NCBI GenBank assembly: GCA_944391535.1
Contig: CALXTY010000005.1
Coordinates: 1-34,255, forward strand
Reading direction: 5' to 3'
DNA from: an uncultured Alphaproteobacteria bacterium
GTDB lineage: Bacteria; Pseudomonadota; Alphaproteobacteria; CAAGCB01; CAG-977
DNA length: 34,255 nucleotides
Shown: piece by piece, positions 1-34,255 of the stretch
Position numbering within the stretch: the first letter of the stretch is position 1
How the letters are laid out: each line of letters begins with the position of its first letter
Notes under the pieces: model-generated
Database searches by the model: none
What the model saw: only the letters and a program-made list of their open reading frames with translations
What the model was told of the DNA's origin: nothing
Position numbers and translations under genes: made by a program

Positions 1-3000
1 ACCAGCTTGCAGGACACTTTGGCTGACGGATTGACCGTCTTTAAGTCGTAAATCAACTGCGCCAAGTCCTCAATCGAGTAAATGTCGTGATGCGGCGGCG
101 GAGAAATCAAAGAAACACCGCTGACCGTATGACGGATTCGAGCGATTTCCTCGGTCACTTTATGCGCCGGCAACTGCCCGCCTTCCCCCGGCTTTGCGCC
201 CTGAGCCAACTTAATCTGCAATTCTTCGGCATTGACCAGATACTCGGTCGTCACGCCGAAACGACCGGAAGCAATCTGCTTGATTTTGGAACATAAGTCG
301 TCTCCGTCCGCGCGACTGTGGTAACGATACGGATCTTCGCCGCCTTCCCCTGAATTGCTGCGCCCGCCGATCCGGTTCATCGCTATCGCAATCGTTTCAT
401 GAGTCTCCCTGTTGATCGACCCCATGGACATTGCGGCGGAAACAAAACGCTTCATGATGTTTTCCACCGGTTCGACTTCATCAATATTGATCGGATTCGT
501 CTGCTTGAAACTCAACAAATGACGCAACGTCAACGGATCGCGTTGATCGATCATCTTGCTGTACTCTTTATATAAAGCGTAATCGTTTTCCCGAACGGCC
601 TTACGCAACTTCATCGCCGCCTGCGGCGTCCATAAATGTTCTTCGCCGCCTTTTTGCAAACGGTAATACCCGCCGACATCAAGCGTCTGATCCGATCCGA
701 ACGCTTTGGCATGGCGCGCCGCACATTCGTCCGCGATTTCGTCCAAACCGATGCCCCCGATCGCCGAAGACGTTCCGGTAAAATATTCGTCAACCAATTT
801 AAAATCCAACCCGACCGCTTCGAAGACCTGCGATCCCCAGAAACTGCGCACGGTCGAAATTCCGACACGGCTGAAGCATTTTAACAGCCCTTTCTTTAAA
901 GCCGTCATATAGGCGCTGACCGCTTCTTCGGGGGTTTTTGCTTTTTCAAGCATATTGCTTTCGGCCATGACGCGAACCGTCTGCAATGCCGTCACGGGGC
1001 AAACCGCATTGGCGCCGAACGCAATCAACAAAGCAAAATGAATCACTTCTCTGGCTTCACCCGTTTCAATCACGATTCCCGCTTTATAGCGCACGCCTTT
1101 GCGAATTAAAGCGTGATGCAACCCCGACACCGCCAGCAAAGACGGAATCGGCGCGTGTTTCTGATCAAAGCCCAAATCGCTTAAAATCAGGATGTCGGCA
1201 CCTTCGTTAATCGCTTTTTCGGCCTGATCCGCCAAATCGTCCAAAGCCTTTTTCAATCCTTTGCCGCCTTCGGCGACAGGATAGACGGCTTTCAGGCGCA
1301 CGGACTTGACATCTTCGTTCGAGATCTTTTCCAAATGTGCCAGAGATTCTTTTTCCAACAACGGGGAACTAAGCTTCAACCGTCTGAAATGAGCCGCCGT
1401 TTCCGTCAACAGGTTGCGTTCGCGCCCCAAAAAGCTCATTAAAGACATGACCAGTTCTTCGCGTAAAGGATCGATCGGCGGATTGGTCACCTGAGCAAAC
1501 TGCTGCTTAAAGTAATTAAACAACAACTGCGGCCGTTCGGACAACACCGCAAGCGGCGCGTCAAATCCCATCGACCCGACCGGTTCCTGAGCATTGGACG
1601 CCATCGGATTCATAATCAGTTTCAATTCTTCGTCCGTATAGCCGAAGACGTTTTGCGTTTTCAGCAAATGTTCGTAATCCGTACTTGAATCGTATTGCGG
1701 CGCATACAGGTTATGCAGCTGCATACGGTTGTCGCGCACCCAGTGACGATACGGACTTTGTCTTGAGATTTTTCCTTTGATTTCGCTGTCGGAAACGATT
1801 CGATGCTGTCTTAAATCGACCAGAAACATTTTTCCGGGCGTCAGCTTTCCCTGCAAGCGCACGTTTTCCGGCGCCACATCGACAACGCCCGTTTCGGACG
1901 CCATGATCACGCACCCGTCTTTGGTCACCGTATAGCGGCAAGGACGCAAACCGTTTCTGTCCAACAAGCCGCCGATATACGTTTTACCGTCCGTAAAGAC
2001 CATGGCCGCCGGTCCGTCCCACGGTTCCATCATCGCCGCGTGATATTCATAGAAAGCTCTTTTATCTTCGCTCATCACGAATTTGTCGCCGAACGCTTCG
2101 GGAACCATCATCATCATGGCGTGCGGAACGGATCTGCCGGCGGAGATCAACAATTCCAAGACATTATCGAAAATCATCGTATCCGAGCCGGTTTCGTCAA
2201 CGACCGGTTTGATTTTTTCTATATCGGCGCCGAAAGCGTCACACGCCAAAGCGGGTTCCATGGAACGGATATGATTGACGTTGCCGCGCAAGGTATTGAT
2301 TTCGCCGTTATGCGCGACATAACGAAACGGCTGAGCCATGCGCCATGTCGGCAACGTATTGGTGCTGTAGCGCGAATGCGCGATACAAAAAGCCACCGAG
2401 AAATCGGGATCTTGCAGATCTTTATAAAAAGCCGACAGATGCGACCCCGTCACCAATCCTTTATAAACAATCGTGCGCGCGGACAGACTGCACACATAAA
2501 ACTGAGAAAGATCCTTGTCCTTTATCGCCTTGACCGCGTTTTCGACTTCGCGGCGGATCACATACAATTTGCGAACGAATTCGGATTCGCTTGCCGAAGG
2601 CCACGCGACAAACACCTGTTTAAAGACGGGCACGCTTCTTGCCGCCAATTCCCCCAGATAAGAAGAATCCGTTTCGACATTTCTTTCCCCCAGAAAACGG
2701 CACCCTTCTTTTTCCGCGGTTTCGCGAAAGATCCTCATGCACCAATCGGCGGCTTCCGGATCTTGCGGCAAAAACAGTTGACCGACCGCGTATTCTCCCG
2801 TTTTAGGCAGACTGAACGGGACGACTTTTCTGAAAAAAGCGTCCGGCAGCTGCAACATCAGCCCCGCCCCGTCACTGGTCTTACGGTCGGCTCCGATCGC
2901 GCAACGGTGTTCCAGATTGCCTAAAATCGTCACCCCTTTTTCGACCAAAGAATGAACCGGTTTGGCATCTAATTTGACAATAAAACCGATCCCGCAACTG

Positions 3001-3089
3001 TCATGATCGTTTTTCGGATCATACAACCCCAATCCGACAGGATCGCCGGCTTTGTTGCGATCAAAAGCGCGCATTGACGGATCAACCAT
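1..3089 (-). CDS. gltB: Glutamate synthase large subunit (partial, C-terminus outside window)
   Basis: Large (alpha) subunit of NADPH-dependent glutamate synthase, which makes two glutamates from glutamine and 2-oxoglutarate in the cytoplasm. About 1029 codons are visible and the frame stays open to the window edge. The start ATG at 3089 lies behind a strong AAGGAGG. Residues 28-34 read DHDSCGI; Cys32 is the expected N-terminal nucleophile of the class II glutamine amidotransferase domain, so a 31-residue propeptide would be removed. Further motifs include the glutaminase block around YVAHNGEINTLRGN, then the central domain and the start of the FMN domain (GGRSNSGEGGED, SPPPHHDIYS). The cluster-binding cysteines and the gltD partner lie outside the window. 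The 85-base gap to aat suggests a separate transcript start. Identification is very secure. Confidence 0.97.
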   Translation of the reverse strand, partial: MVDPSMRAFDRNKAGDPVGLGLYDPKNDHDSCGIGFIVKLDAKPVHSLVEKGVTILGNLEHRCAIGADRKTSDGAGLMLQLPDAFFRKVVPFSLPKTGEYAVGQLFLPQDPEAADWCMRIFRETAEKEGCRFLGERNVETDSSYLGELAARSVPVFKQVFVAWPSASESEFVRKLYVIRREVENAVKAIKDKDLSQFYVCSLSARTIVYKGLVTGSHLSAFYKDLQDPDFSVAFCIAHSRYSTNTLPTWRMAQPFRYVAHNGEINTLRGNVNHIRSMEPALACDAFGADIEKIKPVVDETGSDTMIFDNVLELLISAGRSVPHAMMMMVPEAFGDKFVMSEDKRAFYEYHAAMMEPWDGPAAMVFTDGKTYIGGLLDRNGLRPCRYTVTKDGCVIMASETGVVDVAPENVRLQGKLTPGKMFLVDLRQHRIVSDSEIKGKISRQSPYRHWVRDNRMQLHNLYAPQYDSSTDYEHLLKTQNVFGYTDEELKLIMNPMASNAQEPVGSMGFDAPLAVLSERPQLLFNYFKQQFAQVTNPPIDPLREELVMSLMSFLGRERNLLTETAAHFRRLKLSSPLLEKESLAHLEKISNEDVKSVRLKAVYPVAEGGKGLKKALDDLADQAEKAINEGADILILSDLGFDQKHAPIPSLLAVSGLHHALIRKGVRYKAGIVIETGEAREVIHFALLIAFGANAVCPVTALQTVRVMAESNMLEKAKTPEEAVSAYMTALKKGLLKCFSRVGISTVRSFWGSQVFEAVGLDFKLVDEYFTGTSSAIGGIGLDEIADECAARHAKAFGSDQTLDVGGYYRLQKGGEEHLWTPQAAMKLRKAVRENDYALYKEYSKMIDQRDPLTLRHLLSFKQTNPINIDEVEPVENIMKRFVSAAMSMGSINRETHETIAIAMNRIGGRSNSGEGGEDPYRYHSRADGDDLCSKIKQIASGRFGVTTEYLVNAEELQIKLAQGAKPGEGGQLPAHKVTEEIARIRHTVSGVSLISPPPHHDIYSIEDLAQLIYDLKTVNPSAKVSCKL

Positions 3090-3174
3090 CTTGACCTCCT
3101 TTTTATGTCAGGAAAAATACGCGGGGATAATAAAACTTTTTCATTGATCCGCCTATAAAAAAATAAAGAGATCC

Positions 3175-3768
3175 CTATTTTTTTTCAGATCCGAAATCAG
3201 CTTTTACCTTCAAAGCTTTTCTTAACAATTTCAAATATTCCTTTTGCGGAATTTCAATCGCCCCGAAACGCGCCAGATGAGGCGTAATAAATTGTGTATC
3301 CAACAAAGAAAATCCGCTTTGTTTCAAGCGATCGACCAAAGCGCACAACGCCACTTTCGAAGCGTCCGTTTTTTTGGAAAACATGCTTTCTCCGAAAAAA
3401 GCGCCGCCCAAGCAAACGCCGTATAAACCGCCGACCAATTCTTGATCCTGCCAACATTCGACACTGTGCGCAAACCCCAAATCAAACAAAGTGCAATACG
3501 CTTCAAAGATCTGTCGATTGATCCATGTTTCTTTTCGGTCAGCACAATTTTGAACGACTTTGGCAAAAGCGGTGTCAAACTTTACTTCAAAAACATTTTT
3601 GCGGATCACGCGGCGCAAAGAATGAGAAACATGAAAAGTTTCCAAAGGCAAAATCCCTCTGTTTACGGGTTCCACCCAAAAAAAACGAGGATCGTTTTTG
3701 TCTTCGGCCATAGGAAAGACCCCCGCCGAATAAGCCATTAATAACGTGCGGGGGTCTAACTCAGTCAT
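3175..3768 (-). CDS. aat: Leucyl/phenylalanyl-tRNA--protein transferase
   Basis: Transfers Leu or Phe from aminoacyl-tRNA to proteins with N-terminal Arg or Lys, marking them for ClpS/ClpAP degradation (N-end rule). The 197-residue length is normal for the short alphaproteobacterial form. Visible family blocks are the N-terminal LLMAYSAGVFPMAED, then WINRQIFEAYCTLFDLGFAHSVE, GGLYGVCLGGAFFGESMFS and the C-terminal LLDTQFITPHLARFGAIEI. The ATG overlaps the accC stop by one base (3768), which implies translational coupling as the last gene of the aroQ-accB-accC-aat operon. No clear terminator is seen in the 85 bases before gltB, so read-through is possible. Confidence 0.96.
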   Translation of the reverse strand: MTELDPRTLLMAYSAGVFPMAEDKNDPRFFWVEPVNRGILPLETFHVSHSLRRVIRKNVFEVKFDTAFAKVVQNCADRKETWINRQIFEAYCTLFDLGFAHSVECWQDQELVGGLYGVCLGGAFFGESMFSKKTDASKVALCALVDRLKQSGFSLLDTQFITPHLARFGAIEIPQKEYLKLLRKALKVKADFGSEKK

Positions 3769-5126
3769 TATTTATTTTCTTTTTCTTCGTGATTTTTCAG
3801 GAATTTTTCCAACCAGTGAATATTATAGTTTCCATCAACAAAATCCGGTGTGGAAATAATCTCGTTATGTAAAGGCAGTGTTGTTTTCACGCCTTCGATC
3901 ACGAATTCGTCAATCGCCCGATGCAAGCGCATCAAACAGCCGTTTCTGGTTTTTCCGAACACGATCAGCTTGGCGATCATGCTGTCATAGAACGGCGGTA
4001 CCGTATAGCCGGTGTACATTCCCGAATCGACACGCGTCCATAATCCGCCCGGCGCATGCCACTGCTTGATCTTTCCGGGGAAAGGAACAAACGTGAACGG
4101 ATCTTCGGCGTTAATGCGGCATTCAATGGCGTGACCGTCAAAATGAATGTCGTCCTGCGTATAGTTCAAATGAGCTCCGCTGGCGACACGGATTTGTTCG
4201 CGAACCAGATCAATACCGGTAACCATTTCGGTAATCGGGTGTTCGACTTGCAAACGCGTATTCATTTCAATGAAATAAAATTCACCGTTTTCATACAGAA
4301 ATTCAATCGTTCCGACGTTGCTGTAGCCCAGCTTTTTCATCGCGTCCGTCACGATTTTACCGATTTTTTTGCGTTGTTCCGCGTTCAAAGCCGGACAAGG
4401 CGTTTCTTCCAACACCTTTTGATTTTTACGCTGCATGGAACAATCGCGTTCGCCTAAATGAACGACATTTCCGTACTTATCCGCCAAAATTTGCATTTCG
4501 ACATGACGCGGATTTTCCAAATACTTTTCGATGTAGACTTCGTCACTGGTAAAGGAAGCTTTGGCTTCGGCGCGCGCCTGAGCATAAGCTTCAGGCAATT
4601 CTTCGGCATTCCGCGCGATGCGCATTCCTTTACCGCCGCCGCCGGCCGTTGCTTTGATCAAGACGGGATAGCCCATTTGAGCGGACACTTCCAAAGCGTC
4701 TTCGACCGTATCGACCGCGCCGTCAGAACCCGGGACGACCGGCAATCCGGAATCGATTGCGGCGCGTTTTGCCGTAATTTTATCTCCCATTTTGCGGATC
4801 ATTTCGGGAGAAGGTCCGATCCACGTCAAGCCGTGTTCTTCGACCATTTCGGCGAAATCGGCGTTTTCGGACAAAAAGCCGTACCCCGGATGAATGGCAT
4901 CGGCACCGGAAATCAAAGCCGCCGTAATGATTGCGGCTTTGTTTAAATAAGAATCCTTTCCTGCCGCCGGTCCGATACAGATGGCTTCATCGGCCATACG
5001 GACATGCATGGCATCGGCGTCCGCCGTAGAATGAACGGCGACCGTTTTAATGCCCATTTCGCGACAGGCTCTGTGAATGCGCAGAGCAATTTCTCCGCGG
5101 TTTGCGATTAAGACTTTTTCAAACAT
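3768..5126 (-). CDS. accC: Biotin carboxylase subunit of acetyl-CoA carboxylase
   Basis: ATP-dependent carboxylation of the biotin carried by AccB, the first half reaction of malonyl-CoA synthesis for fatty acids. The 452-residue length is standard. Domains in order are the N-terminal Rossmann-like domain ([20 protein letters not shown]), the ATP-grasp domain with the glycine loop [12 protein letters not shown] near residues 160-170 and [16 protein letters not shown], the metal and bicarbonate site [18 protein letters not shown] near 290, and the C-terminal biotin carboxylase domain (ECRINAEDP). It starts two bases after the accB stop and overlaps aat by one base, so it is the middle of a tightly coupled operon. 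No missing active-site residues were noticed. Confidence 0.98.
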
Positions 5127-5128
5127 GC

Positions 5129-5596
5129 TTATTCCAAAATCAACAAAGGCTGGTCATATTCGACCGGGGAACGATCGGAAACCAGAATCTGGACAACTTT
5201 ACCGGATCTGGGCGCTTTAACCGGATTAAAGGTTTTCATCGCTTCGACCAGGAACAACGTTTGATCGGCGGAAACAGTGTCACCGACAGAAACGTACGGA
5301 GCGGCATTGGGTTCCGGAGCCGTATAGACGACACCGACCATCGGGGATTTGACCGGTTCGCCTTTGATTTGCGTTTCGCTCTGAGCGCTCGGAGCCGCGG
5401 GGGCAGCTGCAGGAGCCGCCGATGCAGCGGGAACGGTCGCCGCCACGGGAGCGGCCGTCACAAAACCGGACGCCGGAATACGCGTTACGCGCAAACGCAA
5501 ACCTTCCGTATCATATTCAATTTCAGCCAGCTCGTGTTCATTGATGAGCTTGGCTAAATCTTCGACTAAAGTTGTATCATACGTAGATTTTGACAT
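5129..5596 (-). CDS. accB: Biotin carboxyl carrier protein of acetyl-CoA carboxylase
   Basis: Carries carboxybiotin between AccC and the carboxyltransferase. The 155-residue protein has an N-terminal interaction region (1-40), an Ala/Pro-rich flexible linker (about 45-75) and a C-terminal biotinyl domain. The biotinylation site is Lys121 in VEAMKTFN; the Phe after Thr replaces the commoner Met and is a tolerated variant. An AGGGA motif precedes the ATG. The gene lies 12 bases after aroQ and two bases before accC, the usual arrangement in many Alphaproteobacteria. Confidence 0.97.
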
Positions 5597-5608
5597 AGAA
5601 ATAAATCC

Positions 5609-6043
5609 CTACTTAAAAAAAGAGGCCGCGGCCTCAAGAGCCAACAGATACCCTTGTTTGCCAAAGCCGCAAATCACGCCGTCAGCCGCTTTGGAAACAT
5701 AGGAGAAACGGCGAAATTCCTCCCGCCGATGAATATTAGACAGATGGACCTCCACCACCTTGATATCGCAGGCCAGCAAAGCGTCCAAAATCGCAACGGA
5801 AGTATGTGAATACGCAGCCGGATTAATAATGATCGCATCAAATTTTCCGCGGGCCTGTTGAATGGCCGACACAATTTCGCCTTCATGATTGCTTTGGAAA
5901 AAATCGATTTCCAAATCTAATGCCGTCGCTTTTTCCCGACAAGCCGTTTCAATATCGGACAAAGTCTCCGAACCGTAAATTTCCGGCTGTCTGGTTCCTA
6001 ACATATTCAAATTCGGACCGTTAATCACCAAAACGCGGCGCAT
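5609..6043 (-). CDS. aroQ: Type II 3-dehydroquinate dehydratase
   Basis: Dehydrates 3-dehydroquinate to 3-dehydroshikimate in the shikimate pathway. The 144-residue length fits the small dodecameric type II enzyme. The N-terminal [21 protein letters not shown] carries Arg18 and the catalytic Tyr23; [10 protein letters not shown] and [15 protein letters not shown] hold His80 and the catalytic-site His100. AAGGA lies just upstream of the ATG. It is the first gene of the aroQ-accB-accC-aat operon, and its promoter must lie in the 155-base divergent gap shared with the hook gene. No canonical sigma-70 promoter was clearly recognised there. Confidence 0.97.
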
Positions 6044-6143
6044 AGTTTTCCTTCCGTTTTTAAAAAATACTTTTGTTTTATACCATTAAATTATTGTCAT
6101 TGCATTAAAATCATTCGATTGAACGTTTTTTTTATCTTTTTTT

Positions 6144-6159
6144 TGGCACAAATATTGCA
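6144..6159 (+). promoter_or_regulatory. Sigma-54 (RpoN) promoter for the hook gene
   Basis: TGGCAC at 6144-6149 and TTGCA at 6155-6159 are separated by five bases, which matches the -24/-12 RpoN consensus exactly, with correct GG-to-GC spacing. Transcription would begin about 6170, giving a leader of roughly 30 bases before the ATG at 6199. Late flagellar genes in Caulobacter and relatives are sigma-54 dependent, so site and gene agree. Confidence 0.85.
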
Positions 6160-6198
6160 TCATTAGCCTTGAGTTTTTCTTTTTTAAGGAGGCAAGCA

Positions 6199-7464
6199 AT
6201 GGCTTTAGGCACTTTTGTCACCAGCACAATGGGAATGCATTCTCAATCCCACGCTTTGGAACAGATCAGCGCAAACATTGCGAACGTCAATACGGTCGGT
6301 TATAAAAAAGTCGAAACGCGTTTTGAAACGCAAATGACTAAATTCAATGAAATCGGTACGGATTCTCACTTTTTTTCCGCAGGTGTCGTTGATCGACGCA
6401 TGGTTGATGTCGCCGGTATCCTGAATACGACTAACAGCCTCTACGATTTGGGAATCAGCGGACAAGGCTTTTTTATCTTAGGCGGAAAAGATCAAACCCT
6501 TTATTCCCGAGCCGGCGATTTTCAGGCAACCGCCATTACGCCAAGCGGATACCGAGCGCAAACCGTTACGTATTACCAACCGACGGAAAGTGGTGTCATC
6601 ACTCAATCCTCTCCGGCGAAATATTTCATAAACGCTTCGGGATATTACGTCATGGGCTGGAACTACAATAACGACAAAGAGGCATTTTCTTCCGATCTGG
6701 AACCGGTAATTATTTCCCCCATGGAATATTACCCCGGCCACGAAACAACGCAAATGTCGTTTAAAGGCAATATTGATTCAACCGCGACAGAAACTCAGTT
6801 ATTGAAATTTCCCATTTATGATAATGATTTCACACAACACAACATGATGATGAAATGGGAACCGCAAGATGATGCCAACACTTGGCTGGTCACCATCGAT
6901 ATTGACGGAGCCGCTGTCGGATCGGAGCCGATTAAAGTCACCTTTGATGAAAAAGCAAAATTAACATCTCCTGTTCCCTCAACCGATTTGCAAATCACTT
7001 GGGAAGACGGAACAACAAGCTCGGTTACTTTGGATTTGCAACATTTCACGCAATACGCAAACACCTTAAACGGAGAAGTCCTCTCCCAAGACGGGAAAGG
7101 TTTCGGCACGTTAGTCAGTTCTTCATGGGACGAAAACGGCATTCTGAACGCCACTTACAGCAACGGATCCAGCGTTCCCGTCTGCAAGGTCGCTTTGGCT
7201 CAGGTTCAAGTGCCCAACATGATGGAAGCCGTTTCCGGCAATATGTTCGCTTACAACGAAAACGTCGGAGATCTCGAAGTCGTCGATTTGCAAAACACTT
7301 TAACGGAAACAACCGTTCAAGGCGGAAAAATAGAATCGTCAAACGTCACTTTGGAAGAAGAATTTACCAACATGATCGTCACGCAACGCGCTTATTCCAG
7401 TAACGTGCAAACATTCACCGCCGCCAATGAAATGACGCAAGAAGCGATTAATATCTTAAGTTAA
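6199..7464 (+). CDS. flgE: Flagellar hook protein (FlgE type)
   Basis: Axial subunit of the flagellar hook, exported by the flagellar type III apparatus. With the start used here it has 421 residues. The N-terminal axial motif ANIANVNTVGYK is at 25-36 and the FlgE-type GQGFFIL block follows near residue 85. The C-terminus carries the matching helix (EEEFTNMIVTQRAYSSN...FTAANEMTQEAINIL), with the variable domain between. The ATG at 6199 is chosen because AAGGAGG lies eight bases upstream; a TTG 30 bases earlier sits at the predicted sigma-54 transcript start and cannot be the initiator. No other flagellar gene is visible, so it is transcribed alone. FlgF or FlgG is less likely given the length and the large middle domain. 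Confidence 0.9.
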   Translation: MALGTFVTSTMGMHSQSHALEQISANIANVNTVGYKKVETRFETQMTKFNEIGTDSHFFSAGVVDRRMVDVAGILNTTNSLYDLGISGQGFFILGGKDQTLYSRAGDFQATAITPSGYRAQTVTYYQPTESGVITQSSPAKYFINASGYYVMGWNYNNDKEAFSSDLEPVIISPMEYYPGHETTQMSFKGNIDSTATETQLLKFPIYDNDFTQHNMMMKWEPQDDANTWLVTIDIDGAAVGSEPIKVTFDEKAKLTSPVPSTDLQITWEDGTTSSVTLDLQHFTQYANTLNGEVLSQDGKGFGTLVSSSWDENGILNATYSNGSSVPVCKVALAQVQVPNMMEAVSGNMFAYNENVGDLEVVDLQNTLTETTVQGGKIESSNVTLEEEFTNMIVTQRAYSSNVQTFTAANEMTQEAINILS

Positions 7465-7470
7465 AAAAAA

Positions 7471-7496
7471 AGCCTTCCGCAGAAGGCTTTTTTATT
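7471..7496. terminator. Bidirectional intrinsic terminator between flgE and arcC
   Basis: A seven-base stem AGCCTTC/GAAGGCT (7471-7477 with 7482-7488) encloses loop CGCA. T runs follow on the plus strand and an A run precedes, so it can end both the hook transcript and the convergent carbamate kinase transcript. Confidence 0.9.
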
Positions 7497-7499
7497 TTT

Positions 7500-8423
7500 T
7501 TAATACATTTTAAATTCCGCACCTTTGCGAATAATCGTTCCGGCTTTGCCGTTCAGGATATCCAGAGCGTCTTCCAACCGTCCGACGGCACCGAATCCTT
7601 TTCCGGTATTGGCAAAACGGCAAACAGCTTCAACTTTCGGCCCCATAGAACCTTTTGCAAAACTGTATTCTTTTAATTTTTCCGGAGAGACTTCTTTGAT
7701 TTCTTTTTGATCCGGCGTGCCCCAGTCCAAAGCGATGGAAGGCGCATCGGTCAGGATCAACAACGCATCGGCATCAAGTTCGTCCGCCATAATCGAAGCG
7801 GACATATCCTTATCGATCACCGCTTCACTGCCTTCAAGCTTGCCTTGTTCGTTACGAATGACCGGAATGCCGCCGCCGCCGGAAGCAATTACCATCGCGC
7901 CGGAATCGACCAACTGACGAATCGTTTCGATTTCAACGATTTTCTTTGGCTGCGGAGACGGCACGACACGACGGAAATATTTACCGTCCGCGGCAATCGT
8001 CCACCCGCGTTCGACCGCTAATTTTTCAGCGGTTTCTTTATCATAAACGGGGCCGACAAATTTTCTGGGATCCGTATAAGCCGGATCTTTCGGATCGACT
8101 TCGGTTTGCGTAATAATATTGACGACCTGACGATCCGGCAAATCATTGCCGACACACTGAGCGACCATATAACCGATCATGCCCTGAGATTCCGCTCCCA
8201 ATACATCAAAGGGATACGGCGTGACATCTTTATACGCGTCCGCCTGCAAAGCCAGCAAACCGACCTGCGGTCCGTTGCCGTGCGTTAAAACAACATTATG
8301 TTCTTTTGCGATTTCGGCGACAGCTTTCGCCGCTATACGAACGTTTGCCATTTGAACATCGGCGTCTGCACGTTCGCCGCGGCGCAACAATGCATTTCCG
8401 CCCAATGCGATAACGACTTTCAT
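7500..8423 (-). CDS. arcC: Carbamate kinase
   Basis: Catalyses carbamoyl phosphate + ADP to ATP + carbamate/ammonia, usually the energy-yielding last step of arginine or citrulline (or purine-derived carbamoyl) fermentation. The 307-residue protein shows the amino-acid kinase fold: N-terminal VVIALGGNALL, THGNGPQVGLLALQ, the SQGMIGYM block, RRVVPSPQPK, ASGGGGIPV, the DKDMSASIMADELDADALLILTD nucleotide region, and C-terminal FAKGSMGPKVEA. AGGAG is placed for the ATG. No arcA or arcB is adjacent, so the source of carbamoyl phosphate cannot be told. The leader has terminator-like features (see separate entry). Confidence 0.97.
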   Translation of the reverse strand: MKVVIALGGNALLRRGERADADVQMANVRIAAKAVAEIAKEHNVVLTHGNGPQVGLLALQADAYKDVTPYPFDVLGAESQGMIGYMVAQCVGNDLPDRQVVNIITQTEVDPKDPAYTDPRKFVGPVYDKETAEKLAVERGWTIAADGKYFRRVVPSPQPKKIVEIETIRQLVDSGAMVIASGGGGIPVIRNEQGKLEGSEAVIDKDMSASIMADELDADALLILTDAPSIALDWGTPDQKEIKEVSPEKLKEYSFAKGSMGPKVEAVCRFANTGKGFGAVGRLEDALDILNGKAGTIIRKGAEFKMY

Positions 8424-8442
8424 AAATAAAACTCCTAACTCA

Positions 8443-8510
8443 ATAAAAAAAGAGCTTTTATGATAACCGTCTGTTTTTATGATGTAAACGTTAAAAAAAA
8501 AGAAGCTCTT
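8443..8510 (-). promoter_or_regulatory. Possible attenuator-like inverted repeat in arcC leader
   Basis: Read on the minus strand, AAGAGCTT (8510-8503) is complemented by AAGCTCTT (8457-8450), which is followed at once by a run of six T, as in an intrinsic terminator. The 45-base interval is long for a terminator loop and holds two copies of a TTTTATGAT-like word. It may be an attenuator or an operator pair, or chance in an AT-rich leader. Confidence 0.3.
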
Positions 8511-8751
8511 AAGTAAAAGAGATTTTTTTTATCTTCTCCGCAAATATCTACCTCCTTTTTTCTGAAATTCCTTTTAACAAAAAAAACAAACAATTTATTA
8601 ATTGTCATAAGGCCTTCAAAAAACTCAAAAAAAAACAAAACCCTTTTTAAGGGTATAAATTAAAAAACAAAACACAAAAATATTGAAACAAAGATAATAA
8701 CTTTTTATTATTTTCAACAAGTTAATTGTTACATTTTTATGACAAACATAT

Positions 8752-8764
8752 CCCCCCCCCCCCC
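8752..8764. repeat. Homopolymer of 13 C (candidate phase-variation tract)
   Basis: Thirteen consecutive C bases in otherwise AT-rich DNA, 70 bases upstream of the ATG and 39 bases upstream of the TATAAT box of a secreted surface-type protein. Tracts of this length slip readily during replication and are a classic switch for surface genes. Here a length change would alter spacing upstream of the promoter. Confidence 0.75.
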
Positions 8765-8803
8765 ATGTTTTTATGGCATAAATTTTTATTCTCTTAAAAA
8801 GAG

Positions 8804-8809
8804 TATAAT
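8804..8809 (+). promoter_or_regulatory. Putative -10 box of the cysteine-rich gene pair
   Basis: A perfect TATAAT, 25 bases before the start ATG at 8835. The place where a -35 box would lie (about 8781-8786, AATTTT) is poor. Expression may therefore depend on an upstream activator whose spacing is set by the C tract. Confidence 0.45.
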
Positions 8810-8834
8810 GAAATATCTTAAAAGGGGGATGATT

Positions 8835-9284
8835 ATGAATAAAATACCTTTTATTACTTTTTTAACCTTATTGATTTTGTCTATGTTTGGATCAAATGCT
8901 AATGCCGAGATTGCCAACTGCACCGCCTATAACAGTGCCAGAAAATATACTGCCTGCAAAAGCGGGTATTATTTAGGAAATAATTCTTGTTTACCCGAAT
9001 ATGGCAACAGATGCGGCGACGGTTGTTCCTCTTGCGATAATGGTTATTGTAGAGCCTGCGAAATCGGGTGTTGGCTAAACAGTACTTATTGTGAAACACT
9101 GAAACCATGTGTTGATCACTGTTCAGTTTGCACTTCTAATGTATACACTACATTAAGAATATGTCGTTCTTGTGAAGATGGATATACACTAAACGGTAAT
9201 AATTGTATTGAAAAAGCTGTAATACCAATTGCGCCTCTTGTAGCAAAGAAATATGCTCTGCTTGTAAAAGCGGCTATTACTTAA
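8835..9284 (+). CDS. Cysteine-rich secreted protein, N-terminal part of a frameshifted gene
   Basis: Function unknown. The start at 8835 is chosen because AAAGGGGG ends six bases upstream and the translation opens with a signal peptide: MNKIPF, a hydrophobic core, and a likely cleavage after SNANA near residue 22. The mature part is a string of short cysteine motifs (CSSCDNGYCRACEIGCW, CSVCTS, CRSCEDGYTLNGNNC), resembling growth-factor-receptor or furin-type cysteine-rich repeats. After residue 127 the cysteines stop abruptly and a tail without cysteine runs to a stop at 9284. In the -1 frame the cysteine pattern continues without a break to 9478, so the annotated end is an artefact of a one-base loss at the A run 9211-9215. 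The product is probably exported, with disulfides formed in the periplasm or at the surface. Confidence 0.75.
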   Translation: MNKIPFITFLTLLILSMFGSNANAEIANCTAYNSARKYTACKSGYYLGNNSCLPEYGNRCGDGCSSCDNGYCRACEIGCWLNSTYCETLKPCVDHCSVCTSNVYTTLRICRSCEDGYTLNGNNCIEKAVIPIAPLVAKKYALLVKAAIT

Positions 9285-9478
9285 GCGGAGGGGCTTGCCA
9301 TCAAGAAGAAAAATCTTGCGGATACGCTTGCTCCGACTGCAATTCGCCAACAGGCGTCTGTGCCGTATGTGAAAACGGATATACCTCGGTTAACAATAAA
9401 TGTCTGAAAAATTCCGTCTCAGGATCTTGCCCAACCGGTCTGACCAAATCCGCCGACGGATGTTGTTGCATTAAATAG
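9215..9478 (+). pseudogene. Out-of-frame C-terminal half of the cysteine-rich protein
   Basis: Reading from the A run at 9211-9215 in the -1 frame gives SCNTNCASCSKEICSACKSG, then YYLSGGAC, CGYACSDCNSPTGVCAVCENGY and a C-terminal SADGCCCIK before TAG at 9476-9478. Restoring one A (five to six) joins both halves as a single protein of 214 residues with an uninterrupted CxxC rhythm. The C-terminal Cys triplet matches the end of the next gene (CCCY). No start codon with a ribosome-binding site exists for this half on its own. Options are a true recent frameshift, a phase-variable state, or a sequencing or assembly error in the homopolymer. The heptamer here is not a canonical programmed -1 slippery site. 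Confidence 0.8.
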
Positions 9479-9494
9479 GAAAGGAGAACTTACC

Positions 9495-9938
9495 ATGAAA
9501 AAATTACTCTTTATTCTTGCCGTTCTTTCTTTCCTGCCCTTCAAAGCTACGGCAGATAACGTGTTCGACAACAACAACTCTTTTTTAATCGCAAAAGCCG
9601 TCAAACTCGGACGAGGATCGACAAACGGTTTTTATTCTTCCTCTTCGCTGGCCAATAATTCGGTCGCAAAAACAGAATTATTGGAAAACTGTGATAGAAA
9701 CTGCGTCTCTTGCAACACGCAAAACGGTGTCTGCGGACATTGTAAAGCAGGATGTTTCCTCAAAAACAACGTTTGTGTCTTTTGCTCCGGCAATGCGACT
9801 TGTTCCAACGGCATCGCCCTCGTGTGTAATAATAAATATTACAAATCCGGCGATACCTGCATCGGCGTTTGCACAAACGTCAAATGTATCAGCGGTACAA
9901 GCCCGACAATTAAAGATTACAGTTGTTGCTGTTATTGA
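9495..9938 (+). CDS. Small cysteine-rich secreted protein with AKAVKLGRG motif
   Basis: Function unknown; 147 residues. A signal peptide (MKKLLFILAVLSFLPFKATA, cleavage near 20) is followed by a short acidic/Asn stretch and the block LIAKAVKLGRGSTN with AKAVKLGRG at residues 33-41. Residues 66-146 hold 16 cysteines in CxxC-type spacing (CDRNCVSCNTQNGVCGHCKAGC, CVFC, CSNG) and end in CCCY. The same nine-residue block occupies exactly residues 33-41 of the large cysteine-rich protein 10 kb away. GGAGA lies upstream of the ATG, which is 16 bases after the restored stop of the preceding cysteine-rich gene, so the two probably share a transcript and the same poly-C-linked promoter. A strong terminator follows. 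Likely an exported, disulfide-rich surface or periplasmic protein. Confidence 0.8.
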   Translation: MKKLLFILAVLSFLPFKATADNVFDNNNSFLIAKAVKLGRGSTNGFYSSSSLANNSVAKTELLENCDRNCVSCNTQNGVCGHCKAGCFLKNNVCVFCSGNATCSNGIALVCNNKYYKSGDTCIGVCTNVKCISGTSPTIKDYSCCCY

Positions 9939-9952
9939 TCTTAAATAAAAAA

Positions 9953-9983
9953 ACCTCGGAATACGCATTCCGAGGTTTTTCTT
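9953..9983. terminator. Bidirectional intrinsic terminator
   Basis: An 11-base perfect stem AACCTCGGAAT/ATTCCGAGGTT (9953-9963 with 9968-9978) encloses loop ACGC, with T's after it and A's before. It separates the cysteine-rich pair from the convergent pyruvate kinase gene. Confidence 0.93.
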
Positions 9984-10003
9984 AATAAATCTTTTTTTCT
10001 TTT

Positions 10004-11437
10004 CTATTTTTCCGATGAATTAAAAACGGGAAAAATATGCAACAGGTTTGTGTTTCCCGTCACATTAAAGGGCAATCCCGCCGTCATAATGATTTTTTCG
10101 CCGATTTTTGCATCAAACAGCTCTTGACAGAAAACAGACGCCTGACGCGCCACATCGATTAACAATGTTTGCTGTTCACAGACAACGCTTTCAATTCCCC
10201 AAAACAGACTCATTTTTCTGGCAACCGATATGCTGGGCGTCATGCACATGATCGGAATATACGGTCTTTCACGGGAAACCCGTCCCGCTGTCGCGCCGCT
10301 GATCGTATAAGAAACGATTGCCGTCGCATCCGTTAACGTCTCCGCCGTCACACGAGCCGACACCGTAATCGCGCTTTCAGGCGTTTGTTCGGGCGGCAAA
10401 CGCACCGCGTCCAAATATTTTCGATACATATCATGCGATTCCGTTTCCATGATAATTTTATTCATTAAAGTTACGGCTTCAACGGGATAAGAACCGGCGG
10501 CTGTTTCCGCCGACAACATAACTGCATCGGCGGCATCAAAGACGGCCGTTGCCACATCGGACGCTTCGGCTCTGGTCGGTGTCGGATTAGACACCATCGA
10601 TTCCAACATCTGCGTTGCCACAATCACCGGCTTTCCGCCCTTACGACAAGCGCGAATGATCTTTTTTTGCAAGACGGGCACTTTTTCAGGCGGAACTTCG
10701 ACTCCGAGATCTCCGCGAGCGACCATAATGCCGTCCGATAAACGGATAATTTCATCAAGACGTTCCAAAGCGGCCGGTTTTTCTATTTTAGAAACGATCC
10801 ACGCTCTGTCGTTGATTAAAGAACGCGCCAACAAAAGATCTTCGGGACGTTGAACAAAAGACAACCCGATCATATCCGCTCCCATATCCAAAGCGGCTTG
10901 CAAATCCACTTTGTCTTTTTCCGTCAAGGCGTCAATCGGCAACGGAACGCCCGGCACATTAACACCTTTTTTATTGGACAGACGCCCCCCGATCACAACC
11001 GTTGTATCGGCGAAATCCTTGCCGAAATCATCGACACGCAGCCGCACCAGCCCGTCATTGAGTAAAAGATCCATTCCTTTTGTCATTGCCTGAAAAATTT
11101 CAGGATGAGGCAGACACACGCGATTTTCATCACCGGGTTTGGCGGACATATCCAGGCGGAACCGGTCTCCGATATGCAATTCGACCGCCCCTTCTTTAAA
11201 GGTGCCGATACGCAGTTTCGGCCCCTGCATATCACACAAAATCGCCAAAGGACGTCCGATTTCTTTTTCTGCGGCGCGGATATATTCGACATTTTTGCGA
11301 TGATCGTCGTGACTGCCGTGAGAAAAATTCAACCGAAAAACATTTACTCCGGCGACAGCCAGAGCTTTTATTGTTTCCGGCGTATTCGAGGCAGGCCCCA
11401 AAGTTGAAACGATTTTTGTAAAATGAGAACGTTTCAT
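10004..11437 (-). CDS. pyk: Pyruvate kinase
   Basis: Converts phosphoenolpyruvate and ADP to pyruvate and ATP, the last glycolytic step. The 477-residue length is typical. Visible blocks are KIVSTLGPAS and NVFRLNFSHGSHDDH at the N-terminus, CDMQGPKLRIG, the active-site IVSKIEKPAALERLDEII (catalytic Lys), DGIMVARGDLGVEVPPEKVP, the KPVIVATQMLESM motif with TRAEASDVATAVFDAADAVMLSAETAAGSYP, and a C-terminal regulatory-type domain. AAAGGA precedes the ATG. It lies 26 bases downstream of the aldose epimerase gene on the same strand, so a carbohydrate-related transcript is plausible. Confidence 0.98.
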   Translation of the reverse strand: MKRSHFTKIVSTLGPASNTPETIKALAVAGVNVFRLNFSHGSHDDHRKNVEYIRAAEKEIGRPLAILCDMQGPKLRIGTFKEGAVELHIGDRFRLDMSAKPGDENRVCLPHPEIFQAMTKGMDLLLNDGLVRLRVDDFGKDFADTTVVIGGRLSNKKGVNVPGVPLPIDALTEKDKVDLQAALDMGADMIGLSFVQRPEDLLLARSLINDRAWIVSKIEKPAALERLDEIIRLSDGIMVARGDLGVEVPPEKVPVLQKKIIRACRKGGKPVIVATQMLESMVSNPTPTRAEASDVATAVFDAADAVMLSAETAAGSYPVEAVTLMNKIIMETESHDMYRKYLDAVRLPPEQTPESAITVSARVTAETLTDATAIVSYTISGATAGRVSRERPYIPIMCMTPSISVARKMSLFWGIESVVCEQQTLLIDVARQASVFCQELFDAKIGEKIIMTAGLPFNVTGNTNLLHIFPVFNSSEK

Positions 11438-11463
11438 GTTTTAAATCCTTTTATTAGAAAAAC

Positions 11464-12357
11464 TTACAGATCAGAAACGGTTAAAGTCATTGTTTCCGTC
11501 AGACTTTCTTCAGGTTCCAACGTTTTAATGCCCGTACCGGTAATCCCGCGCGACGCCAGATTAAAAGCGTCCGTCGCATTTGTCACCGGTTCGACACAGA
11601 AGAAATTTTCCCCTGCCGGCGACCAAACAACGACATGACCGAAATCGCTATATGCCGTCATATTGATTTTACGTTTACGAGACGGCCATATCAATTCAGC
11701 CTTTCCGTCAAAACCGCCGAAGCAGGTATCAAGTTCCAAATCGGAAATTTTTAATCCTTTGTCAAACTGCCATTCCGGAGGGGTTTTAATCGGTCTTTCC
11801 CGGGGCGGAGCACTTTCATGCGCCCAAACATTTTTTGTTTTAAACGCGACAACCGTATCATCGTCTTTCAGGAAGAACGGATGCCACCCCAAGCCGCACG
11901 GCATCGGAATACCGCCGCGATTCGTCAATGTCAGAGAAACGATCAAGCTGTTATTATTCAATGTAAAAGTTTGTTCCGCTTCATACGCGAACGGGAAACC
12001 GTTTTTTCCGTTATGTTCAAACGCCAAAACAGCTTTATCGGCGCCGGATCGGACAACATTCCACTGTCTTTGCCAACCTTCCCCGTGCAAAGGATCGGGA
12101 ACAAAAGGATGATTTTTGGGTACGCTGCGGCGTATTCCCCAATAGATAAAGTAACCGCCACGAATCCTATTGGAATACGGGACTAACGGGAACATTGAGG
12201 TTTCATCGGCCATTTTCCGTTCAACCGCCCCGTCCAAAGCCGGACGCAACAGATCTTCGTTTTGTTTGCGCCAATACAACACCGACCCGCCCGCAACAGG
12301 ACTGACCGCGGCATGAAAGTCGCCGGATGAAAGAGAAATCATATCTAAATCCGCCAT
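11464..12357 (-). CDS. Aldose 1-epimerase family protein (GalM-like)
   Basis: Probable mutarotase interconverting sugar anomers. The ATG at 12357 gives 297 residues, the usual family length; the longer frame to 12432 begins with TTG and has no ribosome-binding site. Family motifs are NRIRGGYF (63-70), LHGEGWQRQW with His91, the catalytic-site GLGWHPFF with His159, and VEPVTNATDAFN with the presumed general base Glu256. The substrate cannot be told: GalM, hexose-6-phosphate epimerase and YihR-type members share these residues. It lies between the secreted unknown gene and pyk, all on the minus strand. Confidence 0.85.
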   Translation of the reverse strand: MADLDMISLSSGDFHAAVSPVAGGSVLYWRKQNEDLLRPALDGAVERKMADETSMFPLVPYSNRIRGGYFIYWGIRRSVPKNHPFVPDPLHGEGWQRQWNVVRSGADKAVLAFEHNGKNGFPFAYEAEQTFTLNNNSLIVSLTLTNRGGIPMPCGLGWHPFFLKDDDTVVAFKTKNVWAHESAPPRERPIKTPPEWQFDKGLKISDLELDTCFGGFDGKAELIWPSRKRKINMTAYSDFGHVVVWSPAGENFFCVEPVTNATDAFNLASRGITGTGIKTLEPEESLTETMTLTVSDL

Positions 12358-12435
12358 GCTTTTATATCCCTTATTCGTTTTTCCTTTTGTAAACTGTAAC
12401 GCCTTTGCCTGCAAGCAATTTTCTTCAATCAAAGA

Positions 12436-13191
12436 CTATTGTTTAATCGCCTTTATAAAAGCGTTCCGATCCGCATAGGTTTGACCGTCAACCGTCACAG
12501 AGGAAAAAGTAAAGTCATCCAAAGCTTTGTTCGGTAAAACAATTTCTTTCATCTGCGCCTGAGAAACGGCATATTTTTCATCAGGATCGGAAACAGACAA
12601 GGAAGCTTTTTTTACAAAAGCTCCGCCCATTGTAATATCCTGTTGTTTTTTTCTGCTTTCTTCCGGTTGAAGCGAAGCAACAAAAACTTTTTTCAACAGC
12701 ATTTCCTTTGCCGTGGCTTTCAATATCCGTTTTTTCTCGCCCTCCTTTTCTTTTGTTATCAAAGTGACATCCGCCGCAACATCTGTCAAACTCACTTCTG
12801 AGAAAACAACTTGTTTTCCCTTTAAAAAAGAAAAAAACTCGCTCAAGTCGACCTTCACCTTCGGAATAAAAACGCTTCCTTGCACATCGGAACGTGTTAT
12901 TTTCGCCGTAACATCTGTAAAATTCAAATCTCGATTTTGATCGATTTCAAAAAAGCCATACGAAATCCGAACATTTTTTATTTTTTTAAAAAAGGTGGTC
13001 ATCAAAAAATCGAGAACAATGTCCAAAACATTGTCTTTCGTTCTTTCGCTATGAGGAATACGCAATTGAATCGGCGATTCGGGAGCCGGCGCATTTAAAT
13101 CGACAGCAGGTTGCGCTGTTTCTGCATGAACATTTGCGGGAAAACAAAAAAAGAAAAAAAGAAAAAATATTATTTTAAAAAGACTCTTCAT
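12436..13191 (-). CDS. Secreted or periplasmic protein of unknown function
   Basis: No family recognised. The 251-residue product starts with a signal peptide: MKSLFK, a Phe/Leu-rich core, then PANVHA with likely cleavage near residue 24. A short Pro/Ala linker follows, then a region with alternating beta-type and Lys-rich segments (KNVRISYGFFEIDQNRDLNF, VDLSEFFSFLKGKQVVF). The repeated theme of beta strands recalls AsmA/LPS-assembly-like periplasmic proteins, but that is only an impression. AAAGGT lies eight bases before the ATG. It is first in a probable three-gene minus-strand group with the epimerase and pyk. Confidence 0.6.
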   Translation of the reverse strand: MKSLFKIIFFLFFFFCFPANVHAETAQPAVDLNAPAPESPIQLRIPHSERTKDNVLDIVLDFLMTTFFKKIKNVRISYGFFEIDQNRDLNFTDVTAKITRSDVQGSVFIPKVKVDLSEFFSFLKGKQVVFSEVSLTDVAADVTLITKEKEGEKKRILKATAKEMLLKKVFVASLQPEESRKKQQDITMGGAFVKKASLSVSDPDEKYAVSQAQMKEIVLPNKALDDFTFSSVTVDGQTYADRNAFIKAIKQ

Positions 13192-13288
13192 TCGCTTTGA
13201 CCTTTAAAAAACAATCCCGTACACTTCTCTCAAGCATAACATCTTTTTTTATAAAGAAAACAGGCAAAAACACGAGGACTCTCACGGA

Positions 13289-13996
13289 ATGGATTTTAAC
13301 ACACCCCTTTATAAAGCATCTTTAATCAGGCGTTATTCCAAAGTTTTGGCTGACGTTTGTCTTGAAACGGGAGAAAATATAACCGTTTTTTGCTCCAACA
13401 CGACGCAAATGACTTCCCTGTGTGATCCGGAAACAGAAATTTACTTGTCTTATCTGCCAAAAGAGCATCGTCGTCTCCAGTTTACATGGGAAATCGCTGT
13501 CGTCAACGGATCAATGGTCGGCGTCAACATGGGGCGACAAGACGATTTGATTATCGAAGCTGTGGTCAATGCCGTTCTGTACGAATTGGGCGGATATGAA
13601 AAAATAGAAAAGATATCTTCTTATTCAAACGCTTCGTATTTAAACCTGCTTCTCACTCCTTTCGAAAACAGCGGTTACCCATTATGCAAAGTCGCCATCC
13701 TTCCCGTTTATCAAAAAATCGGGACAGATTTAATGTTTCCGGACGGGATTTCGGTCGCAAACCACCATATTCTCAATCAATTAGCCGCTACTCTGCAGGC
13801 CGGTGAAAGAGCCGTTCTCATCCTTTTGGCGCAAAGAATCGATTGCATCGGCATTCGGGCGCAATGGATCGCAGACGCTCAGTATCTGTTGGCGTTAAAA
13901 GATTTATGCGATAAAGGCTTGGAAATTATTTGCTGCGGCTGTAGTGTATCTTTACAAGGAATTTGGGTGACCGCCCGTTTGCCCTTTACTTTTTAA
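13289..13996 (+). CDS. sfsA: SfsA family protein with altered nuclease-type active site
   Basis: SfsA (sugar fermentation stimulation) proteins bind DNA and carry a PD-(D/E)XK nuclease-like core; their exact role is unsettled. This 235-residue copy retains the family layout: LIRRYSKVLADV near residue 12, ITVFCSNTTQM at 31-41, VGVNMGRQDDLIIEAV at 77-92, FPDG near 150, and EIICCGCSV near 212-220. The usual SRxD is SYLN here (Asn119), and the usual YxEVK is YPLCK (130-134), so the acidic residue of the ExK pair is replaced by Leu132. The fold is probably kept but catalysis lost or changed. GAGGA precedes the ATG. It is the first gene of the sfsA-map-radC group typical of Alphaproteobacteria, and the map start lies 14 bases after its stop. 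Confidence 0.8.
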   Translation: MDFNTPLYKASLIRRYSKVLADVCLETGENITVFCSNTTQMTSLCDPETEIYLSYLPKEHRRLQFTWEIAVVNGSMVGVNMGRQDDLIIEAVVNAVLYELGGYEKIEKISSYSNASYLNLLLTPFENSGYPLCKVAILPVYQKIGTDLMFPDGISVANHHILNQLAATLQAGERAVLILLAQRIDCIGIRAQWIADAQYLLALKDLCDKGLEIICCGCSVSLQGIWVTARLPFTF

Positions 13997-14010
13997 TTGC
14001 GAGACCAAAA

Positions 14011-14805
14011 ATGACAAAAGAAGATATCGTTATTCATTCACAACACGATTATGAAGGTATGCGCCGTGCCGGTAAATTGGCCGCAGAAACTTTGGATATG
14101 ATTACCCCTTACGTTCAACCGGGGATAACAACCGCGGAACTGGATACTTTATGTAATGACTTTATTTTGGCAAACGGCGGGATTTCGGCTTGTCTGGGGT
14201 ATCGCGGGTATCCCAAATCCGTCTGCATTTCCTTAAACCATGTGATTTGTCACGGCATTCCGGGATCAAGAAAATTAGTTTCAGGCGATATTTTAAACAT
14301 TGATGTGACCGTTATTGTCGATGGTTGGTTCGGAGACACCAGTCGTATGTATACGGTGGGGAAAATTCCCGTCAAAGCAAAAAGATTGATTGATGTTACT
14401 TTTGAAACCATGTGGCGCGGCATTGAAAAAGTCAAACCGGGAGCAACACTCGGAGATATCGGCCACGCCATGCAATCATATGCCGAATCGCAAAGATGTT
14501 CGGTCGTAAAGGATTTTTGCGGACACGGATTGGGTCGCGTTTTTCACTGTGCGCCGAACGTTTTAAATTTTGGCCGCCCCAAAGAAGGGCTTGTTTTGCA
14601 AGAAGGAATGTTCTTTACCATTGAACCCATGGTCAATTTGGGAGGAAACGATCTCAAGATTTTATCCGACGGTTGGACGGCCGTGACCCGAGATATGTCT
14701 TTATCCGCACAATTTGAACATTCATTGGCCGTGACGGCGACAGGTTATGAAATATTCACTTCTTCGCCAAAAGGGTTGGACAGACCGCCTTATCGGGAAA
14801 TCTGA
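14011..14805 (+). CDS. map: Type I methionine aminopeptidase
   Basis: Removes the initiator Met from nascent proteins in the cytoplasm. The ATG at 14011 gives 264 residues, standard length; a longer frame from 13963 overlaps sfsA. Metal and catalytic residues are all present in order: His81 (NHVICHGIP), Asp98 (NIDVTVIVDGW), Asp109 (FGDTSRMY), His172 (CGHGLGRVFH), Glu205 (TIEPMV) and Glu236 (FEHSLAVT). It lies between sfsA and radC, with radC starting one base after its TGA, so translation is probably coupled. Confidence 0.97.
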   Translation: MTKEDIVIHSQHDYEGMRRAGKLAAETLDMITPYVQPGITTAELDTLCNDFILANGGISACLGYRGYPKSVCISLNHVICHGIPGSRKLVSGDILNIDVTVIVDGWFGDTSRMYTVGKIPVKAKRLIDVTFETMWRGIEKVKPGATLGDIGHAMQSYAESQRCSVVKDFCGHGLGRVFHCAPNVLNFGRPKEGLVLQEGMFFTIEPMVNLGGNDLKILSDGWTAVTRDMSLSAQFEHSLAVTATGYEIFTSSPKGLDRPPYREI

Positions 14806-14806
14806 T

Positions 14807-15547
14807 ATGTCGAAAAATTCAGAAGAACCCCGTCTTTTGGATATCCTTGTTGAACCGCCGGAAGAACAAAGCTCGCCTCATTATTTGGGACATCGGGATC
14901 GTTTGCGTCAAAAAGTTCTGACCTTTGGCATAGATGCCTTACAGGATTATGAATTATTGGAATTTTTATTGACTTTTGCCATTCCCAGAAAAGACGTCAA
15001 ACCATTGGCAAAAGAAATGATCGATTTTTTCGGTTCCTTTGCCGACGTTATTGAAGCTTCTCCCGAAGAACTCAAACATATAAAAGGAATTAAAGACAGC
15101 GCCGCCGCACTTATTTCCGCTGTGCGCGGCAGTGCCGTTCGACTGGCGAAAAATCGAATTTCCGCCGATCCCGTCATCAAAGATTGGAACGCTTTAATCA
15201 ATTACTGCAAAATCGATATGGGATTAAAAAAATCCGAATGTCTGCGAGTTCTTTTTTTGGATTCCCGCACCCGATTGATCAAAGATGAAATCTTGCAAAA
15301 AGGATCCGTCAACCAGACTCCCGTTTATCCCAGAGAAATAGCAAAAAGGGCTTTGGAGTTAGGAGCATCTTCGATCGTTATGGTTCACAACCACCCTGCC
15401 GGAGATTTGCGTCCGTCAAAAAACGACATCGCCATGACCAAAGCCGTTATCAACGCTTTAACCTCTTTGGATATTACACTGATTGACCATTTAATCGTTT
15501 CAAAAACCGGATATGTTTCTTTAAAAGCAACCGGCTACATTAAATGA
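14807..15547 (+). CDS. radC: RadC family JAMM-domain protein
   Basis: A conserved bacterial protein once linked to DNA repair; its real biochemical role is unsettled. The ATG at 14807 follows the map TGA by one base and gives 246 residues. The N-terminal helix-hairpin-helix region (HRDRLRQKVLTFGIDALQDYELLEFLL, then IKGIKDSAA) is followed by the JAMM/MPN+ metalloprotease-like domain with Glu177 (YPREI) and the zinc motif HNHPAGDLRPSKND (His194, His196, Ser204, Asp207). All metal ligands are kept. It is the last gene of the sfsA-map-radC group and ends two bases from a convergent gene, without a visible terminator. Confidence 0.95.
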   Translation: MSKNSEEPRLLDILVEPPEEQSSPHYLGHRDRLRQKVLTFGIDALQDYELLEFLLTFAIPRKDVKPLAKEMIDFFGSFADVIEASPEELKHIKGIKDSAAALISAVRGSAVRLAKNRISADPVIKDWNALINYCKIDMGLKKSECLRVLFLDSRTRLIKDEILQKGSVNQTPVYPREIAKRALELGASSIVMVHNHPAGDLRPSKNDIAMTKAVINALTSLDITLIDHLIVSKTGYVSLKATGYIK

Positions 15548-15549
15548 CA

Positions 15550-16020
15550 TCAGCCGGCAATCAGGATTGAAGCCCCCAATCGGGCGATACCTGCTCCCAA
15601 AACATTCACAACCGTACAGACATTCCACAATTTAATCTGAGCCCCGTCCATAAAAACAAACAAATTTTGACCGACGACAACGGCGACAATCATAAAAGAC
15701 AGCATGATATCCAAAGCTTCTCCGGAATCGCGCCATTTCGACAAGACGGGATGCTTTTTAGAAACAACGGACAACAGACACACCGGATAGTGCAGATTTC
15801 CCCGACAACTGACGGCATGAAGGCTGACGGCGTTCAATAAAAAGTCGATCACCCCCCAAACAATAAAAAGCAACGCCAGCACATCGGCAATCCAACTGTC
15901 ATGATACAAACGGGAAATAACGATACCGCCCAAAACCTTATACCCGACAAAAGGAAAACCGATTGTCAAAATGGACAGGATAAGAAAAACATTTTGTCTG
16001 ATATATTTTAATTTCGGCAT
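15550..16020 (-). CDS. Small multi-pass membrane protein of unknown function
   Basis: No family recognised. About 156 residues from the ATG at 16020 (a TTG three codons earlier is also possible; neither has a clear ribosome-binding site). Hydrophobic segments lie near residues 9-33 (FLILSILTIGFPFVGYKVLG), 43-64 (DVLALLFIVWGVIDFLLNAV), 105-123 (IMLSFMIVAVVVGQNLFVF) and 132-154, suggesting four membrane passes in the inner membrane. It converges on radC with a two-base gap, so the two transcripts must run into each other. Confidence 0.6.
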   Translation of the reverse strand: MPKLKYIRQNVFLILSILTIGFPFVGYKVLGGIVISRLYHDSWIADVLALLFIVWGVIDFLLNAVSLHAVSCRGNLHYPVCLLSVVSKKHPVLSKWRDSGEALDIMLSFMIVAVVVGQNLFVFMDGAQIKLWNVCTVVNVLGAGIARLGASILIAG

Positions 16021-16120
16021 TGTTTTCAAGTGTGGTATAAAAAAAACAGATTAGAAAATATTTTAATCTCCTTTTAAAGTAAAGGGCGTATTTTAAAAAA
16101 AACGTGATCAGAGGAAGCTG

Positions 16121-16864
16121 ATGAATATTTTTAAATTTCTTTTTTCCAAAGTGGATGAGAGCTCGAACGACAAACTGGGAGCTTATCCGGAAAAAGTGCA
16201 CGTCGGCGCCATGCCGGAACGGCGTTATTTAAAAACATCCCGTATTATGACTTTATTATCGGCGGCTTTGTTATGCGGAACGATCATGTTGACGTTTATC
16301 ATTTATTTATTGACCCCTTTATTGCGTTCCGAGCCTTTGTTATTGGCAATAGACAAACGCTTTTACAAACTTGAACCCGTTCAATCTCAAATTGTTTTAT
16401 GGCCGGCAAGTATGTTGATCATGGAAGAACATATTAAACAATATATTTTATTGCGTCATACGATTGTTCCCGACATTGATGAAATGCAAGCCCGTTGGAA
16501 TGATAAAAACAGTTTACTGAAATGGTTTTCCAGTCCGGCGACATTTGGCGAATTCGAAGCGGAAAAAGAAATCAATATGGCTCGCATGGCGGAAGGATTG
16601 ACAACCGAGGTCAACATTCGTTTTATTCACCGGATTGACGGCAGTTTGTGGTTGGCTGAATTTGACACCATAGAACATATGCCCGAAGAAGAACATCCGA
16701 CGATTAAACGTTGGAGAGCCGTATTTGAAGCGGGATTTCGGGCTCACGGATATCCCAATCGGGATGAGCGCATAAAAAATCCTTTGGATTTTTATGTTGA
16801 AAAATATTCTTTATCTTCTCGTGCCGTCACAAAGGAAGATAAAAACGCTAAATTTATAGATTAA
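16121..16864 (+). CDS. VirB8-like type IV secretion protein (solitary)
   Basis: VirB8 proteins are bitopic inner-membrane parts of type IV secretion systems. The 247-residue protein has a short cytoplasmic N-terminus, one membrane segment at 43-67 and a periplasmic domain that ends in NPLDFYVEKYSL (220-231), the hallmark NPxGFxVxxY-type motif of the family with Asp in place of Gly. RYLKTS precedes the membrane segment and DGSLWLAEFDTIE fits the beta-sheet region. AGAGGA precedes the ATG. No other virB gene is in the window; T4SS genes are scattered over the genome in some Alphaproteobacteria such as Rickettsiales, so the rest of the system may lie elsewhere. An alternative is a repurposed orphan. 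Confidence 0.75.
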   Translation: MNIFKFLFSKVDESSNDKLGAYPEKVHVGAMPERRYLKTSRIMTLLSAALLCGTIMLTFIIYLLTPLLRSEPLLLAIDKRFYKLEPVQSQIVLWPASMLIMEEHIKQYILLRHTIVPDIDEMQARWNDKNSLLKWFSSPATFGEFEAEKEINMARMAEGLTTEVNIRFIHRIDGSLWLAEFDTIEHMPEEEHPTIKRWRAVFEAGFRAHGYPNRDERIKNPLDFYVEKYSLSSRAVTKEDKNAKFID

Positions 16865-16869
16865 CTTTT

Positions 16870-17359
16870 TTAAAGTTTTGTCTTCACAAGAGATGTGTGG
16901 AAATTTTTCAAAAGAACAACTGTTTTTTTTTGCTCTTGGCAGAAAAAGCTCAGACTGTGATAAAAAGCAACCGCTTCCTTATTTTCGACAAAGACACCCA
17001 ACCGTATTTCTCGGACTTTTTTTTGCCTGACAGATTTGTTTCAACTTCAACATCAAAGCTCGTCCGATCCTGCGATAATATTGATCAACACAAAGTGTAA
17101 ACAGAACAGATGCGGGGTCTTTTTAAATATGGCTTTTTCTCAAAAGAGAGCGAAAAGAAGCCATTGCTTTTTTGATTTTTTCGCGGTTAAAATAACTTTA
17201 CTTTCATCTGAAATTGATTCGTTAAAAAAAATTTCCTCATGTATATTCAAATCTGAAAAAAAAATGATGAAATCAACAATTATGAAACTTTCTGATTTGA
17301 ACGGACATATCCAGAATGACATCAATTTCAAAAAGATCAGCTTTTTGAACAGAAAATAT
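16870..17359 (-). pseudogene. Decayed GNAT-family N-acetyltransferase
   Basis: On the minus strand, pieces of one GNAT protein appear in order in different frames: FSVQKADLFEIDVILDMSVQ at the N-terminus, then KKSKKQWLLFALF, EKAIFKKTPHLFCLH, the acetyl-CoA-site region TLCVDQYYRRIGRALMLKLK, and REIRLGVFVENKEAVAFYHS with SLSFFCQEQKKTVVLLK. The lesions are an ATA where the start ATG would be expected (17359-17357, behind AAAGGGA), a stop and frame change near 17275, an in-frame TGA at 17142-17140, a frame change near 17100, and another at the run of eight T at 17017-17024. The region therefore explains the 580-base gap between the VirB8-like gene and the tRNA. Confidence 0.8.
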
Positions 17360-17397
17360 TTTTTCCCTTTCAGCTTTTAATTTAACATAAACAGTTC

Positions 17398-17426
17398 TTG
17401 ACGTAAAAGCAACAAACGTTTATAAG
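17398..17426 (+). promoter_or_regulatory. Sigma-70 promoter of tRNA-Val
   Basis: TTGACG (17398-17403) and TATAAG (17421-17426) with a 17-base spacer. Predicted transcription start about 17433, some ten bases before the mature tRNA. Confidence 0.8.
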
Positions 17427-17443
17427 AAAAACGATCCTTTGTC

Positions 17444-17518
17444 GGGCACTTAGCTCAGTGGTAGAGCATTACCTTCACACGGTAGGGGTCACAGGTTCGA
17501 ACCCTGTAGTGCCCACCA
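17444..17518 (+). tRNA. tRNA-Val (anticodon CAC)
   Basis: Full cloverleaf of 75 bases with encoded CCA. The acceptor stem GGGCACT pairs with AGTGCCC, the D arm contains AGCTCAGTGGTAGAGC, the anticodon loop is TTCACAC, and the T arm contains GGTTCGAACC. Anticodon CAC reads GUG (Val). A weak AT-rich hairpin with T runs follows at about 17519-17545. Confidence 0.97.
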
Positions 17519-17563
17519 GTTATCCTTTTAATAACGTTTTTGCGTTTTTCAAAAGATATATAA

Positions 17564-19345
17564 ATGTTTGGGAAAATCACCGCGAAAATCAAGTCCATGA
17601 ATCTGGTGCGTAATTATTCGCGCATTTATCCTTACGTCAAACCGTATAGAGGCAGAGCCTTATTAGCCGTTTTAATCACAATTCCCATAGGATCTTTTGA
17701 CGCTTTGACGGCTTGGATTCTGAAACCGTATATGGATATTGTTCTGGTGGAAAAACAGGTTTCCGCCGCATCTTTTATGCCTTTACTGATTGTTGTTGCC
17801 AGCGCGATTCAAAGTTTTTGCAATTATGGCGCAGTGTATTTGAACACGTGGGTCGGTCAAAAAATCACCTGCGACTTAAAAAGGAAATTGTTTGAAAAAC
17901 TATTGCATCAGGATGCTGCCTATTTTGATCGGTCAACGTCCGGAGCCGTACAATTTCAATTCGGCACTGACGCGGAAATGGCTTGCAGCGGTCTGCTTTC
18001 GAATTTAAAAGTTTTTACAACACGCGTATTTTCATCAATTTCATTAATCGGCGTACTGATTTACAATTCGTGGCAATTAAGTATCGTGGCATTGCTTTTT
18101 ATGTTTGGCGCTTTATTGCCTTTATCCCGCGTACGCAAAAAAATCAAAGATCTGATGGGAAAACAAGTTATGACCGGCGGATTAATTTCAACGCATTATA
18201 TTGAAACATTCGGCGGCAACAGAGTGGTTTCTTCGTATAATTTGTACGATTACCAGATGAACAAATTCAACACCAGTCTGCAGTCTTTATTCAAAATCGC
18301 CATAAAAATGGTAAAAAAAACCGGACTTTTGTCTCCGATGATACACTTTATCATTTCTTTGGGAATAGCCGGCGTTATTTGGTTGGGCAGTTATTTGATC
18401 GTCCATCATCAAATTACCAGCGGGAACTTTGTTTCTTTTATTGCGGCGTTGTTAATGCTTTACACACCGATCAAAGGTATGGGAACCAGCGTGACAAACG
18501 TTCAGATGTCTTTTTTGGCCATGGAACGCGTTTTCGCTTTATTGGATTCAATTCCTTGCGTACGTAACAAAGAAAACGCGGTCAAATTGGAAAAGGTCGG
18601 ACAGTCAATAGAATATAGAAATGTCCATTTTTCTTATTTGCCGAACAAGCCTGTTTTAACGGATGTTTCTTTAAAGATTCCTGTTGGAAAAATGGTCGCT
18701 TTTGTCGGTAATTCGGGAGGAGGAAAAACAACTTTTGTTAATCTCTTGCCTCGTTTTTACGATGTAACGAAAGGGGATATTCTGATCGACGGAATTTCTT
18801 TAAGGGATTACGATTTAAACTCTTTAAGAGATCAGATCGCTGTTGTTTTCCAAGATAATTTTCTGTTTTCTGGAACGATACGGGACAATATTTTATTAGG
18901 TCTGACGGACTATACCGAAGAACAGTTGCACAATGCCGTCAAAAGCGCTTGTCTGGAAGAATTTATATCAGCATTGCCGAAAGGTCTTGATACGGATATC
19001 GGAGAACGGGGATCCTTACTTTCAGGGGGGCAAAAACAACGCATTGCCATCGCCCGCGCTTTTATGAAAAACGCACCGATTGTCATTTTAGACGAAGCAA
19101 CTTCGGCTTTGGACAACAAATCCGAAGCCATCGTTCAACAAGCAATCGACAATTTAATGAAAAACCGTACCGTATTAGTGATAGCTCATCGTCTTTCCAC
19201 GGTTCAAAATGCGGATATGATCGTTGTGATTAATGAAGGCAAAATCGTAGAAAAAGGCTCACATGACGAATTGTTGGCTTTAAACGGTGAATACGCGGCA
19301 TTATACAAAATGCAGTTTCGTAAAAAAGAAAAAACCGAAGAATAG
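17564..19345 (+). CDS. ABC exporter with fused membrane and ATPase domains (MsbA-like)
   Basis: A homodimeric type IV-fold ABC exporter, most like MsbA lipid A flippases; the substrate is inferred only. The 593 residues comprise an N-terminal six-helix membrane domain (about 25-325) and a C-terminal ATPase. The ATPase shows Walker A GNSGGGKTT near 384-392, the Q-loop VVFQDNFLF, signature [14 protein letters not shown], Walker B APIVILDEATSALD and the H-loop IAHRLSTV. The intracellular-loop motif FDRSTSGAVQFQFGTDAE is also present. It starts 45 bases after the tRNA, may share its transcription or have its own promoter in that gap, and no obvious terminator follows before the structured region at 19441. 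Confidence 0.92.
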   Translation: MFGKITAKIKSMNLVRNYSRIYPYVKPYRGRALLAVLITIPIGSFDALTAWILKPYMDIVLVEKQVSAASFMPLLIVVASAIQSFCNYGAVYLNTWVGQKITCDLKRKLFEKLLHQDAAYFDRSTSGAVQFQFGTDAEMACSGLLSNLKVFTTRVFSSISLIGVLIYNSWQLSIVALLFMFGALLPLSRVRKKIKDLMGKQVMTGGLISTHYIETFGGNRVVSSYNLYDYQMNKFNTSLQSLFKIAIKMVKKTGLLSPMIHFIISLGIAGVIWLGSYLIVHHQITSGNFVSFIAALLMLYTPIKGMGTSVTNVQMSFLAMERVFALLDSIPCVRNKENAVKLEKVGQSIEYRNVHFSYLPNKPVLTDVSLKIPVGKMVAFVGNSGGGKTTFVNLLPRFYDVTKGDILIDGISLRDYDLNSLRDQIAVVFQDNFLFSGTIRDNILLGLTDYTEEQLHNAVKSACLEEFISALPKGLDTDIGERGSLLSGGQKQRIAIARAFMKNAPIVILDEATSALDNKSEAIVQQAIDNLMKNRTVLVIAHRLSTVQNADMIVVINEGKIVEKGSHDELLALNGEYAALYKMQFRKKEKTEE

Positions 19346-19408
19346 TTTTCAGTTTTTAGCCCTTTATTCTTATTACCAAGACTGCGACGCAGACGGAGTC
19401 AAAATTTA

Positions 19409-19437
19409 TCGACTGAAATAAAAGTTTATGCTATCAT
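19409..19437 (+). promoter_or_regulatory. Candidate promoter for the structured leader
   Basis: TCGACT (19409-19414) and TATCAT (19432-19437) are spaced by 17 bases, placing a transcript start about 19444, just where dense secondary structure begins. Each box has two mismatches to consensus, so this is only suggestive. Confidence 0.4.
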
Positions 19438-19440
19438 CAG

Positions 19441-19715
19441 TGTATGTTTCGGTATTTGTATCGAAATACAGTACCTTTGCGGGTACGGAGCCGTCAGAAG
19501 CTCTCGTTGCATTACACGGTGACGATATAGCACCGTAAACCTTTGCATACTTGCTATGCAGGGTATATATCCCCGATTTCTTTTAAGGGTCGGGGAGCTT
19601 TGACGTATGTTCAGAAGTTATTCCTGTGCTCTGGAATGCTTTAAAGGTCAAAGGATCATTTTGTAATGCATGATTTCTGAACTCTCCGACCGCTTCTTAG
19701 CGGTCTTGTTTTTTC
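19441..19715 (+). ncRNA. Candidate structured RNA or cis-regulatory leader ending in a terminator
   Basis: About 275 bases without a reading frame but packed with hairpins: TGTA..TTTCG/CGAAATACA (19441-19470), GTACC/GGTAC (19471-19486), GGAGC/GCTCT (19487-19504), ACGGTG/CACCGT (19516-19536), a bulged ten-pair stem ACCTTTGCATA/TATGCAGGGT (19539-19564), TCCCCGA/TCGGGGA (19570-19596), and an outer stem TCAGAA/TTCTGA (19611-19680) enclosing ATTCC/GGAAT and ATCAT/ATGAT. It ends in an intrinsic terminator. The next gene's ribosome-binding site starts five bases beyond the T run, so it could be a riboswitch-like attenuator of that gene or an independent small RNA. It does not match tRNA, tmRNA or RNase P hallmarks. 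A non-coding remnant of an IS200/IS605-type element, which also carry hairpins, is an alternative. Confidence 0.5.
19688..19715 (+). terminator. Intrinsic terminator inside the leader of the large cysteine-rich gene
   Basis: Seven-base stem GACCGCT/AGCGGTC (19688-19694 with 19699-19705), loop TCTT, then TTGTTTTTT. It stands upstream, not downstream, of a gene with an excellent ribosome-binding site (AAGGAGG at 19720-19726), the layout of an attenuator. Confidence 0.8.
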
Positions 19716-19731
19716 TGTTAAGGAGGAAATC

Positions 19732-21243
19732 ATGATAAAATTTATGTTTCTTATATTCTGTTTCTTCGTCCCGAACATATCAAACGCTTTAAGTTTCGGG
19801 GACTTTAGTCAGGAAACAATCACTCTTGCCAAAGCTGTTAAATTAGGACGCGGTAAAAGCAATCTTTATTCCGTGTCAAATTTAAAAACAGAAGGCGCAA
19901 AAGCCAAAATTCTTTGTAAAGAAACCCCTTGTCCTGCGGGACAATATTTCAGCCAAGATTCCTGTTCTTGTTCCCCTTGTCCAAAAGGTCAGGATTGCGG
20001 TTGTTTTGCCACTTATGGTAACAGCCTTTTTGGTAGCCCTGTCGTATCCAACGGATACGGCAGTTGCGGCTGCCCTTCGGGAACAACCCTGACGGCTCAA
20101 CCGGGGAACCGTGCCGATAACACCGCCTGTAAATCCATTCCTTGCGAAGAAGGAGAAGATTGCGGTTGCAAAAACCGTTACGGATCCGATTATGTCGCCG
20201 ACGGTAAAGGCGGTTGTAAATACGACGGTATTTGTCCGCTGGGGCAATATTATTCCGCTTTTGGCTCCGGTTGCATCGCCTGTCCGGCCAATGCGACTTG
20301 CACAGGAAAATCTTGGAACATCATTTTTTCTGAAGCAAATTCTTCTTGCCATTGGAACGATTATACCTGTAACGCTCCGGGATTTGAATGCAAACCGGGT
20401 TACAGAATAACTTCAGGTACTGCTTGTATGACTTGTTCAACGCAATATGGCAAGGGTTGCAAGGCTTGTAATATGACCCAATGCCTGTCTTGCGAAGACG
20501 GCTATGTCTTTGATGCCGGTTCTGGCAAATGTACGGATCATTGTCCCGCGGGGCAATACATCAACGGCAATATGTGTTCAAACTGCCCCAAAGGAGAGGA
20601 TTGCGGGTGTAAAGAAACCTATGCTTCATCAATGTCCGTATCCAACGGCAGCGGATCTTGCGGTTGTCAGGAAAATTTCTATTTCACGCCGGCTCCGGGA
20701 AATAAAGCGGATTATACGGCTTGCAAAGGCGTTCCTTGTGCCGAAGGTGAAGATTGCGGTTGCGTCAATCGTTACGGATCCGATTATGTCGCCGATGGCA
20801 AAGGCGGTTGTAAAGAGCTGATTTGTCCGGCGGGACAAACCATTTACAACGGCAAATGCATTAACTGTCCGTCCGGAGAAGACTGCGGTTGTAATGACAC
20901 CTACGGTTCGCCGTCCGTATCAAACGGCAGCGGATCCTGCGGTTGTCCGGCAGGAATGTCTTTAACGCCGGCTCCCGGTAACAGACTTAACACGACAACC
21001 TGCCAGACAACGCCTTGTGCCAAAGGAGAAGACTGCGGTTGCGTCAATTACAAACTCGGATACGTTGCAAACGGTAAAGGCGGTTGTGAACAAAAAACCT
21101 GTTCCGCCGGTAACTATCTTTCCGGCGCGCAATGTTTGCCTTGTTCCGCAGGATCGGATTGCGGTTGTTTCGCAAAAGAACCCTACCATGGTAAATCATG
21201 GGCTTCAGACGGAACAGGCTCTTGTGATATCGTAATGAAGTAA
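19732..21243 (+). CDS. Large cysteine-rich repeat secreted protein with AKAVKLGRG motif
   Basis: Function unknown; 503 residues. AAGGAGG lies five bases before the ATG. A signal peptide covers about residues 1-19 (NISNA-LSFG), then LAKAVKLGRGKSN with AKAVKLGRG at 33-41. The remainder holds 58 cysteines, nearly 12 percent. Three long repeat units (about 83-163, 285-361, 379-452) follow the plan CPxGEDCGC, TYG, VSNGSGSCGCP, LTPAPGN, PCxxGEDCGC, NRYGSDYVADGKGGC; the first unit is the most diverged and a partial fourth begins near 471. Between units 1 and 2 lies a different segment (168-285) with GF-receptor-like CxxC motifs (CKACNMTQCLSCEDGYVF) like those of the small cysteine-rich genes at 8835-9938. 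Probably an exported, disulfide-stabilised rod displayed at the surface. No membrane anchor or sorting signal is visible at the C-terminus. Confidence 0.8.
   Translation: MIKFMFLIFCFFVPNISNALSFGDFSQETITLAKAVKLGRGKSNLYSVSNLKTEGAKAKILCKETPCPAGQYFSQDSCSCSPCPKGQDCGCFATYGNSLFGSPVVSNGYGSCGCPSGTTLTAQPGNRADNTACKSIPCEEGEDCGCKNRYGSDYVADGKGGCKYDGICPLGQYYSAFGSGCIACPANATCTGKSWNIIFSEANSSCHWNDYTCNAPGFECKPGYRITSGTACMTCSTQYGKGCKACNMTQCLSCEDGYVFDAGSGKCTDHCPAGQYINGNMCSNCPKGEDCGCKETYASSMSVSNGSGSCGCQENFYFTPAPGNKADYTACKGVPCAEGEDCGCVNRYGSDYVADGKGGCKELICPAGQTIYNGKCINCPSGEDCGCNDTYGSPSVSNGSGSCGCPAGMSLTPAPGNRLNTTTCQTTPCAKGEDCGCVNYKLGYVANGKGGCEQKTCSAGNYLSGAQCLPCSAGSDCGCFAKEPYHGKSWASDGTGSCDIVMK
20176..20795 (+). repeat. 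In-frame direct DNA repeats within the large cysteine-rich gene
   Basis: A 26-base block is identical at 20176-20201 and 20770-20795, 594 bases (198 codons) apart, inside longer imperfect repeats. Related blocks around SNGSGSCGC recur near 20638 and 20919. Recombination between copies would delete or duplicate whole units without breaking the frame. Confidence 0.8.
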
Positions 21244-21251
21244 CATAAAAA

Positions 21252-21285
21252 AAACAGCGAAGATTTTTTCTTCGCTGTTTTTCTT
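21252..21285. terminator. Bidirectional intrinsic terminator
   Basis: Twelve-base perfect stem (21252-21263 with 21269-21280, core CAGCGAAGA/TCTTCGCTG), five-base T loop, flanked by A and T runs. It ends both the cysteine-rich gene and the convergent membrane protein gene. Confidence 0.92.
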
Positions 21286-21797
21286 TAAGAAGCATATCTG
21301 TTTTTAAACCAATCCAGACAAACCTGTTTTTGATCTTTTTGAATCAGTTCCGGGCAGATGAAAGCCTGATACTTCTTATGAAAAATTCTGTCCGCCTTAA
21401 AACGCCAAGACAATTTATACGCCTGCGGATTTTGAATTTCCAGACACAGCATCTTACAGCCCAAAAAGCTTTTTTCGGCGATTGAAACCACATCGGCAAT
21501 CTTGATATCCGTTTCCGCATCGATCCGGATCATTTCGTCATCAATAACCAAATAAGGCCTTTTACAAATGTGGAAAAACCAAAAAGATAAATTGGAAAAA
21601 CCGACCGCTAATAAAACAACGCCCATAACAATCGGAAAAACATACAAAAACCACCAATGTTTAAACCAGATCCAGTTCCAACAACACGGGCATAAAATCA
21701 ACGGCAGAACCAACAAAACGGCCAACAGAACGGCCAGAGTTCCGAACAACAAAAAACCGTAACTTTTACGATAATTGAAAACAAGTTCCCGTCCCAT
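21285..21797 (-). CDS. Two-helix membrane protein with possible PH-like domain
   Basis: Not firmly recognised. 170 residues with two hydrophobic segments at about 14-36 and 47-75 separated by a Trp/Cys-rich turn (CPCCWNWIWFKHWW), then a soluble C-terminal domain beginning KRPYLVIDDEMIRIDAETDIKIADVVSIAEKSF. This order (two membrane helices followed by a strand-rich domain whose first strand reads as a default-value strand) recalls bacterial PH-domain and STM3941-type proteins, but that is a resemblance only. AAAGGA lies upstream of the ATG. It is monocistronic, converging on the cysteine-rich gene. Confidence 0.6.
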   Translation of the reverse strand: MGRELVFNYRKSYGFLLFGTLAVLLAVLLVLPLILCPCCWNWIWFKHWWFLYVFPIVMGVVLLAVGFSNLSFWFFHICKRPYLVIDDEMIRIDAETDIKIADVVSIAEKSFLGCKMLCLEIQNPQAYKLSWRFKADRIFHKKYQAFICPELIQKDQKQVCLDWFKNRYAS

Positions 21798-21889
21798 GTT
21801 TTATCCTTTCACAATGACATTAAAGCATACCGTCTTTCGGTTATATTGAAAGTCTATTTGTTAAAGTTAACTTCAAGTCAAGAATTTTT

Positions 21890-23083
21890 TTATTGATCGA
21901 CAATGGTTGCCAATCCGCCTTCGGCCGTTTCTTTATACAAGGCGGGTAAATCGTGTCCCGTTTTTTTCATGGCCGTCACGACATTATCGAAAGAAACGCG
22001 GTGTTGTCCGTCCGTATACAGCGCGTATTCCGCCGCGGCGACGGCACGATTGGCGGCGATGGCGTTTCGTTCGATGCACGGGATTTGAACCAGTCCCATG
22101 ACGGGATCGCAAGTCAATCCGAGGAAGTGTTCCAGACCGATTTCGGCGGCGTATTCGATTTGAGAGATTGTTCCGCCGAACAGCTGCGCCGCCGCGGCCG
22201 AAGCCATGGCGCACGCCACGCCGACTTCGCCCTGACAACCGACTTCGGCGCCCGAGATCGAAGCGTTTTGCTTGACGATATTGCCGACCAGACCCGCGGT
22301 GGCCAGAGCGTTAATGATTTCTCGATCCGTAAAGTCCTGATGATGTTTCAGGTAGTACAGAACGCCTGCGACAACGCCGCACGAACCGCAAGTCGGAGCC
22401 GTGACAACGATTCCCCTGCCCGCGTTTTCTTCGCTGACCGCCAGAGAATACGCGGACAACAGCCCCGTTCGCGCCAGATCCGGTCTTTGAGCGGAAGCTT
22501 TTTTATAAAAGGAATACGCCTTTCTTGCCAGACGAAGCCCGCCCGGCAAAACGTCTTCATGTTCCAAACCGTTTTTAACGGACTGCTGCATTTGATCCCA
22601 AACGGTTGTCAGATAGTCCCGTATTTCTTCTCCTTCGTTGTCAAAGACGATCGTCCAGATCGGACGGCCTTGCGTTTCCGCCCAATGAACGATTTCCGCA
22701 AATGTTTTAAACGAATAGACTTCTTTGGCAGGCGGTTCTCCTTCTTCGCGCAAAGCGCCCCCGCCGACGCTGTAAGCTGTCCACGTATCCGTCAAATGAT
22801 GCTTGTCATCAAAAGCCTCAAACTGCATCGCGTTTGTGTGAAACGGCAGGACGACCTCTTTTTTCCAAATGATTTCGGTTTTATCTTCTCCCAAAATATC
22901 AAGGATCGCTTTATCCGTAAAATGTCCTTTTCCCGTTGCCGCCAGACTGCCGTACAGCGTGACCTGATAAGAAGCCGCTTGCGGATTTTTTTCAAAAAAG
23001 CGTTGAGCCGCCCTTCTCGGCGCCATTGTATGACTGCTTGAAGGTCCCATACCGATTCTGTAAAGTTCTTTTAAAGATTGCAT
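21890..23083 (-). CDS. sdaA: L-serine ammonia-lyase, iron-sulfur dependent, single chain
   Basis: Deaminates L-serine to pyruvate and ammonia. The ATG at 23083 behind GGGAG gives 397 residues beginning MQSLKELYRIGMGPSSSHT, the correct N-terminal substrate loop of this family; the upstream open frame is not part of the protein. The beta domain (1-150) is followed by the alpha domain with cluster ligands in APTCGSCGVVAG, SGAEVGCQGEVGVACAMA and GLTCDPVMGLVQIPCIERN. It is shorter than the 454-residue E. coli enzyme but all cysteine motifs are present. The neighbouring polar amino-acid uptake operon is divergent and could supply substrate (inference). Confidence 0.95.
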   Translation of the reverse strand: MQSLKELYRIGMGPSSSHTMAPRRAAQRFFEKNPQAASYQVTLYGSLAATGKGHFTDKAILDILGEDKTEIIWKKEVVLPFHTNAMQFEAFDDKHHLTDTWTAYSVGGGALREEGEPPAKEVYSFKTFAEIVHWAETQGRPIWTIVFDNEGEEIRDYLTTVWDQMQQSVKNGLEHEDVLPGGLRLARKAYSFYKKASAQRPDLARTGLLSAYSLAVSEENAGRGIVVTAPTCGSCGVVAGVLYYLKHHQDFTDREIINALATAGLVGNIVKQNASISGAEVGCQGEVGVACAMASAAAAQLFGGTISQIEYAAEIGLEHFLGLTCDPVMGLVQIPCIERNAIAANRAVAAAEYALYTDGQHRVSFDNVVTAMKKTGHDLPALYKETAEGGLATIVDQ

Positions 23084-23222
23084 TTTGTTCTCCCGACAAA
23101 CTTTTTTTACCAGTTTAAACGGATATTTCCGATATGCAATATAAACAGAATTGTCATTGCATAAAAGAACGGGTTGTTTTAGAAAGAAAGCGGATTTTTT
23201 GATTTTAAAGAAAGAAAAGAAA

Positions 23223-24686
23223 ATGAAAAAATTCTTTTTCCTTTTTATCTTCTGCTCTCTGATGCCGACTTTGGCTTTTGCGCAGGGATTTCCTTCAGAA
23301 TTGAAAGATAAGATCATCGGGGTGCAACTCGGCACGACCGGAGACATCATGGTGTCGGACATTGATGAAGTGCGGATCGAACGCTACAACAAAGCCAACG
23401 ATGCCGTCCAGTCTTTGATGAATGAAAAAATAGACGCCGTCGTCATTGACGAACAACCGGCGTTGACTTTCGTTCAAAAAAACACGGGCTTGAAAATTCT
23501 TGAACGAGAATTTGCCAAAGAAAAATACGCCATCGCCTTGTCGAAAAAAAACAAAGCTTTAAAAAATCAAATCAACGGCATCTTATCCGAACTCAAAGCG
23601 GACGGAACAATGGATCGTATCGTTCAGAATTATATCGGTGAAAACAAAGGACAGTTTCCTTTAAAACTTTCTTTAAACGAAAAATATCCGAACGGCACTT
23701 TGATTGTCGCGACCAGTGCGACTTTTCCGCCTTACGAATATTACAAAGAAGCGCAAATTGTCGGAATAGATATGGATTTGGCAAAAACAATCGCTCATCG
23801 CTTGGGCAAAAAGCTGATTGTCGAAGATATGGAATTTGACGCGATTATCAATGCCGTCCAGTCCGGAAAAGCCGATCTGGGCATAGCGGGCATGAGCGTT
23901 ACGCCCGACAGATTGAAAAACGTTGATTTTACAAACAGCTATACGGCGTCAAAACAAGTCGTCATCGTCCGAGAAAAAACACAACAAACGGATACGGCTG
24001 TTTCTTTTGCCCAACGTTTTCAAAACGACTTTATTACGGACGCCCGTTGGAAATACCTGACAATCGGACTGGGGCACACCCTTTTGATTACGGCTTTGTC
24101 GGTTTTAATCGGGATCGCTTTGGGATCGATTATCGCCATTATTCGCGTTTCCCATGATAAAAACGCTTCCTTTCCGTTCTTAAATCTCGTGTGCCGCCTT
24201 TATTTGACGGTGATTCGCGCAACGCCCGCCATGATCCAATTGCTGATTATGTACTACGTTATCTTTTCAACAACGAACGTCAATAAAATCCTTGTCGCCG
24301 TTTTGGCGTTCGGCCTTAATTCCGCCGCTTATGTCGCCGAAATTATCCGATCCGGCATTCTGTCGGTTGATCACGGGCAAAACGAAGCCGGCCGCAGTCT
24401 GGGGTTGAACTTTTCCCAGACCATGCGCTTTATCATCTTGCCGCAAGCGTTTAAAAACGTTCTGCCCGCTTTGGCAAACGAATTTATCGTTCTGTTAAAA
24501 GAAACGTCCATTTGCGGCTATATCGGCCTGATGGATTTAACTCGGGGCGGAGATATCATTCGCAGTATTACGTATGACGCTTTTCTGCCGTTATTCGCCG
24601 TTGCTTTTATTTATTTGATTTTGGTTATGTTCTTAACGGCGGGAGTGTCGAAATTGGAAAAGAGGCTGAAAAGAAATGAACGCTGA
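23223..24686 (+). CDS. Amino-acid ABC transporter: circularly permuted binding domain fused to permease
   Basis: Polar amino-acid uptake (His/Glu/Gln family). The ATG at 23223 gives 487 residues with a signal peptide ending LAFA (about 19). The binding domain comes in inverted order: residues about 26-145 match the second half of an SBP_bac_3 protein ([48 protein letters not shown]), while residues about 160-255 match its first half ([59 protein letters not shown]). The permease follows from about 280, with the EAA loop [34 protein letters not shown]. Its end overlaps the ATPase gene start by 11 bases. Such permuted fusions appear to exist in other gut bacteria, so this is probably a real architecture, not an assembly artefact. 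Confidence 0.9.
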
Positions 24687-25422
24687 TCCGAAAATCATTT
24701 TAGACGTCCGTAACGTCAGTAAATCGTACGGACAATCTTTGATCCTGAACAATATTTCGACTTGCGTCAAAAAAGGTGACGTTATTGCGATCATCGGTCC
24801 TTCGGGGTGCGGCAAATCGACTTTTTTGCGTATGCTGAACGGGTTGGAAACGCCGACAAGCGGAAACATCTTGTTTGAAGGAACGGACTTAACCGATAAA
24901 AAAACGGATTTGAACATGATCCGGCGAAAAATCGGCATGGTTTTTCAACAATTCAATTTGTTTGCGCATATGACCGTGCGTCAAAATATCACGTTAGCAC
25001 CTGTCAAATTGAACTTGATGACAAAAGGAGAAGCCGATGAACGCGCCGATCAATTATTAAAAGAGGTCGGCCTGCCCGACAAAGCGGACGTTTATCCGGC
25101 GATGCTGTCCGGCGGTCAACGCCAACGGATTGCGATTGCCAGAGCTTTGGCGATGAATCCCGATGTGATGTTGTTTGACGAACCGACTTCGGCTTTGGAT
25201 CCCGAAATGGTCGGAGAAGTTTTGGAATTGGTTCGCCGTCTGGCCGAAAAAGGCATGACAATGGTGTTGGTCACGCATGAGATGGGCTTTGCTCGCGAAG
25301 TCGCCAACCGCGTGATGTTTTTTGATGAAAAAGTCATTTGCGAAGAAAACACGCCGCAGGAGATTTTTTATAATCCGCAAAGTCCGCGTTTAAAGGCTTT
25401 TCTGTCAAAAGTTTTAAAATGA
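24676..25422 (+). CDS. glnQ: Polar amino-acid ABC transporter ATP-binding protein
   Basis: Energises uptake by the fused binding/permease protein. 248 residues with Walker [11 protein letters not shown]-loop [12 protein letters not shown], signature [15 protein letters not shown], Walker [13 protein letters not shown] and the H-loop LVTHEMGFA. It overlaps the preceding gene by 11 bases, so the two form a complete two-gene importer. The amino acid specificity cannot be told; the symbol is given for the closest family. The stop codon abuts that of the convergent potassium channel gene. Confidence 0.95.
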
Positions 25423-26175
25423 TCATTGTTTTGCTTTTGTAATGCCGCGATTAATCACGCCGATAAACAACGCCAACATAATGTAACTGCTGATACATTC
25501 AAATGACACGATGATTTTGGCGAAAGGGGTCAACGGAACGATATCGCCGAATCCGACTGTTGTCACGCAAATGAACGTAAAATAAACGGCGTCAAGAATC
25601 CCTTCGATTCCGGGTTTAAAATTAAACGCCTGCCCTGCTCCGAAAAAGTCGTGAACAAAAGAAACAGTCAAATTCAAAACGATAAAAGCCGTAATCAGAG
25701 AAACAAAAAAAGACGAAAAATTCAGCATATCCTCTTTCGTCAAGATCTTATCGGGAGCCAGATACACCCATAGTTTTCGCATAAAATTGCGTAAATTAAG
25801 GATTGTCACATACATCACGGTCAAGAAAACGCCCAAAGCGACAATCTGAGACCCTGCGGCGTAAATCGTCAAAACTCCCGTCAAAAAAGAAACGATCAGG
25901 ACTTTATTTTTGTTTTGGTAACGCGAAGGAGCCACCTTATGCTTAATCAAACTGAAGAACAACGCGACAACCAACATACTTAACCCGCCGTTGACAACCG
26001 GCAACAAAACATAAAAATAAACATAATAATCAGGTGCGAACAACACGGCGATCTGACGGGAGAATAACGATAAAATCAACAAAGAAATCAAATAACAGGA
26101 ATTAAAGCTGTTTATGCAAACCACTTTAAACAGCTTAATTTGGTCTGATGAAATTATTTCAGAAAAGCGGATCAT
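25423..26175 (-). CDS. Potassium channel protein (two-helix pore type)
   Basis: 250 residues in the inner membrane. The pore loop near residues 196-213 contains the selectivity filter TTVGFGD (205-211), diagnostic of potassium channels, flanked by the outer helix (about 153-175, FSSFFVSLITAFIVLNLTVSF) and inner helix (about 220-243). Four further hydrophobic segments lie upstream (about 24-46, 51-76, 92-110, 112-127), so six passes in all, but no obvious Arg/Lys-rich voltage sensor and no C-terminal RCK domain. AAAGGA precedes the ATG. Stops of this gene and the ATPase gene touch at TGATCA (25420-25425), with no terminator seen. Confidence 0.9.
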   Translation of the reverse strand: MIRFSEIISSDQIKLFKVVCINSFNSCYLISLLILSLFSRQIAVLFAPDYYVYFYVLLPVVNGGLSMLVVALFFSLIKHKVAPSRYQNKNKVLIVSFLTGVLTIYAAGSQIVALGVFLTVMYVTILNLRNFMRKLWVYLAPDKILTKEDMLNFSSFFVSLITAFIVLNLTVSFVHDFFGAGQAFNFKPGIEGILDAVYFTFICVTTVGFGDIVPLTPFAKIIVSFECISSYIMLALFIGVINRGITKAKQ

Positions 26176-26247
26176 TTTATTCCTTTCATCAACAGCTTAA
26201 GATTCGTTTCTTTTTTGGTCAATTCGTGAAAAAGACGATATTCCTTC

Positions 26248-26276
26248 AAGACACGGAAATCCGTTTGTGCTATACT
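26248..26276 (+). promoter_or_regulatory. Putative sigma-70 promoter of the CofE-like operon
   Basis: AAGACA (26248-26253), 17-base spacer, TATACT (26271-26276). Predicted start about 26283, 23 bases before the ATG at 26306, with GGAG between. Confidence 0.55.
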
Positions 26277-26305
26277 GCCTTCGTTTTATCGGAGACTCTC
26301 ATTCC

Positions 26306-27031
26306 ATGACTTTTGAATTTTTACCGATCCGCACCCGTTTGGTTCACCCTCCGAAAGACGATATTTTTGATATCTTGGATTCTCTGCCCGCTTTGCAGGA
26401 AAAAGACATCGTCTTTATTACGTCAAAAATTCTGGGAATCCATCAAGGGCGTTGCGTCCCTTGCGAAGGAACGGATAAAACCGAATTGATTCATCAGGAA
26501 GCGGATCGTTATCTGTCTTACAAGCATACCAACGGATTTAACGTCAATTTAACGGTCACCGACAATGTCTTGATACCGGCGGCCGGCATTGATGCCAGCA
26601 ATGCTGAGGGCTATTATATCATGTGGCCGAAAGAAACCGATAAGCTTTGTCGTGAAATCAGAACCTTTCTGTGCCAAAAGAACCATATAAAAGATTTGGG
26701 CGTTGTTTCCACCGACAGCCACACGACACCGTTGCGTTACGGCGTTACGGGCATTTCGACCGGTCTTGCGGGGGTGGAGCCGTTAAAGGATTTGCGCGGG
26801 CAAAAAGATCTGTTCGGTCGCGAGCTGGCTTTAACTCAAGTCGATCAGATTGACGCTCTGGCGGCCATGGCCGTTTTATTGATGGGCGAATCGGACGAAT
26901 GCACGCCGATTGTCATCTTGCGCGGATGGGATAAAATCGTGTTTAATGAAAACGCTTCCATGAAAGACTTCAAAATCGATCCGGAAGACGATCTTTACAC
27001 GCCTTTGTTATCGGTGCTGTCATGCAAATAA
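26306..27031 (+). CDS. CofE-like gamma-glutamyl ligase (F420-0:gamma-glutamyl ligase family)
   Basis: A member of the CofE fold, whose archetype adds gamma-linked glutamate to coenzyme F420-0 using GTP. The ATG at 26306 gives 241 residues. Motifs are PIRTRLVHPPKDDIFDIL at the N-terminus, DIVFITSKILGIHQGR, VTDNVLIPAAGIDASNAEGYYIMWP, GVVSTDSHTTPLRYGVTGISTGLAG and QVDQIDALAAMAVLLMGES, which follow the family order. No F420 genes are nearby. The downstream reductase overlaps it by 10 bases and belongs to the DHFR/RibD group, so a role in glutamylating folate or another pterin/flavin is more likely; databases carry a putative folate-metabolism gamma-glutamate ligase subgroup of this kind. Substrate remains inference. 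Confidence 0.8.
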   Translation: MTFEFLPIRTRLVHPPKDDIFDILDSLPALQEKDIVFITSKILGIHQGRCVPCEGTDKTELIHQEADRYLSYKHTNGFNVNLTVTDNVLIPAAGIDASNAEGYYIMWPKETDKLCREIRTFLCQKNHIKDLGVVSTDSHTTPLRYGVTGISTGLAGVEPLKDLRGQKDLFGRELALTQVDQIDALAAMAVLLMGESDECTPIVILRGWDKIVFNENASMKDFKIDPEDDLYTPLLSVLSCK

Positions 27032-27525
27032 CACTTTTTGCCGCAATTTCTCAAAACGGTTTTATCGCCGATGAAACAGGAAACGGTAACTTTTCCAGTC
27101 CGGAAGATAAAAAGAATTTGCGTTCTTTTCTGAACAGCAAAGCGTGCGATTGCTTTATATGCGGACGCAAAACAGCTGAGGAGTTTCAAGATAAATTAAC
27201 CTCAAAGCCTTTATTGATCCTGACACATGAAAAAAAAGAAAATACGGACAATAAAATTTACTTTTCGACGTTGCCGGAGCTCAACCGAATTTTAGAAACA
27301 AAACATTTAACCTCTCCGACACTGTTGGGCGGAGCGGAAACTTATTCTTTCTTTTTGGAACACGGTTATGTCGACCGGATCGTTTTAACAACGGAAAGCA
27401 TTCGTTTTAACGGAGGAAAAAATTTTGAATTCAACCGTTTTAAAAATGATTTTTCTTTAAAAAAAATCAGTAAATTGTCCGAAAAAACGACCGTTTCTTT
27501 TTATCAAAGAAAAAAGCCCCGATAA
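27022..27525 (+). CDS. Dihydrofolate reductase / RibD C-terminal family protein
   Basis: Probable NAD(P)H-dependent reductase of the DHFR/RibD fold; 167 residues. Visible are the N-terminal ITLFAAISQNGFIADETGNGNF, the CDCFICGRKTAEEF strand-helix region typical of RibD_C proteins, PLLILTHE and the nucleotide-binding glycine motif TLLGGAETYSFFLEHGYVDRIVLT. It starts inside the last codons of the CofE-like gene (10-base overlap), so the two are co-translated. Whether it reduces dihydrofolate, a pyrimidine or something else is not decided by sequence. Its stop lies within the terminator hairpin. Confidence 0.8.
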   Translation: MQITLFAAISQNGFIADETGNGNFSSPEDKKNLRSFLNSKACDCFICGRKTAEEFQDKLTSKPLLILTHEKKENTDNKIYFSTLPELNRILETKHLTSPTLLGGAETYSFFLEHGYVDRIVLTTESIRFNGGKNFEFNRFKNDFSLKKISKLSEKTTVSFYQRKKPR

Positions 27526-27540
27526 AGCGGGGCTTTTCCT
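27512..27540. terminator. Bidirectional intrinsic terminator
   Basis: Ten-base stem AAAAGCCCCG/CGGGGCTTTT (27512-27521 with 27528-27537), loop ATAAAG, which includes part of the reductase stop codon. It ends the CofE-like operon and the convergent autotransporter transcript. Confidence 0.9.
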
Positions 27541-30500
27541 TTAGAAAGAATATCTGAACATTGCCGTTAAGGAATGTGACATATAATCAGGTCTCCATTC
27601 CAAATTATATCCGGCCGAAATATCAACATGATCACCCAACAGGTATGCGATAGAAGCTCCTAATTCAACACCCAACGGATCGAAATCGTCCCCGACGACG
27701 GTGTAAGAACTGCCGTTTGGCAGGTTCACGACGGCATCTTCTCCGGAAGCGGAAAAATCATACGTCAACGCGGCGGAAAGCTCGCTGTGCCACAACGAAT
27801 TATTCGTTTTTGCGAAATCACGGCTGAAACGCCCTTCGGCGACAAAGGTCAAGGCTGATGTCGAAACACTCGAGATATCTTGTCCGACTTCGTCTTTATG
27901 GGCGTCACGTCCGGCGGAAACATAACGCAATCCGACGGCAGGCGTCCATGTTTTCAAGTCCTTACCGAACATAATCGACGCTCCGAAAGATGATCCGTCA
28001 TAACTGTCTGACAATGTCAAACCGGATAAGTCTTTCGTTTCATCATAAGTCATGGAAGTCATATTCAAAACAGAACTGACAAACCAATCGGAAGGTTTAT
28101 ACATTCCGTACAAGAAGAAAGAATCGCCCGAAATATCGGTAGAGCGTTGCAAACTGTCTAAAGTTGTCGTTGTTGATGCATACCCGATCCCTAAAGCGAA
28201 AACATCAAACAGTTGCATATCGGCACCGATAGCTATTCCCGTTGTATCACCGGAAAAGCCTTCTGGCTTGCTGACAGACATATAATCCGCCGTGTTATAA
28301 AAAGCTTGTGCCCATAAACCGAAATTTTTCGGTTGGGAATAAGAAGTTCTTCTTTTTGCCCATCTTTTGCGTTCGGCCGTCGTTTCAACCGCTTCCTGAC
28401 TGTCGGGATCGACACGACGACGATAAGCGGGACGCGGTCTGGGCGTCGGCTGATCGTCTTGATCATAGTATCCTGCGCGGCGATAGTAATCTTGAGCACG
28501 CATGAATCTGGAATTATACGGCGAACCGCCCGAACGTCCGTACATTTGTTGTATTTCTCGATACGTTCTTGAAGAACTGCCCATATTTCCCATCAAACCG
28601 TTCAATCTTGAAGAAACCGTATTTGTTACCTTGGAATGCAAAGCGATCGGTTGACGTGTCATGGCTCCGGTCACATCAGGTGAAACAGCCGTCAAAGCCT
28701 TTAAGTAATCGGAATGCCCCCCTTTTTTCTGAGACAAAGCATCTAAATGTTCGGCGACTTCAAACGCTTTTGTGCCGTAATCGAACAATTCTCCGTCCAA
28801 GAAAGCGGTCGCCGTATTGACTTGATTTTGATTTCCCGCTTCTTCCTGTGCAACCTGACCGCCCGTAGAAGTTTGTGTTAAGCGATAGCAGATACCGGTT
28901 CCTGAAGAACACGTTTCTTCTTTTAAATCATAACGATTGTTTTCAAAAACAAAGAACCCTGTTTTGCTTCCTTCCACCAACTGAAAGACGGATCCGCTTT
29001 CCGCCGTTTGCAAACCGTAATCAATCGTTATATCCAACTTGACATTATTGCCGATATTTAAAGTTCCTCCGTTAAAGACCAACTTTCCATATCCGGTCGC
29101 ATTGACATTTCCCATCTCGTCAGTGGCTTCGCGGGAAATGCGCATCATAAAGTTGGAATTATCGTTAAAAGAAAAGTTTCCGACATTAAACGTCAATGTA
29201 TTGACGTCGATATCAAGCTTGCCGCCGCTGGCGATGCTGCCATTACCCAAAGTGGCATTCTTTTCAAAAATCGCGGTTCCGGCGCCGATGTTTAAGGCTC
29301 CCAAGTTCGCCGTATCTTTAAAGTAAACAGCTCCTTTATCCGAAATCGTTATGGATTTAACGTCCGCCACCTGATCAAATTCTGCAAATCCGTCCGTAAT
29401 CCAAACTTCATCAATAAAAGACTGACGATAAAATCTTGCATAAGCGGAATTAAGAATCAAAGACTTAAAATTCGTATCCGACAAAAACGTCAAAGATCCG
29501 TTTCCGGCACTGATCGTTCCTTTATATTCATTCGCTTTGTCAAATGTCGCGCTGGCTTGCCCTTCCAATTGCAGACGAGACGTTGCGGCACCGGTCAACT
29601 TGCCGATTCCCGAAAAATCGGATCCGATAACAACCGTCACGTTATCTTCGATATTAATCGTTCCTTCGACCGAAGAATATGTCAAAGAACCGATCTTGGA
29701 ATCTCCGATAAAGTTCAAGACACCCGTTCCGATCGTTGCGGCGGCCAAATTTTTATTTCCCGTGGAAAACGCGACATTCCCGGATCCGGCGACAAAAGAA
29801 CCTTCTCCGTAAACAATTCCGTTTGTTCCGCTTTGCGTCATGGAATTGACATTCATCGTCATGCCGGAAATCAGATTGACTTCTCCGCCGTTGCTGAACG
29901 CCAAGGTTCCGATGTTAATATTGTTATAGAATTCGGCCGTTCCGCCGTTAGAAACCATTAATGTGCCGAGATTGTCAATCGGAGCTTTAAACGAAGACCC
30001 TTGACCGGTTAAATTTAATGTTCCGTTTCCGGTAATTTTATTCACTCCGTCGGTGACAATCGTCCCGACCGTTAAAATGTTATTATCGGCGATATCAAGC
30101 ACACCGCCCGTATTATCAGCAAATCCTATTGCGCCGATTGCAGCATTTGTTTGAATATAGGCCGTTCCCGAACCGATTTTTATTGTGCCGTCAAAAGCCG
30201 TATTCATTGCAAAGACACCGGACGAGCTTCCATCAAGAAACAACGTTCCGGTTCCTGTTAAAACATCATTTGATTTCAGAGTTATATTTTTATTTACCGT
30301 CAATATTGTGCCGTCATTAATCCCTAAAGTGCCTCCGTTTTCATCAAATATGATTTCAAACAGCTTTGTATTATCGGTGATATTTAATGTTCCGTTGACG
30401 TATGTCGCATTATTAACGCTCCCTCCGGCAAAATTCAGAGTTGTCCCATCCGCGATTGTTACGGAATTTGAGATTGTCGAAGCCGATGTTGTCGTCGACA

Positions 30501-33500
30501 CTCCCCCAGAGGTAGACAAATTATTCAAATTATCCAGAATACTGTTTACGGTCACGCCCGTTAAATCAAGTGTTCCGTCTCCGGTAATAACAGAAGAAGC
30601 GTCCTTTCCTAATGTACTATTTTTCACCGAGAGTTCTGCGCCGGAAGCAATAACCACTTTTGCATTATCATTCATCACCAAACCGGCTCCGCCTGAACCG
30701 ACTTGAGTTGAGACATTAATATGCGCCGTAGCGCCATTTTCCAAATTTAAATTATCCAATGCGTCCAGACCGGCATTAAAATTCCCAATTCCGGCTGTTC
30801 CTGATAATATCAATTTAGATCCCTTAATTGCATTGCCTGCATTCACTGTGATATTGCCGCTGACTGTTAAATTTTGCGACAAATTTAAAACACCTTCGGT
30901 ATCCGAATTAAAACTAATGTTTCCAATATTTGCCGAACCGACATTAACCGTACCCGAGCCGACTATCAGATTTGCCAACAATTGTCCCGACGCATTTTTA
31001 AACGTCCCGTTATTCACAAATAGCGTTCCCGTTCCGTAAACATTGGTATTTTCGTTACCGAAAGTGTTTTGAACGACTAGAATACCGTTATTCACGACAA
31101 CATTGGCTCCGCCGCTATTGACGGTGAAGGTATTCAGATTGGATTGTCCCGCATAATTAAAAGAGATCGTACCGGCGGATTTTCCTAAAATCAACTCATT
31201 CAGATTAACCTGTCCTGCGAAAACGGAACCGTCTCCGTTGAGCAGATTCAAAGTTCCCTCTCCTTGAACGATATTACCGGCATTAGTTGTAATCCGACAA
31301 TTATCATTTCTGGAACAGCCTCCGTTTTCATCGCTGAGCTGTAGTGCGGCTCCTGTATTAATTTGCAATATTCCGCCCTGAGACGAACTGAATTGAACAC
31401 TCCCCAATGTCGTATCAGCGGTAATCGTCGCAGTTCCCGTACCGATTTTCAATCCTCCCAGATATTTAATACTGCCCTGATTGCCGCCACCGAAGCTAAT
31501 ACTTGTATCATTCAGTAATTCCAACGTACCGATTCCGGAAATGGAATTTCCCTCTCCGGTAATACCGCTGTCTTCACTGGGAGACTGTTTTAAAGCCAAA
31601 ACGACATCTTCTCCGTTCAACAAGACCGTTCCATGATCCAGTGATAAAGAATCTAATGTCAAAGATCCTTTGTTTAAGTTCACAGTTCCATAAACGACTT
31701 CCATTGTTCCGATTGCGTCGGGATACCCGGTCGATCCGTTAAAATTAGCGACAGCCTCATCAGAACTTTGCCCGACGATTTGCAGATTTTGTAAATTCGT
31801 AATACGTCCTTCGAACAATGCCGAATCCGTTATTTTGACGGATCCGGATCCGGTTAATGTCGCCCATTGTTCGACAGAACCGTTCATAATTAAATTTTCG
31901 ACATTCAATGTCCCGTCAACAGTTAAAGTCGATCCTTTATTGGCCGTCAATGTTTCAAAATTCGAAACCGCTCCGGCATCCACATTCAAATTACCGGTAG
32001 CTGCCGTTTGATCTCCCAGAACGCCGATTCCGACATTCAAGATACCGCTTTTAACCGAAGCGGATCCTTGTGTCATTTTTAATGATCCGAACGAAGTTTC
32101 AGCCGCAGAAAAAACAACTTGAGCTCCGTTTTCAACGTTCACCGTCAAATTGGGACTTTCGAAATGCTCCGTTGCGCCTTCCTGATCAGCGAAACTCAAC
32201 GTCATACCGTCTTTAATCGTCAACACCCCGTCGGTGGCGTTTGGAACGACAGCCGGATCAGTAATGATTTGCGAGGTATTCCATATTGTCGTCGAATTTG
32301 TCAACGTCAATGGCGTTTGATCCGTCAAAAAAACAACTCGCCCATTATCAAAGTTCAAGTTATTAACGACCAATTCCCTGTTCAAATTCAACGTTGAATT
32401 TCCCAGATTAACCGTATCCACAACCAGTCGCGCATTTATATTAATCGTGCCGACATTTTCACCGGCATTGCCTGAAGCACCGTTGAGAACAGATAAAGAA
32501 AGATCGTTTGTATCATTGCCTTTAATAAAGGTAACTTCTCCGCGTCCCACCGAAATGGTTCCGAAACCCGTTAAAGTGCCAACTGTAGCGCTGGCTGTTT
32601 CCGATAATTTCAACTCACCGGATCCGGAAAGGTTACCATTCATCATAAGATTATTGGTAATGGACAAGACGCCGGAAATAACCAAAGAAGCATTGGCTCC
32701 GTCCATATTATACGCATGAACCGTTACGGGCGCATTAATATTCAGAGTTCCGCCCGTTTGTTTCAGAATACCATCCGTCCAGTTGATAGTTGAAGCGATG
32801 GAAAAAGAATCAAACTGCAAATTCAATGTTCCCTGGCCGTCAATTGAAAATGTGGAAGACGGCGCTTGCATTGTTCCGGATTTAGCACTCAAAGTTAATG
32901 TTTTTCCTTGAGCAATCGAGAATTGTCCCCCGATGATATTGATGTCGTTGCCTTCTCCCGACACAAGAGCATTACTATTTACGTTCCATTGTCCGCCGGA
33001 GATATTGATACTTCCGGTATTTTGCCCATACATCAAAATTTGAGAACGATCATCGGTAAAATTCAACACACCGCCGGAAACATTGATATTTCCTGATGAA
33101 CTGACACTGTACTCTTTTGTTTCTCCTTTACTGTCTTTTGAATAGAAAATCGACTGAGAATTTCCTTTACGGATATCGATCTGACCTTGCAAAATACCGC
33201 CACTAATTGAAATATCTCCATACAGTGTATTATTATAAGCCGTTTCTCCGTTAGATAAGACGACACTTCCTCCGCTTGGTAAAGAGCTCAGATAAGCCGA
33301 ATAATCCCAAAGGACTCCTCCATTAAAATTTATTGTTAAAGGAGCATTCGGGTCTTGTTGACCGATTAGAATACCACCTGCCGCATTTTGAAAAATCCCA
33401 TTTTGAAAAGTTCCCGTTGTTGCTCCGGCAGAAGATTCCCCTTCCACGCCATAGATCGCCCCACCATTCCCGGTCCATGTCCCGGACATTAAAGTATAGG

Positions 33501-34255
33501 TTCGATCGTCGACAAGCCCGTTTGAAAATATCCCTCCAAGATATGATAAGTATGTCTTATTGCTGATATTGATGTTTGCGGCTCTTTGCATATTCAAAGA
33601 ACCGTTCATTTTAAATCCCGAACCGAATGTAATACTGGCGCCGTCCAAAATATTTAAGTTGGCTAAATTAACCTCACCGTTGAAAACTCCGGAATTAGAT
33701 ACATTTATGGTGCCATTTTGAGAACCTGACGTGTTAATGGCATATGCCGTTATATCCGTCACATCCAATGTAGCTCCGTTATTTATATTCAGTTTATTGT
33801 TTAAGGAGGTTGCTTTAAAGGAATCCAGAACAACGTCATTTCCGGAACCGGTTACGACCACAGTTCCCCCCGTCGTTGACTGAAATATCACAGAACCGAT
33901 ATTTACATCCTGACTACCATACGACAGATTAACCGTTCCACTGCCAACAATTAAATGAGCTAATTTATTCCCGCCGGTCGAATCAATATAACCATTATCC
34001 AGCAACAAAGTTCCCGTCCCATAGATCTTAGCCACACTTGAAGATATCTTTGCCACAGACAACTGACCGTTATTAACGACCATTGTACCGTCATTTAAAA
34101 AAACATTATTAATTTTAGAAGACACGCCGGAAAATATGGCCGTTCCATTATTTGTTAAACTCATTTCAGACACGTACACATTTCCGCTTAACGTGCTTGT
34201 GCCTGTGCCAGTGATCGTTAAGGTTCCGACCTGACTTGACGAACTGTTGATATTG
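27541..34255 (-). CDS. Giant autotransporter adhesin-like protein (partial, N-terminus outside window)
   Basis: Type V secreted outer-membrane protein; at least 2237 residues are visible. The frame stays open through the window edge: upstream of the Met at 34179 the translation continues in the same style (LTITGTGTSTLSGNVYVSE), so that Met is internal and the signal peptide is outside. The passenger is a beta-helix of short repeats such as GTGTLNL, NNGTL and IGSGT, rich in Gly, Ser, Thr and Asn with almost no Cys (two pairs, SRNDNC and ETCSSGTGIC regions). A helical segment (TAFLDGELFDYGTKAFEVAEHLDAL) and a Tyr/Arg/Pro-rich linker (YYRRAGYYDQDDQPTPRPRP) lead to a 261-residue C-terminal autotransporter barrel starting NFGLWAQAFYN (27544-28326), ending RYSF with the terminal Phe expected of outer-membrane barrels. 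Likely adhesion or surface shielding. Confidence 0.93.
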   Translation of the reverse strand, partial: NINSSSSQVGTLTITGTGTSTLSGNVYVSEMSLTNNGTAIFSGVSSKINNVFLNDGTMVVNNGQLSVAKISSSVAKIYGTGTLLLDNGYIDSTGGNKLAHLIVGSGTVNLSYGSQDVNIGSVIFQSTTGGTVVVTGSGNDVVLDSFKATSLNNKLNINNGATLDVTDITAYAINTSGSQNGTINVSNSGVFNGEVNLANLNILDGASITFGSGFKMNGSLNMQRAANINISNKTYLSYLGGIFSNGLVDDRTYTLMSGTWTGNGGAIYGVEGESSAGATTGTFQNGIFQNAAGGILIGQQDPNAPLTINFNGGVLWDYSAYLSSLPSGGSVVLSNGETAYNNTLYGDISISGGILQGQIDIRKGNSQSIFYSKDSKGETKEYSVSSSGNINVSGGVLNFTDDRSQILMYGQNTGSINISGGQWNVNSNALVSGEGNDINIIGGQFSIAQGKTLTLSAKSGTMQAPSSTFSIDGQGTLNLQFDSFSIASTINWTDGILKQTGGTLNINAPVTVHAYNMDGANASLVISGVLSITNNLMMNGNLSGSGELKLSETASATVGTLTGFGTISVGRGEVTFIKGNDTNDLSLSVLNGASGNAGENVGTININARLVVDTVNLGNSTLNLNRELVVNNLNFDNGRVVFLTDQTPLTLTNSTTIWNTSQIITDPAVVPNATDGVLTIKDGMTLSFADQEGATEHFESPNLTVNVENGAQVVFSAAETSFGSLKMTQGSASVKSGILNVGIGVLGDQTAATGNLNVDAGAVSNFETLTANKGSTLTVDGTLNVENLIMNGSVEQWATLTGSGSVKITDSALFEGRITNLQNLQIVGQSSDEAVANFNGSTGYPDAIGTMEVVYGTVNLNKGSLTLDSLSLDHGTVLLNGEDVVLALKQSPSEDSGITGEGNSISGIGTLELLNDTSISFGGGNQGSIKYLGGLKIGTGTATITADTTLGSVQFSSSQGGILQINTGAALQLSDENGGCSRNDNCRITTNAGNIVQGEGTLNLLNGDGSVFAGQVNLNELILGKSAGTISFNYAGQSNLNTFTVNSGGANVVVNNGILVVQNTFGNENTNVYGTGTLFVNNGTFKNASGQLLANLIVGSGTVNVGSANIGNISFNSDTEGVLNLSQNLTVSGNITVNAGNAIKGSKLILSGTAGIGNFNAGLDALDNLNLENGATAHINVSTQVGSGGAGLVMNDNAKVVIASGAELSVKNSTLGKDASSVITGDGTLDLTGVTVNSILDNLNNLSTSGGVSTTTSASTISNSVTIADGTTLNFAGGSVNNATYVNGTLNITDNTKLFEIIFDENGGTLGINDGTILTVNKNITLKSNDVLTGTGTLFLDGSSSGVFAMNTAFDGTIKIGSGTAYIQTNAAIGAIGFADNTGGVLDIADNNILTVGTIVTDGVNKITGNGTLNLTGQGSSFKAPIDNLGTLMVSNGGTAEFYNNINIGTLAFSNGGEVNLISGMTMNVNSMTQSGTNGIVYGEGSFVAGSGNVAFSTGNKNLAAATIGTGVLNFIGDSKIGSLTYSSVEGTINIEDNVTVVIGSDFSGIGKLTGAATSRLQLEGQASATFDKANEYKGTISAGNGSLTFLSDTNFKSLILNSAYARFYRQSFIDEVWITDGFAEFDQVADVKSITISDKGAVYFKDTANLGALNIGAGTAIFEKNATLGNGSIASGGKLDIDVNTLTFNVGNFSFNDNSNFMMRISREATDEMGNVNATGYGKLVFNGGTLNIGNNVKLDITIDYGLQTAESGSVFQLVEGSKTGFFVFENNRYDLKEETCSSGTGICYRLTQTSTGGQVAQEEAGNQNQVNTATAFLDGELFDYGTKAFEVAEHLDALSQKKGGHSDYLKALTAVSPDVTGAMTRQPIALHSKVTNTVSSRLNGLMGNMGSSSRTYREIQQMYGRSGGSPYNSRFMRAQDYYRRAGYYDQDDQPTPRPRPAYRRRVDPDSQEAVETTAERKRWAKRRTSYSQPKNFGLWAQAFYNTADYMSVSKPEGFSGDTTGIAIGADMQLFDVFALGIGYASTTTTLDSLQRSTDISGDSFFLYGMYKPSDWFVSSVLNMTSMTYDETKDLSGLTLSDSYDGSSFGASIMFGKDLKTWTPAVGLRYVSAGRDAHKDEVGQDISSVSTSALTFVAEGRFSRDFAKTNNSLWHSELSAALTYDFSASGEDAVVNLPNGSSYTVVGDDFDPLGVELGASIAYLLGDHVDISAGYNLEWRPDYMSHSLTAMFRYSF

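Follow-up and report, generated by a model that had tools for sequence, protein, structure and literature searches.

The nine-residue block AKAVKLGRG, near the N-termini of two cysteine-rich secreted proteins encoded in the 34,255-nt stretch of DNA analysed here (the window), is the mark of a whole family of exported Cys-rich proteins rather than a two-protein coincidence. It is one species' version of a putative tag with the core A-x-x-x-K-L-G, common to the family; there are 12 tagged genes in the source genome, and family members are present in all 12 examined genomes of the order. The explanation we favor, with about even chances of being right, is that the tag is a lineage-specific N-terminal address, for export or sorting, on a family of exported disulfide-rich proteins that would be exported or held via a partner, and whose operons would be switched by poly-C tracts. 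If so, a new export signal, specific to this lineage and placed at or close to the mature N-terminus of proteins that are not lipoproteins, would have been found, and tag and poly-C cassette together would allow a large share of this uncultured order's variable exoproteins to be recognized from sequence.

The two window proteins

Block protein 1 (147 aa, 16 Cys; 9495..9938, + strand) consists, in order, of a signal peptide, a linker, the block, a spacer, and a Cys-rich domain with a CCCY end. The putative signal peptide runs through Ala20 (KATA; 9495..9554, +), and the linker (9555..9590, +) has S-F-L-I as its last residues. The block (residues 33-41; 9591..9617, +) is followed by a variable spacer without Cys (residues 42-65; 9618..9689, +) and by the Cys-rich domain (9690..9935, +). 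Block protein 2 (503 aa, 59 Cys; 19732..21243, +) has a signal peptide predicted to end at about residue 19 (SNA), then a linker, the block (again residues 33-41; 19828..19854, +), a spacer, and a long Cys-rich tail. Both cleavage predictions are rule-based, not from SignalP.

Most of what the first-pass annotation had said of this pair was confirmed: from the DNA and the ORFs, the position of the block at residues 33-41 in both; some 12-14 residues between the predicted (rule-based) cleavage sites at residues 20 and 19 and the block; Cys-rich domains of very different length; and, by an eye comparison of codons, six differences among the nine block codons, all synonymous. Its description of the proteins as “unlinked” is loose, as their genes lie 10 kb apart on the same 34-kb contig. 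The similar Ser/Asn/Tyr stretch it saw after the block is not a family feature: those columns have entropies of 3.2-3.9 bits among 78 members.

A degenerate block pattern allowing up to three mismatches matches the window twice, at the two block genes; over 100 shuffles of the window the mean was 0.02 matches, and none reached two. Given these shuffles and the genome-wide members, a chance origin of the block was rejected. A DNA-level element inside it is unlikely, because the block DNA varies freely at synonymous sites; an Rfam scan of the window found only the tRNA. In the AlphaFold model of block protein 1, residues 38-60 have pLDDT values below 50, while the Cys domain folds (mean pLDDT 78-94 per ten-residue block from residue 61 onward). 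Since the model, of low confidence there, has no secondary structure at the block, the suggestion that it forms a small anchoring helix is unsupported. A fold search with the protein model returned weak EGF/furin-like matches only, none at E ≤ 0.001.

Family distribution and conservation of the tag

A family search yielded many more members, in which the block is conserved but the tails vary, as had been predicted from the two window proteins. Members were matched by patterns and profiles; an artificial 28-residue motif query had no match in the source genome. Within the genomes scanned, the putative tag is restricted to this order: a search of 380 other genomes of the class gave no tagged members at E ≤ 3e-4. 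Matches in two of these (G163 and G353) were rejected, covering only model positions 1-26 and 1-36 in proteins without the tag. In the open-access literature searched, neither the motif nor the family was found described.

Among 79 rows, which include one duplicate (L069) of a G003 row, A is found in 72, L in 71, and G in 78; K was used in selecting members, and L and G partly, but A and the linker F were not. Column entropies are 0.61 for A and 0.66 for L, 0 and 0.10 for the selected K and G, and 3.2-3.9 in the spacer. Two architectures can be distinguished. In the direct class the tag is exactly at the predicted mature N-terminus, with a signal-peptidase-compatible site before it in 29 of 29 proteins by a loose rule; in the linker class a short linker precedes it, with F-x-[I/L/V]-A as the last linker residues (F in 48/50). 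Following the tag are a spacer and then very different disulfide-rich tails, with the first Cys 15-37 residues past the tag in 75 of 78 members and at 2 in the other three. The sequences show both where the tag lies and its independence of the tail.

The proposal of protein-level constraint was borne out. Genome G003 has AKAVKLGR in seven genes, in seven DNA versions; such differences in synonymous DNA place the constraint on the protein. All eight G004 genes have A-[KR]-A-F-K-L-G-R-D, with both architectures represented, and the seven with AKAFKLGR are encoded by six DNA versions. Tag likeness is 0.59 within genomes vs. 0.42 between genomes of the genus; part of this excess reflects relatedness, since smaller excesses are also seen for spacers and signal peptides used as controls. 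The N-termini might in principle be alike merely as gene copies, with no present function: there are near-identical recent N-terminal copies (L075/L078 and the L082 pair), and control segments indicate some relatedness of the flanks. This is very improbable, however, as A, K, L, and G stay despite divergence of the signal peptides, linkers, and spacers, synonymous sites are scrambled, the family core is retained across three genera, and tag and flanks differ in conservation by column entropy.

The two architectures could also reflect a two-step maturation, in which a second protease would cut the linker class after F-x-[I/L/V]-A, leaving both classes with x-x-x-K-L-G as the mature N-terminus, to be modified or recognized thereafter. 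Consistent with this, A stands before the tag in both classes (72/79) though signal peptidase would need none there in the linker class, F is found three residues ahead of that A in 48 of 50, and 48 of 49 linker proteins have an earlier signal-peptidase-compatible site. The conserved A is not decisive, however, because 25 of the 49 also satisfy the ordinary signal-peptidase rule at that position, and F-x-I-A can equally be read as an extension of a binding peptide. We consider such maturation possible but doubtful.

Tails and companion genes

The tails differ in kind: there are short domains with a CCC end, ephrin-receptor-like repeats, and other repeats poorer in Cys (L093, L104), and two family members (L086, L111) are short and have a single Cys. 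Four of eight long tagged proteins match ephrin-receptor-like or Giardia VSP-like families (PF07699, PF03302), at 130.1 bits for PF07699 in L183 and 32.4 bits (cut-off 31.4) for PF03302 in L082. The likeness is in the Cys-rich repeats of some long tagged proteins; here, however, these would be cargo behind a bacterial tag, and neither window protein has a Pfam match. Pfam and NCBIfam scans of 40 N-termini gave scattered matches, with one to three members per family and E values of 0.0065 or worse, and the best match in a PDB profile search had E 0.086. With no convincing N-terminal match in the domain scans (best E 0.0065), the block lies outside any known domain, as the first-pass annotation had supposed.

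Tagged gene and companion form a predicted operon in about half of cases: a Cys-rich companion gene is found 4-35 bp upstream of the tagged gene in 35 of 73 rows, and 29 of these 35 companions have CC within the last 14 residues. The window's example, which encodes a predicted secreted Cys-rich protein, has a putative start at 8835 (8835..9478, +) and ends 16 bp before block gene 1. Its frame changes at ~9209-9216, the listed ORF being 8739-9284 and the remainder, ending GCCCIK, lying in another frame to 9478. Upstream of block protein 2 there is neither a companion gene nor a poly-C run. The frequency of companions, and their CC-containing ends, would fit a tag serving as a structural or pairing segment for assembly of the two Cys-rich proteins. 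Against this, the remaining 38 rows, which include a few chance ORFs, have no companion and are mostly longer proteins (median 335 vs. 149 aa), one-Cys tagged proteins exist (L086, L111), and the spacer is variable; we regard pairing as distinctly unlikely. Among neighboring genes considered as a partner for the tag, the recurring ones are mostly housekeeping in appearance.

Possible export or attachment

In other Gram-negative bacteria, proteins can be tethered to peptidoglycan by L,D-transpeptidases. Covalent tethering here, via the N-terminus of the tag or its Lys, would suit the direct class, where the number of residues between the predicted mature N-terminus and Lys is constant. YkuD (PF03734), however, is found in one of 12 order genomes, vs. 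6 of 14 control genomes including Caulobacter. Given its near-absence, tethering by this route is extremely improbable, and largely refuted unless an unrelated transpeptidase acts.

For the address-tag reading, a type IVb-pilus-like gene cluster is a candidate machine. By Pfam, the G003 cluster includes TcpQ, secretin, PilO, T2SSE, and T2SSF, and the cluster adjoins VirB2/VirB4-like genes; secretin and PilO are each found in 11 of the 12 order genomes. In G007 the T2SSF gene is directly followed by a gene for a Cys-rich protein containing KAYKLS; in G006 it is directly followed by a companion and its tagged partner, whose tag has decayed. Adjacency is confined to these two genomes, the other eight with a visible flank showing none. 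G010 has tagged genes, but neither secretin nor PilO was found; G002 has no prepilin peptidase match; and TcpQ matches were also obtained in 38 genomes of the class that lie outside the order, in which no tag was found. In G001 (L082), two block genes lie a few kb to either side of prepilin peptidase, an arrangement given no weight, since Cys-rich loci are numerous and the peptidase gene has housekeeping neighbors in every genome read.

Simple prepilin patterns identified no pilin genes in the examined stretches, one plus three matches being judged not pilin-like by eye. A minor pilin was considered at the tcpB-like position, but the protein there, of 700-830 aa, is not pilin-like in an alignment of ten; by eye, its N-terminus has one hydrophobic stretch, its middle varies, and its C-terminal part is conserved.

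In PMC9565799, type IVb pilus secretion signals of the TcpF/CofJ type are described as short flexible N-terminal peptides behind a signal peptide, independent of the globular part, differing by lineage without cross-binding, and requiring a critical aromatic residue bound by a minor pilin trimer. The resemblance is in the position of the tag, in a predicted flexible N-terminal segment of a predicted Sec-exported protein, in its independence of the rest of the protein, in a sequence that varies by lineage, and in a candidate cluster with TcpQ, secretin, PilO, T2SSE, and T2SSF, present in 11 of 12 genomes as judged by secretin and PilO but not in G010. The differences are several. Those peptides are centered on an aromatic residue, and the sequence here is A-x-x-x-K-L-G; linker proteins have F ahead of the tag in 48 of 50 cases, but predicted cleavage leaves nothing in front of it in the 29 direct proteins, which lack the aromatic there. 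There are many tagged proteins per genome here (17 rows in G003), no minor pilin was found, and the cluster is joined to VirB2/VirB4-like genes.

If the tag is an address, Sec export and then removal of the signal peptide would leave it on a flexible arm at the N-terminus; there, a partner located beyond the inner membrane could bind it, and either export the folded protein or hold it at the surface.

Poly-C cassettes

A run of 13 C (8752..8764, +) is found ~70 nt before the putative companion start at 8835, flanked by TTGTTACA..ATAT on the left and ATGTTTTTAT on the right (+). The cassette is conserved: its C run (C9-C18) and flanks precede tagged operons in four species, including one of the window's two, which suggests phase variation. 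Twenty-three poly-C tracts (C9-C18) have the flank motif, and 22 are followed by a signal-peptide gene, the remaining one being truncated where its stretch ends. The cassette is absent from the examined stretches of the other eight genomes. Poly-C slippage could switch single operons on or off, so that each cell would show a different subset of tails.

In its fullest form, the proposal would be of a phase-variable Cys-rich repertoire, some with eukaryote-like repeats and many poly-C-switched, all addressed by A-x-x-x-K-L-G to a single pilus-like machine, with untagged companions carried along by the tagged partners in their operons. We think this combination rather unlikely; if true, it would be a bacterial counterpart to the variable Cys-rich coats of protists, and a testable case for the number of cargoes per pilus-like machine.

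Simple-sequence contingency loci have homopolymeric tracts near surface-gene promoters, as reported for Neisseria (PMC5084427, PMC6389960). As candidate loci of this kind, the cassettes resemble these in placing a homopolymer of differing length before presumed surface-protein genes, at several loci per genome; they differ in that one conserved flanking cassette precedes paralogous Cys-rich operons. As at contingency loci, long 5′ homopolymers are commoner than chance at the Cys-rich ORFs: 20 of 124 have a run of at least seven C within 250 nt upstream (three of the 20 without cassette flanks), and the overall background rate, a figure that includes the cassette tracts, is 0.008 per 250 nt.

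The AKAVKLGRG Block and Its Distribution

AKAVKLGRG is a real N-terminal tag, restricted to one lineage and carried by a multigene exoprotein family. Both window proteins named in the first-pass annotation, with genes starting at 9495 and 19732, are where it placed them and carry the block at residues 33–41; as it also reported, six of the nine block codons differ between the two genes, all synonymously. A degenerate block pattern (up to three mismatches) finds only these two blocks in the window (shuffle mean 0.02), and a known-family search gave no match at E ≤ 1 for either protein. In the AlphaFold model of the first, pLDDT is below 50 over residues 38–60, and the Cys domain is confident.

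The first-pass annotation proposed searching the genome for other proteins combining signal peptide, block, and Cys-rich tail. There are such members: 12 genes in the same genome, an assembly of 1.92 Mb in 197 contigs and 88.8% complete. The block pattern matches 11 times (vs. two for a reversed control); nine matches have all three elements and two do not, and wider patterns plus a profile add three more genes, for a total of 12, with three truncated by contig ends. With at most one mismatch, the pattern has a match in eight of 41 genomes, this one counted, including genome G038 (T-K-A-V-K-F-G-R). A match in G005 was discarded as a chance frame of 30 residues.

A profile from 40 N-termini indicated members in all 12 genomes scanned from the taxonomic family, which were then read, its lower-scoring matches being signal peptides only; a search at order level returned the identical 12 genomes. 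Of 385 genomes of the class, scored for up to 16 candidates each so that a diverged tag outside the order could escape, seven match at E ≤ 3e-4. Of these, five belong to the order; the two others were rejected, their alignments being confined to the signal peptide.

Anatomy of the Tag

In the fetched DNA stretches (L numbers), 134 ORFs have a signal-peptide-like start and many Cys. K[LIVMF][GS] occurs at residues 18–52 in 80 and is absent from 54; this is not a genome-wide ratio, as stretches were picked mostly for the block, and the 54 include some chance ORFs and two whose tag this rule missed (L153, L191). One of the 80 was dropped as a companion gene (see below) with a chance match, leaving 79 rows, one of which (L069) repeats a gene already listed for G003. 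Numbering the tag from A1, these have A1 in 72, L6 in 71, G7 in 78, and R8 in 52; K5 is fixed by row selection, and L6 and G7 partly so, while A1 and the linker Phe are free of it.

Two architectures occur. In the direct form (29 proteins), a signal-peptidase-compatible triplet, loosely defined, ends exactly at the A in every case. In the other (49–50 proteins) there is a linker, mostly of 7–15 residues, ending in [S/A/P/G/T]-[F/I]-x-[I/L/V/T/M]-A; the Phe is present in 48 of 50. Counted from G7, the first Cys comes 15–37 residues later in 75 of 78 members, and in the remaining three the distance is 2. Net positive charge directly after a cleaved signal peptide is unusual; it is found over the 12 residues from column 2 in 26 of the 29 direct proteins. 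The best reading of the tag is a sorting or export signal, to which we give about an even chance; the main rival, a second cleavage site, we consider rather unlikely.

Tag forms differ by species, each with its own version: A-[KR]-A-F-K-L-G-R-D in all eight genes of G004, K at column 9 in four of six in G001, never K or R at column 2 in the eight of G008, and direct architecture throughout the seven of G005. For dissimilar pairs within the genus, identity at columns 2, 3, 4, 8, and 9 is 0.59 within vs. 0.42 between genomes, a difference reached in none of 2000 label shuffles. This likeness is partly plain relatedness, since the spacer (0.146 vs. 0.093; 0/2000) and signal peptide (0.224 vs. 0.188; 3/2000) also show an excess. 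Decayed tags are found in G006 (AKAYKLFSF, AKSRKIIME), and a short one-Cys protein with the same neighbors in three genomes (L086, L111, L197) is tagged in G002 and G003 and untagged in G004.

Tails and Companion Genes

Tagged proteins range from 75 to 1820 residues, the short ones frequently ending in CCC. Of eight long ones scanned, four match Cys repeats of eukaryotic type, among them ephrin-receptor-like (PF07699; top score 130.1 bits) and VSP-like ones, and four have no match in the same scan. L093 and L104 have different repeats, poorer in Cys.

An upstream gene is visible for 73 rows, a few of which are chance ORFs. In 35 of these rows it is a companion on the same strand, either Cys-rich or CC-ended, lying 4–35 bp away; the remaining 38 have no companion. 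Spacing is 11–19 bp in 30 of the 35 pairs, and 29 companions have CC within their last 14 residues. The window companion ends 16 bp upstream of 9495; its frame changes at ~9209–9216, by a short A run, with the remainder (ending GCCCIK) open in another frame, which may be a sequencing error or a real break. The gene at 19732 lacks a companion; the 386-bp intergenic region before it (19346–19731) has no Rfam match and no poly-C run.

A Candidate Export Machine

The candidate machine is a type IVb-pilus-like cluster (L226–L231, L233–L235, L238–L251), comprising TcpQ, secretin, PilO, T2SSE, and T2SSF by Pfam in G003, with VirB2- and VirB4-like genes adjoining it (Pfam, G002). Its gene order resembles tcpB-Q-C-R-D-S-T-E-F. 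By secretin, and likewise by PilO, it is present in 11 of the 12 genomes searched; G010 has neither. Prepilin peptidase is also found in 11 of 12, with no match in G002; a pattern search for pilins in fetched stretches near the clusters found none. In several genomes the cluster is near ATP synthase genes. In G001 (L082:3384–12456), the prepilin peptidase gene has a tagged gene a few kb away on each side, and the N-termini of these two are near-identical.

Immediately behind the T2SSF gene, G007 has a Cys-rich gene (L235) that carries KAYKLS at the direct position, and G006 has a companion/tagged pair (L233, L160) whose tag is decayed. The other eight genomes with a visible T2SSF flank have no such gene there; the G000 contig ends before it. 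At E ≤ 0.001, 43 of the 385 class genomes have TcpQ (41 above cut-off). Genomes outside the order account for 38, and these have no tag match, so a cluster of this kind does not require the tag.

TcpF and CofJ are recognized via flexible N-termini whose sequences are lineage-specific, with no cross-binding (PMC9565799). This mode of working fits the tag, but the aromatic residue of those signals is missing from direct-class proteins, and for this reason the tag is not assigned to the TcpF/CofJ type.

Poly-C Runs

Runs of C≥7 lie within 250 nt upstream of 20 of 124 Cys-rich ORFs, vs. 0.008 runs per 250 nt overall; three of the 20 are without the conserved cassette flanks. Fetched DNA contains at least 37 C≥9 runs with distinct flanks (near-identical copies merged). 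Twenty-three share the right flank AT[AG]T.TTT, with a left flank mostly like TTGTTACACTTTTGTTACAAATAT; 22 of these are upstream of a signal-peptide gene, and the remaining one is cut by a stretch end. The runs of L030, L121, and L257 resemble the cassette but fail the flank rule; 11 of the 37 were set apart as not belonging. Cassette runs are 9–18 C long and are distributed as six in G000, four in G001, seven in G003, and six in G004, with none in fetched stretches of the other eight genomes. The window copy is a C13 at 8752–8764; other cassette-like C9–C18 runs are in L004, L007, L011, L012, L015, L020, L029, L030, L032, L033, L036, L039, L067, L092, L095, L096, L113, L173, L177, L200, L212, L219, and L220. 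Several contigs start or end within or near a cassette (L067, L119, L121, L177, L257, L260).

Judged from sequence, the runs before Cys-rich operons probably represent phase variation, and part of the tagged family is probably phase-variable. In G011 (L132, L144) and G008 (L170, L171), C10–C12 runs also fall inside the coding region, after the signal peptide and before the tag, where slippage would shift the reading frame.

Other Genes

Near several tagged loci there are multi-copy proteins in which no signal peptide is evident (L108:5015–8520, L116:1703–2983, L102:4155–5291, L090:614–1621), some with HExxH-like motifs (HEARH, HECRH). On the minus strand of the window, 27541–34254, a large gene that by eye is autotransporter-like runs off the contig end, with its N-terminus outside.

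Follow-up and report, generated by a model that had tools for sequence, protein, structure and literature searches.

A conserved RNA with two pseudoknots and alternative pairings, and its likely role as a cis-acting leader of accessory genes

The EAR, put and JUMPstart-RfaH systems are leader RNAs or DNA sites that stand before surface and conjugation operons and overcome termination, and the radC motif RNA (RF01754) is found in Proteobacteria ahead of genes whose products interact with DNA or belong to mobile elements. In Xanthomonas, sRNA-Xcc1 (RF02221) was cloned, mapped by RACE to a length of 88 nt and detected on Northern blots (PMC2996969), and it has been positioned upstream of symE in integron cassettes (2025, PMC12444791). 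Among the motifs of Weinberg 2010 is one named 'Rhizobiales-1', which has no Rfam accession. For the full-length RNA class reported below, the literature searched, whose coverage falls short of key subscription papers, contains no description, and an earlier one may exist.

The window analyzed here is the whole 34,255-nucleotide stretch of DNA from an uncultured alphaproteobacterium. Positions 19441-19731 are intergenic, with an ABC-transporter gene (17564-19345) on one side and a 503-aa Cys-rich ORF (19732-21243) on the other. The original prediction described dense RNA structure in this interval, and folding agrees: its energy is -104.8 kcal/mol, whereas dinucleotide shuffles give -73.7 +/- 4.5 (z = -6.88; none of 200 shuffles folds as well), and the hairpins H0, Ha, S1 and P2-P6 and the terminator are all present. 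The features of the window copy are as follows.

19409-19437, + strand: candidate sigma-70 promoter TCGACT-17-TATCAT with an extended -10 TG (pattern scan)
19445-19468, + strand: H0 hairpin, the transcript's first in the window's family (MFE fold; equivalents elsewhere in the family by eye)
19471-19486, + strand: Ha hairpin GTACC/GGTAC (covarying helix 1; 5 of 5 pairs changed on both sides)
19488-19503, + strand: S1 hairpin GAGC/GCTC (covarying helix 2; 99.4% paired; GGGG/CCCC in other lineages)
19494-19499, + strand: S1 loop, which makes pseudoknot S2 by pairing with S2b
19509-19516, + strand: P1b 5' strand GCATTACA (pairs with 19662-19669; permutation z 35)
19517-19563, + strand: P2 and P3 hairpins (MFE fold; P2 covaries, helix 4)
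19569-19578, + strand: P4 5' arm ATCCCCGATT (forms helix 5 with 19588-19597; 89% of cells paired; changes on both sides in 7 of 10 pairs)
19588-19597, + strand: P4 3' arm GGTCGGGGAG, alternative partner SW at 19682-19691 (96.6% paired, 6 of 10 changed on both sides; permutation z 14)
19598-19653, + strand: P5 hairpin with the conserved internal loop GTATGTTCAG / TAAAG (helices 6 and 7; 12 of 12 pairs changed on both sides)
19655-19674, + strand: P6 hairpin ATCA/TGAT (helix 8; 98.4% paired; every pair changed on both sides)
19662-19669, + strand: P1b 3' strand TGTAATGC, within the P6 hairpin loop (pseudoknot 2; pairs with 19509-19516)
19669-19678, + strand: CATGATTTCT, 10-bp complement of the ribosome-binding site and start codon at 19725-19734
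19675-19680, + strand: S2b strand TTCTGA, partner of the S1 loop 19494-19499 (pseudoknot 1; helix 3; permutation z 22)
19682-19691, + strand: SW strand CTCTCCGACC, partner of the P4 3' arm (putative antiterminator) or part of the terminator 5' arm (covariation, permutation)
19688-19715, + strand: intrinsic terminator and U-tract, stem 19688-19705 (pattern scan)
19720-19734, + strand: Shine-Dalgarno AAGGAGG (19720) and ATG (19732) (sequence)
19732-21243, + strand: secreted-looking Cys-rich protein of 503 aa, presumed controlled gene (ORF)

A terminator directly before a ribosome-binding site and a candidate promoter ending where the structure starts had likewise been anticipated, and both are found at these positions. 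By themselves, the promoter-like and terminator matches of the pattern scan barely exceed shuffle expectation; the leader is raised above chance by comparative evidence, because its helices covary across 96 distinct homologous rows. In most copies of the family, inspection by eye shows -10-like hexamers (TATTCT, TATCCT, TATAAT) at the equivalent site 5' of the first hairpin. Bearing on an amino-acid leader-peptide attenuator as an alternative, the window copy contains short uORFs, none with an evident Shine-Dalgarno sequence. The protein encoded downstream (11.7% Cys) gives zero Pfam matches, and the contig carries no evident mobile-element genes. Elsewhere in the window, a run of 13 C (8752-8764) lies inside the 5' part of a Cys-rich ORF whose first ATG is at 8739 and which has a likely Shine-Dalgarno and ATG also further downstream of the run; the gene could be phase-variable by way of this tract. 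At 27541-34254, an autotransporter-like ORF of very large size continues past the window end.

Compared with Rfam 15 at gathering and relaxed thresholds, the window copy returned chance matches only and none to a riboswitch family, RF01754 gave zero matches at any threshold applied, and at 18 homolog loci the RNA itself was without an Rfam match at gathering. A DNA search located three further copies in the same genome: one precedes a 192-aa lipoprotein-like protein, one an autotransporter and one an RgpF-like protein, and in every case a terminator closes the copy and a start codon comes next. Many more copies were located in related genomes. The sequences behind two covariance models, a core model (R1) and a full-length model (R2), were segmented by hand and stripped of variable loops; MAFFT added no gaps to them. 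R1 detected about 60 copies in 11 of the 12 genomes of the window's family; among 385 sampled alphaproteobacterial genomes, 30 matched R1 and 52 matched R2. The order-level search yielded nothing beyond the family result because the order comprises the same 12 genomes only. Of 398 sampled genomes, 8 that belong to non-alphaproteobacterial Pseudomonadota gave weaker matches, and 2 of 199 sampled Acidobacteria were positive with the query genome counted (about 1%).

A 25-base core pattern matched more than 118 contigs of a genome collection, from taxa including Rhizobium, Agrobacterium, Shinella, Methylobacterium, Sphingomonas-type bacteria, Paracoccus and several Acidobacteria, and 7 viral contigs (IMG/VR); the viral contig L217 has no full-model match and looks like a chance pattern match. 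Distant blastn hits fell in 384 plasmid records, chiefly of Agrobacterium and Rhizobium. An extreme expansion to 28 copies was found in a 0.8-Mb MAG labelled Rickettsiales (G409; L101, L104, L188 and L306-L322 among them). A MAG labelled Gastranaerophilales also carries a copy (L172 / L323), on a contig that may be mis-binned alphaproteobacterial DNA. Tandem pairs exist as well: on an Agrobacterium plasmid (L222) each copy precedes its own regulator gene, and at L199 the copies lie about 120 nt apart.

For the analysis of covariation, the 96 distinct rows were aligned to R2. In the consensus structure 93.3% of cells are paired and 43 of 47 pairs changed on both sides, with a covariation score of 0.618 versus 0.210 for shuffles and 0.05-0.11 with partners slid; sliding partners by 1-3 columns leaves just 39-53% of cells paired. 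These alignments were fitted to hand-segmented, loop-trimmed models, which favours the nested helices. S2 is absent from the pairings of the alignment model, and it is 92.4% paired with 5 of 6 pairs changed on both sides. Because the position of P1b varies, this helix was assessed in each sequence separately: the mean length of the longest Watson-Crick run joining the post-S1 linker to the P6 loop is 6.5, versus 3.0 +/- 0.1 in permutations (z = 35), and for S2 the mean longest run is 5.9 versus 3.2 permuted (z = 22), the z-values of this and the other permutation tests being inflated by sequence relatedness. Lineages differ in their compensating changes (GGGGTG/CACCCC, GCTGGGGA/TCCCCAGT, CGGGTG/CACCCG), and P3 is seemingly missing from Rhizobium-type copies. 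At the level of sequence comparison, the RNA is conserved, holds two pseudoknots and alternative covarying pairings, and sits before genes. The covarying homologs for which the original prediction had proposed a search were obtained; of the nested stems that it drew, the hairpins are present, and in the consensus of the family two helices turn out to be pseudoknots. These took the place of the nested, multibranch interpretation of the MFE fold, and an outer P0 stem (CGGAG/CUCCG) was put aside because S1 is 99.4% paired and covarying.

The P4 3' arm is complementary both to the P4 5' arm, often via G-U, and to SW. With P4 replaced by the pairing of its 3' arm with SW, 95.0% of cells are paired, 42 of 47 pairs changed on both sides and the score is 0.589 versus 0.190. 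This alternative pairing exceeds permutation with G-U allowed (z = 14) and with Watson-Crick pairs only among the 40 members whose P4 3' arm departs from the consensus (z = 10.5). Since SW (19682-19691) overlaps the terminator stem (19688-19705), the pairing is predicted to act as an antiterminator. Counting against the leader reading proposed below, the terminator state is preferred by about 15 kcal/mol in nested energy, although pseudoknot energy is left out.

In 205 usable homologs, the longest nearby ORF lies on the same strand in 157 and on the opposite strand in 48, some of the latter being cases of a short downstream gene or of a GC-rich genome. An attenuating leader or riboswitch was among the options originally offered, and it gains from these comparisons: homologs mostly stand in the same orientation before start codons, and the covarying antiterminator pairing excludes the terminator. 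A U-tract follows SW within 60 nt in 72 of the 210 homologs with a called gene, and these RNAs are lower in G+C (0.48 vs 0.58). Among the 138 copies without a U-tract, 90 carry another type of hairpin, GCGGGGGCGCACCGC, within 120 nt after SW, as against 4 of the 72 in the U-tract class; its loop resembles that of Ha. We infer that the two types are two expression platforms attached to one sensor domain.

A further pairing involves translation. In the window, 19669-19678 could pair over 10 bp with 19725-19734, a segment that takes in the ATG and some of the Shine-Dalgarno sequence. When members of the terminator class are compared, the 3' domain fits its own ribosome-binding region above those of other members (z = 5.3; coding-region control z = -1.0), and the fit is weaker in the class lacking a U-tract (z = 3.1; control z = -0.2). 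Absolute counts are biased, since the Shine-Dalgarno score entered into the calling of gene starts; the permutation, which compares the same called regions, is less affected. A universal pairing of SW with the Shine-Dalgarno sequence is unsupported (mean run of 5.3 in copies without a U-tract vs 4.3 shuffled; z = 3.1).

The region is likely a cis-acting switch leader (5' UTR) with its own promoter, two pseudoknots and a P4/SW switch. In the mechanism that we propose, a 5' domain (Ha, S1, P1b strand, P2/P3, P4) and a 3' domain (P5, P6, S2b, SW) would be locked together via the pseudoknots, one joining the S1 loop to S2b and the other joining P1b to the P6 loop, and the P4 3' arm GGTCGGGGAG would choose between the P4 5' arm and SW. 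With P4 formed, SW would be free, the terminator at 19688-19715 would form and transcription would end before the gene; if the P4 3' arm takes SW, the terminator would be blocked and RNA polymerase would read into the Cys-rich gene. Translation, too, may be controlled, through the 10-bp complementarity between 19669-19678 and the start codon with its ribosome-binding site. Both the use of the P4/SW pairings as a regulatory switch and the direction of that switch are proposed here from sequence.

The genes that follow the leader were surveyed with Pfam and NCBIfam for 149 proteins, and with PADLOC for 76 of these. They encode HTH regulators, EcoRI-type methylases, type IIG and other restriction enzymes, DISARM-like proteins, TraM, glycosyltransferases, outer-membrane proteins, PEGA lipoproteins, GGDEF proteins and, by eye, pilin-like proteins. 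Across the 149, secreted, surface, defence and mobile-element functions recur and a single shared pathway was not found. TraM is a quorum-sensing antiactivator of conjugative plasmids. Copies at L294, L131, L144 and L210 lie directly 5' of TraM-like proteins, these four being recognized by eye with Pfam TraM present in the set, and seven copies on Agrobacterium vitis chromosomes (L286-L292) precede small, mostly paralogous proteins starting with MADYNVWADLFDTWQ or similar.

The window's own genome holds a second group, type B, detected by a third model (R3) in 20 copies there and in 0-19 copies in family relatives; its P4 3' arm is GGGCGGATGT and its SW ACATCCGCCC. The total for this genome is therefore about 24 (4 + 20), most of them before secreted, often Cys-rich, proteins; whether homologous copies stand before other Cys-rich genes had been put forward as a check. 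A start codon follows in 17 of the 17 type B copies inspected, and where readable most of the proteins are secreted-looking and most of those Cys-rich (7-14% Cys); the Cys-poor exceptions follow the leaders L345, L350, L356 and L360. The window protein has weak local similarity to some type B proteins, with a best E of 2e-5 from a small comparison in which low complexity was unmasked. Near-identical type B copies with a shared signal-peptide region downstream suggest leader-plus-gene duplication. Type B leaders of this genome (L344-L360, G003) often adjoin contig ends, before paralogous genes, and the set is probably a duplicated leader-plus-gene family that breaks assembly.

The original prediction recognised no known RNA class. 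The window copy is indeed without an Rfam match, including to RF02221 even at E <= 10, and its 3' half is distantly related to that family. The RF02221 gathering score of 53 is not reached by the window copy, and coincident relatives score about 20-40 bits; in the members L302 (24.5 bits) and L299 (31.2 bits) the match extends across the full model. A genome search with RF02221 gave sub-threshold matches at about 20 loci at the same position and strand as R1/R2 matches. Weak RF02221 matches occurred also in 2 of 14 control genomes, so that a single weak match means little and it is the coincidence that constitutes evidence. The Rfam model, of 87 nt, covers only the 3' half of the leader and begins at about the P4 3' arm. 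In the L299 alignment, the closing helix of sRNA-Xcc1, of about 9 bp, corresponds to the pairing of the P4 3' arm with SW, and its inner hairpins to P5 and P6; the window leader fits this layout, with its covarying helix of P4 3' arm and SW around the two hairpins.

At 6 of the 7 above-cut-off RF02221 loci that were read, a hairpin lies upstream, its loop region matching S2b across 9-11 bases, the sole exception being L385, and across 15 RF02221-like loci the match between upstream loop and S2b exceeds permutation (z = 6.0). By eye, several of their ribosome-binding regions repeat the P1b strand (CAACAAG, ATCTAAG, TTACAGG), so the P6 loop could pair with either. The sub-threshold coincidences and the matching pseudoknotted 5' half at most above-threshold loci read indicate that RF02221 is probably the 3' domain of a larger leader, and the two would then belong to one class.

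As in riboswitches, a complex covarying fold lies in the 5' UTR and includes a predicted, mutually exclusive terminator/ribosome-binding-site pairing; downstream genes of one pathway, usual though not obligatory for riboswitches, are lacking, which would be unusual for a metabolite riboswitch. There is about an even chance that the RNA is an orphan riboswitch class whose double-pseudoknot sensor governs accessory genes, its 3' domain alone having been annotated as RF02221. We are equally divided over the proposed range of such a class, namely Alphaproteobacteria, other Pseudomonadota and Acidobacteria, with genes including those for TraM, defence, HTH and surface or secreted proteins.

A protein-binding site in place of a ligand-binding riboswitch, either a processive antitermination element that is loaded onto RNA polymerase or the target of an RNA-binding regulator, is a possible but rather doubtful trigger, and one compatible with a cis-leader. 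The downstream genes, with their glycosyltransferases, pilins, surface, conjugation and defence functions, resemble RfaH/LoaP-type targets, and the internal loop GTATGTYCAG / TAAAG is strongly conserved; however, the local covarying alternative pairing at the terminator would suffice for control with no need of processivity, and many of the genes downstream are short. It is unlikely that the region is instead an independent trans-acting sRNA that ends at the terminator, like sRNA-Xcc1, with the gene a mere neighbour. The terminator would supply a natural 3' end, and the discrete 88-nt RNA known for the distant relative sRNA-Xcc1 (PMC2996969) fits an independent or a processed RNA. Yet the terminator lies 15 nt from the ribosome-binding site in a placement that recurs in many genomes before diverse genes, copies without a U-tract likewise precede genes, SW and neighbouring strands fit their own ribosome-binding region beyond expectation, and the 88-nt species could be a processed 3' fragment, given where the RF02221 model begins. 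The independent small RNA of the original prediction may, given that discrete RNA, exist as an additional product. Its other suggestion, a dispersed repeat or mobile-element remnant with no role in gene control, is very improbable: copy numbers per genome are high (the 28 of the Rickettsiales-labelled MAG), and copies occur on plasmids and viral contigs and, in several cases, at contig ends, but compensatory changes keep the structure as sequence diverges, orientation and placement before start codons are consistent, no terminal repeats or element ends were noticed, and the type B copies with their shared downstream signal-peptide region point to leader-plus-gene duplication.

Read as a cis-acting switch leader, this RNA is present in a sizeable minority of alphaproteobacterial genomes without an Rfam entry of its own. 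If this reading is true, surface genes and horizontally acquired genes would share one common RNA signal for their expression, and the reading of sRNA-Xcc1, now discussed as trans-acting, virulence-linked and even vesicle-exported, would change. The Agrobacterium and Rhizobium copies make the proposal testable in tractable strains.

With transcription-attenuating riboswitches the window leader shares its site in the 5' UTR, a complex conserved fold and an exclusive antiterminator/terminator or anti-ribosome-binding-site strand; unlike theirs, its downstream genes are diverse accessory genes of no one pathway. It has no Rfam match to the EAR, put or JUMPstart-RfaH elements, and its terminator, a local one, shares bases with the covarying switch strand. 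In Xanthomonas, sRNA-Xcc1 is borne by integrons, transposons and plasmids; relatives of the leader are found on plasmid records and IMG/VR contigs, and the contig of the window copy shows no evident mobile-element genes. sRNA-Xcc1 was published as a trans-acting sRNA, whereas we read the window RNA as a leader with a switch.
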